Source: Beroe forskalii (lineage: Eukaryota; Ctenophora; Nuda; Beroida; Beroidae). Taken from it: 64,000 bases of DNA. The stretch is from NCBI GenBank assembly GCA_011033025.1, contig WFMF01000159.1, positions 1 through 64,000 on the forward strand, written 5' to 3'. The translations under genes were made by a program, and so were the position numbers. Under the pieces are notes generated by a model. The model worked only from the letters and a program-made list of their open reading frames with translations, searched no databases and was not told the DNA's origin. Positions 1 through 64,000 of the stretch are shown here, piece by piece (positions within the stretch are counted from its first letter, which is position 1; each line of letters begins with the position of its first letter).

Positions 1-890
1 AAGTTCTGGGGTTGTCCTGTTCTTTCTCTCCACTAGCTTCACAAGTTTTGCCATTTTTTTGGGATATTTTTCGTGTCAAAGTGTTTCAAACAATCGCATA
101 TATCTCAAGGATGCTGGGGAGCTCAGAACTTTTCAACCACATTTCTAAAAAGTACATTAAATTTCCTTTCCACGCTAGGAGGAGCATTTTTTCCTATCTC
201 GAAAGCTTCATACCGAAAAATTGCGTTGAAAACGACCATTTTGGGAAAATCGACATTTGAAATTCTTAGTTTTGTGATAAACATTATGACGTCATTGGCA
301 TGACGTAAGATACTTTTAAGGTCATTTTCGTAAGTTCTATCTTTCTACTTTCCAACGCTGGGTCGATGAGCTCTGTATCTTTTATGGTTCACGAGATATC
401 GCCTTCTAAATAGGGTACACTTCTTTCACTAAAAAGTCTCGATATGTATCTGCAGCGTCGTAACCCTTTTTAACAAGAACACCTCAATTTTGGCGATTTC
501 AAGTAGTTATAACTCAGCCATTTCTGAACGAATTGATCTCAAATTTTAAACTCCGAGCGCGCGCACAGCGAAGGCGCGGAAACTCAATTTTCAATTAATT
601 TGATCGTCGGGAACGTACCGTAAAATTTTTTTGAAATTCGGCGAATCCATGAAAACATATAGTTGGGGGCTGGCAAGCGCAGCGATGCGTACGCATCGCG
701 TGTACGATTTCGGTGTGAATAAGTTGTTATAACTTGGTCATTTTTTATCCAATTGATCTGAAATTTTGACAGTTGCGCCTTTGACCTCAAACATGCGACG
801 TATAGATTTTGGTGGAAATCCAATAACGGGAAATTGCCCAAATTTCTTCGTGAAATGAGGGAAATACATGAGATTTCTCTAGTTAGAATC
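1..890. other. AT-rich non-coding stretch, no gene
   Basis: I see no gene here. Only short ORFs in all frames, no splice-consistent exon chain. The text style (T-rich runs, scattered GACGTCAT, GCGCGC patches around 555-575) resembles the 4.6-kb insertion at 21079-25680, so it may be an old repeat of similar origin, but I could not align the two. One full TGACGTCA palindrome lies at 287-294. Confidence 0.5.
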
Positions 891-892
891 GC

Positions 893-1045
893 CGTCCAAT
901 GCTCGCCCTCGGACCCTTCGGGTCCTCGGCTCGCTCGGCCTTCGGCCTCGCACTGTTAGCTTCGCCGTCAATGCTCGCCCTCGGGCCCTTCGGGCCCTCG
1001 GGCTCGCAAACCGCCGCGGGGGGCTTGCCAGCCCCCTGATACGTG
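893..1045. repeat. GC-rich cluster of TTC-loop hairpins
   Basis: A GC-rich island in AT-rich surroundings built from perfect short hairpins: GGACCCTTCGGGTCC, GGCCTTCGGCC and GGGCCCTTCGGGCCC, followed by the inverted pair GGGGGGCTTGCCAGCCCCC. The phrase TCGCCCTCGG..CCTCGGCTCGC occurs twice, so it is a short degenerate tandem. It borders a long GT microsatellite. Function is unknown; it may be the end of a mobile element. Confidence 0.55.
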
Positions 1046-1049
1046 TAGA

Positions 1050-1209
<160 letters not shown>

Positions 1210-2252
1210 GGTGAGAGACCTACTGCAGTGTGACAGCTTATTAAAACACATTACTGTGTATCTCAATCCCCCACTTGATGACAGATATACACACACCCAG
1301 GAGGGTAGGCTCTGAAGGAAAATACAAAGATACATTGTTACAGTTTGTTATATTATCATGGTCGGAAAACACCGCTTTTCCTTGATACTTTTATATAACG
1401 CGAATGTTTTCAGAACACCACAATTCAAATTTTTGCGGAAAACAACGTATGCCAATGGCCATATAACTCGTCTGTGATTCTCAGCTATGTATCACAATAT
1501 ATTGAAATATTAGATCATTATCATGTCAAATATTTTGAGCTGAATACATAAAATAATGTACATACGTCAGGAATTGACGAGTTAATCGATATTTATGTGA
1601 GCATTTAACTGTTATATTATTAAGTATGAATCTCAACGCTCATTACAGATATTAATCTGTACTTAGATACGTTTGCGTAGAAGTGTAGAACTAAAATCAT
1701 TGACGCTATCGTTACGAGATTTGAACATCAATAGACAGCAACATTGAGATATCTTACAAAATTATGAGATCTCCGGTTAAAATTTCGAATTCTTATTGAT
1801 TTTGTATAGCGAATTCAAAGCTTCAAAGGTTATAAGACATCTTGCACGAAAAATTTGCCAAGAAAAACAACCTTTTCGATAGAGTGAGAAATTTGAAATG
1901 TTTGGGGGATTACGCTTGACGCGCGTAGAGTTATATTGCTCGGCAGATTGTGTTGGCAGTTTTACATCGGACCAAGGGACCAGAGACATTGGTTGAGAGC
2001 CCCCGGGTGTTATCAGATATAACGCCCGGAGGCCGGAGGGTGCTGTAACCATTCAGAATATTCTTCTTACTCTTAGGAGGGGGATGGAGCGAAGCTATCG
2101 GCGTATGGAAACAAGTGCCGAACAGAATGGGAACAATACCATGAATTACAAACATGCCAAAAATGAAAATTTCCAATGGAGGTACCAATAACACATTATA
2201 TTTAATGTGTTGTTTAAGAAATAAATCACAAAAAAAATTAATATCAAATTAC

Positions 2253-2303
2253 CTGATCAGCAATACGGTCAATATTATCGAAGAAGTACTCTGCGTTGTC
2301 GTT
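2253..2303 (-). CDS. G-alpha exon 6, distal duplicate
   Basis: Identical to 19466-19516, including splice signals, and carried by copy 1 of the segmental duplication. Being symmetrical (0-0), it could be used instead of, or in addition to, its twin without changing frame; using both would repeat 17 residues before the switch region. Which copy is used cannot be told from sequence. Confidence 0.82.
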
Positions 2304-4840
2304 CTGAAATAGTTTGAAATTGATTAGTTGGGAAAAGTAGCTTTGAATGATTTTCATGAATTTCAAATCGTGTTTTTCAAGAACTTGCGTTACTTTGGTT
2401 GAGATAAATACTTAAATTAGATCAATCTTTCATCTTACTGAATACATAACTTAACAGATCTACGTAGCATGTGTAGCACACAGCAAAAGCGGCATAGTAT
2501 CTTGAGTGTGCTCCCCCTAATATAACGATGAAGGTTGCCAACGAAACACAGGCGGCTGCATCGTGATCTCACTGTCATGGCTCAGAATGGTGTGCTGTGG
2601 GAATGGCAGAGAATCGAACTCGGGATCTTTCGATCATGAGCCAAACTTTCTACCATTACACCAACCGACCACGAATGGTGTTCAATGACAAACCGGCTGT
2701 TTCGCGCAATCCCTCGAATCAAGGTGTGTAATGCCGTCATAATCCTATTGTCATGTCTTCAACAGTGTGATATGACATATTCATTATTAACGTCCTCATC
2801 AATTAATAAAGACCCGTGTGGTTGACCCCTTGAGCACAGCAAAAACAAAAGTCTGCCCCAGAGTAACTTAGATCATTGCAAAGTGAAGCAAACCTAAACT
2901 GGAATAATAATTAAAAAAACTAGCATATTTTCGATGATGCTCTGAAATGGGAATATTTTAATAGCTTACGCTGCACCTGAACAAAATGAGACGTTTTTGG
3001 TAAAAAGCTCGTAGATTAAGACTACCACAGCGGGTTTCACTTACCGGGGATGGCGATCAAATCTAAAGAGAATTGGTACATTTATCAATAGATATAATAT
3101 CATCATGTCACAAAAACAGCAAAAAGTGAAGATCTGGGCCGCAGTTTTTTTAGTCTACTACGTAGAGGTAATAAAAGAGTTTGATAAATCAAACTTGAGT
3201 GAGTTATTTTCATCCAAATACATAAAAATAGCATACTAATCGAAGGGAACAAGTAAATCATTTTACAATGAACTTTAACGTGAGAATGTGTTGGTTTGGA
3301 CAGCAGGGGGCAGGTAATCAGAGGGCCGGTACTTACATGGTTATAGAATGTTTCCGTTAGGGTAAAGGGCCCCTGCAATTATAGTGGATCTTGTCATAAG
3401 AACGGTATATGCCGTGTTTTCAACTCCACGTATTGGAAATTGGGACATTGCTTGTTTACTCTACACGTGACTTACATGATGGAGTGGACGAACAATGCAC
3501 CAATTTCCAATACGCGGAGAATTGTGTAATTGTTTTGTGTAATGTGTATTACATCCAGAATACACGGAATACAATAATCACGGTGTATAAATTCTATATG
3601 TGATTTGCGTAGAATGGATTAATGGTACACGCCCGTTGCAATTAAGACTCATTTAACGTCTGAGGATTACATAATTCCACCTAACTCTGTGCAGAGGATT
3701 ACTTAATTCTGTCTAAATCTGTACATACATTCGGTAGAGTACATTACATCGGAAAAGCTTTAAATGTTCCTCTAGAAATGGTCGCAGAACAGGTAAATGA
3801 GTCGATGGTTCTACACCAACTATTGACTATTGATTCTATTCAATTCACGTCACAGAATGGATAGCAAATTCAATTCAGCCTTCTATTGAACAATTTTTAT
3901 GACAAATTCGATAATTAAGTTTCTAAGCAATATCTATAGTCTAGCATCCTGAAACAAAGATTCATCGTAGATGTACAATACATGTCGAAGTTTTGTACTG
4001 CTATAAGCAATACAAAACCTGGACATACGTTCACATGGGCAGACAATTAAAAAGCTGTCACACGACTTTAAACTATCTCGATATCCTTTGAGTCTTTGAC
4101 ACATGGGAAATCGTCATTTATCCAGCTATGAATCTTTGCTTTAGAATACAAGATTAAAGATATGCTTTGACACTTAATATCGAATTTATTTAAAATTTAA
4201 AGATTGTTCACATATCGAATTTATTCAAAAAATCGAAGCTTGTTCACATAAAAGCAGAATAAAAAATATGGATTTAACAAAGATTTTGGTAACTGTTACT
4301 ATTGACTTATTGAGGTTTGCTTTGGCGAATCATCCGCAAAAGGTTTTAGTATTCTATTTCATCACCCAGACGGTGCATTTAATTAGGACAGTACACATTC
4401 AATTTTTGTCAACGAGACTTCCCTTTAAAACTCTCACCCAACGCTAAACACATTATTAAACTGTGAACTGGCATGACTTTATAACCCAACTTAAATGCCC
4501 TCATACATTATATATTTTGCTTGTAACATGTTATAAATCGTGACTAATACGATTTACAGAGCTCGACAACCACTTGTTGATTTTCTTACAGCAGCTGAGA
4601 TTATCACTAACCTCCCGATCTTATATATAAAATAAACCTTGCGTCCACTGCGTTATGAAGTTATATATCATGGTATCTGTCTAAAGGCTATTAACTCCGA
4701 ATTCACCACCAGCAGCGCTCTAGGGCACTAAATCGGTGGTGAGATATATAATCGTTAATAAGAGACTATAAATTGACGCACTTCACAGTACTTAGTCAAG
4801 ATACATATATATATAATTTAACATTTATCCCATTTTAGGT

Positions 4841-4880
<40 letters not shown>

Positions 4881-7800
4881 AGTTGATTGGTGAATGGTGG
4901 AAGGCGCAGAGCGAGAGAGATGCCTCCTGTGACCGTGAGAAATCTCAGGGTAATACAGCTCGTCAGCTCTATCTGGCTACGTAATTCCAGGAGACTTCAA
5001 GAGAGATGCAATAATTGGACCACTCTGCTGTATTTAATCTGTAATTTGTCTCCAGTCTCCACCCCCATGCCCCGGCCAGGTAATTACAGAGGAGTAAAAG
5101 CCATGTTTAAAACTGAGTCAAGTCGAAAATTTTTCATGAATTAGCAATCAACGTTCTACTTAAGTTAAGTTTTTTTTCATACTTCCGTTTTGGAATGCCC
5201 AATCCCAGTTCTCTAACTCTCTAAGCATGTGATTATGTTCCAGGCGGGAGTCCGGAGTTACACAGGCGGGAGTCTCCCGCTTTTTAGACGGAGATCATGT
5301 TCAAAGAGGTGGGAGCCTGGAGCCAAGCAATATGAAACATTGAACTCGTTTTGAATGTTACTCCTTCCATTTTCATAACCAGGGATCTTGAAAGTTTGAA
5401 ATTTAGACAGATATGATATAAGGATTGTTCAATCAAAGTGCATTACAGCGACAATTCAAAACCTGGCAGTTATGTGCATACTGCATAATATGCTGCCTGT
5501 CTTATAATTCATTAAATCATGATATTTATTCATTATTATTACTATAATTAGCTACATAATACTATTATAGGAGGCAGGTTAACGCGCCAAGCCCGGCCAA
5601 GCGCCATGTAGAGGGGCTACATTCTATAATTATATCACGAAACCCCTCACTTTTACATCCCTTTTCTACTTCTAGGATGGCTTCACAATAGCACACATAA
5701 TATATTATCGAAAACACGGTAAGTTATAACACCGGTTTTGCATTCCTCAGTTAAAACGCACATTCATAACACTGGGGGAGTTTTACACGGGCTTCCTCCG
5801 ATTCTCACTGATATAATATGCGCTCGAAAGTGAGTAGGCGATCGTAATGACGTCATTTACACTGCGCGCGCTGCCAAATTGTGGAAAAATAACCGCCTAT
5901 TTTTCGTGCGGGGGGTATAATAATGGGGGGAGTGTCACTGTCCCAATTGTCCCAATTGTCCCTGTCCCAATTTACTTTTTTTTGAGTTTGGGACTGGTTT
6001 TTGGGACAAATGGGACAACTGGGACATTTGGGACAATTGGGACAACCGAAAAGTTGAAAAAATCAGTCATTCATCATTTTTACATAGATAAATGTTTTTC
6101 TATCATTGAAATAAAAGTTATATTTATACTACTATGCTAATAAGAACAAGCTTTGGTTGTGTGCCACTATGTAACAAGCTGTGGGACAAAAACACTAAAC
6201 TGCCTCACAAAAACACAATCATCTGAGCCCCACTTGTCTCTGTCACTTTTGTCCCAATTGTCCCAAATGTCCCATTTGTCCCAAATGTCCCATTTGTCCC
6301 AGTCCGTATTCACTTTTTTCGAGTCCCATTTGTTCCATTTTCTCTGTCCCATTTGTCCTAATTGTCCCAAATGTCCCAATTGTCCCAGTCCGAATTCACT
6401 TTTTTGAGTCCCATTTGTTCCATTTTCTCTGTCCCATTTGTCCCAATTGTCCCAAATGTCCCAAATGTCCCATTTGTCCCAAATGTCCCATTTGTCCCAA
6501 TTGTCCCTGTCCCAATCCACTTTTTCTTGAGTTTTGGACAATTGGGACAGTGAAACCCCCCCCCAATAATATGTACGTACACTAGTGACACTGTAGCGAT
6601 GATGTAATACACTCACCCTGCAGCAACTTGATATATTATGTACATTAAGACCCGTTCTAGACAGGGATTTTTGAGGGGCTATAGCTCGAGCTATAGCTCG
6701 ATCAAGCCTGTCTAGAATGGGATTTTTCGATGACCCCGGCTATAGTACCGGCTATAGGAGGGGTAATAGTTGGAGGTATTACCCCGGCTATAGCTCCGGC
6801 TATAGTTCGGGTCATCATTCCTGTCTAGAGAGCACTCTGACCCCAGCTATAGCTCTTTCTGATACACGTGACCCTGTCACGTGGTGCGCGTCATGAAAAA
6901 ACAACGCGAAATAGGAAGCAGATCGTAGTTACGCATCATATCATTTGTTATTGTAACATTACACCTTTTTGCACACGTGACACTAAGCGTAAGCTGACAG
7001 GAGCTATAGCTCGAGCAGCCCTGTCTAGAAAGAATTTTGTATTGGAGGATATCCCGGGTCAGCGTAAAGGGTCACCCTGTATAGAAAGTAACTCTGACCC
7101 GAACTATAGCTCGGGCTATAGCCCCTGAGAGCTCCTGTCTAGAACAGGTCTAACTCTGATACATTTAAAAGTGTTACGAAGTTTGTGTGACGTCATTATC
7201 ATGGTTTAAAGTGGTGTTTTAACGACGATTATCCGCCTCGTTTTCAAGCCCGGCGGTTTTTCCTGTTTTAGGAGATTTGTGTGATACTGTAATAATATTA
7301 GGGTTTAATAATAATACAATTACTACGCAGACTCATCGGGGCTCAACAGAGGAATTTGGTATGTATAGAACCGGGTAGGGTTACAAAGTCTTGCGAAATG
7401 TACGAAACGCTGAGTGTAGTGCTTGTTGGAGCAGTGGAGCATTCTTTCCACAAAAACTTTCCAAATATTGAAACAGTGCAGGATTAATTATTGTGATCCA
7501 ATGTCTTATCTATAGAGGTGTATGGGTATACTACAAACATAACAAATTACTGTACATCGATTTTCTAATTCAAGGATTGACATAAGAGGCGGAAGAGACT
7601 AAACTGCGAATCATCAGTCAATTTATGACCGCAAATGAATATGGGCTACAGTGGTTTGATGACAGAAAGTGGTTTGATGACAGAAAGTCAACGATCCTTT
7701 TCAGTTCATCACTCGATCACCATTTCTTTTTTCAAATTTTAGTACTTATTAAAGTTTTTAAAGTTGTTTATTGACCGTGTTAATCCCAGCAGTTGATCAG

Positions 7801-9794
7801 TGATCAAGAACTCATCATCTTGACTACGATGAATACGATAATCGCGTGATTTTCTAAAGCTCCAAGTTATGATTTTTAAAACTTATCGTATCATTTAAAC
7901 GTAGTTTTCAACTTACTCCCTTAGATCATCATTTTCCCGCATTGATCAGGTATAATTCTCTGGACTATAATACCCATAAAACTAGGTATAATATAGATCC
8001 AGTAATCCAGTAGCTATGTTTAATACATCTCCCGACCTGACAATACACACACATTCAATCCACGTGTGTCACAACTATATATATATACACGCTACATACA
8101 ATTATTATACCGGGTGGGCCAAAAAGAACGTTACAAAAGTAACGCGCTGTAACTTTGGTTGTGTTTTGAGTTTCTCGATGAAATTTTGGGATGTCATAGG
8201 TATAGGCTGTAAGTTTTTGCACCAAAAATTTGGAGTGTCTAGCACAAAAAATGTCCGAGTTATCAACAAAAAACCGGTTTTTCGGCTATATTTCAATATT
8301 CGAGAGTCAATAACTCGGCTTGTGTTCGGAGTTTCTTGACCACATTTTAGGGGGTCATAGGTATAGGCTATAAGTCTTTGCAAAATAAATTTGAAGTCTC
8401 TAGCTCAAAAAATGTCTCAGTTATCAACAAAAAGCGGGTTTTTTGTCCCTAACTCTGTTTCCTTGCTCATATCTCTGTTTCTGGGACTCAAAAATGTTAG
8501 CAACTCCAGGGTCATATTGATCTGATGTTGCCCGAAATATCCTGAAAGTTTCATCAAGATTGCTCGAAAAATCTCGGAGATATGCGCCTTTTTGTAACGC
8601 AAAAAGTGTACATACGGAAGCGTGCATAGTTTTAACTTCCTCAAAGACACAGTAATTACGCGCTATACACTTTTTTGGGTTACAAAAAGGTGCATATCTC
8701 CGAGGCTCCCCGAGCAATCTTGATGAAACTTTCAGGATATTTCGGGCAACATCAGATCAATATGACCCTGGAGTTGCTAACATTTTTGAGTCCCAGAAAC
8801 AGAGATATGAGCAAGGAAACAGAGTTAGGGACAAAAAACCCGCTTTTTGTTGATAACTGAGACATTTTTTGAGCTAGAGACTTCAAATTTATGTTGCAAA
8901 GACTTATAGCCTATACCTACGACCTCCTAAAATTTGGTCAAGAAACTCCGAACACAAGCCGAGTTATTGACTCTCGAATATTGAAATATAGCCGAAAAAC
9001 CGGTTTTTTGTTGATAACTCGGACATTTTTTGTGCTAGACACTCCAAATTTTTGGTGCAAAAACTTACAGCCTATACCTATGACATCCCAAAATTTCATT
9101 AAGAAACACAAAACACAACCAAAGTTACAGCGCGTTACTTTTGTAACGTTCTTTTTGGCCCACCCGGTATATAGCTCCAGCGCTACGATATATATTCTTA
9201 TATATTCGGGGAAGTTTGCCGGAAGCAGGTTATATTAATCGCTCTGACTCTGTGTACACACTGGACAATCATAATATATGAAAGGCTTAAAGCGACATGT
9301 TTGACACAATTTATTGTGATTTGAATCGAATATGTATCGTATTTTATGATATTTTGGTATATGTTAACACTTAACATCCTTCAGAGTGCTCTTATTTGTA
9401 TCTAAATTGTTCTTCTGAATTAATTATCAACGGCGTTCAAGATATATACGAAAATATATTTGGCTAAAATATCCAAAAAAGGTTGTGAATCATTAAATTA
9501 CATACATCAAAGGAAGTCATTTATAATGTTTTAAAGTACAAATATCATCGCATATAATTATTTGCAGTAACTCCAGTTACGCACATATCTTGAAGCAGCC
9601 ACGCAACGCATGCAAGATAGGCGGTCCTACGTCATCAACTTGTTGTATTGCGTTATGATAATGACGTCATCACTACCACCCACACCGATCCTGTGCCTGC
9701 CACTGAGATTGCCAGTAAAAATATTGTGCCGTACATCCAAGGATAAATTAAGTTATCATGTAACATATGTCAAGAGGGTATTAGAACATTCGGC

Positions 9795-9831
<37 letters not shown>

Positions 9832-12800
9832 GCGTTTTAAATACTGTGACAGATGTATATTGTACAATGTACACGGTGGATACTGGATATATACATTATG
9901 TATACAGATACACATTATACATGGTAGATCTATACATGGTAGATTATCATGCATATATAAACTTGCAGATATATGCATACCGCACAAAATGACTATTGAC
10001 ATGGATGAACAGACTACAGCAATTCTGTACCTACTGTAGGGGGGGGGGACCCCCCGAAACCCCCCAAAATTAAGCCCCCTAATGGAAATTTGTTATATCC
10101 ACCAGGGGGTTAAATTAAACTCCCCAAAATTAAACCCCCTATCGACAGCAGATATTAAACCCCCCAAAATTAAACCCCCTATCGACAGCAGAAATGATTC
10201 TAGTATGATTCAAAAAAGCACCAAAATGAAGAAAGTAAAAAAGTGCCATTTGAAAAAGTTGCCAAAAAACACGAATAAAAAGGCGCAAAAAATCGGACAC
10301 AAATTTGGTACCATTTCAAAAGGGTACATCTGAAAAATCAGAAACGAAAAAGGTACCAATTGAAAATGATGCCAAAAATCAAAAACAAAATTGGTACCAT
10401 TTAAAAAAGGGGCTGAATACCTGAAACAAAAACGGTACCATTTCTGAAAGGTGCAAAAATCAGAAACGAAAGATGGTACGATTTGGAAAACGTGTGAAAA
10501 ATCACGAACAAAAACGGTACCATTTCAAAAGAGTGCCAAAAATCACAAACAAAAATGGTACCATTTCAAAAAAAGTTCCAAAAATTATTAACAAAAATGG
10601 TACCATTTGGAAAATGTGTCAAAAACAGGAAACAAAAATGGTAACATTTCTAAAAATCGCCAAAAATCACGACCAAAAATGGTACCATTTTGAAATGGTG
10701 CAAAAAATCAGGAACAAAAATGGTACCATTTGAAAAAAATGCAGAAAATCAGAAACAAAAATGGTACCATTTCTGAAAGTTCCAAAAATTATAAACAAAA
10801 ATGGTACCAAAATCCGGGAAACAAAAATGGTACCATACCTAAAAATCGCCAAAAATCACGACCAAAAATGGTACCATTTTGAAATGGTGCAAAAAATCAG
10901 GAACAAAAATGGTACCATTTGAGAAAAAATGCCCCTTTTTGCACTAAGAATTAAGCCCCCTCAAACTCCCTTAAACCCCCTTAAACCCCCCCCCAAAACC
11001 CCCCAAAATTAAACCCCCTATCGGCGATTTTTTTAATAACCACCAAAATTGAGGGGGTTGGCCCCCCACTGTAGTTTGTAGATAAAAATACACTTTATTA
11101 GTTAATTTAGTGTGTGCACGGTATTATTCCTCATTTCTATATTCTATGAACACAACGCATGTTTTGAACATTTTTGGATCTTTTGGTATGGACGGGGTGT
11201 CATGTAAAGCCCCTGGGGGAGGGAAATCAATAAGATCCCACAAACGAGGACACAACGGGTGCAATTATTGTTTTGCCTTGCAACTTTCTCTACTCTTGGA
11301 GATAAATTTTGGCGAATTAAAACTCTCGGAAAAAATAAAGTTTCAAATTTTCAAACTGAATTCTTTATTCCCCTCATCAGCCAGAGAATCACTCTCATTC
11401 ACTGGACTGGAGTCTTGGATGTGATGTTTCTAGACTCGAGTGAAAGGGTTAGGATCAGTGTCTAGATTTCTCACTGCGAATTCAGTTGGTTCCGACTCAA
11501 AGTCCTCGCCGTTCTCTGTCCACTTTACCCGCCATGCTCCCCCCTTCTTCAATTCATTGTTTATCACGGTTAGAAGAATATTCCGTCTCAGCGATGCTAC
11601 GTCCTTGATCTCTGAGCATATCTCATCAAGGTTCCCATCTGGAACCCTGCATCCCCTAAGGTTGCTAATCCCATTGGATTCGTCCATCAGAGATTCCCAG
11701 GTGTTAATAGCTACCCCATCCTTCTCCAGAGCAATCACCATCCTGCAGTTGAACTTGTGTTTGATCTCCTCTGGACGCTCTGGTTTTGTCTTGTCGATCC
11801 ATCTGCAACGCTGCCAGAACTCCGTAACTGTCGTTCCTTCTACTGCTACGAGCGAAGAAACGATCATAAGAAGAGCAAGCTTGAGTGTTGTAAGCATCAT
11901 GAGGTCCGGTTCAAAGTTGACTCGAAATAAGTTTACAAACGGAAAAAGTGAGGGATAGACGCCAGGTGTTGAGCATTTAAGTCCACGAATTTGCTACGTG
12001 AATCAGTTCATTGTTCTTCTCTTGCCGAAGCTTTGTAAAGGCTCCTTTATCATTTCAATCCTTTTCTTGGAAAATATTGAAATGATCAATAACAAAACTG
12101 TTGGTGATGCCATAATTGGTGATGTCTATTGTTCTCGATTGTGCGAAAATCTTCGGAAGACTTCTTGATAATAACAAGATTTTTCCTAGAATTATATATT
12201 GGAATAATAAGGAGATTTCTGAAAGATTTGACAAAATGAGAACTGCTGGCACGTTGTAGAATTCCTAGATGATGGTGAAGTGTGCAGACCTGATTGTATA
12301 CCATTATACGCCGCGCGGGAGAAATAGGCGGTTCAACGTCATCAACTCACTACATCAAGATACGATAATGACGTCATCCTACCCGCCTATTTCTCTTGCG
12401 CGGGTTTTAAATGACACATTTGGATGGCCTCATTCATTTTCATCCCTGTCAGACTTAATGTCCTTTATTGTTCAATTCAATTTCAATTCAATTTTCAATT
12501 CTTATAGCACATTTACATAGTATTATATAGGACCATCTAACTCTACTACATTAACTTTATGATAATGAGGCTTTTAGGTTGTGCTGAGGGTGGGCACCAA
12601 GACCAATCTGAAAGACTATAAAAACATAAAAGTATTTAATTATGTTAATTCAAATAATATATCAATTTGTTCATTTAATTATATTAATTTGTTTAGAGAG
12701 CCTCCCATCAAAGACTAAACATAAAAGTATTAAATTATATTAATTTAACTATATTAATTTGTTCATCATGTTAATTTGTTCATCATGTTAAGGGGAGTGT

Positions 12801-15800
12801 TTTTCACGCTCGGTATTCCCAATCAATACCGGGATTTAATATTATAAACCTACACATCAACATGAACAAGTGCATGCCAAACATCCAAATGTCTGTGCAA
12901 ATCTCTGGTTCCTTAATGAAATTTATAGAGTTATAGTATGTACTACTAAGGCATCAAATTCAAATTTTTCGAACACATCTGCGAACACATCTGCGAACAC
13001 ATAATCTGCGAACACATAATCTGCGAACACATAATTAAATTTTAAGCAATAGATAAAACTGAATTTAACAATGACGTCAAGGTTTGAGGTTGGATAATTT
13101 ATATTTATTAAGGCAGAAATCCTTATATGGAAATATGCTATTCGAAGGTTTTTCATGATCATTAGGTTCAGGTTCCGATTGTATCAACTATCAGTGCTAA
13201 CATTCTAGGTTCTCTTTCGATTGTATCAGGGGATTTCAGTAAACTTATACAGTCGCACCACAACACCATGTAATTATTTAAATGATCTGAGCAAAAAGAT
13301 CCACAGTAGAGGGTAAATTTGAACATTATATCGATCATGATTTATTCATATCATCCGAAATGAAGATACAGATTAAAGTATATGGCTAAGTAAGTAAGTA
13401 TATGAACCATCTTGGACCAAAGATTTTCCCGCAAAATCTACAGGGTGCACTTCTGAACAATATAAGTTACCCGTTTCTCAAGAAACTGAGATGATGATTT
13501 ACGTGCTTAGCTCAGTTTAAACAGTAACATTAACCCATGGAGCAAATGAGAAAACCTTTATCCCCTAACTAAGTAACGACCAATAAGCGCCCGGATACAT
13601 CCTCCCTAACCATTGGATTGTATTATCAAAGAGCTGTTTAACTCATGTTGCAGTGCATTAATGTTCAGGTATTGGAAATAGGCGCACTGCTCGGTCAATC
13701 CACTGCCTCTCTTGAGGTATCCTACGAGTAAAATACCAAATTATAAATGTGGAATGTGGATAACACTTTGAGGGTGCGTGCAAACATCTAAACAATGTTC
13801 TGAGTGAACTGGATTTTAAATGGGTGCAGGCGGGTAAAATGACGTCATCATCTTCACCTGCACCCAAATGGGTCTGTGGTAAGCTGACTACGCAAAACCA
13901 ATCATTTGCTCACAGGGGTTCATTATGCCGCCAAATATATGGTAGACAAGCTACACAGGTGATGAGCACGAACATTACAGTTTTTAAAGAGGAGTGTCAT
14001 TAAACCATCTGGTGGCTAGCTAAGTGAAGGTGATTAAATGGAAAACTACAGACAGGTAGACAGGATGTTGTGGGCGCCATGTGTCATTAAATGGGTTCAG
14101 CAATCAAGATTCACAGGCATTGTCCAGAAGATTGAATTTCTATTCTCACCGACTAATTTTCTTCTTTAGTAGCGGAAAATTTGATACTTTGATAAGGAAA
14201 ACGGAAGTAAGAAGTAATACGACAGTGGACTTACTCCAAGCCATACGTACAATCATTAAGATCAATAGGATGAATTATTGAAATAGGGCGACGGAAAAAG
14301 GCAGACAATTTATCATATCTGCTACTCACCAAGTAATTTAAAATCATCAAAAACCTTCATGCATCTACAGTTTATGTAGTCAAATTTCAGTTAAAAAAAG
14401 TTAAATTGTCAGTCAAATATCAGTCAAGTGTCCGTCAAATTTCAGTCAAATGTTGTCAAATTTCAGTCAAATGTTGTCAAATGCTTCATGCAGGGCATGC
14501 ATCTACAGCTTATGTTGTCAAATTTCAGTTAAAATTAGCGATTCAATAATTTAAGTTCATTCCCCAAAATTACAGTCGGGCTTTTCAGGGTTAAATAGCA
14601 TTTCAAATACACAAAGTTAAAACTAGTTTCATCGACAATGAGAAAGTGATGTATCATAGAATAAGATCTGGAAAGTCTGACTGAGTTAAATCAAATGGCA
14701 ATGCGGTCTACGGGAAGACTATAATTGCTCTGGTTGTATTTCTAATATATCCAAAAAGGCACTTAGCACAACTGTTGCAAGCTTGCTTAATTGCATGAAG
14801 CCCGACAGCCCGTACAACATTTGCAAGGATCCAACATTCCAAATCGGATATTTGTAAAATTTATAACTATTAACTATGATAGTAGGGCCACATGGAGATG
14901 TATATTAGCGCATTCTCAGTCGTTCTTAAGCGTACATCAGTGCATGTTTTACGAGGAAAAGCCGAGTTTGATATGCACAATACATATGCTGAAATGATGC
15001 TTTACTGTTATTCCATTAGTTGAGCAGAAAGATCTTGGTACATACATTTCATGCATCCGAAATGTGTTATGTCAGGGAGCCTAATAATCTGTCATCTACT
15101 TTTTATATCTCAAGTCCGATTTCATGCATTTGTGATGCGCCTCACACGTTTTAAAAACTTTACAACTGCCTTAGCAAGATATGATAATTAAAGGAATAAT
15201 AGCTTGCTAGGCAGTTCAGTAAATGCAGTGGTACAGTACAAGCTACAATACATGTACATTGTACATTCTGTACAGTGTACATGTACATTTGGTACATTCC
15301 ATTTCCACATTACATTTCTTCCAGGAAAGAGTAACTGATTAGAGAGAGAGCTAGTAAAACTCACAGTTCACTGTACAATGCAGAATGTACTGCACTTAAT
15401 AACAAGAATTCGCAGCAGCATACACTGGCTTTATTATAGTGTACATTGAGTATGCGTTACTTTGTAGCAGAAATACAATATGACAGATTTCAGGCGTATA
15501 TAATAACATATATTATATATGCTAGTTCTATGTGAAGTTATGTACCAATTATATATAGCTGTGATAGGCATTTTGTAAATTGTCTGGCTTTGTAAGTTGG
15601 TTGGTTTAAGAATATTATAATCGTTTTCCGATTTATCGAATAAGTTTTATTATTTAATAATGACTTAATCAATGATAGGTACTTGGGAAAGCCAATATAT
15701 CAAATTAAAGTGATGAAGTTTTGATTTCGAGAAGCATTACTATGGGCAGTGATAGCAAGTTGTTTAATATTTTCATAGAGCTATTTTAGGAGCTAGCAAC

Positions 15801-18800
15801 TAGTGCTGAGACATTTGGAACAAGATTATCAACATACTAATACATTTCTAAAATCTATTAAACATTAATAACTTGAATATATGATATTATTTACCGCGTG
15901 GCCGGATATAGCGGTTAAAGGACCAGTAAACTGAAAAAACTTTTTTGCTGTCCTTTTGATATATTATGCATAATTACTAATGCTGCCGATATTCGAAATC
16001 CGCATCTCTCTAGCTACTTCCTAACGCAAGTTAATTGGGTTTAAGTTGCATAGCGCTGTGACGTCACTTAATCCCTGTGTTTGTGTTACGAGCTGAGGAC
16101 GCGCTGATTACTGCTACAAATACCTTTGAATTGCATGGTAACAGATTGGCCTGTAGGCCTGTAGGTACTGTACTTATTCGGTTTAATTGCGCGTTGTCAC
16201 ATAGCTAATCAAGGCATATGGTCATGACATGAAATGATGCTAATTACAAACTTACAAAACTTCAGACCCAATCAAACAATTCACGAGAAATTGAGAAGAT
16301 ACGACCGGCACCGGTAGTGGGGGTTCTTAGCACAACGATACTTCATTTGAGAGTAGAGTTCTGATCAGGGTACCAATTTATGCTCTTTAGGGCGTCTGCT
16401 TTCGATATATCCCCGGACACATTCTACAAATTGGATGTTTTCGGGTCTAATTAGCCTTAATTGACCTTAATTGGATACATTGGTAACATGCCATTACACA
16501 CTTTTTCGAGCTAGTGGGGGCCAAGGCACCCCTAGATTTTTTCTAGGGGGGGCCTTTTGAAAATTACGGGGGGCCAAAATTTACATAAGTAAATTTTCAT
16601 TTTTCATAGCCTTTATTTTTACTATTTTGCATGAAAATACCATGTTTTATTAATTATTTTATTATTTTAGCACTAAAATCATGTTTTATTCATTGATTTT
16701 ACCCTGAAAAATGGTGAATTTCAGGAAAATTTCTGTCTTAATGAACTAAATTTTGACCTCCTTTTTATGCTCAAATTTTTGAGAAAATCTTAGGTAGGGC
16801 CAAGGCCCCCCCTAAGATTTTTCTACAGGGGGCCTTATGAAAACTAGGGGGGGGGGGCCTGGCCCCCCCCTTAGGGGGGGCCGTGTAGTCCCATGATTGG
16901 TAACTTCGGTATTTTACTCGGGAATTTGACCTAACTATACGCACAATCCACTGGTTTTTGGGGTTTACGAACGTTTTGAACACCTCAGACCTCGGCAAGT
17001 GCCTTAATTGACCATAATTGGCCTTAATTAGGTGAATTGATATCGTCGGTATTTCAGGTCCAATTCTCTCGGGAATTTGACTAGAAACTATGTACAATGT
17101 ACTCGTTATCGGCGTTTATGAAGGTTTTGAATACCTCAGACCTCGGAAAGTGCACTTTAATTGACCATAATTGGACTTAATTGGGTAAACTGATAACTTC
17201 GGTATTTCTTATCCAATCAACTAGGGTTTTTACTAAACTATGTACAATCCACTAGTTTAGGAGTTCCCGGTTCGTGACGGCTTTGACACCTCAGACATTG
17301 GCATACCATAATTAGGATTAATTGTGTGCATTTGTACTCTGCAGTACCTAATAAAGTAATAACTGGGGGACAATGTCAATAGCAATTTTCAAAGTAAAAA
17401 GTAAGGGCCAGGTACACTTAAAAAGCACCCTCCCTGTTTAAGCGTTTTTGAAAATTTCATCACATCTAATGCAAAATTTACTCATAAATGGACACTTGGC
17501 CCATTGATGGTCTGGATAGCATCATCAGTGCAATCTCAATCACTTCATGGATTTAAATACAATCAATGATAAATTTGTTTCATCAGAAATCTATTTGGCA
17601 GCCCCCCTATTTACACGAAACTTCGAAATCCTCCACCCCAGTACTCTTATTTCGCCTCCCCCTCGCTTATTAGGTACTACAGAGTAACCTCGTTATTTCC
17701 GTTTTCGTCGGAACTTTCACTGAACTATATAACTACACGGTTTCTATGGGTTTGTGGGGTTTTGGTGGTTTCAAGCATCTCAGATGCACCCTTCAAATGA
17801 AACGTATTGGCCTCGAATGTCAGACAGTATCCTAGTATCCAAGTAGCGCGATACACTTGGTAGATTTTCCCTTATATCTCCATTGCATTAATAATTAATA
17901 ATTAAACCGAATTGTAGATTCGCTAATCTTGCATTTTCAATCTATAGGTCGGAAAGCAAATGTAGGTATGTACCTAGAATGACTATAAACTGTTCGATAA
18001 CAAACAAAACTTTGTACACATAACGATCAGTGTTATTCCAGTATGTTTATGCAATGTCCAAGCACGGTAACCTGAACCACAGGGATTAAGTGACGTCACG
18101 AGCAGCAAATTGAGTTCCGCTTTTAATTGAGTTACCTATGCGATAGGAGATTCGTTCTTTCACTGATGAGTTTGTATATGGATTTAAAACAAATTAGTTT
18201 GGGTTTCGATTGATTTTCGAAATATGAAATTTTCAGTTTACTGGTCCTTTAAGTAAGATGTGTTATTTTTGAGTTTTTTTTCATACTTTTGATATTATTT
18301 TCACACTTTTGATATTATTTTCATACTTTCATATTATTTTCATAGTTTTTGGTATTATTTTCATAGTTTTTGGTATTATTTCATAGTTTTGGTATTATTT
18401 TCATAGTTTTGCTATTATTTTCACAGTATTTGATATTATTTTTCATAGTTTTCTATTATTTTCAGTATTCAATATTATATTCACACTTGTCAAAGGAACT
18501 CAGACGGAGCCTCACATCAAAGCTTTGATAAACAAGTCGTATTGCTCACCACGTAAAGCCTACCGTCTAAAGACAAAAGTTATATTTATATGCTGAGAGA
18601 AGAAAATGTTTTCTTGCGTTTGAAAACTTAGAAATAATATCGTTACGCAACTCCCAACAGCAGTAACAAATTGTTTTCAACTCGGCTGCGCCTCGATGAA
18701 AACACCTTGGGGGATACTTTTATTATAACCAATGTTTCAACCCACAAATTTGCGATCACAATATATTGAAATATTAGATCATTATCATGTAAAATATTTT

Positions 18801-21800
18801 GAGCTGAATACATAATAAAATGTACATACGTCAGGAATTGACGAGTTAATCGATATTTATGTGAGCATTTAACTCTTATTAAGAACGAGTCTGAACGCTC
18901 ATTACAGAGATTAATCTCTACTTAGATACGTTTGGCGTAGAACTAAAATCATTGGCCTTTTCGTTACGAGATTTGAACACCAATAGACAAAAACATTGTC
19001 ATGGTGATATATTACAAAATTATGATCTCTGGTTAAACTTTCAAACTCTAATTAATTTTTGGCAAGAAAAACAACCTTTTCGATAGAGCGAGAGCTTTGA
19101 ACTGATTTGAATTTGGGAGATTACATTTGACGCGCTTAGAATCGAGTTATATTGCTCGGGGGATTGTATTGGCAGTTTCATTTTACATCAGACCAAGGGA
19201 CCGGAGACATTGGTTGAGAGCCCCCGGATGTTATCAGATACAACACTCAGAGGGTGCTGTAACCATGACCATGAATATCCTTCTTACTCTTAGGAGGGGA
19301 GGGACCGAAGCCATAGGCGTATGGAAACAAGTGCCGAACAGGATGGGAATAAGACCATGAATATAAACAGGCCAGAAACGAAAATTTACCATGGAGGTAC
19401 CAATAACACATTATAATTAATGTGTTGTTTAAGAAATAAATCACAAAAATTTAATATCAAATTACCTGATCAGCAATACGGTCAATATTATCGAAGAAGT
19501 ACTCTGCGTTGTCGTTCTGAAATAGTTTGAAATTGATTAGTTGGGAAAAGTAGCTTTGAATAATTTTCATGAATTTCAAATCGTGTTTTTCAAGAACTTG
19601 CGTTACTTTGGTTGAGATAAATACTTAAATTAGATCAATCTTTCATCTTACTGAAAATTGGCACATTATATCGGAAATTTGAAAAGCGTGAAGCTATGGA
19701 GAGCAAGCTTTTAAATCTTGAATATATTTAATTTAAATGTAACTGTGCTCCTGTATATCTAAGTTGAATACATAACTTAACAGATCTACGTAGCATGTGT
19801 AGCACACAGCAAAAGCGGCATAGTATCTTGAGTGTGCTCCCCCTAATATAACGATGAAGGTTGCCAACGAAACACAGGCGGCTGCATCGTGATCTCACTG
19901 TCATGGCTCAGAATGGTGTGCTGTGGGAAGGGCAGGGAATCGAACCCGGGATCTTTCGATCATGAGTCAAAGTTCCTACCATTACACCAACCGACCACGA
20001 ATGGTGTTCAATGACAAACCGGCTATGTTTCGTGCGATCCCTCGAATCAAGGTGTGTAATGCCGTCATAATCCTATTGTCATGTCTTCAACAGTGTGATA
20101 TGACATATTCATTATTAACGTCCTCATCAATTAATAAAGACCCGTGTGGTTGACCCCTTGAGCACAGCAAAAACAAAAGTCTGCCCCAGAGTAACTTAGA
20201 TCATTGCAAAGTGAAGCAAACCTAAACTGGAATAATAATAAAAACTAGCATATTTTCGATGATGCTCTGAAATGGGAATATTTTAATAGCTTACGCTGCA
20301 CCTGAACAAAATGAGACGTTTTTGGTAAAAAGCTCGTAAATTAAGACTACAGTACCACAGCGGGGTTCACTTACCGGGGATGGCGATCAAATCTAAAGAG
20401 AATTGGTACATTTATCAATAGATATAATATCATCATGTCACAAAAACAGCAAAAAGTGAAGATCTGAGCCGCAGTTTTTTTAAAGTTTACTACGTAGAGG
20501 TAATAAAAGAGTTTGATAAATCAAACTTGAGTGGGTTATTTTCATCCAAATACATGAAAATAGCATACTATAATCAAAGGGAACAAGTAAATCATTTTAC
20601 AATGAACTTTGACGTGAGAATGTGTTGTTTTGGACAGCAGGGGGCAGGTAATCAGAGGGCCGGTACTTACATGGTTATAGAATGTTTCCGTTAGGGTAAA
20701 GTGCCCCTGTAATTATAGTGGATCTTGTCATATGAACGGTATATGCCATGTTTTTAACTCCACGCATTGGAAATTGGGACATTGCTTGTTTACTCTACAC
20801 GTGACTTACACGATGGAGTGGACGAACAATGCACCAATTTCCAATACACGAGAATTGTTTAGTGTGTTTTGTGTAATGTGTATTACATCCAGAATACAAT
20901 AATCACGGTGTATAAATTCTATATGTTCCAATGTGATTTGTGTAGAATGGATTAATGGTACACGCCCGTTGCATTTAAGACTCATTTAACGTCTGAGGAT
21001 TACATAATTCCACCTAACTCTGTGCAGAGGATTACTTAATTCTGTCTAAATCTGTACATACATTCGGTAGAGTACATTAAGGCCCTGGCAAGGGCCCAAA
21101 ATTCAGGTGGAATCTATTCTTTAAAAAATCCCCCTCAAAAATCCCCCCAAAAACGTCAATTTCAAATTTTGGGCTGCCAGGGTATAGTATACACGATGTA
21201 ATGTTAGCATATTCCCGCCCTGGCCAGGGCGGTAACCCCCTGCATATCAGAAAAATAAAAAGAAATAGAGAGTCGGGACCTATCTAGAACGATTCGTCGT
21301 AAAATTTTAGGTCTAGAACAACCGTTCTTATAGATACGCGTATACTTAAATCGCACGCCACAGTAACGTAACTGGGGGCTATATGAGAGAATTCGGTGTC
21401 ACAGTAGTTTAATAATAATTTCCGTCCTGGCAAGGACGGCAACCCCTCACAGTAAGAAAAAAAAAAAAAAACTTTGTGTTTAAAATGGTGAAGGAAGCAT
21501 CTGAGAGCTTCGAAACCTATCTAAACGATTCCCAATCAAATTTCACATGGGTGTCGACCCCTCTCCCATGAATGGATAAATATACCAAAATCTCGAGATA
21601 TCCTCGAACGTAACCTTGCCAGGACTATATGTCACAGGACGAATATATACATCCTTACGCAGTTATATATAGACGTGATAATTTTAGGACCAAAACGGGA
21701 ACGAAGTAAACTCGAAAACCATAAAAGATACAGACATGATCGATGATGGGTTTTTTTCAGCTAAGATGGGAGATGGTAATGGGCTGTGTAGGAAGTTTCG

Positions 21801-24800
21801 CGGATCGATTTTTTTTGCTGTTGTGACGTCATCAAAATCGATGAAATCACGATTTTTAGCGAAAAACGTAATTTTGGACCACTTTGAAGCACTGTATCTG
21901 AAAAGTTTTCACGCGTCATGATTTCCCGACTTATGTAGCATCTAGACTCGAGATTTATACAAAATAAGTTTCATGGTTATTGGTGAAAAAATGAGGTCGT
22001 AGGAGGCCTCCAAAAAATCGAGGATCCTTACTAGGCCAAAATATGGTGACTTTGAGCATCTGTTTCAGCTCCGAATATTGCTCCATCTTTTCCAGACGTA
22101 TTAATATTCTTTCTCAATCAAATATCAAGGGTAAAAGTTTCAAGTCGTCCCGATTTAAGGGAAGGTGGTGGCCCTCAAAACGTAAATTTGAGCCGCTTTT
22201 GAAAAGTCAAAAATTTGGCCAAGTCCAATTTCATGCCGAGTTTCAAAAGTGCAGGGCTGTTGTGCTAAACGATAGTGACTAAAAAAACATTTTAACTGAC
22301 TTGGTACTTGAAGAGAACAAGAAATGGCCCATGGAAATGAAGTGCACGTGAGTTCACGTGGACGTTTTGTAGAAATTAGGGAAATCACTATTTCAAGGAT
22401 TTTAACAAATTATTTCTATGTTTGACGCTAAATTACGTATTTTTAGATCATGATAACATCTTACAATTAAAAAGAGGCGCCCCTGTGACTCTGTGAGGGG
22501 GTTGCTATGACAGCCGCTTGCGGTTTTGTCTGTTATAATAATCTTACTATATATAATGCGTGTTGTTAATTTATATATATTTATTTATTTATTTATTTAT
22601 TTATGGCGATTCGTTTTCAAGTAGGCAACGAAATTCTTTTTCATCGTGTTGCAAAAACTTTATATCATCAGAAAAAAATATGCGAGATTTTTCGGCCACC
22701 CTGAGGCGTGGTGGGCGCCCTTTTTCACAAAAATTAAAGTTTCAATTTTTTTTTTTCAAAATTCTTCGCCATCGGTGCTTATGATGAATAAAAATTTTGA
22801 GAATTTTGTCCGAATTGGGTCACCCTGAGGGGCGTGGGGGGCCACGCCCTTTTCACAAAAAATTAAACTTTCAATTTTTCCAAATTCCCCCCGACTCTTA
22901 TGAAAAAAAAAAAATTTTGAAATTTTTAATTGGGGGGGTCCTAGGAGCTGGGAGGCCCCCCCTTTTTCCAAAATTAAACCCAATTTTTTTCTTTTTTCCA
23001 TCAATTCTTATGATGAAAAAAATTTTTGAAATTTGTTTTTTGGGGTACCTAAGGGCGGGGGACCCCCCTTTTTGGGAAAAAAAATTTTTTCAAAATTCCT
23101 TCGCTTGGGCCCTTATGATAAAAAGGTTTGGGGGATATTTGGTTTTTTGGGTTCCCGTTGGGCGTGGAAAGCTTTTTTGAAAAAAGTTTCAATTTCCCCA
23201 AACTTGCTCGTCAAACCCTGTCAAAGGGACTGGGGCCTTATATGCGGCATATTCGCCGCCCAGCGGAACAAAATATAATAATAATAATAATAAAAAGAAA
23301 ATTGGGGGCCCCCTTTAAATCATGGATCTAAAGTTCTACAAATGGAAAAATGATCGGGGCCCGTTTTTAATATAAGATGGAAAATGCATTAGGCTGCCAA
23401 AGTTCTGGTGACGTCATTGCGACGTCATGACGTCATCAACTTAGCGAAATTTACTGCTTTTATGAAAATAAGGTCATTTTTCGAGCACATTTTTCACCAA
23501 GGGGAAAGGAGATACTTTGATTTTTCCAAATGAGGTTAGCAAATTTCAAGAGCTTTCAGAAAATCATATGGACTATTGGTCTATCTCGATTTTCATCGAG
23601 ATCTACGCGATTTTCTATGGTGCGGTAAACAATCGATGTCGAAAATTTAGGACAAAAAAGTTAAATGAGTGCAATGTCAAGAACTGCGACTTATCTTGAA
23701 ATGAGACCGGTCAAAATATGTTGTACTAAGGCGGAATTTGCCCTTAGGCTATATTGGAAGTTGCTTTGAGCCTATTTGGGTGCTGTGATGACGTCATCAA
23801 AATCGCGTAAAACCACTAAAAACTAGCATATTTTGCGATAAAACGCTATTTGCGCTACTTTGTTTCATCTCTAACTCAGAGAGTTTTCATCAGATATGTT
23901 TTACCTCGATATTTGCTTTCAGACCTCGAGATTTAGCTATAAAACGAGTTTCAAGGTGATCGGTCGAAATATGTCGTCATGCGAAGCCTCTAAAAAATTG
24001 AGGCCGCAAAATGGTTGAAATTACGTTAATGATGAAAAATTGTACTTTAGCCTTATTCTGTGATACGATGACGAACTAATGATGGTTTCCTCATGTCTTT
24101 CAGTGTGGGAAATATACGATGAAATAGTGAATCACGTGAGTTCACGTGGACGTTTTGTAGAAATTAGGAGATTTCAAGAAAATGATATTTACACGATTTT
24201 CGACTTGATTACGTTGAAATGAGTTCAAATACGACTAATGCGTGAAATTACATCTGGGTGCTACATTTCCCGGCACGTGAGTTCACGTGGACGATTTGTA
24301 AAGAAATTAGGGAATTGGTCAATTCTAGTAATTCCAAGTTAGAATAACGTTGTTTCGGACTGCGTGAGGTTTAGTTACATTGGTTCCAACCGAAAGACAT
24401 GGACTGACGTCACCAAATCAGCAGGGGGTTACTACGACAACCGTCTCGGTTTTGGAGAGCCTATAATATATAATAATATAATATATAATAATAATATATA
24501 CCACATAGGAAGACGCTTTGGGACCCTTATTTAGAGGCCCATATCTCGAGAACCAAAAATAGTACAGAGGTGATCGACCCCACCTTTTACTCATCTAAGG
24601 TGGAACTACACCGGAAAGTACCCGAAAATATTCCATAAGGTCCCCATGACGTCATTACGGCGTCACAAAGTTGGGGAACTTTTTTTCCAAGTTTCCCGAA
24701 AATTGGCCATCTTTAGACACATTTTTCGGCCAGAAGGAAGCAAGATAGCAAAAATTTGAGGCCACCTATTGCGATTGCAAATTTTTCGAACTTTCAGAAA

Positions 24801-27800
24801 ATCTACCGAAATTCGTGTTTACTCCACAGGATCACTGAGAAAATCACGCAAACGTGAAGGTAGGTAAAAAAATTTAACTTTTGAAAAATGACCTATTTTA
24901 CAAGTGCGAAGACTCAGCTCTGGGAGGAGTTACGGATCTGTCCGGCTGGAATCTGAGAGTTCTTTGATGTTAATGTGGACTGGGCTATGTGAGATTTTCG
25001 GTTGGTCATCTTAAGGGGCTGCTGTGACGTCACAAAGTTGGACATTTTTGTATTTTTCAATTTATGAAATAGACACTTTTCAGGCCAGAATTATGCATAG
25101 AAAACAGCATTTTAACCAAAAATGGTGACAAGGCCCTGAAAGAAAAATTTACCAGCTTTCGAATGGTATACAACAATAGCTCATTATCTCTTTAAATGTG
25201 TACGGAAATGGAGTTTGAATGAGGTACACTTTTCCAAATTTACTTATTTTGAATAGTTAAAGTTTGATTGGAAATTGCGGGTAAATGCTTTGAGATTGGG
25301 ACTCCAAAACCTCGAAAAATGAAATTTTCGGCCCAAGAAATGGAAGGTAACAAGTATTAGGTCGATATTCTTTGATTTTGGCCCATGAAAATTTTTTGAA
25401 ATGTAACAGAAAACTGTAAAAAGTGATAAAATGACCGAAATCAGGATTATTTGGTGAAAAAGATGTATTTTCAAGCAATTTACACGATTTTTTGTGAGAA
25501 ATAAAAAAAATGATTTTTTTTTATTGATTTTCGAATTTCTTCAATTTTAGCCCTCAATAAAAAGCGTTCGAATTTCTTTGTTTCTGATTTCAGCACTGAC
25601 TATACTCCTCTCAATAATACGGGATCCCGAATGACGCCACCTGAATTTTGCGTAGCGTCCGAAGGATTTGCGTGTGTTACATAGGAAAAGCTTATATTCC
25701 TCTACAAATGGTCGCAGAACAGGTAAATGAGTCGATGGTTCTACACCAACTATTGACTATTGATTCTATTCAATTCACGTCACAGAATGGATAGCAAATT
25801 CAATTCAGCCTTCTATTGAACAATTTTTATGACAAATTCGATAATTAAGTTTCTAAGCAATATCTATAGTCTAGCATCCTGAAACAAAGATTCATCGTAG
25901 ATGTACATATCGAGGTTTTGTGCTGCTATCAGCCTATACAAAACCTGGACATACGTTCACATGGGCAGACAATTAAAAAGCTGTCACACGACTTAAAACT
26001 ATCTCGATATCCTTTGAGTCTTTGACACATGGGAAATCTTCATTTATCCAGCGACGAATCTTTGCTTTAGAATACAAGATATTAATGATATGCTTCGACA
26101 CTTTAAGTTTAATATCGAATTTATTTAAAATTCAAACCAAAGATTGTTCACATAAAAGCATAATAATAAAATCAATAAATTTAACAAAGATTTTGGTAAC
26201 TTTTACCATTGACTTATTAAGGTTTGCTTTGGTGAATCATCCGCAAAAGGTTTTAGTATTCTATTTCATCACCCAGACGGTGCATTTAATTAGGACAGTA
26301 CACATTCAATTTTTGTCAACGAGACTTCCCTTTAAAACTCTCACCCAACGCTAAACACACATTATTAAACTGTGAACTGGCATGACTTTATAACCCAACT
26401 TAAATGCCCTCATACATTATATATTTCGCTTGTAACATGTTATAAATCGTGACTAATACGATTTACAGAGCTCGACAACCACTTGTTGATTTTCTTACAG
26501 CAACAGCTGAGATTATCACGAAGATAATAACCTCCGATCTTATATATAAAATAATCCTTGCGTCCACTGCGTTAAGAAGTTATATATCATGGTATCTGTC
26601 TAAAGGCTATTAACTCCGAATTCGCCAGCAGTGCTCTAGGGCACTAAATCGGTGGTGAGATATATAATCGTTAATAAGAGACTATAAATTGACGCACTTC
26701 ACAGTACTTAGTCAAGATACATATATATAATTTAACATTTATCCCATTTTTGGTATAACACACACACACACACAAACACACAAACACACACACACAAGTT
26801 GATTGGTGAATGGCGGAGGGCGCAGAGCGAGAGATGCCTCCTGTGACCGTGAGAAATCTCAGGGTAATACAGCTCGTCAGCTCTACTTGGCTACGTAATT
26901 CCAGGAGACTTCAAGAGAGATGCTATAATTGGTGTACTCTCCTGTATTTAATCTGCAATTTGTCTCCAGTCTCCAGTCTCCACCCCCATTCCCCGGTAAT
27001 TACAGAGCGGTACTAGCCATGTTTAAAACTGACACAAGTCGAAAATTTTTCATGAATTTGCAATTAACGTTCTACTTAAGTTTTTTTCATACTTTCGTTT
27101 TGGAATGCCCAATCCGAGTTCTCTAACCCTCTAAGCATGTGATTATGTTCCAGGCGGGAGTCCGGAGTTACACAGGCGGGAGTCTCCCGCTTTTTAGACG
27201 GAGATCATGTTCAAAGAAGCAAAGAGGTGGGAGCCTGGAGCCAAGCAATATGAAACATTGAACTCGTTTTGAATGTTACTCCTTCCATTTTCATGACTAG
27301 GGATCTTGAAAGTTGAAATTTAGACAGATATGATATAAGGATAGTTCAATCAATGTGCATTACAGCGACAATTCAAAACCTGGCAGTTATGTGCCTACTG
27401 CATAATATGCTGCCTGTCTTATAATTCATTAAATCATGATATTTATTCAGGACTATTACTATTATCACCCTCCCGTGATTATAATTATTGTGTGATAATT
27501 ATCGATATATCACCCCTTTAAAACTACTGTAAAGTGGCGCGCGCAAAAAGTTTCTAAAGGAGCAATTCAAACCCAAGTAACACCAAGTCTCAGTGGTGAA
27601 CAGTCGTCAAGAAATCAAATGTCCAAATGAGCGCAGTAAAAAAATCTTGAAAAGAAATTTTGATAAAGGAGCACTCGCGAATCTATAAAGGCGTTCAATC
27701 CGGACGAGGGTCGTCAGACCCGAGCGGAAAGAAATACTGTTGTATTGCTGAAGGAAAGAGCTATAATCCTGATATAGGCGGGGTATAAGACAAAAATCAA

Positions 27801-30800
27801 AACAGCTAGGCCTAGCCAAGTAGGGTCGGGTGATAATACAATTAACTAACTCATGGATCGTGTGTTATCGAAAATTGTCAAACTCGGCTGACGCCTCGTG
27901 TGATAATTTTCGATAACACACTCCCATTCGTTAGTTAATCGTTCATTATTAGTTACATTATTGACGGCAGGTAAACGCGCCAAGCGCCATGTAGAGGGGC
28001 TACATTCTATAATCATATCACGAAACCCCTCACTTTTACATCCCTTTTCTACTTCTAGGATGGCTTCACAATAGCACACATAATATATTATCGAAAACAC
28101 GGTAAGTTATAACACAGGTTTTGCATTCCTCAGTTAAAACGCACATTCATAACACTGGGGGAGTTTTACACGGGCTTCCTCCGATTCTCACTGATATAAT
28201 ATGCGCTCGAAAGTAAGAAGGCGATCGTAATGACGTCATTTACAGTGTGTGCGCTGCCAAATTGTTGAAAATATCCGCCTATTATATTCGTGCGGGGGGT
28301 ATAATAATATGTACGTACACTTGTGACACTGTAGCGATGATGTAATACACTCACCCTGCAGCAACTTGATATTTTATGTACATTAATAACACTGATACAT
28401 TTTACAAGTGTTGCAAAGTGGGAGTGACGTCATTATCATGGTTTAGAGTGGTGTTTTAACGACGATTATCCGCCTCGTCTTCAAGCCCGGCGGTTTTTCC
28501 TGTTTCAGGAGATTTGTGTGATACTGTAATAATATTAGGGTTTAATAATAATACAATTACTACGCAGACTCGGTGGGGCTCAACAGAGGAATTTGGTATG
28601 TATAAAACCGGGTAGAGTTACAAAGTCTTGCGAAATGTACGAAACACTGAGTGTAGTGCTTGTTGGAGCTTTTTTCCCAAAAACTTGCCAAATATTGAAA
28701 CAGCAGTCCGATGAATTATCAATTTATGACCGCCAGTGAATATGGGCTATAGCTACACAGTGGTTTGATGACAGAAAGTGACCGATACTTTTCAGTTCAT
28801 CACTCGATCACCATTTAATTTTACAGATGTTAGAACTTATTTACGTATTTAAAGTTGGTTATTGGAACGTGTTAATCCAAGCAGTTGATCAATGATCATG
28901 AACTCATCATCTTGCTATCTTGACTACGATGAATACGATAATCGCATGATTTTCGTAAGCTCCAGGTTATGATTTTAAAACTTATCGTATCATAAAACAT
29001 TTTTTCAACTTACTCCCTAAGATCATCATCTTGACGAATTGATCAGGTATAATTCTTTGAATTAATCCCCGTAAAAATAGGTATATAATATAGATCCAGT
29101 AATCCAGTAGCTATGTTTAATACATCTCCCGACTTGACAATACACACACATTCAATCCACGTGTGTCACAACTATATATATACACGCTACATACAATTAT
29201 TATATATAGCTCCAACGCTACGATATATATTCTTATATATTCGGGGAAGTTTGCGGGAAGCAGGTTATATTAATCGCTCTGACTCTGTGTACACACTGGA
29301 CAATCATAATATATGAAAGGCTTAAAGCGACATGTTTGACACAATTTATTATGATTTGAATCGAATATGTATCGTATTTTATGATATTTTGGTATATGAT
29401 ATACTTACATCCTTCAGAGTGCTCTTATTTGTATCTAAATAGTTCTTTATTAATTAGCAACGGCGTTCAAGATGTACGAAAATATATTTGACTGAAATAT
29501 CCAAAAAAGGTTGTGAATCATTAAATTACATACATCAAAGGAAGTCATTTATAATGTTTTAAAGTACAAATATCATCGCATATAATTATTGACAGTAACT
29601 CCAGTTACGCACATATCTTGAAGCAGCCACGCAACGCATGCAAGATAGGCGTTCTCACGTCATCAACTCGTCGTATTGCGTTATGATAATGACGTCATCA
29701 CTTCCACCCACTCCGATCCTGTGCCTGCCACTGAGATTGCCAGTAAAAATATTGTGCCGTACATCCAAGGATAAATTAAGTTATCATGTAACATACATAT
29801 GTCAAGAGAGTATTAGAACATTCGGCAGCTCTCTCTCTCTGTCGCTCTCTTGGGCGTATTAAATACTGTGACAGATGTATATTGTACAATGTACTCGGTG
29901 GATACTGGATATATATACATAAATGTATACAGATACACATTATACATGGTAGATCTATACATGGTAGATTATCATGCATATATAAACTTGCAGATGTACG
30001 CATACCGCACAAAATGACTATTGACATGGATGAACAGACTACAGCAATTCTGTACCTACTGTAGGGGGGGGGGGGCGACCCCCCAAAACCCCCCAAAATT
30101 AAGCCCCCTAATGGAAATTTGTTATATCCACCAGGGGGTTAAATTAAACCCCCCAAAATTAAACCCCCTATCGACAGCAGAAATTAAACCCCCCAAAATT
30201 AAACCCCCTATCGACAGCAGAAATGATTCTAGTATGATTCAAAAAAGCACCAAAATGAAGAAACTAAAAAGGTGCCATTTGAAAAAGTTGCCAAAAACAC
30301 GAATAAAAAGGTACTATTTCGAAAAGGCGCAAAAAATCGGACACAAATTTGGTACCATTTCAAAAGGGTACATCTGAAAAATCAGAAACGAAAAAGGTAC
30401 CAATTGAAAATGATGCCAAAAATAAAAAACAAAATTGGTACCATTTAAAAAAGGGGCTGAATACCTGAAACAAAAACGGTACCATTTCTGAAAGGTGCAA
30501 AAATCAGAAACGAAAAATGGTATCATTTGGAAAACGTGTGAAAAATCACGAACAAAAACGGTACCATTTCAAAAGAGTGCCAAAAATCACAAACAAAAAT
30601 GGTACCATTTCAAAAAAAAGTTCCAAAAATTGTTAACAAAAATGGTACCATCTTGCTTTCCAAAATGGTTTTTCCTCCCATTAGCAGCATGTAAAATCCT
30701 CCCAGTAAATTTGAATTGAATTTCTAACTAGTGAGACAGACGTCTGGAGGCTGCAGCCCTCAGAACTAACAGGATTTAACTTCAGTCTAATTTCGGGGTA

Positions 30801-33800
30801 TTTTAAATGCAAAATGTCTACTGAAACAAGAATCAAATCCAGTTTCAGTATGCGGATTGTGGGGGGTCTGGGGGCGGCAGCCCCCAGAAGCCAGACGTTT
30901 TCAATAGATTAAATTTTCACCTCAATAGGATTTTCACCCTCATTTAGACTAAGAATTCTGAACAATTTCAAGTATTTATCCCGTTTTTAAAATGAAGAAT
31001 TTTCATAAATATGAGAATGGAATCCATGAAGCGGGGGTCTGGGGGCGGCAGCCCCCAGAAGCCAGACGTTTTCAATAGATTAAATTTTCACCTCAATTGG
31101 GTTTTCACTCTCATTTAGACTAAAAATTCTGAATAATTTCAAGTATTTATCCCGTTTTCAAAAATGAAGAATTTTCATAAATATGAGAATGGAATCCAGT
31201 AGTGGGGGGGGGCGGCAGCCCCAGAAGCCAGACGTTTTCAATAATAGATTAAATTTTCACCTCAATTGGGTTTTCACTCTCATTTAGACTAAGAATTCTG
31301 AACAATTTCAAGTATTTATCCCTTTTTTAAAATGAAGAATTTTCATAAATATGAGAATGGAATCCATGACGGGGGTCTGGGGCGGCAGCCCCCACAGACG
31401 TTTTTTCAATAGATTAAATTTTCACCTCAATTGGGTTTTCACTCTCATTTACACTAAAAATTCTGAATAATTTCAAGTATTTATATGGTTTTCAAAATGA
31501 AGAATTTTCATAAAGATGAGAATGGAATCCAGTAAGCGGGGGTCTGGGGGCGGCAGCCCCCAGAAGCTGAACGTTTTTAACCAAATAGAATTGCCATATC
31601 AATAGGAATTTTACCCTTATTTCAGTCTAATTTCAAAGCATTTGTTTGGCCCGAAGGCCGTATTTGAAATGAAAAATGTTTACAGAGATGATAATGAAAT
31701 CCAGTAGGTAGGGGTCTGGGGCAGCCCTCAGAAGCTGGATGTTTTCAACCGAATAATTTAGATCTCAATAGGATTTTAACTCTAATGTCAGTTTCATTTC
31801 GAAGTATTTTGCCCTTGTAGATAATGAAAAAATGTCAGCGGAGAAATCAAATGCAGTGAGCTATTGGGCAGGGGTCTTGGGCACTGGGCAGCCGCCCCCA
31901 GAAGCCAGGCATTTTGAACAATAAACTGAATTGTAGCTCCGATAGGATTTTTTACTTTTATTTGTACTTGTAGACAAAATTTCCCAATTAAATTCCGCAC
32001 ATGTTCTAATATGGAAGTATTAATGGTGGGACGACGATTTAAATCATATAGGAAATACTCTTCTAATGATCAATATTTCATTCATAGCTTCAATAACTTC
32101 ACACGTGCATTAGTTAGCTAACTGCTGTATGCATTTTACTGGGATAATTTCTCAGAACGAAACTTAGTGTAAATTTTCTGGGAAATTTTTTAAAATAATT
32201 TGGCAATTTCACGAAAAATCCTCCCAGTATCAAAAAAATTCCTCCCATTAGCACTGCTAACCGTGCTAACCGTTTATGGAAACGAAGGGTACCATTTGGA
32301 AAATGTGTCAAAAACAGGAAACAAAAATGGTACCATTTCTAAAAATCGCCAAAAATCACGATCAAAAATGGTACCATTTTAAAATGGTGCAAAAAATCAG
32401 GAACAAAAATGGTACCATTTGAAATTTTGAAAAAATGCAGAAAATCAGAAACAAAAATGGTACCATTTCTGAAAGTTCCAAAAATTATAAACAAAAATGG
32501 TACCAAAATCCGGGAAACAAAAATGGTACCATATCTAAAAATCGCCAAAAATCACGACCAAAAATGGTCCCATTTTGAAATGGTGCAAAAAATCAGGAAC
32601 AAAAATGGTACCATTTGAGAAAAAATGCCCCTTTTTGCACTAAGAATTAAGCCCCCTCAAACCCCTCAAAACCCCCCAAAATTAAACCCCCTATCGGCGA
32701 TTTTTATATCCACCAAAATTGAGGGGGTTGGCCCCCCACTGTAGTTTGTAGATAAAAATACACTTAATTAGTTAATTTAGTGTGTGCACGGTATTATTCC
32801 TTATTTTTATATTCTATTAATATAATGAATGAACACAACGCATGTTTTCAACCCTCTTGCATCTTTTGGTATGGACGGGGTGTCATGTAAAGCCCCTGGG
32901 GGAGGGAAATCAATAAGAGCCCACAAACGAGGACACAACGGGTGCAATTATTGTTTTGCCTTGCAACTTTCTCTACTCTTAGAGATAAATTTTGGCGAAT
33001 TAATACTCTCGGAAAAAAATAAAGTTTCAAATTTTCAAACTGAATTCTTGATTCCCCTCATCAGCCTGATGAGAATCACTCTCATTCACTGGACTGGAGT
33101 CTTGGATGTGATGTTTCTAGACTCGAGTGAAAGGGTTAGGATCAGTGTCTAGATTTCTCACTGCGAATTCAGTTGGTTCCGACTCAAAGTCCTCGCCGTT
33201 CTCTGTCCACTTTACCCGCCATGCTCCCCCCTTCTTCAATTCATTGTTTATCACGGTTAGAAGAATATTCCGTCTCAGCGATGCTACGTCCTTGATCTCT
33301 GAGCATATCTCATCAAGGTTCCCATCTGGAACCCTGCATCCCCTAAGGTTGCTAATCCCATTGGATTCGTCCATCAGAGATTCCCAGGTGTTAATAGCTA
33401 CCCCATCCTTCTCCAGAGCAATCACCATCCTGCAGTTGAACTTGTGTTTGATCTCCTCTGGATTCTCTGGTTTTGTCTTGTCGATCCATCTGCAACGCTG
33501 CCAGAACTCCGTAACTGTCGTTCCTTCTACTGCTACGAGCGAAGAAACGATCATAAGAAGAGCAAGCTTGAGTGTTGTAAGCATCATGAGGTCCGGTTCA
33601 AAGTTGACTCGAAATAAGTTTACAAACGGAAAAAGTGAGGGATAGACGCCAGGTGTTGAGCATTTAAGTCCACGAATTGGCTACGTGAATCAGTTCATTG
33701 TTCTTCTCTTGCCGAAGCTTTGTAAGAGCTCCTTTATCATTTCAATCCTTTTCTTGGAAAATATTGAAATGATCAATAACAAAACTGTTGGTGATGCCAT

Positions 33801-36800
33801 AATTGGTGATGTCTATTGTTCTCGATTGTGCGAAAATCTTCGGAAGACTTCTTGATAATAACAATATTTTTCCTAGAATTATATATTGGAATAATAAGGA
33901 GATTTCTGAAAGATTTGACAAAATGAGAACTGCTGGCACGTTGTAGAATTCTAGATGATGGTGAAGTGTGCAGACCTGATTGTATACCATTATACGCCGC
34001 GCGGAGAAATAGGCGGTTCAACGTCATCAACTCACTACATCAAGATACGATAATGACGTCATCCTACCCGCCTATTTCTCTTGCGCGGTTTTAAATGACA
34101 CATTTGGATGGCCTCATTCATTTTCATCCCTGTCAGACTTAATGTCCTTTATTGTTCAATTCAATTTCAATTCAATTTTCAATTCTTATAGCACATTTAC
34201 ATAGTATTATATAGGACCATCTAACTCTACTACATTAACTTTATGATAATGAGGCTTTTTAGGTTGTGCTGAGGGTGGGCACCAAGACCAATCTGAAAGA
34301 CTATAAAAACATAAAAGTATTTAATTATGTTAATTCAAATAATATATTAATTTGTTCATTTAATTATATTAATTTGTTTTAGAGAGCCTCCCATCAAAGA
34401 CTAAACATAAAAGTATTAAATTATATTAATTTAACTATATTAATTTGTTCATCATGTTAATTTGTTCATCATGTTAAGGGAGTGTTTTTCACGCTCGGTA
34501 TTCCCAATCAATACCGGGATTTAATATTATAAACCTACACATCAACATGAACAAGTGCATGCCAAACATCCAAATGTCTGTGCAAATCTCTGGTTCCTTA
34601 ATGAAATTTATAGAGTTATAATAGTATGTACTACTAAGGCATCAAATTCAAATTTGCGAACACATCTGCGAACACATCTGCGAACACATCTGCGAACACA
34701 TAATCTGCGAACACATAATCTGCGAACACATAATTAAATTTTAAGCAATAGATAAAACTGAATTTAACAATGACGTCAAGGTTTGAGGTTGGATAATTTA
34801 TATTTATTAAGGCAGAAATCCTTATATGGAAATATGCTATTCGAAGGTTTTTCATGATCATTAGGTTCAGGTTCCGATTGTATCAACTATCAGTGCTAAC
34901 ATTCTAGGTTCTCTTTCGATTGTATCAGGGGATTTCAGTAAACTTATACAGTCGCACCACAACACCATGTAATTATTTAAATGATCTGAGCAAAAAGATC
35001 CACAGTAGAGGGTAAATTTGAACATTATATCGATCATGATTTATTCATCCGAAATGAAGATACAGATTAAAGTATATGGCTAAGTAAGTAAGTATATGAA
35101 CCATCTTGGACCAAAGATTTTCCCGCAAAATCTACAGGGTGCACTTCTGAACAATATAAGTTGCCCGTTTCTCAAGAAACTGAGATGATGATTTACGTGC
35201 TTAGCTCAGTTTAAACAGTAACATTAACCCATGGAGCAAATGAGAAAACCTTTATCCCCTAACTAAGTAACGACCAATAAGCGCCCGGATACATCCTCCC
35301 TAACCATTGGATTGTATTATCAAAGAGCTGTTTAACTCATGTTGCAGTGCATTAATGTTCAGGTATTGGAAATAGGCGCACTGCTCGGTCAATCCACTGC
35401 CTCTCTTGTGGTCTCTTAAGAGTGAAATACCAAATTATATATATGGAATGTGGATAAAACTTTGAGGGTTCGTGCAAACAACTAAACAATGTTCTGAGTG
35501 AACTGGATTTTAAATGGGTGCAGGCGGGTAAAATGACGTCATCATCTTCACCCAAATGGGTCTGTGGTAAGCTGACTACGCAAAACCAATCATTTGCTCA
35601 CAGGGGTACATTATGCCGCCAAATATATGGTAGACACAGGTGATGAGCACAAACATTACAGTTTTTAAAGAGGAGTGTCATTAAACCATCTGGTGGCTAG
35701 CTAAGTGAAGGTGATTAAACGGAAAACTACAGACAGGTAGACAGGATGTTGTGGGCGCCAAGTGTCATTATATGGGTTCAGCAATCAAGATTCACAGGCA
35801 TTGTCCAGAAGATTTCATTTCTATTCTCTCTGACTAATTTTCTTCTTTAGTAGCGGAAAATTTGATACTTTGATAGTGAAAAAAGGTAAACGGAAGTGAG
35901 AAGTAATGCGACAGCGAGTTTGCTCCAAGCCATACGTACAATCATTAAGATCAATAGGATGAATTATTGAAATAGGGCGGCGGAAAAAGGTAGACGATTT
36001 ATTATATCTTCTACTCACCGTGAAATTTAAAATCGTCAAAAACCTTTATGCATCTGTACAGTTTATGTTGTCAAATTTCAGTTAAAATAGTTAAATGTCA
36101 GTCGAATGTCCGTCAAATGTCCGTCAAATGTCAGTCAAATGTCAGTCAAATGTCAGTCGAATGTCAGTCAAATGCTTCATGCATCTACAGTTTATGTTGT
36201 CAAATGTCGGTAAAAATTAGCAATTTAAGAATTTAAGTTCATTTTACAAAATAACAGTCGGACTTAAAGGACGAGTAAAGCGAAATTTAAGGTATACAAA
36301 ATATTTCATATTATGATAGGTATCATAATTAAAAGCACTTTAGTCAAAGTCCGATGTTTCTATTCACTTCCCTTCCACGCTATAGCTAAATCAAAGAGCA
36401 ATTCTAGGCGCAAAATATGATGCATTATGGTCCCCAGTATCAAATTACACCCTGAGTTCACTATGTAAACACAGTATATATTCCACTGTTTTTGACGGTT
36501 TTGATTGATTTTTTTTCACGCCTCGATTACTAATTAGATGGATTTGTTGGTTTTTATTATTGACTCATAGAATTGAGAATTCCACTAGACGAAGCAAAAC
36601 AGTGTTTAACCACTCATATGGGATGGATAAGTATACCAAAACGCAAGATTAATAACATGCAAAATACATAACATGCAAGGTCGCGTGGATAGGAAGGGGA
36701 CCAAATTCCGACATCAACTGCATGTTATGTATGATAAATATATGGAAGGGAATATCTCGTCTTGTAGGTGTGGTAGAATCTTCGTTTTTTAACGATTAGA

Positions 36801-39800
36801 TTAGAGGATTGCCCTAGATTCTGTGTACAACGTCTCAAAACGATATTTGAACAAAATTTCTTCGCTTTACTCGTCCTTTAAAAGTCCGACTGTAATTTTG
36901 TAAAATGAACTTAAATTCTTAAATCGCTAATTTTTACCGACATTTGACAATGAAACTAGTTTTAACTTTGTGTATTTGAAATGCTATAACTAAACCCTGA
37001 AAATTCAGGGTTTAGTTATAGCATTTCAAATACACAAAGTTAAAACTAGTTTCATCGAAAATGAGAAAGTGCTGTATTATAGAATATGATCTATATCTGG
37101 AAAGTGTGTATGTGCTGTATTATAGAATATGATCTATATATGGAAAGTGTGTATGGCAATTTGGTGTACTGTACGAGAAGACTGTTTAATTGCTCAAGTT
37201 GTATTTCTAATTATAGCCAAAACGGCACTTAGCACAACTGTTGCAAGTTTGCTTAATTGCATGAAGCCCGAAGCCCGTACAACATTTGCAAGGATCCAAC
37301 ATTCCAAATCGGATGTTTGTAAAATTTATAACTATTAACTATGATAGTAGGGCCACATGGAGATGTATATTAGCGCATTCCAAGCCGTTCTTAAGCGTAC
37401 ATCAGTGCATGTTTCACGAGGAAAAGCCGAGTTTGATATGAACAATACATATGCTGAAATGATGGTCTACTGTTATTCCATTAGTTGAGCAGAAAGATCG
37501 TGGTACATACATTTCAAGCATCCGAAATGTGAGGGAGCCTAATAATCTGTCATCTACTTTTTATATCTCCAGTCCGATTTTATGCATTCTGGATGTGTCG
37601 CACACTGTTTTAAAATCTTTAAAACTGCCTTAGCAATATCCGATAATTAAAGGAATAATAGCTTACTAGGCAGTTCAGTTAATGCAGTGGTACAGTAAAA
37701 GCTACATTATACCCCTCCCAAGCCTGTTTTAGTGGCCGTGTAAGTTTGGTTATACGGTCTTCACTGAATTGCAAAAAAGTTTTAAGTTAAAATAAAAAAT
37801 TGATTTTATAAAGGAGCACTCAAAAATTTACTTAAGTGTTGAATCCGGACGAGGGTCGTCAGACCCGAGTAGGAAGAAATACTGTTGTTTGGCCGTAGAA
37901 TAGTATAGGGCCCAGCTATTTCCAGTCGGGGTATAATCCGGTTCATGATCTCAGCTGTGACCGTATACCTTCGATAATGAACTCGGCACGCCTCGTCCAT
38001 TATCCAACTTACACAGTCTCGGCTGTCTCCTCGACCATGTAAGTTGCGGTATACGGTCACCACTTCGACATGTAACCGCTTAATACATGTACATTGTACA
38101 TTCTGTACATTCTGTACATGAACATTTAGTACATTCCATTTCCACATTACATGTCTTCCAGGGAAGAGTAACTCGGATAATACGTGATTAGAGAGAGAGA
38201 GAGCTAGTAAAACTCACAGTTCACTGTACAATGCAGAATGTACTGCACTTAATAACAAGAATTCGCTGCAGCATACACTGGCTTTATTATAGTGTACATT
38301 GAGTATGCGTTACTTTGTAGCAGAAATACAATATGACAGATTTCAGGCGTATATAATAACATAATTATATTATATATGCTAGTTCTATGTGAAGTTATGT
38401 ACCAATTATATATAGCTGTGATAGGCATTTTGTAAATTGTCTGGCTTTGTAAGTTGGTTGGTTTAAGAATATTATAATCGTTTTCCGATTTATCGAATAA
38501 GTTTTATTATTTAATAATGACTTAATCAATGATAGGTACTTGGGAAAGCCAATATATCAAATTAAAGTGATGAAGTTTTGATTTCGAGAAGCATTACTAT
38601 GGGCAGTGATAGCAAGTTGTTTAATATTTTCATAGAGCTATTTTAGGAGCTAGCAACTAGTGCTGAGACATTTGGAACAAGATTATCAAGATACTAATAC
38701 ATTTCTAAAATCTATTAAACATTAATAACTTCAGATAATTTCGAAACTTCCGATATTTATAGTCTGGGAGCTCACTTGGTCGATGACCATGGCTTTTTAG
38801 ATAAAGCTAATTTTAATACCTCTTATGAAATTCTTATCTTAATGAATTCTAGTCCCAAAAATTTAGAAATCAATGAACATAAATTTATTCAAAAATTAAG
38901 ATCAATTAAACCTTTTGGAATTAATTCTAATGACCCCTTTGGGATACCTCAACTCTCATTTAAGACTTAGGTGGTTTTCTGTACATTTGCTTTGCTGTTT
39001 TCCTAATCTAGTTTATTCTCATTATAGGCACTGATGATGTGTAAAACGAAAGATTTCTGCCTCATTTTAATGAGAGTTTAATTCAGTATATCAGCATTTC
39101 ATTCTTGTCAGAGCGATTGGGAATTTATGTACTCATAACTTGAATATATGATATTATTTAACTCACAGCCCGTTCGCCGAGTTTAAAATCCAGTTTACGG
39201 AGCAGCCTCGTACTTTTTTCGGATCGTTAAATAATAATGTTACTACACACGGATATCGGTGTGGATTTCCCATATTCCACTCGGCTTCGCCTCGAGGAAT
39301 ATTCACCAATCCACACCTCAATAGTGTGTAGTAAAATCATATTATAGCATTGCTTCATTCATTATTCTGTGTAGCTATTCTACACCCCTCTACAGTCTAC
39401 ATAGTATAGTATTAAGTATGTGATGTTATCTAGCCGAAGTCGGCAACTTAAGATCGTGTTAGAATTCACGATGAATCACGAAATACAGTAGTGTAATACA
39501 TGTACATATTTAAAATGCGTGTAATGGCCCCTGGGACGCAGTGAGAAAATATTTTTAGATATTATATTGAGCCGACTGACCAAATTCAGTAACAATAAGT
39601 CTTCAAAACGTGATAAAACAGCAAAGTTGGAAATTAGAACCAATGAATATGACTTATATTAAGAACGAATATGTTTGAGTCTCCTGTGTTATATGTAGTG
39701 AAGGTACTTAATCTTCATTGTAAGCTACAAAGAAAAAAGAAATGAGCCCTCACAAAGAATCCATAACCAGCACAATGACATTTATCTAGATGGGAAAGGA

Positions 39801-42380
39801 AAATACACATTACCAATGTAAAATGGTCAATGGTTATGACATTCATCATGGTGATTTAGCAGTTTTTCTGGGAGGCCTGTTAATAAACACTTACTAAATT
39901 GTTACTAATTTTGAAAGTGCTCCTAATTGCCCCTGCCTCTTACAATACAATTCCAGCATTACAGAAATTCCATGCACATTGCAAAAACGGGATAATTTCT
40001 AAGTGATATTATGTGGATTGTGGACATACCAGCTGTAGCTCCCTCCTTCTAAAGAAGACTTCTTTCATTGTTGGGTCCTGCCACAAGCTCTTAATAAGGG
40101 GGTAGTATTCTTTTTCGAAGATGGCAGCATCAATCTCAGTCTGCAGGAATTTATTTCAAATTCAAAGAACAAAATCAGTTAAAACATAATCTGTATCAAT
40201 TTATATTAATTTTACAGAAACTTTTGCTAGAGAAGTAAGTTTAATTTGTTCAGTGAGATTTTCAATGAATGATGTAAATAGCTACCTTTGCACTGTAATC
40301 TAAAAGAATCTGAGCTTCCTCTTCACGGTCTTCAGCCAACCAGTTAATTTCTGAAAGTAGTGAAGGAGGGTTAGAAATGGAAATTGCCCCAGAAAATTGC
40401 CCCAGAAAATTTGCACCTACTTTCTCTACTGTTGTAACCACAAAGCCACAATAGCAATCAATAGGAGGGCAAAATTTCTTTGCATGAGCATCTACTTCAA
40501 AAATGATATCTTCGGTGATAAGAGCTCTTTAATGGATCTCATTAGGCCCATTAAGATTTTTTTTGAATATAGCTATATGGGCCAATCACTGATTACCAAG
40601 AAGTTGTCTGCCTTGGAGAAGAGTCTTTATGTTTCGCACAACATTGTGAAGGATTGGAATACGGCACATCATTAGTTCTTGTGTTTTATATCCCTGAAAA
40701 AAATGACATGTCAAGTTCAACTGACCCAGATGTCTCATCCTTTTGTGGCACAGCATATTGCACCATGCCTGGGTTTCATATATATTATTATTATTATTAT
40801 TTCGATTAACCTATCAAACCCCTTGTAGATCTGGACGAGTTTGTGTTACTTTAGTAATTTGTCTAACCCCTCGTTCCAATTGATATCAGAAAATTATAAC
40901 ACTTTTTGCTGCATGTGACAGCATGTGAAAAGTATTTTTAATACAACACAACTTTAAAAAGTACCCAAGCATTGGACTCAAAAGGTTGAGACACCATGGT
41001 GATGATGGAGAGAATAGTTCATATTTCAAGTGAAATATAGTACAGTACCATAGTTTTTAGGTACATAGTCATATTTAAATCTAGCCAATAATGTTATCCT
41101 GTGTTTATAAGATGTTTGTTGTATACAAAAAATAATCAATGATATCTTTAGTTTAACGAGCATATTATTATTATATAGGGATGTCATCAAACAAATTTGA
41201 TCACTTTCTAAAACTGTGCTAGCATTTAAAATCCAGTATTCAGCAACTACAGCATTTGAAATATAACTCACAGAACCATGTATGATCCTCATCTGCTTCA
41301 GGAAAGTACTTTTACCACTTTCCCCTGCCCCCAGCAGGAGAACTTTGACCTATGAAGAACACAGATGAACATCTTACTTATAAAAAAATTGTTAATTGTG
41401 AATTGTGAATGTTTTTTGTACATCATGTCCCATGGAAATGTGAGCCCAATGGGAAAAGTGCACATGCAGATTAATTGTGCTTCTTCATGATTTCTGTTTA
41501 ATGCTGATTTGACTTTGTTGCTCATAACTTTTGATCTGATTGGAAATTTTGAAGCAGTAATTTGAATTGCATCAATTTGAATTGCATTGTTTGAAATTTG
41601 CAAATGCAGTGGTGTATAGCAGCACCAAGTGAGCTGTGTATTTGCAGGCCCAATGGGCCTGCTAGTATATTATATATGCCAATCTAACGATGCATAGTGG
41701 TATTGTTGTACTTATTGCACGAGACAAAGCCGAGTGCCAATAAGTGTACAAATCACACGAGGAAAAGCCGAGTGTTGATTAGTACACTAATGTGCACGAG
41801 GGGTCAGACGAGCGCATATAAGTGCAACTATATCACTTCTGGGGAGTTAGATTAGCGTATAATAAGAGTGGTCTTATAAATTTTATGAATGGTGTTGACA
41901 TACAAAAGTTATGCAATATGATTTTAAGAGCTTGAATTGAAAAATATGATACTGATCTCTTTGATTTGATAATTTATAGTAAAGTAGTCTGCCACTGTTG
42001 AGTGGTAAATGCCAATAATGCACCTTTATGAAACTTGAAAGTTGTCATCAAATTGTAACTAATACTTTTAAAACATCACCAGAGCATCTATCATTGAGGC
42101 TCCCACTACCTTTGAGACTTTTTAATAGCATTTAGATGCCTTAAATAAACCTAAGAATTTAAAGATGTGCACTGAAAAATTCATGGATAGACATTTAAAT
42201 ATATTATCATTAAAAAGCAGTTGATAAGAAATTTGTAAACTTGTATATTATTATATTAACCTGCTTCCTTTGGTTTGCTTGATCTTTTTTCAAAGTCCTG
42301 TCAATATCATCATTGATAACTTTTTGAGGATCCTCTACACAGCATGTTAGCATTCCGTTGAAAACACTGAAAGCCCCCAT
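2253..42380 (-). CDS. Heterotrimeric G-protein alpha subunit, N-terminal part (exons 1-6)
   Basis: Membrane-associated GTPase that couples seven-helix receptors to effectors. Minus-strand exons: 42261-42380 (ATG; starts [18 protein letters not shown], with Gly2 for myristoylation and a Cys pair for palmitoylation), 41272-41349 (P-loop GAGESGKST followed by [11 protein letters not shown]), 40597-40693, 40286-40350, 40030-40140 (ends FFRRRELQL) and then a 51-nt exon present twice (19466-19516 and 2253-2303; [17 protein letters not shown]). All junction phases agree (0, 0, 1, 0, 0) and donors are GTTAAT, GTGAGT, GTAATC, GTAGCT, GTATGT and GTAATT. Together they give about 175 residues: N-helix, P-loop and most of the helical domain. 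Switch regions, NKxD and TCAT-type motifs are not in the window and must lie left of base 1. Class is uncertain: [10 protein letters not shown] is G12/13-like, HGSGY and IKSLW.DP are Gq-like. The intron after exon 5 is at least 20.5 kb, very unlike the short ones before it, because the segmental duplication sits there. Confidence 0.9.
2600..2672 (-). repeat. tRNA-derived repeat (SINE head or tRNA pseudogene), copy 1
   Basis: On the minus strand an A-box-like GGTTGGTGTAATGGTAGA, a seven-base anticodon loop CTCATGA with CAT at the anticodon position on a TTTGG/TCGAA stem, and a B box GAGTTCGATTCTC are in the right order and spacing. The acceptor arms do not pair, so I do not call it a working tRNA. 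The protein-like reading [10 protein letters not shown] on the other strand is the usual artefact of such repeats. Confidence 0.7.
5925..6565. mobile_element. MITE-like element with GGGACA minisatellite core (copy 1 only)
   Basis: Terminal inverted repeats GGGGGGAGTGTCACTGTCCC and GGGACAGTGAAACCCCCCC enclose runs of TGGGACAAATGGGACAATT in both orientations, split by a unique centre (about 6045-6235). The target duplication ATAAT is directly visible (5920-5924, 6566-6570), and the empty site with a single ATAAT is present in copy 2 near 28300. It is non-coding; the repetitive Trp-Asp-Lys reading on the minus strand is a by-product of the hexamer. Confidence 0.85.
6649..7150. mobile_element. 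MITE-like element, GACCCGTTCTAGACAGG termini (copy 1 only)
   Basis: Ends GACCCGTTCTAGACAGG and CCTGTCTAGAACAGGTC are inverted repeats. The inside is full of short palindromes (GGCTATAGCTCGAGC, CTCGAGCTATAGCTCG). The corresponding site in copy 2 (about 28383) reads TTAATAAC with no element. No ORF of note, so non-autonomous. Confidence 0.8.
8110..9167. mobile_element. 1.06-kb fold-back element with TA target duplication (copy 1 only)
   Basis: Two arms of roughly 500 bp, nearly perfect inverted copies of each other, start CCGGGTGGGCCAAAAAGAAC and end in its complement; the short unique centre is near 8620-8660. Removing it together with one TA gives exactly the sequence of copy 2 at about 29200, so this is a TA-site insertion in the style of Tc1/mariner-derived elements. 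No transposase is encoded. Confidence 0.9.
9799..9830. repeat. (CT)n microsatellite
   Basis: About 16 CT units. The matching site in copy 2 (29828-29850) is shorter and interrupted by GTCG. Confidence 0.9.
10031..11076. mobile_element. Element with C/G-rich ends and an array of GGTACC palindromes, copy 1
   Basis: Ends ACTGTAGGGGGGGGG and CCCCCCACTGTAG, each followed inwards by repeats of CCCCCCAAAATTAAACCCCC. The interior holds about 15 copies of the palindromic core AAATGGTACCATTT (some truncated) spaced roughly every 40 bp and separated by AAAATCA(G/C)RAACAAAAA-type text. Present at the same place in both duplicates, so it predates the duplication. No convincing ORF; the Asn-Lys-Asn-Gly-Thr readings come from the repeat. 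I do not know the family. Confidence 0.7.
11430..11900 (-). CDS. Small secreted four-cysteine protein, copy 1
   Basis: Single-exon ORF of 156 residues. A clear signal peptide ([17 protein letters not shown]) at residues 5-21 predicts export. The mature part has four cysteines (QRC, FNC, RGC, EIC), room for two disulfides, no N-glycosylation sequon and no further membrane segment. The C-terminal half ([20 protein letters not shown]) faintly recalls an Ig/beta-sandwich strand pattern, but I do not recognise the family. It lies inside the G-alpha intron on the same strand. The second copy at 33117-33587 differs by one codon (Arg to Asn, two base changes). The 172-codon reading on the opposite strand is a shadow. 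That the ORF stays open in both copies while flanks carry indels supports a real gene. Confidence 0.75.
   Translation of the reverse strand: MMLTTLKLALLMIVSSLVAVEGTTVTEFWQRCRWIDKTKPERPEEIKHKFNCRMVIALEKDGVAINTWESLMDESNGISNLRGCRVPDGNLDEICSEIKDVASLRRNILLTVINNELKKGGAWRVKWTENGEDFESEPTEFAVRNLDTDPNPFTRV
12311..12404. promoter_or_regulatory. Inverted-repeat module with TGACGTCA, about 400 bp upstream of the secreted-protein ORF (copy 1)
   Basis: Arms CCGCGCGGGAGAAATAGGCGG and CCGCCTATTTCTCTTGCGCGG enclose ACGTCATCAAC and a full TGACGTCA at 12369-12376. Related modules (GGCGG..TGACGTCA..CCGCC) occur near 5840-5900, 7188-7240, 9615-9670 and 13830-13860. TGACGTCA is the CREB/ATF palindrome; a role in transcription is inference, and the module may equally be a tiny mobile element. 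Confidence 0.4.
12964..13034. repeat. Tandem TGCGAACACATC / TGCGAACACATAATC, copy 1
   Basis: Two 12-bp units followed by three 15-bp units. Confidence 0.85.
14396..14530. repeat. GTCAAAT-type short tandem, copy 1
   Basis: Degenerate repeats of TCAGTCAAATGT and TCAAATTTCAG. The matching array in copy 2 lies at 36069-36200 and differs in unit number and order. Confidence 0.7.
15915..18252. mobile_element. 2.3-kb TTAA-flanked inverted-repeat element in the spacer between duplicates
   Basis: Starts TTAAAGGACCAGTAAACTG and ends with its complement CAGTTTACTGGTCCTTTAA. Subterminal parts are also inverted: GTGACGTCACTTAATCCCTG at 16059 and its complement at 18079-18098. It contains CCCCCCTTAGG/CCTAGATTTTT hairpins (16500-16570, 16795-16890), repeated ACCATAATTGG phrases, and a nested MITE at 17335-17686. 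No transposase ORF, so non-autonomous or decayed. A shorter relative is at 36264-36881. Confidence 0.75.
17335..17686. mobile_element. MITE with TACTCTGCAG termini, nested
   Basis: Ends TACTCTGCAGTACCTAATAA and TTATTAGGTACTACAGAGTA. Clearly homologous to 54296-54696 (shared phrases GGCCAGGTACACTTAAAAAG, TTCATCAGAAATC, TTTGGCAGCCCCCC). Inserted into the element at 15915-18252. Confidence 0.8.
18255..18500. repeat. Tandem TATTATTTTCATAGTTTT array
   Basis: About nine diverged units of 19-21 bp (TTTTGGTATTATTTTCATAG). Followed up to 18755 by unique AT-rich sequence containing a hairpin with the core CTCGGCTGCGCCTCG at 18673-18703. No gene. Confidence 0.75.
19466..19516 (-). CDS. G-alpha exon 6, duplicate nearer to exon 5
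   Basis: Reads [17 protein letters not shown] on the minus strand, matching the G-alpha segment around KYYLNDLDRVAD that follows RRREYQL. Acceptor CTATTTCAG, donor GTAATT. It is 51 nt, phase 0 on both sides, so it splices in frame after the exon at 40030-40140. It is identical in sequence to the copy at 2253-2303. Confidence 0.85.
19926..19998 (-). repeat. tRNA-derived repeat, copy 2
   Basis: Counterpart of 2600-2672 in the second duplicate. The anticodon stem is TTTGA/TCGAA and the T arm reads GGGTTCGATTCCC. Compared with copy 1, one T-stem pair is G-C here and A-T there, a two-sided change. The acceptor stem is again not formed. Confidence 0.7.
21079..25680. mobile_element. 4.6-kb insertion in copy 2, no long ORF
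   Basis: Absent from copy 1 (uninterrupted near 3738). Subterminal inverted repeats AAAATTCAGGTGG (about 21098) and CCACCTGAATTTT (about 25640) support a single element. It holds three copies of the palindrome CACGTGAGTTCACGTG, each followed by GACG(T/A)TTTGTA (22345, 24133, 24274), six TGACGTCA sites, a ~115-bp tandem (22680-23195), a (TTTA)n tract near 22577 and an AT-rich tract near 24470. All ORFs are short; I find no transposase, polymerase or capsid-like protein. Family unknown. Confidence 0.65.
22680..23195. repeat. ~115-bp homopolymer-rich tandem units
   Basis: Four to five diverged units, each pairing a C/G-rich phrase (GGGGCGTGGGGGGCCACGCC in the second) with TTTTCACAAAAAATTAAA and a tract of T then A. 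The overlapping proline/phenylalanine-rich ORFs come from this repeat and are not genes. Confidence 0.7.
27465..27960. mobile_element. Inverted-repeat element with TCCGGACGAGGGTCGTCAGA core (copy 2 only)
   Basis: Missing from copy 1. Contains TCCGGACGAGGGTCGTCAGA followed by CCCGAGCGG, shared with 37706-38085, and ends in a long hairpin TGTGTTATCGAAAATTGTCA..TGATAATTTTCGATAACACA (27861-27920) around an ACTCGGCTGACGCCTCG loop. No ORF of note. Confidence 0.65.
30056..32746. mobile_element. GGTACC-array element, copy 2, split by an insertion
   Basis: Same element as 10031-11076, but interrupted between about 30654 and 32286. The flanking array units match copy 1 on both sides of the break, so the insertion happened after the segmental duplication or was lost from copy 1. 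Confidence 0.75.
30654..32286. repeat. Insertion with ~165-bp tandem units carrying a GGGGGC..GCCCCC hairpin
   Basis: At least six diverged units, each beginning around GGGGGTCTGGGGGCGGCAG and continuing with CCCCCAGAAGCCAGACGTTT, then AT-rich text with TTTCACCTCAATTGGG. The first and last units are the most diverged (30725-30900, 31660-31960). Ends near 30665 and 32220-32260 share the phrases CTCCCATTAGCA and CCTCCCAGTA, suggesting terminal repeats. A single related unit stands at about 61196-61275 in the MITE downstream of the RAG1/Transib-like gene. No gene. Confidence 0.7.
33117..33587 (-). CDS. Small secreted four-cysteine protein, copy 2
   Basis: 156 residues with the same signal peptide and cysteines as 11430-11900. 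The only difference I see is KPENPEE here against KPERPEE there. Upstream sequence is shared for at least 500 bp, so both copies probably carry the same promoter. It could be an ordinary duplicate still under purifying selection or a pair kept alike by gene conversion. Function unknown. Confidence 0.75.
   Translation of the reverse strand: MMLTTLKLALLMIVSSLVAVEGTTVTEFWQRCRWIDKTKPENPEEIKHKFNCRMVIALEKDGVAINTWESLMDESNGISNLRGCRVPDGNLDEICSEIKDVASLRRNILLTVINNELKKGGAWRVKWTENGEDFESEPTEFAVRNLDTDPNPFTRV
33997..34088. promoter_or_regulatory. Inverted-repeat module with TGACGTCA, copy 2
   Basis: Same module as 12311-12404 with TGACGTCA at 34054-34061. One G is lost from each arm (CGCGGGAG to CGCGGAG; GCGCGGG to GCGCGG), so pairing is kept. 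Confidence 0.4.
34656..34733. repeat. Tandem TGCGAACACATC / TGCGAACACATAATC, copy 2
   Basis: Same array as 12964-13034 with more 12-bp units; the copy number changed after the duplication. Confidence 0.85.
36264..36881. mobile_element. 0.6-kb TTAA-flanked MITE (copy 2 only)
   Basis: TTAAAGGACGAGTAAAGCG at the left, CGCTTTACTCGTCCTTTAA at the right; the ends resemble those of 15915-18252. The left flank (36204-36263) is repeated in inverted orientation right after the element (36882-36942). Non-coding. Confidence 0.8.
36950..37057. repeat. Near-perfect 108-bp palindrome
   Basis: Arms of about 50 bp (AATGAAACTAGTTTTAACTT on the left, its complement on the right) meet at CCTGAAAATTCAGG. Only one arm exists in copy 1 (14590-14640), so the other was made by an inverted duplication. 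Confidence 0.85.
37706..38085. mobile_element. Relative of the 27465-27960 element (copy 2 only)
   Basis: Shares AAAGGAGCACTC and TCCGGACGAGGGTCGTCAGA with 27465-27960. Its right half folds into an outer stem TGACCGTATACC/GGTATACGGTCA (37958-37969, 38048-38059) enclosing two hairpins, GATAATG/CATTATC and CAACTTACA/TGTAAGTTG, each with a CTCGG-type loop. The site in copy 1 (about 15240) is empty. Confidence 0.65.
38733..39126 (+). mobile_element. 5'-truncated retroelement tail (Penelope-like or non-LTR)
   Basis: Present only in copy 2 and flanked by the short direct repeat ATAACT. It starts within an open frame (38776-38970) that ends [20 protein letters not shown], which resembles the C-terminal end of GIY-YIG-bearing retroelement proteins, then about 150 bp of 3' untranslated sequence. 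The family call is tentative. It looks like an ordinary truncated insertion. Confidence 0.5.
39241..39333. repeat. Long stepped hairpin around CTCGGCTTCGCCTCG
   Basis: Three nested stems, TACTACACAC/GTGTGTAGTA, GGTGTGGATT/AATCCACACC and ATATTCC/GGAATAT, surround the core ACTCGGCTTCGCCTCGA. It lies just right of the end of duplicate copy 2. Confidence 0.75.
39334..40029. other. G-alpha intron sequence, no other feature seen
   Basis: AT-rich, no ORF, no repeat I could match. It begins the large intron following the 40030-40140 exon. Confidence 0.5.
41708..41787. repeat. Two adjacent hairpins with CGAG..GCCGAGTG loops
   Basis: GTACTTATTG/CAATAAGTGTAC around CACGAGACAAAGCCGAGTG, then GTGTACAAATCA/TGATTAGTACAC around CACGAGGAAAAGCCGAGTG; a third, weaker one follows at about 41788-41825. 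They are the reverse-complement form of the CTCGGC..CCTCG module and lie in the G-alpha intron between 41350 and 42260. Confidence 0.65.
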
Positions 42381-42535
42381 GTCTACTTAGGTCATTCTCA
42401 AATTTTACAAAATTATTCACTCTTATCACTTCCTGTGATCATGACAGTACTCAACTTTTGACAGGTTCAGAATGTTTCTAGGTTTGGTACAATTGCATGG
42501 CTAGGCAAATAAACAAATAAAAAAAGACTTGACCC

Positions 42536-42960
42536 ATGGCCACTGGCAAGTCAGTTACCCAAGCAGTCCATTTCAAAAAATTAAAAGAAGGCTTTCCCCC
42601 AGGAAGGAGGAAGATTTTGGGTCAGATAAGGTATGTGGGGGGTTGCCCTAATTTCAATGATTCTGAGGGGACTTGGACAGAATGGGGGAGTGAAAAAATT
42701 AAAGGGGGGATTGGGATCTGGCAAAATTTGAGATGCCCAAAAGGGGGGATTGAGGATTTTGAAAATTCAGGGGGAGGTTTTGGCAAGGGGGGGGTTGAAA
42801 AATTCAGGGGGGGGGATTGGACCCAGGATGAAGCTATGTGAACTTGGAGCTTCTGAAACTGACACATTACATTTTGTGGTTGGGGGGGGGACTGGGCACC
42901 CATCAAATGCATTTGACCCCACAACATGGTCACAAGTCCGTGACGTGTGCCACAGTGTTA
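42536..42960. repeat. G-run-rich stretch upstream of G-alpha
   Basis: Many runs of five to nine G on the plus strand in phrases like GGGGGGATTG and TTCAGGGGGGGGGATTGG. Could form G-quadruplexes; the glycine-rich and proline-rich ORFs on the two strands are composition artefacts. It starts about 155 bp upstream of the G-alpha ATG. Confidence 0.5.
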
Positions 42961-43935
42961 GCTATCTTTAAACCATATCATTTTTGGTAACTCATGCTTC
43001 ATTTGGATCTGCCTAGTTCTCAGATGAAGGCATTTCTTTCATGGATCCCATCAAAGATTATGGTTGCAGCTGTTGGAGAGTTCTGTGGCTTGACTTGTGA
43101 AACAAATGATTAGTGAAACAAATCATTAATATTTATAGCTCACAGAATTTCTTTAAGGAAAATCACAGTAATAAATAAATCTTGTATGAAATCTCAAATA
43201 TCATTTTCAATGGCACCCTTTTTGAAAAGAAAGTTCAATAAGAATTTTATCTGAGTAGATAGAGAGATTCCGTACTGAAAGGACTCAGCCTTGAAGATTA
43301 ACTGGATAACAAAGTTGTTGGTTTGCTTAGTTATTAAGACATGGTTGAGATTAATCTGGGTATTAATCTGGGGATGGTTTGGAGGTTGTGGGATAATGAA
43401 AGAAATTTTTTGAGAGTAGGTGTTTCAGGCTTCAGGGTATTATTAGTGATCTCAGATCTTGACTTCTTAATCAAATAATTCTAGTTAAGTCCTAGATGTC
43501 TATGATACTTATTTACTATGCAAGAGATGCCTGATGGCTTAGCTAATCCAATAACTCAGGCAATCCCAATTCAGTATATTATTGTTATGTTTGTAGTATA
43601 CCCATACGCCTTTATAGATAAGACATTGGATTTGATAGTTTCAACTTTTGGGTGACACGCTTCACTGCAGCTAAAGGATGCTCTCGCCTTGTCTGCTTAA
43701 TCACATCCCAGGAACAATGGGTGGGATCATGGATGAATAAAATTTAGCAAAAAAATATGGAGATGGCACAGAGAAATAAGTAAAGGTTTGTTGCTTTCCA
43801 TAATATCTTAATGAGGAGAAGAATAAGTGGGAACCAAAATAAGGAACAGGGCAAGGGATGGGGAAATTCAGACAGAGTTAATTATTAATATTAACTGATG
43901 AAGGAGATCTAGATGCAAATATGACAACCCTACGA
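42961..43935. other. Intergenic or 5' intron sequence, no gene
   Basis: No ORF or splice-consistent exon. About 50 bp at 43585-43635 are an inverted copy of 7497-7550 (TATACCCATACGCCTTTATA), a short dispersed repeat. Confidence 0.5.
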
Positions 43936-43939
43936 AACC

Positions 43940-44330
43940 TATGCACTCATTGGTGCGCGGCGCGTACACGCCATTTAGGTCCGCGCGCTACGTCAAGTTT
44001 TGGTAGCGTTAGGCTAAAATAATTAGACGATCCGTCCATCAACATTCCAATGCGCGGCGCAATGGCGCGCAACATTCAAAATCAGTGATTCAGACTTTTT
44101 GTTCTTAACAAATGCAATTGCAGAACAAAGGGTGGAACGTGAACGAATACTTACCCTATTTTCCCTTATTCAACCGCATGGCCTTAAGGTCAACACTCAA
44201 CGACAGAACGGCGTAAAAATCCTATTACTATCGTGGTCAAGACAGTAACAAAAAGAAACGCAGAGATCAGATTAATCAAGGCGAAAATTGGTGACTTTCG
44301 AGGCCGATACTAGGCCTCTATACTTTAAAT
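43940..44330 (-). promoter_or_regulatory. CpG-richer stretch, possible 5' UTR exon of G-alpha
   Basis: Unlike its surroundings this piece has many CpGs (GGTGCGCGGCGCGTACACGC, TCCGCGCGCTACG). On the minus strand a consensus donor GTAAGTATT follows AATAG, with donor G at 44154, which would end a non-coding first exon starting in 44155-44330; the ATG exon at 42380 would then need an acceptor such as CCTAAG just upstream of the ATG. Inference only. Confidence 0.3.
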
Positions 44331-44440
44331 TGGCATGGCCACAAATAACCGGTAGAAAGACGTTGTAGGCAGCCAAAGCACACTATTCATTGAGCCTTTT
44401 TTACTAGTCATTCATGGCCGCTATGAGGGTCATATAATTT

Positions 44441-44990
44441 GGAGAACGAGGTCGTTCAGATATAACACTCACGTATACGACTGTCGCCTATTATTGGCTT
44501 AGTGAAAAGACCGATAATGGTATCCCGTGGTCGGTGTAAGCTTTGTTTTTAGCCACTGTGCGGCTGTTTTACGACAATTATACCGATAAAAGGCCGTCTT
44601 ATACATAACAGAACGGTACAACTTATATAAGTTGTACGGTAATATGTGTCTTATGCAATTGCAAATGACCGTAAGCGTACAACTTAACCGAATATGAGCC
44701 TCATATCGGCCATTATAACCAGTATATATGGGCTTTAAAACACCCGGTATCCCGTGGCCCTGGTCGGTGTACGCTTTATTTTAGCTCGCTGTGCGGCTGT
44801 TTTGCGGCAATTATTATACCGTTCTGTTATATATACAAGACGGCCTTTTATCGGTATAATTGTCGTAAAACAGCCGCACAGCGGCCAAAAATAAATCCAT
44901 TATCGGTCTTATCACTAAAGCTAATAATAGGCGACAGTCGTATACACTATACGTGAGTGTTATATCTGAACGACCTCGTTCTCCCAAATT
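44441..44990. mobile_element. 550-bp palindromic element between the divergent genes
   Basis: TTTGGAGAACGAGGTCGTTC at the left and GAACGACCTCGTTCTCCCAAA at the right are inverted repeats that continue inwards for about 180 bp (GACTGTCGCCTATTATTGGC, GTGCGGCTGTTTTACGACAA and complements). Internal units GTGCGGCTGTTTT and ATCCCGTGG..TCGGTGTA occur more than twice, giving nested palindromes. Non-coding fold-back element; it occupies the space between the G-alpha 5' end and the RAG1/Transib-like gene. Confidence 0.8.
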
Positions 44991-45044
44991 GGGCAGTGGG
45001 CACGATGTCTCGTTAATTAAGCATCAAACCAATCGCAGAGTATA

Positions 45045-45233
45045 ATGAAATTAAAACTGAAAGTCACGAACGGAAAGCTTATAAGAAAAAGAAAAAAACT
45101 TCTGCAGTTACAGCAAATGCAAATGAAAAAGCTTCTAGAAGAATCTGAGCAACTGCAAAACAAAATGGCGGAATCAAAGAATTCGTACGCGATGCAGCTT
45201 ATTTCGCGTTCGCAAAGTTATTTTGTCCAATAA
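45045..45233 (+). CDS. Small Lys/Gln-rich ORF, possible coiled coil
   Basis: 62 codons from an ATG: a basic start (KLIRKRKKLLQLQQMQMKK) followed by a heptad-like LLEESEQLQNKM stretch. It could be a small gene or an upstream exon of the gene that follows; I see no consensus donor inside that would join in phase. Low support. Confidence 0.2.
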   Translation: MKLKLKVTNGKLIRKRKKLLQLQQMQMKKLLEESEQLQNKMAESKNSYAMQLISRSQSYFVQ

Positions 45234-45627
45234 GCCGCGCGTGGCATGGCGCATTTAAAAATCGTTATTTTCACAACTCAAAATTTTGAGGAGAATAAAT
45301 TATCTTAATCATGGTGTAAATTATTTATTGATTTCAAAACCTTTTTTAATTGCATTCTGCCTTATTTATGTGTTTCTTTCAATTCCATATTATTAGCGGC
45401 ATGCACACTGTGGCGAATTCATTTTCAAAGCTGTTTAAGTTCATTTTAAAACTTAAAATATATTGCGCGGCTTGGTACTGAAGCTGAGCAGTGCAAGTGA
45501 GCAGGCAGAACAAAAACACTGCGTTGCGTTACCGTGATGACTCACGATTTCTCACCATCTTTCTTCTCCAGCCTCTTCCACCCTCCTTCCAACTGATAGC
45601 AACTGCCTCTTTCACAGCCCTCTCCAT

Positions 45628-45736
45628 GCCCGTGAGAAGACACGCATCAAGTGCTGATGCTCAGCAAGAGCTTAGCAGAGCTATTCTTCGAAAGTTCGTT
45701 GAAATTTGCAAACCTATACTCGCTCTTCAGCTTTAG
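45628..45736 (+). CDS. Short ORF upstream of the RAG1/Transib-like gene
   Basis: Thirty-six codons from the ATG in TCTCCATGCCCGTGAGAAG (MPVRRHASSADAQQELSRAI..) with a helical, protein-like composition. It may be part of a 5' exon or chance. No donor joins it to 45974 in phase 1 by eye. Confidence 0.18.
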
Positions 45737-45973
45737 CTGCATCCCTTTACTGACTAATACGACATACGTTATTGTGTTTCTCAACACAAACCGATATTAA
45801 ATCGTTTTAGTGTCAACTCGGTCAATTCAGGATCAGCATCTCTTATTACTCAGGCTAAGTAAAAGTTAACAAGGTATTGATAATGAACGTGTTGTTTGTT
45901 TACTTTTATTTTTGGTTGTTCCTGTTCCGTATAGTAAATGCCTCTGGAGATAACACTGATACCCCCTTCACAG

Positions 45974-48900
45974 GTCGAGGAAAGTACTCCTTGCGGGACA
46001 GGAACACTCAGCGTCACCGAAGTAAGTGTTTAAGATTCAAACTAATACTATGATCTTTTTAATGTTCCATCATCGAAAAAATTAAATTCGATTTTTTTAC
46101 AACATACTACCACATCAATTCGTCCACCTGTTCAGATTATATTAACTTATTAAAAACATTTATTACTTTATTACATTGTGATACAGTCCGTCAGTAATCA
46201 ATGTGTGTCCTCATAAATCAAAACCAAAGGAGCAAAGGAGGGGTACCTACTCGGTAGTATAACTAAAACTAAAAGTCGTCTCCCCACGATCGACATGTCA
46301 GATTTTTCACATTCCTGCAGCACACTCAGTTTACTGCATTACGATGATGATTTGTTCCATTCTAGTCTTTATGACTCTATAATATTACATAGAAATTAAA
46401 TAATTGAAATTAAAATAATGTACTAATGTACACCCCACTCGCCCAGCGGCACAGGAGATACAGGACATGTTGGATGAAGCTGAGGATTCATGGTCGGATT
46501 CTGATGCAGGTTCAGGTACAGAGTTCGACGATGTTCAAATCGAAGTGGACAACACCGCTGATGATATTGCAGGGTACAGGGAAATGCTGGAGAAACTTCA
46601 AGGAGGTAATATTAACCCTCCTCCCTCATTGCAGGACGTCCTTTATGATTGGTCCTATGGTTTAATTATGAGCCTTCTAAAGACGAAACAGTTTGATAAG
46701 TTATCGTGTTATAATAGGTTAATTTGTTCCACTACTTAAGTAATGATTTTCTGACAGAGGGTTTAACCTGCAGGTGACGATGTTGCAAAAACGCCAGAGT
46801 TACCAACGTTCTTGAAGAACTGGAATCAAAAGGGCTATCGGAGAGGAAATTCTGAACAAGGAGAACAGCAGGGTGAAGAATCAGGTATGATCGAATCAGG
46901 AATTTTAACTCAGAGTTAGACCTTTATAAAAAATATAATAGGTGTACATATCCCCGCAGCCTCTCTATAACTATAACTATAAGGGCTGTAATTCGTATCG
47001 CACGCGCATGCGCGTGCGATATTACGAAAATATATCCCTCGAGGGCGCTGGCCCGAGTGGGATACTTATTGACCCTTTTTAACCGGCCCTTAAGAGCTTA
47101 AGGACAAAAACGACTTTGAGTTTTTTGTCCAAAGGGCCGGCTAAAAAATGGCCGGTTTAATTGAGGCCGATTAAATAAAAGGCCAGTTGATTTACGCCAG
47201 ATGAAACTTTTATTACTTGCCTTATGTACTGTTAAATTCATTTGACCGTCATCATAAAACACAGAAAATGACCTAAATCATGATATCAGAGCAGAATTTG
47301 AGTTTTCTGATGTAATTTACTTAGTACAAGCAAAATAAGCAAAAATTTCTTTGTTTAGGTTAGGCAACTGCTTGAAAAAAATTTGTCCAAGGGGCGGTTA
47401 AAATGGTTCAAAAATGATTCGATTTTTGTCCATAGGGCCGGTTAAAAAGGGCCAGGGCCAGTCATGTCTCGGGGGTTTTTAGTAAATTTATATCAGAAAT
47501 ATAGTTATAAATATGCAAATTAAAATTCATGCATTTTACTTGCGAGGCTGATATGAATGGGGTATATTGGGATTGTCTCCGACGATTTCATTTCCCGCCC
47601 CCTTCATGGTCAGCGACCTTGATTTTATAACTATAAGACGGTAAAACGTTATTACTTTTAATTCCTAGTTCTTAGTTCAAACGCCTTATAAATGGTGTCT
47701 AAAGCTTAAATTATGGTTTTTCAGGCCGTCAGGGCACTATATTTATTTATCATACAGCAGTGTTGAAGTTATTACAGGAAGGAAATTTCGAACCAGAATC
47801 TTTCTTCGCTTTGCGACGTGACCTCTGTAACAAAGCATATAATACAGGATTGAGAATCCCGCGGGTACATAGATAATAAACAGAATTAATACTACGTTAA
47901 GGCCGGTTGATGACATCGATAAAAGTTGATAACGTCCAGCACTATACCACAGAAAACGAAACTTTCAGCGCTAAATTCACCATGACAACCGCTGAAACTG
48001 CACGTGCTTCGCGATGTTTGCTGGGGGGAGAGGAGCTCTCTTTCTCGGGGGATCCTTTTTGGGAGCTTTGATTGTTTGTCTGACAGCTAAATAATCCTGA
48101 ACTCTCCTGTACAGTATACTGCCGAGACAACAGCTAACACTCCAGCCAGGATTAGCAACAATTGCAGTGTACAATCTGCCTGCATGATCTGCAGCGGGCT
48201 AACACCAGTTGGCTGGCACACCAAGTTACCATGGCGACGTAGTGAAGAAGTCCTTGCCCTTCGCGCCTTAGAGGTTCTAAGGATACTCTCTTGCTGTTCG
48301 CCACTGAGCTCATCCCAAGGCTTTTTCTTCCTCTTCTTCTCCTTCTTCTTCTTCTTCTTACTACTTTCTCCCCTTGCTGACCTCGTAACTCCTCCACTCA
48401 CCAGTAAGACCAATCTTTGTTTCTGAAATGGGGTCAGATAATCCAATGGGGGAACGGACAATTCATCTCACGACATTTCATCTCACGACACTTTACCTCG
48501 CAATATGTCAGCTCTACGCAAAGGTTAGGGTCTGGGTTAGGGTTGGGGTTAGTGTTTGGGTTAGGGTCAGGGTTAGGGTTTGGGTTAGGGTTATGGTTAG
48601 GGTCAGGACACGGAGATGAAGTGTCCTGAGATGAAATGTCGTGAGATGAGATGTCGCCCACCCAATCCAATGATCTTCAACATGCACACACACAAATGAC
48701 TGATTGGCACTGCCAAGCTTGTAGTTGTACGAGAAAAAACTTTTTTTTGATGATGATTGATAGATTTTGAAACTTGGTTGGTCATTCATTGATTTAAATG
48801 TTCATCAGACAAGAAGTACAAAGCACTTATTTTAAGATTTTAGATTGCTTTTAGTTGAAATACACATCTAAATCCTCTCGATAACAAATAACGAATTCAA

Positions 48901-51900
48901 TATGAAAACACATGCAAAAATGAATTTCACCCATTGTCTACAGTATTTGTGGGCGGCAAGACGCTTTTCATTCCTATTTCCTAAGTTCAAATTAGAAACA
49001 ACCTATTAATGGTTTCTTAAGCTTAAATTAATTTTGTTACCTTGGTAGGGATCGTTCGCATATATTACATTATCATCTAGGGGAGGCCGGAAGGGGGCGT
49101 TTTCAAATGATTACGTAATAAAAATATCAGTCAGTCAGAGTCAGTCAGTCAGAGTCAGTCAGTCAGAGTCAGTCAGTCAGAGTCAGTCAGTCAGAGTCAG
49201 TCAGTCAGAGTCAGTCAGTCAGAGTCAGTCAGTCAGAGTCAGTCAGTCAGAGTCAGTCAGTCAGAGTCAGTCAGTCAGAGTCAGTCAGTCAGAGTCAGTC
49301 AGAGTCAGTCAGTCAGAGTCAGTCAGTCAGAGTCAGTCAGTCAGAGTCAGTCAGTCAGAGTCAGTCAGTCAGAGTCAGTCAGTCAGAGTCAGTCAGTCAG
49401 AGTCAGTCAGTCAGAGTCAGTCAGTCAGTCAGAGTCAGTCAGTCAGAGTCAGTCAGTCAGAGTCAGTCAGTCAGAGTCAGTCAGTCAGAGTCAGTCAGTC
49501 AGTCAGTCAGAGTCAGTCAGTCAGAGTCAGTCAGTCAGAGTCAGTCAGTCAGAGTCAGTCAGTCAGAGTCAGTCAGTCAGAGTCAGTCAGTCAGAGTCAG
49601 TCAGTCAGAGTCAGTCAGTCAGAGTCAGTCAGTCAGAGTCAGTCAGTCAGAGTCAGTCAGTCAGAGTCAGTCAGTCAGAGTCAGTCAGTCAGAGTCAGTC
49701 AGTCAGAGTCAGTCAGTCAGAGTCAGTCAGTCAGAGTCAGTCAGTCAGAGTCAGTCAGTCAGAGTCAGTCAGTCAGTCAGTCAGAGTCAGTCAGTCAGAG
49801 TCAGTCAGTCAGGAGTCAGTCAGTCAGAGTCAGTCAGTCAGTCAGTCAGAGTCAGTCAGTCAGTCAGTCAGAGTCAGTCAGTCAGAGTCAGTCAGTCAGT
49901 CAGAGTCAGTCAGTCAGAGTCAGTCAGTCAGAGTCAGTCAGTCAGAGTCAGTCAGTCAGAGTCAGTCAGTCAGAGTCAGTCAGTCAGAGTCAGTCAGTCA
50001 GAGTCAGTCAGTCAGAGTCAGTCAGTCAGAGTCAGTCAGTCAGAGTCAGTCAGTCAGAGTCAGTCAGTCAGAGTCAGTCAGTCAGAGTCAGTCAGTCAGA
50101 GTCAGGTCGGTCAGGTCAGTCAGAGTCAGTCAGTCAGAGTCAGTCAGTCAGAGTCAGTCAGTCAGAGTCAGTCAGTCAGAGTCAGTCAGTCAGAGTCAGT
50201 CAGTCAGAGTCAGTCAGTCAGTCAGTCAGTCAGAGTCAGTCAGTCAGAGTCAGTCGGTCAGAGTCAGTCAGTCAGAGTCAGTCAGTCAGAGTCAGTCAGT
50301 CAGAGTCAGTCAGTCAGAGTCAGTCAGTCAGAGTCAGTCAGTCAGTCAGTCAGAGTCAGTCAGTCAGAGTCAGTCGGTCAGAGTCAGTCAGTCAGAGTCA
50401 GTCAGTCAGAGTCAGTCAGTCAGAGTCAGTCAGTCAGAGTCAGTCAGTCAGAGTCAGTCAGTCAGAGTCAGTCAGTCAGAGTCAGTCAGTCAGAGTCAGT
50501 CAGTCAGAGTCAGTCAGTCAGAGTCAGTCAGTCAGAGTCAGTCAGTCAGAGTCAGTCAGTCAGAGTTAGTCAGTCAGTCAGAGTCAGTCAGTCAGAGTCA
50601 GTCAGTCAGAGTCAGTCAGTCAGAGTCAGTCAGTCAGAGTTAGTCAGTCAGAGTCAGTCAGTCAGAGTTAGTCAGTCAGTCAGAATCCGACTAAATATCA
50701 GTTGTAGTGGCAATCAGCTAACATGCAGCTCAATATCGTCTTTTACAGGGCAGAATTCAGGAAGATCAAATCAAGAATTCGATCCTTTCTCAAGCTGTAA
50801 TGTCAACGTGGAAGAAACACCTAAGAGACCATCCAAAAGAAAACGAAAGAAGCCAACGTATGTTCTCACTAAAGCGAGGTTGTTGGAGATAATCGAAGAT
50901 ATCAAAAGTGCGAGCAAGAGTCCCTTTAAATACGCGCATGTTAGCCACATGGAAATAGTCACATATTTCACCAGTGAAGAAGGTTTTGAACATGAACTCG
51001 ATGCAGAAGCTAAGAAGACAGCAGCGGACAAAATCAGGCGCTACGTAAGTACCACATCACAAACGCATTTTGATTCTTTATAAAGTATAAGACGTTTATA
51101 TTACTTATACGTTAGACTTTTATGCGACATTATAGGCAGCTGTTTATAATAGGTTCTTTAGATAGGTACTTGAGTACAATTAATTTCTTAATTTGAAATT
51201 GAGAGTTACAATATACGTAACCAAGTATTGCAGTTTAAAAAATTGCTCCAATCATCAAAATATGAAGTTCTAGCTTATAACGCTTATCTTTTTAACATTC
51301 CATGTAGAGAGACGATCTAAAAAAACGGTCGAAATCCAGCAGTAGAGGGGCTGCTCTTCCCGATAGTGACGTGGTTTTCGATTTTAGTGGCTGCTTGAAA
51401 ACAGTGTCAGAAGACTCAAAGAAGTCTCGACCTGAACGCAAGAAAAGTTTCGATAGTTTAACTCGACAGGGGCAGAAATACAGGGTAGATCAGACTATGA
51501 AGAAAATTGATCGAGCAGTGGATCAGGTCTGGTAAACTACTTTTTTACATAATTAATCCAATAAGTACTTTGAGGAAATTGCGGTTTGCGCTTTCTGTAT
51601 TGGACTTAATCTGTACCTTCATTTTCCTTAAACACAATCTATTTAATACAACTGTGATGTGACGTCCAAAATTTTTAGAGATTTTCGTGACTAGATTTTC
51701 GTGACATTCAGATTTGCGAGAGCGATGATGTGCCGAGAGAATGCATTGATCAAGTTTTGAGATCACGGTACTCTACTGATTTCAAGAAAAAAACTTCTCC
51801 TACTGCAATCGAGGCTCTGGTAATTAGCAATTCTGCTCGCTTAATATTGTTGGCTGTATATGTGTGAGCATCAGCATATATAGTTTTAATTTCAGTGGGT

Positions 51901-54900
51901 TATACTACCTACCTATAACTATATTTGAGTATCTGGATGAAAATCCCCACAAACTTAAAACTCATAGAGGCATCAATATCAGTAACGTAACTATAAATAT
52001 TTCAGGCACATATGGTACACCTGAAAGCCACCAAGAGAGAGGCCACCGCCATATCCCAGTTTGCCAAAAGGTACGACTTGTACATACCTGGGGAACGCGT
52101 ACTGCGTAAAGAAAGAAGAAAGAGGCTACCACCGTACTCGTTTGGAAGGTAAGAAATATGCACTCACATGTGATTCAGTGATTCAAAAGGATTTTATCAT
52201 TGTTCTATTTGTCGCATTATTATGAGATTATAATGACTAATTCTCTTACAATTACATCATTCTATGTCAACAAGAGGCATAAAGATATTTGCGAATTTCT
52301 GGAAATCTATCGCTCAATTTTTTGATTTTAATTTTCATTAATTCGATCCTATCAATTATTTTTGGCTCTTTTAAACTAATTTTCAATCATTTTAATTCAT
52401 ACTGATTCTTATCTAAAATTCAACGGTGCACAGACCAGTACCTGTTGACTTGGAGGAGAACGATGAGGAGAAAACAGAGATCAATGTCGGCGTATTCGTG
52501 AGGCGGTCTGACATGGTCAAGCAAGCTCTACAGCAACTCATCGAGCGGAAAGATGTTGTGCCGGATGGAAAGTCTCGTATGGCTCTCCACATGGACTTTC
52601 ATCAAGGTACATTCAACCCCTCAATAAAATTTATTAAATTTAATATTTTGAGTTTATATTTTTCAATATGTATTATAAAATGTGTATTATAAAATATAAT
52701 GCATTATAAAATTATATGATGTGCTATCATTTTCATGATAGCATTGTTCGAAAAATTTCATGATAAAGGAATATGATTCCTAGGCATGCGATTATGGAAA
52801 TACCATATCGAACATAATTATCACGGACTTTAGTTTCACGGGCCTAAAATTTCACGGACATAAATAATAATATTCACGCTCGATCCTGCCACTTCAAATT
52901 TCAACCAAAATTCGAAATTTTCGGCTCGATTTTTCTCATTTTCTTCCACGATTTGAATACTTGAATTGAAGATTTTTTTCAATATTTTTCGTTGATTGAT
53001 ATGATAAATTTCCATATTTATGAAAAAGAAGTATAATTTCCTTAAAAATTTTATTTAAAGAGATGAAGTCAGAAACTTTCCGTCTCTACCTAGAAATTTT
53101 AAGAGGAAATACCGGACTTAATTTTCATGGACCTGAAAATCACGGACAAAATTTTCACAGACATTAATATTCACGCTGAGGTGCTCAGCGTGAATGTAAT
53201 GTCCGTGATAATTAGGTATGTCCGATAAAGAAATTATAGCACGATCGGCTTCGCCCTGTGCAATCAATAAGCACAATAATTCCTTTTTTGGAATCCTAAT
53301 ATTTATAGGTATTACCTTAGAATTACATTAGAATTAGAATTAGAATTAAAATTAAAATTAGAATTAGAATTAGAATTAGAATTAGAATTAGAATTAGAAT
53401 TAGAATTAGAATTGGAATTAGAATTAGAAGTAGAATTAGAATTAGAATTAGAATTAGAATTAGAATTAGAATTAGAATTAGAATTAGAATTAGAATTAGA
53501 ATTAGAATTAGAATTAGAATTAGAATTAGAATTAGAATTAGAATTAAAATTAGAATTAGAATTAGAATTAGAATTAGAATTAGAATTAGAATTAGAATTA
53601 GAATTAGAATTAGAATTAGAACTAGAATTAGAATTAGAATTAGAATTATAAATTAGAATTAGAATTAGAATTAGAATTAGAATAAGAATTAGAATCGGAG
53701 TTTAGTTTCACGAACGTTTATCCTTGACGAGTTGGTCTAGCGTGGTTCCACGCTAGGGAAGCGGTTGCCAACCGGTTGCGAACTGGTAGTAGAACGGTCC
53801 ACAACCGCTTCACTAGCGTGGTTCCACGCTACGTAGCGTGGCGACTAAGCTACGTAGCGTGGCGACCATGCTACGTAGCGTGTAACCACGGTATGTAGCG
53901 TGGTAGATTGCACTCAAAATACCATGCTACGTAGCGTGTAACCACGCTACGTAGCGTGGCTGATAATTAGGGTAATTAACGACGAAAAATGTCCAATATT
54001 GCGCAATCAACCACGCTACATACCGTGGTTCCACGCTACGTAGCATGGTCGCCATGCTACGTAGCGTGGAACCACGCTAGCGAAGCGGTTGTGGACCGTT
54101 CTACTACCAGTTCGCAACCGGTTGGCAACCGCTTCCCTAGCATGGAACCACGCTAGACCAACTCGTCAGGGATGTGCTCAAGGGTAACATTTTGTAATGG
54201 CGTGAAATTTGTGAGAAAATTCCCATTTATTTTAACTTAAATTTCACATTATTCATAATTTATAATTCCCCATTATTTATGTGTAGGTAGGTAGGTACTC
54301 TGAAGAAGCTAATAAGCGGGGGGGGGGAGACGATAGCAATTTTCAAGGAAAATGTCCAGGCCAGGTACACTTAAAAAGAACCCTCCCCGTTTAAGCAATT
54401 TTTGAAATTTTTATCACATTTAGTGCAAAATTTACTCAGAAATGGTGATTTTTTGTTCTTTCCTCCATATTTTTTGGTAATAAGTTTGTAAACTTGGCTA
54501 AGCGATGGTCTGGCTAGCATAAATCAAAGAAATTTCGATTACTTCCTGGGCAAAAACAATTAAGGAGTTTATTCGTTTCATCAGAAATCCAGGTCCACCC
54601 ACTTATTTGGCAGCCCCCCCGTTAGCAGGAAATTCTCAAACCCCCCACCCCGGTACGCTTAATTCAAACCCCCCGCTTATTAGCTTCTGCAGAGTAGGTA
54701 TTACATTGTAATCTATAAAACACAGTACAAAGTTGCAGTGATTCGATCAACTCATGTCTCTGTCTTATATTTTATATTAAGATTATTATATTAAGATTAT
54801 TATAATCTTAATTTAATAGACAATAAAAATATCCAAAGTGAGCAGAGCTGTGTCGTACGGGTTATAAGAAAGTAAGAATATGGGTAGTTGCTGTTAGAAA

Positions 54901-57900
54901 AATAGGCAATCTCGATTCTCGAGTGCCATCAATTTTCTGGAGAAAGCATAGGTTTGACGTCACTCAGCTCCATTTTACTTATGTGTACTAGTCTTTAAAA
55001 GAACTTAAAAAAACACGCCTGCAAAATTTGCAAAATTCCTTGGAGTTGGTATATATTGGTCTAATCTAATAAATGGCATAAATTGAGACCTCGATTCTCT
55101 CTAAATTCGATTTGAAAGCAATTAAAGCCCAGTAATATTTCCCTTCCCTGGGAAAATAGGAGGGAGAGAGAGAGAGAGGGACAGAAAGACTGAGCTATGG
55201 TGACTGGTCATGGTTTGGCGGTTGGATCAAAGATCATTATTTGCAGAATTTACATAAATCACCCCCAGCCGGAAAACCGCATCATTTGGAAAATTATATT
55301 CATAATATTCATTATATTATCAATAAATTCCTCTGAATAATAAGCCATATAATAATGCAATGTTATAAAGCAAAGTTAGAAATTGTGATTTCGCTAGTAT
55401 ATGAGACGGAATATTGTACGCACAGATATACCTACCTATACCTTCAACTGATGGCGCAGGTCGAACGCGCGAGGAGTTTAACTCGTGTCTCCTGCATGAT
55501 TTTACTATGTTAAGTGATACCTAAATATTCACATGTCCCTGACAATGAACAACTATGAATGTCACACCTTAAAGTAATTTAATTATAAGATATAAGCTCA
55601 ACAGTTTTATCGGCAGGGATGGACGGAGCCAGCTCACATCAGGAGGTCTTTGACATGAAGACGTCGAAACTTACGCAGGCAGGGCACAGTCTTAAATCAT
55701 GTCAAACATTTGCTGTCACCCTCATGAAATGTTCCATAGCAGTAGAAGAGAAGGTAAATAGAAGAGGGAAATCTTAATCGTTGATATCTCCTTTATGTTA
55801 CAATAATAAAACTAACTAATATTAACTTATCATCTAATTTCATAATGAGGTTAAACTTAAGTAGTATTTTAATTGTTTACATTTTAATCAACAAACAAAT
55901 AAATATCTTAAGGATAAGAATAAAATCATAATGATAAGTCCATCAGCTAGAGATAAATGCTATTTTAGTTTTACTGATCACCTATATTCCTATAGGTCAG
56001 CATGGAAGGCGGAAACCGAGATGCAACACCTAGTGAGGAGGTCTTATACAAAGTAAGACATCCAAACTCGTACAAGAACCTGAAACCATTGTCACTCGTA
56101 ATGGAAAAAGAATCTGCTGATCTTCAAGAGTTTTTAATGAACAGGTAAGGAACCATTATTGTTTCACTTTCAGTCGCTTAACATTAGAATTCTCATTGTC
56201 GATCCATCCAGTTCTGTTTGTTCCCAAACTCAAACTAATGAATTTTTGTACATGCAATAGGTAACCAATTTTTCAGTAGTACCTTATCGGGCATAATTAT
56301 CACGGACATTATTATAGTATTATCACGCTGGGCACCTTAGCGTGGATATTAATGTCCGTGAAAATTTTGTCCGTGATACTAATGTCCATGTCCATGATTT
56401 CAGGTCCGTGAAAATTAAGTCCGGTATTTCCTCTGAAAATTTGTAGGGTTGAGACGCAAAATTTCTGACTTCATCTCTTTAAATGCACAAATAATAAAAT
56501 CTTTAAGGAAATAATACTTCTTTTTCATGCTTAGTACCTGCAATATGAAAATTCATATTAATGAGCGAAAAATATTGAAAAAATCTTCAATTCAAGTATT
56601 CAAATCGTGGAAGAAAATGGGAAAAATCGAGCCGATAATTTCGAATTTTTGTTGAAATTTGAAGTGGCTGGATCGAGCGTGAATATTATATTATTTTTAT
56701 AATGTCCGTGAAATCTTAGGTCCGTGAAACTAAAGTCCGTGATAATTATGTCCGATAAGGTATACCTACTGAAGGCAACACTTATTTTATTTGTCAAACT
56801 ACTACACTTTTTTGTCACACTGTCACACTTTTGTGTCGCACAAGCGCTGTCAAACTGTCACAGTGTGACATACTTCAACTATAGGGTTAGGAACATGATT
56901 AGGGTATGGGTTAGGCTCAAGAGTTTGGGTTAGGTCATGGTTAGCGTCAGGGGAGAGAGGTAACATGTCTGTGAGGTAAAATGTCTGAGGAATTATAAGT
57001 CGGGTTCCCACAAAAAAGTGTGACGGTGTGACAAATGGTAAAAGTGTTGCCAAGTCGCCCTCAAATTTTTTGTAAGTATCTAATAATTAAACTATTAAAG
57101 GTATCCGGACGGCAAAGTTTTCTATACATACAACTTTGGCAATATTGAGTTTGCTGTGTATTGCGAGTTCACGACATGTAAACTGGATGGCAAATCTCGG
57201 AAAGCGATGATGGGACGAGGAGGGGCATACTGTACCCTCTGCAGTATCACTAAGGAGCAATACCACACCCCATCTGGAGTGAGAGTGCAGGTACGTATAT
57301 AATAAGTATATAAGATCCCCATAATTATTGCTTTATTGTCCCACTTTAATTTTCCTCGTAAAGTAATTTTCCTCGCAAGGTAAGTAATTCTATGGTTAAG
57401 TTTCTGTTTCAATTAAATATCAATTAAGAAGTAAATTCGAAGGACTCCTTCATCGAGTTTAACTGCGAGAAGAAGATGAGAGAATATGAGCGATATCTGA
57501 CAACGGATGGAACGATAGATGTCGGAATGGAAAGTAGGGCCAGGGATGGGTGGACACAGCGCCCATATGGGGTAGCTCATGGAGTTGTTGTTGTCCATGC
57601 TGCACTTAACATCGCGCTCTGGGTATCCAAAGTTGCAGTTCGTTCAAACGTGTAAGTAATATGAATGCTTTATTCGTATTATACAAATATGTAATGTTTC
57701 CATTTTTCAAGACAGCATCAAAATCTCAAAATTATTCTTTCATCGCATGAGCGGTGTGGGAGGCAACTCCCTAATTTTTCGCCACCGAGTTGATATATTG
57801 ATGTACCTATGTAAATTTTGATAATTTTGTCATTGGTTATCGCCGTGCGGGCCACGCCCATTTATTACCCGTTTTTGGTTGTGAACATTCTGATACTATA

Positions 57901-60860
57901 AATTTATAATTACTTCTAGAAATAATTTAAAACATTTTCAATTCTATTTCACAGATTTGCATCCAATAAAGAACTTGAGGGAAAAGAAACCTGGGAGATG
58001 AAAGGTCACCTGAAAGATCTGAAGAAGATTGAAGAAGACAAATTTATGGCAGAGGTACTCCACCCTACTCCAATAATATAATTATAAATTCCCCTACAAA
58101 AGTACAAATGCTCAAATGCGCTGTAATTGCTGCTAATTAGCTAATATTACTGCCATTTCTGAAATTTACTCCCAACAAAATTCCCCGCATGAATAATTTC
58201 CTGTAGGAATGAACCCTTCGGGGCAGCCTCACTCTACTGTTTCTTGGAACTGTGGTGGCAAAACGGTGCCGTGGGGCAGAATTATACAATTATAGTTTCC
58301 TTTATTAATTTATTTGATTATGGATCTATTGTATCATAGCTCTGATTATCTCGCCACGTGCGACAGCTTGGCCAAGGAGTTTGCCACGTTAGGAAGATAT
58401 TCGGTAAGGAATCTAGCCCAGCTGGAGATCGCGACTACAAGATTGAACTCACAGTACCTCAAAGCTATGCTATTGCTATATTGCGGCATCGTCATTGGTT
58501 GGTGTACAGTATTCTATATTCTCCCACACATATTGTGAGAAACTCCCTTGGAAAAAAGTGGTCATCAAATTCAAATTGAAATAGCCCTATAGCGGAAGTT
58601 TTACAAGAAATTATCCCAAAAATACCATGTATTCAATGATCATAACAAATCTGTATTTTTTCAGTTGAAGAAGAGGCAGATTGTTTTGAAGGATGTTGGA
58701 AAAGGAAACACTGGAGGAGGAGCAACTGGTAATCAATTTCTTATGTATTCATGCTTCGTATATAGGTTATATACTAGGATGTTACCCTACCCCGCGCGCA
58801 CAATTACGTTCCACATTTGGACAATGGACGGTCACATATGTAACGTCCGTCGAATTCATGCTTTAAAATTACTATTTATATACAAAATAAAATAGATAGC
58901 AGTAGGTGTAACGACTCAATTGATTTCTATCGTTGATGATAAGAAATTCAAATATATATAAATATTCTCTATGACACGCAGTTTTGTACCCATGCAATTG
59001 TATTGATCTGCAGTTGATTAGAAAATATTTACGACTTATATATATGATTCCAGGAAAACATTGTAAAAGATTTCTCGAGCGTGGTAAGGATGTTCTGCCC
59101 GAGCTCATGAAAGACAAGGCGAAAGGTGAAAAGCTGGGGATGATAGCAGATCTGTTTCACGTTGTAATCAAGGTTCTCAACACGAATAAAAGGATTGATT
59201 TGGACCTGTACAAAAGATTATGCCATATAATTGGCATTCAAATTATATCCCACTTCCCATGGGCTGTTATGGGAGAGACTGTTCATTCGGTTAGTATGCA
59301 ATATCCGTTATATTTATAAGACAGCTTATTTTGAACTTTTGAAAAAGGGGAAATCAACGCGAGAATTTCCCATTTTTGCTGGAAATTTGAAGTGGCAGGA
59401 TCAATTTAATTTTATATATTGTCATTTTTGATTATATTGCGATAAGCTTATAATACTTTCAGATACTTGCACACAGCTGGGAAGTTATACAGAATAACGG
59501 GAGTCGGGGACTACTTGAATTATCAGAAGAAGGTGTTGAAGCCCTCCAGAAGCACGTCCGCTATGCAAGGTATAAATATAGGTCCATAATATTATTAATA
59601 GTTGATCAATGTACCAGCACGATATTTGCTCAGATTCTTGTAATATTGGGACACGTGCGTCTCGTGATATGGATCGTCTCGTGACTAGGGTTGTAAAAGA
59701 CATGCAAAAATCACGAAAAAAATACGACTTAGGCACCTACTTGCCTCAACAGGAAAAAGAGTATTTTTTTTTCAAAATACGTCTTTCCAATATGATACCT
59801 AAAGAAAAATTTCGATCAGTTTTGTTAAATAGCATTAGCAGCACGAAAAAAATACGGCTGGGGGAACGGACATTTCATCTCAAGACACTTTATCTCGCAA
59901 TATGTCAGCTCTTATATGCAAAGGTAAGGGTCTGGGTTAGCGTTAGGGTTTGGGTTAGGGTCAGGGTTAGGGTTTGGGTTCCGGTTAGGGTTATGGTTAG
60001 GGTCAGGACAGGGAGATGAAGTGTCCTGAGATGAAATGTCGTGAGATGAGATGTCGCCCACCACGCTAGACCAACTCGGCAGGGTACCTTGCTCATGACA
60101 TTATAATCATGACATATATAATTATAAACTTATAAAGATATAATCCAAATAAAGTTAAATATGTGTTTCACTTTCATAGGAGTGCTTATTCATGGTTGGG
60201 AAGCTTCCATACGAACCTGGGACAAGCATTAGAGGCCCTCATCTTGAGTTCAGACCTTTACCTGAACTTCCTCGTTGAGAAAGTGCCTAAGAGGATAACG
60301 AAACAGGTAAATAAATGATTCAGGGTGGAAATTTGATTCCTATAACTGGAAAAATTGTGTCCCTCATAATTGGTCCTTATATTTATAATTTCCCCCCATC
60401 GCAAGTTATAATGTTGGTGTGGTTCTAGCATATTGTCAACAATGTGATATGCCATAATCCATCTACTGCATTAGATAGGTCTGTACTCTGATAATGATCT
60501 GCAGGACCCCACGGTTTTGATTATTCATATTTTTACCAAGCTGTAGTACAGTTACGTTCCTGAGGTCCTCGACCTGTTCCATTCGATCGACCGATGTGTT
60601 CTACCAGGCCGCTTATTACTAATCTCACCAACCTACAGGAAAAAACTTTCAACAGTAAATATAGCTAATGAGATGTCGCCCACCCCTCCATATAATATGA
60701 TTCCACTGAATCTTGACTATTTCAGAAACCCATCGTTCCTGAAGATGTACAGACTTCATCGACACCGAGGAATGGCAGCTCGTACTACCTTAAAGCAGTG
60801 ATCCTTGAGGAGGAGGATGACGGGCAGATAGCCGGAAGCAGTAGACAGGCTGACTCTTAG
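45974..60860 (+). CDS. Intron-rich RAG1/Transib-like DDE recombinase gene
   Basis: Relative of the DDE recombinases that cut DNA at recombination signals (RAG1) or transposon ends (Transib). Exons: 45974-46021, 46447-46605, 46774-46884, 50749-51044, 51308-51526, 51712-51819, 52006-52148, 52434-52606, 55617-55753, 55996-56144, 57101-57290, 57443-57651, 57955-58054, 58665-58728, 59054-59289, 59463-59569, 60180-60306, 60726-60860 (TAG). All 17 junctions keep phase and use GT/AG; 902 residues plus an unseen 5' end. Residues 17-68 are acidic; a basic patch KRPSKRKRKK lies near 130, then a KKSFDSLTRQGQKYRV motif. Core landmarks: MDGASSHQEVF (D421), HPNSYKNLKPLSLVMEKES (RAG1 PNSELCCKPLCLML), KLDGKSRKAM (D543), AYCTLC (C558, C561), VHSILAH (H779, H784), LSEEGVEALQK (E806). 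Spacings match RAG1 closely. No RING finger seen. Weakest calls: the first exon's start, the donor GTCTGG at 51527 and the acceptor at 57442. Host gene or transposon cannot be settled here; many introns favour a host gene. Confidence 0.85.
46997..47020. repeat. Perfect 24-bp CG-rich palindrome
   Basis: ATCGCACGCGCA and its exact complement, centred on GCATGC, in an otherwise AT-rich intron. Role unknown. Confidence 0.8.
47071..47453. mobile_element. MITE with GACCCTTTTTAACCGGCCC termini in the intron
   Basis: Left end GACCCTTTTTAACCGGCCC, right end GGGCCGGTTAAAAAGGGCC. Internal repeats of TTTGTCCAAAGGGCCGG. No target duplication recognised. Confidence 0.7.
47725..47864 (+). CDS. Candidate extra (cassette) exon of the recombinase gene
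   Basis: After acceptor TTTTTCAG the frame set by the exon ending at 46884 continues open and protein-like (TAVLKLLQEGNFEPESFF.., RRDLCNKAYNTGLRIPR) to a GTACAT donor. Entry phase fits, but exit phase is 0 while the next sure exon at 50749 needs phase 1, so it would need another exon between, or it is used in a different transcript, or it is chance. The main model skips it without a phase conflict. Confidence 0.3.
48087..48461 (-). CDS. Minus-strand ORF in the recombinase intron, uncertain
   Basis: 124-codon frame with a lysine run, then KKPWDELSGEQQESILRTSK and ARRARTSSLRR, and a hydrophobic end LLLILAGVLAVVSAVY. The WDELS..Q phrase is a little like the FDSLTRQGQKYR motif of the host gene on the other strand. 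It could be a fragment of an inverted gene copy, an exon of a nested gene, or chance. The lysine run comes from an AAG microsatellite. Confidence 0.2.
   Translation of the reverse strand: MSVPPLDYLTPFQKQRLVLLVSGGVTRSARGESSKKKKKKEKKRKKKPWDELSGEQQESILRTSKARRARTSSLRRHGNLVCQPTGVSPLQIMQADCTLQLLLILAGVLAVVSAVYCTGEFRII
48448..48663. mobile_element. Element with TTAGGG-like core and 8-bp target duplication
   Basis: Flanked by AATCCAAT on both sides (48440-48447, 48664-48671). Ends GGGGGAACGGACA and GTCGCCCACCC, with subterminal CATTTCATCTCACGACA in inverted copies. The core (about 48525-48605) is degenerate (GGGTTAGGGTT)n. An 8-bp duplication suits hAT-type insertion. A second copy lies at 59860-60062. 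Confidence 0.8.
49119..50689. repeat. 14-bp satellite (TCAGTCAGTCAGAG)n, about 110 units
   Basis: 1.57 kb of the 14-mer, i.e. (TCAG)3AG, with occasional units longer by multiples of TCAG and rare substitutions (GTTAG, GGTCGG). It fills part of the intron before 50749. Confidence 0.97.
52797..53230. mobile_element. MITE family A, member 1 (intron)
   Basis: Left CATATCGAACATAATTATCA and CGGAC; right GTCCGTGATAATTAGG and TGTCCGATAA. The interior (CTCGATCCTGCCACTTCAAA) matches 56280-56762 in inverted orientation. Confidence 0.7.
53318..53690. repeat. (GAATTA)n hexamer array
   Basis: About 60 copies with rare GAATTG/AAATTA variants. The Glu-Leu repeat ORF over it is an artefact. Confidence 0.96.
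53726..54167. mobile_element. Fold-back element built from GCTACGTAGC palindromes
   Basis: Ends GACGAGTTGGTCTAGCGTGG and CCACGCTAGACCAACTCGTC. Inside each arm are several copies of CCACGCTACGTAGCGTGG and CATGCTACGTAGCGTG, themselves palindromes, plus AAGCGGTTG/CAACCGCTT. A solo right end (CCACGCTAGACCAACTCGGC) stands at 60061-60080. Non-coding. Confidence 0.85.
54296..54696. mobile_element. MITE with TACTCTGAAG termini
   Basis: Ends TACTCTGAAGAAGCTAATAA and TTATTAGCTTCTGCAGAGTA. Homologous to 17335-17686. Between here and 55616 the intron is AT-rich without a gene; a GA tract lies at about 55155-55180. Confidence 0.82.
56280..56762. mobile_element. MITE family A, member 2 (intron)
   Basis: Ends TACCTTATCGGGCATAATTA and TAATTATGTCCGATAAGGTA, followed inwards by TCACGGAC/GTCCGTGA. 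Internal palindromic phrases GTCCGTGAAAATT. Non-coding. Confidence 0.82.
56797..57050. mobile_element. MITE with TGTCACAC ends and degenerate TTAGG core
   Basis: Left CACTTTTTTGTCACACTGTC, right GTGTGACGGTGTGACAAATG. The core carries a few TTAGG/GGTTAGG phrases (56883-56950) and AGGTAACATGTCTGTGAGGT. It is separate from, but similar in idea to, 48448-48663. Confidence 0.55.
57101..57290 (+). other. Exon with catalytic D2 and the zinc CxxC
   Basis: Reads FAVYCEFTTCKLDGKSRKAM then MGRGGAYCTLCSITKEQ. The LDGK Asp stands 15 residues before the first Cys of CTLC; in RAG1, D708 stands 19 before C727 of CTLC. The LDGK context is nearer to Transib, the CTLC motif is identical to RAG1. Confidence 0.82.
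59054..59569 (+). other. Exons with zinc histidines and catalytic E
   Basis: Exon 59054-59289 (GKHCKRFLERGKDVLPELM, matching RAG1 GNFARKLM..) ends ETVHS; exon 59463-59569 begins ILAHSWEVIQNNGSRGLLEL and continues SEEGVEALQK. The two His are five residues apart as in RAG1 H937/H942, and Glu lies 22 after the second His (20 in RAG1). The SEE..EA form is typical of Transib. Confidence 0.85.
59860..60062. mobile_element. Second copy of the TTAGGG-core element
   Basis: GGGGGAACGGACATTTCATC at the left, TGAGATGAGATGTCGCCCAC at the right, core GGGTTAGGGTTTGGGTTAGG. It directly abuts the solo end of the GCTACGTAGC element at 60061. A further short end (GAGATGTCGCCCACC) is at about 60669-60683. Confidence 0.8.
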
Positions 60861-60933
60861 AGATTAAGAAGGGTATCCGTGCTGGCAAGCGCGACGTCCA
60901 CCTCGTGGCTCGTCATATGTAGCAACACATATC

Positions 60934-61500
60934 ATTACCTTATCGGACATTATTACAACAGACATTACAGGCATGCTAAGCATCTCAACGTGAATATCAA
61001 TGTCCGTTCCCTACAAATTGTAATTATGATTTTCCAGTAGTTCCTCTTAAAATTTCTAGGGTACAAATGCAAATTTTATGACTAATTCATCTCTTCATAA
61101 GTTTATCCAGTGTAATACCTTAAAACTGTAATAACTAATAGAAGTCCAATAGAAGTACTTAATTAGTATCAAAATGTTCACAATCAAAAAGTGGGGGTCT
61201 GGGGGCGCAGCCCCCATAAGCCAGACGTTTCATGTTTAAAAATTTCAGTTGCAATAGGATTTTATACACAAATTTCAAAATTTTAGGCTAGAAGTTTCTT
61301 AATTTCTTAATTTCAGATCATTGAAGTTTCTTAATTTTTTCGAAATTTTAGGCTAAGTTTCTTGAATTGTTGAGAATCCTAGGCTAAGTTTCTTATATAC
61401 GGTTTCTTATAAAAGAAACTGAGTGTATAAATGTCTGTGTTGTTTTAGGTCGACGTAAAAGTTGAAACTAAAGTCCGTGTGATGATTATGTCCAATAATT
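60934..61500. mobile_element. MITE family A, member 3, with a GGGGGC hairpin unit inside
   Basis: Left ATTACCTTATCGGACATTAT, right GATTATGTCCAATAAT. It contains a unit at 61196-61275 (GGGGGTCTGGGGGCGCAG) related to the tandem at 30654-32286, and short TTTCTTAATTTC tandems. It begins about 75 bp after the recombinase stop codon. Confidence 0.6.
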
Positions 61501-61941
61501 AGGCATTAACGCCCCCTGACCGATAAATTTCAAATTTTACTTTTCCCTTTTTTTATGCTGGAATGTGTTCTCATAGAGTCATAGAGTCATAGATTACTTC
61601 TCATAGAGTCATAGATTACTTCTCCATTAAATCGGGCATGACTCTTTCATAAATCTATAAGCATGATATATGTTTTCAGTTTACTAAATTTTACTTTTCC
61701 TACTAACTTTTGAGACACGGATGATTGCTGATCATGATTAGCACTTCCGCACTGTAGTTTCAACTTCCAAGCTGCTAATTTAAAAATTCCTCAAAAGGGC
61801 AGCAGAATTTTCCCTGTACGTGCGATGATGATACGTATTGCATAACATTTGCATGTTATTCGAACAAAATAATATATGTAGGGCAACACTGGATATACAA
61901 TTACATGCCGTAAATTAAAATGCAATTGTTCATCGGTAAAA

Positions 61942-62408
61942 ATGAACTCGGCAACTGTTTTATCACTTGGAGAATGTTACGATCCCTATTTCCAAAAATA
62001 CTTTGGTGCAATTAAATTGACAAAATTGCGTGTTCAGAAGTCTAATTATGAGGCATCAAAGATTGCCGTTAATTCAAATTATGGTATGTAAACATGAATT
62101 CTCTGCTGCCTGACCTATTTTCAATCGCTCATATAGCAGCTGAACTATAATTAGAGTTAAATAGAGGGTGGGAAAAGGTACATATTCTACTTCACGCCCG
62201 AAAATCTATAGAATAGTATTTATACTAGTAGAATTAGCCAAAGTCAATCTTTTTGCGTTCAGGGTCCTTTAATATACTGAAAAGAGAAATTACGGACGTT
62301 ACGCAGGAAGTCCCACAGGGAATTAAGCACTGCTATCACTCTATCAGGCCGTTGATGATGCAAGTTATAGTGAGCTATCAGCTACATGGAGCAGCCGCAG
62401 GATGCTGA
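61942..62408 (+). CDS. Hypothetical two-exon ORF
   Basis: Exon 61942-62083 (ATG; MNSATVLSLGECYDPYFQKY..) with donor GTATGT, joined in phase 1 to 62263-62408 (..FNILKREITDVTQEV..) ending at TGA: 95 residues. An alternative frame in 62335-62500 is also open (SATWSSRRMLITVGTDFRHL), so the second exon may end earlier and the gene continue. No family recognised; no Kelch or PHD features. Confidence 0.35.
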
Positions 62409-62645
62409 TTACTGTTGGCACAGACTTCAGACATCTAGATGCAACGCAGGACGTGCAGATCCACCAGAAAGAGACCTATAGTATCTCGAGGTAGCTTTTA
62501 CTGATGCTCGTGTACCCTCTTGTTGCCTATTAGAAGCATGAAATAATATTACCCTGCAATGCGTATTCAATATAGCCATCAAGCCCTTTGGGAATTGCAG
62601 GAGTCTGGAAAATATTCCTATTTATTGACAACCCTTTTCCCGCAG

Positions 62646-63289
62646 GTTACGGTGCTGGCACTGGCAGTTGCTAGTACTCCTGGTGAGTGGCCCAGTGGTG
62701 GGTTTGGGATGGCAGTTCTGCGTTCTGGGGACCTCCTGTCCCCTCACAAGTCCGGCTTGACGCTATCACTATCAACATCCTAGCCCAGGTCAGGAAACCA
62801 CCTTTACTCCTTGCCCTTTAAGTTTATTGAGTCTTATATATAATATAAATTCCTTTGCAACTATAAAATAGCTATAACAATTTTAAATATGATCAATAGC
62901 AAGAAGTAGCACCTTAATATGTCATCAGAGTCGCGTTACAGACCTTCAAGTTCACTTATATGATCTTTAATATTCTAGGATTAGTTATAATCCCCACGTG
63001 AAAGCCCCCCTTTCATTTGACACTGTAATTTCAACCCTATGTACTCATAGTCTTTCCTCACTTTTCAGATGGTGAAATGATTGGAGTGGGACGTCACATG
63101 ACAGCAGTACATACTACACTGCTGCCAGTGCACGAGCAGCATATAACAGCCACGTCCTTGAATAGTCTGCGATCCGAGTCTACACTGCTGCAATTCGAAG
63201 AAACTAGAAAGGATGAAGCAGAGCTGCCAAATCAGAATGCTCGAATCACCCTAGAAATGCGTCACTGTTCAAGATATTATCAATTATAA
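62646..63289 (+). CDS. 3' exons of an unrecognised gene
   Basis: After acceptor CCCGCAG, exon 62646-62682 (VTVLALAVASTP) has donor GTGAGT and joins in phase 1 to 63069-63289 (DGEMIGVGRHMTAVHTTLLP..) ending in TAA. It may be the end of the gene starting at 61942. Product unknown. Confidence 0.35.
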
Positions 63290-64000
63290 TATTATACTCA
63301 CTATGATGAATGTGGCGACACGTGCGAGAGTGCTCGGTTATATTATGGCCAAGTGCTTAATGACCACTCCATCACAAGCTGAGTGAGATAATATTGAAAA
63401 CCCTTTCATCAATTGCATCGCGATATAGTGCGATGTGTGATTGTATTGTATACTTAAAGTACCTAATACTTAAAGTTAATACAGTATACGATCTTACTAT
63501 AGGTACTACTACTATAGGTAAACTATTTTGAAAATCTTAGAAGTGAACTTAAATTTTTAGCGTCCTTCAATTTCTCATGTTCAACTTCACCATTGATCAT
63601 ATTATAATTTATTGAAATGTTGATTAATTGCACTTTCAAGGGAAAAATGCACTTACTTTAATTGCTGTTGGTGTATTGAAGGATTTTCTGTGTTTCTAAC
63701 ATATAATGCATTTGATGATTTGAGAGTGTTACTGCGTATAAATATTATACTATAGCAATGAAAAATCTGCAACTGCTCATGAATGAAAATAGAATCACTG
63801 AAGAACTAGTAGTACTAGTAGTTATTATCGCATATCATTATGTTGCGTTGCTGCGCGCGCAGCACAGCTGTCGCAAATGGCAATGTAAATCATGAGAAAA
63901 CGCGTAAATCTAGGATTTCACCCTGATTTCAATGAAAGATTTCGGTATGAGCGCCACTTTGCGGCAAAGTGAATTTTTGATATGTTATTCTAGAAAGATT
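63290..64000. other. Intergenic, no gene seen
   Basis: AT-rich, short ORFs only. Small direct repeats (TACTACTATAGGTA at about 63505) and a GCGCGCGCAG patch at 63856. Confidence 0.45.

Follow-up and report, generated by a model that had tools for sequence, protein, structure and literature searches.

The first 64,000 positions of contig WFMF01000159.1 (C202:1-64000, hereafter the window) in the Beroe forskalii assembly GCA_011033025.1 (216 Mb, 1134 contigs) probably hold a ctenophore host gene that derives from a Transib-superfamily transposase, has long been under purifying selection along with at least one paralogue (on contig C247), and would encode a DNA-cutting product. On the plus strand between 45974 and 60860, 18 exons and 17 introns, all 17 GT-AG, give an open frame of 902 aa that lacks internal stops, ends in TAG and spans ~15 kb (Table 1). 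A sequence-only reading of the window had proposed such a phase-consistent chain with a DDE core and zinc site, and both were borne out, D421, D543, E806 and the C2H2 set being kept.

Table 1. Exons of the recombinase-like gene model in the window.
Feature	Position	Strand	Remarks
Exon 1	45974..46021	+	RGKYSLRDRNTQRHR in the model; open, GT donor; no paralogue support; 5' end provisional
Exon 2, acidic region	46447..46605	+	Open, AG/GT, phase-consistent; no paralogue support
Exon 3	46774..46884	+	Open, AG/GT; no paralogue support
Exon 4, basic stretch KRPSKRKRKK	50749..51044	+	Open, AG/GT
Exon 5, RAG1 nonamer-binding-domain-like segment SRPERKKSFDSLTRQGQKYR	51308..51526	+	
Exon 6	51712..51819	+	Splice positions and phase as in C247
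Exon 7	52006..52148	+	Splice positions as in C247
Exon 8	52434..52606	+	Splice positions as in C247
Exon 9, first catalytic Asp D421 (GMDGASSHQ)	55617..55753	+	Splice positions equal in C247, with 14 identical residues QGMDGASSHQEVFD
Exon 10, HPNSYKNLKPLSLVMEKE, counterpart of RAG1 KPNSELCCKPLCLMLADE	55996..56144	+	
Exon 11, second catalytic Asp D543 (KLDGKS) and zinc ligands C558, C561 (CTLC)	57101..57290	+	
Exon 12, zinc-region insert of RAG1 length, H629 at the place of RAG1 H795	57443..57651	+	Acceptor backed by C247
Exon 13	57955..58054	+	Splice positions as in C247
Exon 14, GKGNTGGGATG	58665..58728	+	Splice positions as in C247 and C166
Exon 15, zinc histidine H779	59054..59289	+	Splice positions as in C247 and C166; both ends also in C614
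Exon 16, zinc histidine H784 and third catalytic residue E806 (SEEGVEALQK)	59463..59569	+	Aligned to HzTransib and BbRAG1L
Exon 17	60180..60306	+	Splice positions as in C247
Exon 18, TAG stop at end, no cysteine	60726..60860	+	Open frame

The start and end of the model were taken over from the sequence-only reading and exons were picked to hold the frame open, with frame alone as the basis for exons 1-3, most of exon 4, and exon 18. An open piece at 47778-47864 was excluded as out of frame, and exon 5 ends at a poor donor, GTCTGG, picked for frame. No first exon could be fixed, and the 5' end of the model is provisional. At its borders, comparison with C247 gave a weak counterpart for the last residues of exon 4 only (...INRY; tblastn E 2.3) and no recognised counterpart of exon 18 in the 1.2 kb read past C247 exon 17. 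Within intron 3, 112 copies of a 14-bp repeat, TCAGTCAGTCAGAG, occupy 49127-50679; three overlapping open frames (506-653 codons) contain this array, which ends ~70 bp before exon 4.

Searching the genome with the 440-aa core, we took the best 42 matches, of which nine fell in this gene, nine in the gene on C247, and 24 elsewhere (C1112, 8; C469, 6; C166, C447, and C870, 2 each; C300, C1024, C980, and C614, 1 each). The expectation of a single copy was therefore not upheld, given the second gene on C247 (exons 5-17) and these further relatives. Among the matches listed, identity reached at most 78% outside the window gene (C247) and at most 63% outside both genes, and there was no near-identical dispersed copy of the window gene. 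Tracing of the C247 gene covered exons 5-17, with boundaries chosen in view of the window model; all 13 compared exons have the same splice positions and phases and open frames, nine being equal in length and four differing by multiples of three. The two proteins agree at 418 of 645 residues (65%, hence 35% changed), with no change among 26 residues around the second Asp and the CTLC pair of zinc ligands. Nucleotide comparison gave pS 0.78 and pN 0.22; NG86 returned no dS value because synonymous sites are saturated, and the dN/dS values of 0.075 (ML) and 0.156 (LWL85) are for the same reason rough. Other matches between the window and C247:2143500-2162000 at E<=1e-6 are not found at matching introns and resemble dispersed repeats. 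One dispersed repeat forms an inverted pair in the window (52800-53228 and 56280-56763) that flanks exons 9 and 10, and a related copy (85-88%) lies in a C247 intron. On these comparisons the C247 gene is an old, constrained, intron-bearing duplicate. The suggestion that the window gene looks like an intron-rich, long-kept host gene thus gained support from a same-intron paralogue, purifying selection, and the lack of near-identical dispersed copies among the matches listed.

The predicted protein carries D421, D543, C558, C561, H779, H784, and E806 in the order of a D/D/E triad and C2H2 zinc set; D421 was assigned by motif and place only, whereas the other residues were placed in alignments. 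The window gene and C247 agree in the three acidic residues and in each of the four zinc ligands. From the second Asp to the zinc pair the spacing is 15, compared with 16 in the solved Transib transposase HzTransib (PDB 6pqn), while the stretch from the second zinc cysteine to the H795 position, its end point set by eye, is 68 residues long (RAG1, 65; HzTransib, 31). H629 was aligned to HzTransib and equated with RAG1 H795 by eye, and for the alpha11-alpha12 zinc-domain region, a trait of Subgroup I Transibs, the agreement is in length only. Exon 5 encodes a stretch similar to the nonamer-binding domain of RAG1, one of the features by which RAG1 and RAG1L are recognized. Judged by these residues, the product is probably still a DNA-cleaving enzyme. 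We propose that a Transib-superfamily transposase became a domesticated B. forskalii gene whose product would be nuclear and, like RAG1 and Transib transposases, would dimerize on a short DNA signal, contacting it with the exon 5 segment and neighboring domains. With its kept active site it would cut DNA by nick-and-hairpin transesterification, presumably at set places in the host genome or at remnant transposon ends and not for its own movement.

A serious rival, though in our estimate a rather improbable one, is that the host gene encodes a DNA-binding regulator whose active site was kept for folding or by chance and that no DNA is cut. Transposase-derived regulators are known, such as plant FHY3/FAR1, and cleavage is predicted here from residues alone; the identity of the three acidic residues and four zinc ligands in both copies, despite 35% change, argues against it.

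Further relatives in the genome differ in structure. Those on C166 and C614 show 32-44% identity and have several introns in common with the window gene. Both ends of exons 14 and 15 match on C166, where the exon 15 copy as read has a stop; on C614 exon 15 matches at its start and at its end, and exon 17 probably at its end, alongside an extra intron in exon 15, another exon 16 end, and no donor at the expected exon 14 end. Such shared introns make the intron-rich state look older than the C166 and C614 paralogues. A decayed piece on C870 aligned with a higher score to the spliced form of the window gene than to its unspliced form (254 vs. 179), as it did for C247 (228 vs. 157), across two junctions of which the second rests on few bases. 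It could be either a copy retrotransposed from spliced RNA, which would be an indirect hint of transcription and splicing, or what is left of an intron-free ancestor. Loci L023, L027-L033, and L037-L053 (C469, C447, C300, C980, and C835) are multicopy, mostly 91-99% identical, intron-poor relatives, some of which have long open frames; one matches PDB RAG1 chains (E 0.0074), a match that the window gene lacks. A clean transposon could not be established from the C469 relatives: on one side the copies end at differing places, on the other homology runs past the apparent end in four copies, and a nonexhaustive look recognized no terminal inverted repeat (TIR). Separately, C1112:112959-134985 (L025 and L026) holds an array of fragments matching only the exon 12 region and the end of exon 11, several of them with stops or frameshifts.

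That the window gene is itself an autonomous intron-bearing Transib-like transposon, or belongs to a pair of old copies of one, we regard as unlikely. The Transib-family identity of the protein and the near-identical intron-poor relatives in the same genome, mostly on C469, would fit such an element, and active transposases, too, are under purifying selection between copies. Yet the two genes are 35% apart with saturated synonymous sites and all 13 compared exons remain open; the window gene, moreover, spans ~15 kb with 17 introns, and of the 100 inverted-repeat pairs in 43500-62500, none of the 25 longest brackets it. The pattern that the sequence-only reading had set against a host gene, many near-identical dispersed copies with terminal repeats, thus appeared neither among the matches listed nor among those 25 pairs.

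The host gene was placed by comparison with both families. The window protein matched HzTransib at E 6.4e-10, in an alignment that spans the C-terminal half and takes in the catalytic Glu and the two zinc histidines, and scored 41.1 bits against 12.7 for amphioxus BbRAG1L (PDB 6b40). The Pfam RAG1 profile (PF12940) gave no match to it at E<=10, while mouse RAG1 scored 1185 bits, the HzTransib fragment 20.2 bits (E 0.00018), and one C469/C300 relative E 0.0069. Over the whole genome that profile gave no match, its control being silent as well; mouse RAG1 gave 10 rows, all in C469/C447 relatives (best E 0.10), and the HzTransib fragment one row, on C300 (E 6.15). For the CTT1 tail we used the RAG1L CTT* motif of PMC7204232, Cx2Cx3GHx4C, which had no contiguous match in the six frames of the window or of loci L021-L068. 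In the window protein no Cys follows residue 814, in a model whose 3' exon was set by frame alone; exon 18, having no cysteine, has no CTT* motif. N-terminal RING or zinc fingers are absent from residues 1-204 (one Cys and four His) of a model that is incomplete at its 5' end. The RAG2 profile (PF03089) had no match in the genome, and its control also gave nothing. On sequence similarity, the window gene is nearer to Transib than to RAG1/RAG1L and is not RAG1 itself. Of the original description as a RAG1/Transib-like recombinase, membership in the superfamily stands and a strictly RAG1-like identity does not; likewise, the comparison it called for yielded a significant Transib match and none to PF12940.

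These scores also make it very unlikely that this is a true RAG1L gene from the lineage of RAG transposons, whether or not paired with RAG2L. Although the catalytic triad, the zinc ligands, the H795 position, and the nonamer-binding-like segment are shared with mouse RAG1 and BbRAG1L, this identity was rejected on the 12.7 vs. 41.1 bits, on the missing PF12940 match where even the HzTransib fragment has one, and on the absence of CTT* and RING; the RAG2 search was empty, as was its control. A decayed pseudogene with a frame open by chance or through modeling, which exons chosen to keep the frame, first and last exons without independent support, and one poor donor might suggest, is hardly credible when 13 of 13 compared exons (5-17) keep positions, phases, and frames in a 35%-diverged copy.

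Compared with HzTransib, then, the window protein resembles it in its C-terminal half and in Asp-to-zinc spacing and differs in the length of the zinc-region insert, and the gene differs in its 17 introns, its constrained paralogue, and the absence of a bracketing TIR among the 25 longest pairs. The nearest published systems share other traits. Ctenophores, Mnemiopsis and Pleurobrachia among them, are reported to have six Transib-like proteins (PMC9435367), which come from the same phylum and may be relatives of the window gene. The order of the figure legend suggests that these proteins belong to Subgroup I, whose Transibs have asymmetric TIRs and a CTT1 tail and keep a zinc insert of RAG1-like length (Tao et al. 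2022, PMC9435367). The window protein has that insert length but no CTT* motif, and no TIR was found among the 25 longest of 100 pairs. Domesticated sea urchin RAG-like genes, as described in PMC9885083 and PMC8355894, are likewise host-kept, many-exon invertebrate recombinase genes; they are RAG1L/RAG2L, however, whereas the window gene is on the Transib side and has no known partner. RAGL transposons have been reported from deuterostomes, molluscs, a nemertean, and cnidarians by PMC7204232, which leaves open whether Transib or RAGL came first, and also from a pelagophyte alga (PMC9435367). Among the open-licence PMC papers listed, none described a ctenophore host gene that derives from Transib, is rich in introns, and is under constraint.

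RAG1 is the textbook example of a transposase taken over by its host, and the parallels that we found in the invertebrate literature, RAG-like genes, belong to that lineage too. If our reading is correct, a constrained, intron-rich, active-site-intact gene on the Transib side would mean that domestication also took place separately in ctenophores, among the first animal lineages to branch off, raising the question of programmed self-DNA cutting in any ctenophore. We tentatively entertain a further possibility, less probable than the host gene itself: an ancient, independent domestication within the RAG superfamily near the base of the animals, in which a Transib descendant would still cut programmed sites in ctenophores and would have kept RAG1-type signal-binding and RAG2-docking-length segments, either as a precursor of RAG1 before RAG2 or as a parallel solution. 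Those two segments make the order of events testable with other ctenophore orthologues.

The supposed sponge host was not borne out. The only COX1 match in the genome, on the mitochondrial contig C1134, is very divergent: its first 900 bp, read with code 4, encode a fragment 50% identical to a sponge-like probe. AGA stands at conserved arginines and TGA at tryptophans, as in code 4, which B. forskalii mitogenomes use according to PMC6991124. This code and the COX1 divergence point to a ctenophore. GC content of the 900 bp is 30.4%, compared with the 17.3% mean given in PMC6991124 for the published B. forskalii mitogenome. Contigs C202, C247, and C469 carry the same dispersed repeat and hence belong to one genome. 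A prokaryotic or viral source found no confirmation in 26 genome-contig and 35 viral-contig pattern matches (0/26 and 0/35), with patterns built from four sequences that distant relatives may escape. A silicatein-like probe gave 254 candidates in the genome, of which the best 150 are papain-type protease matches (top 52%), many in single open frames of 400-1200 codons, and are nondiagnostic for a sponge.

Elsewhere in the window, 41263-41349 on the minus strand encodes a G-protein alpha subunit-like fragment (PF00503, E 2e-10, 40.8 bits, below the cut-off of 48.8). Segments 1491-15874 and 18755-38731 form a broken direct segmental duplication, 86-96% identical in blocks, that carries a duplicated, secreted-looking 156-aa ORF on the minus strand (within 11433-11993 and 33120-33680), one copy of which had no Pfam match at E<=1. 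At 8106-9171 there is a near-perfect palindrome of ~1.07 kb (94%).
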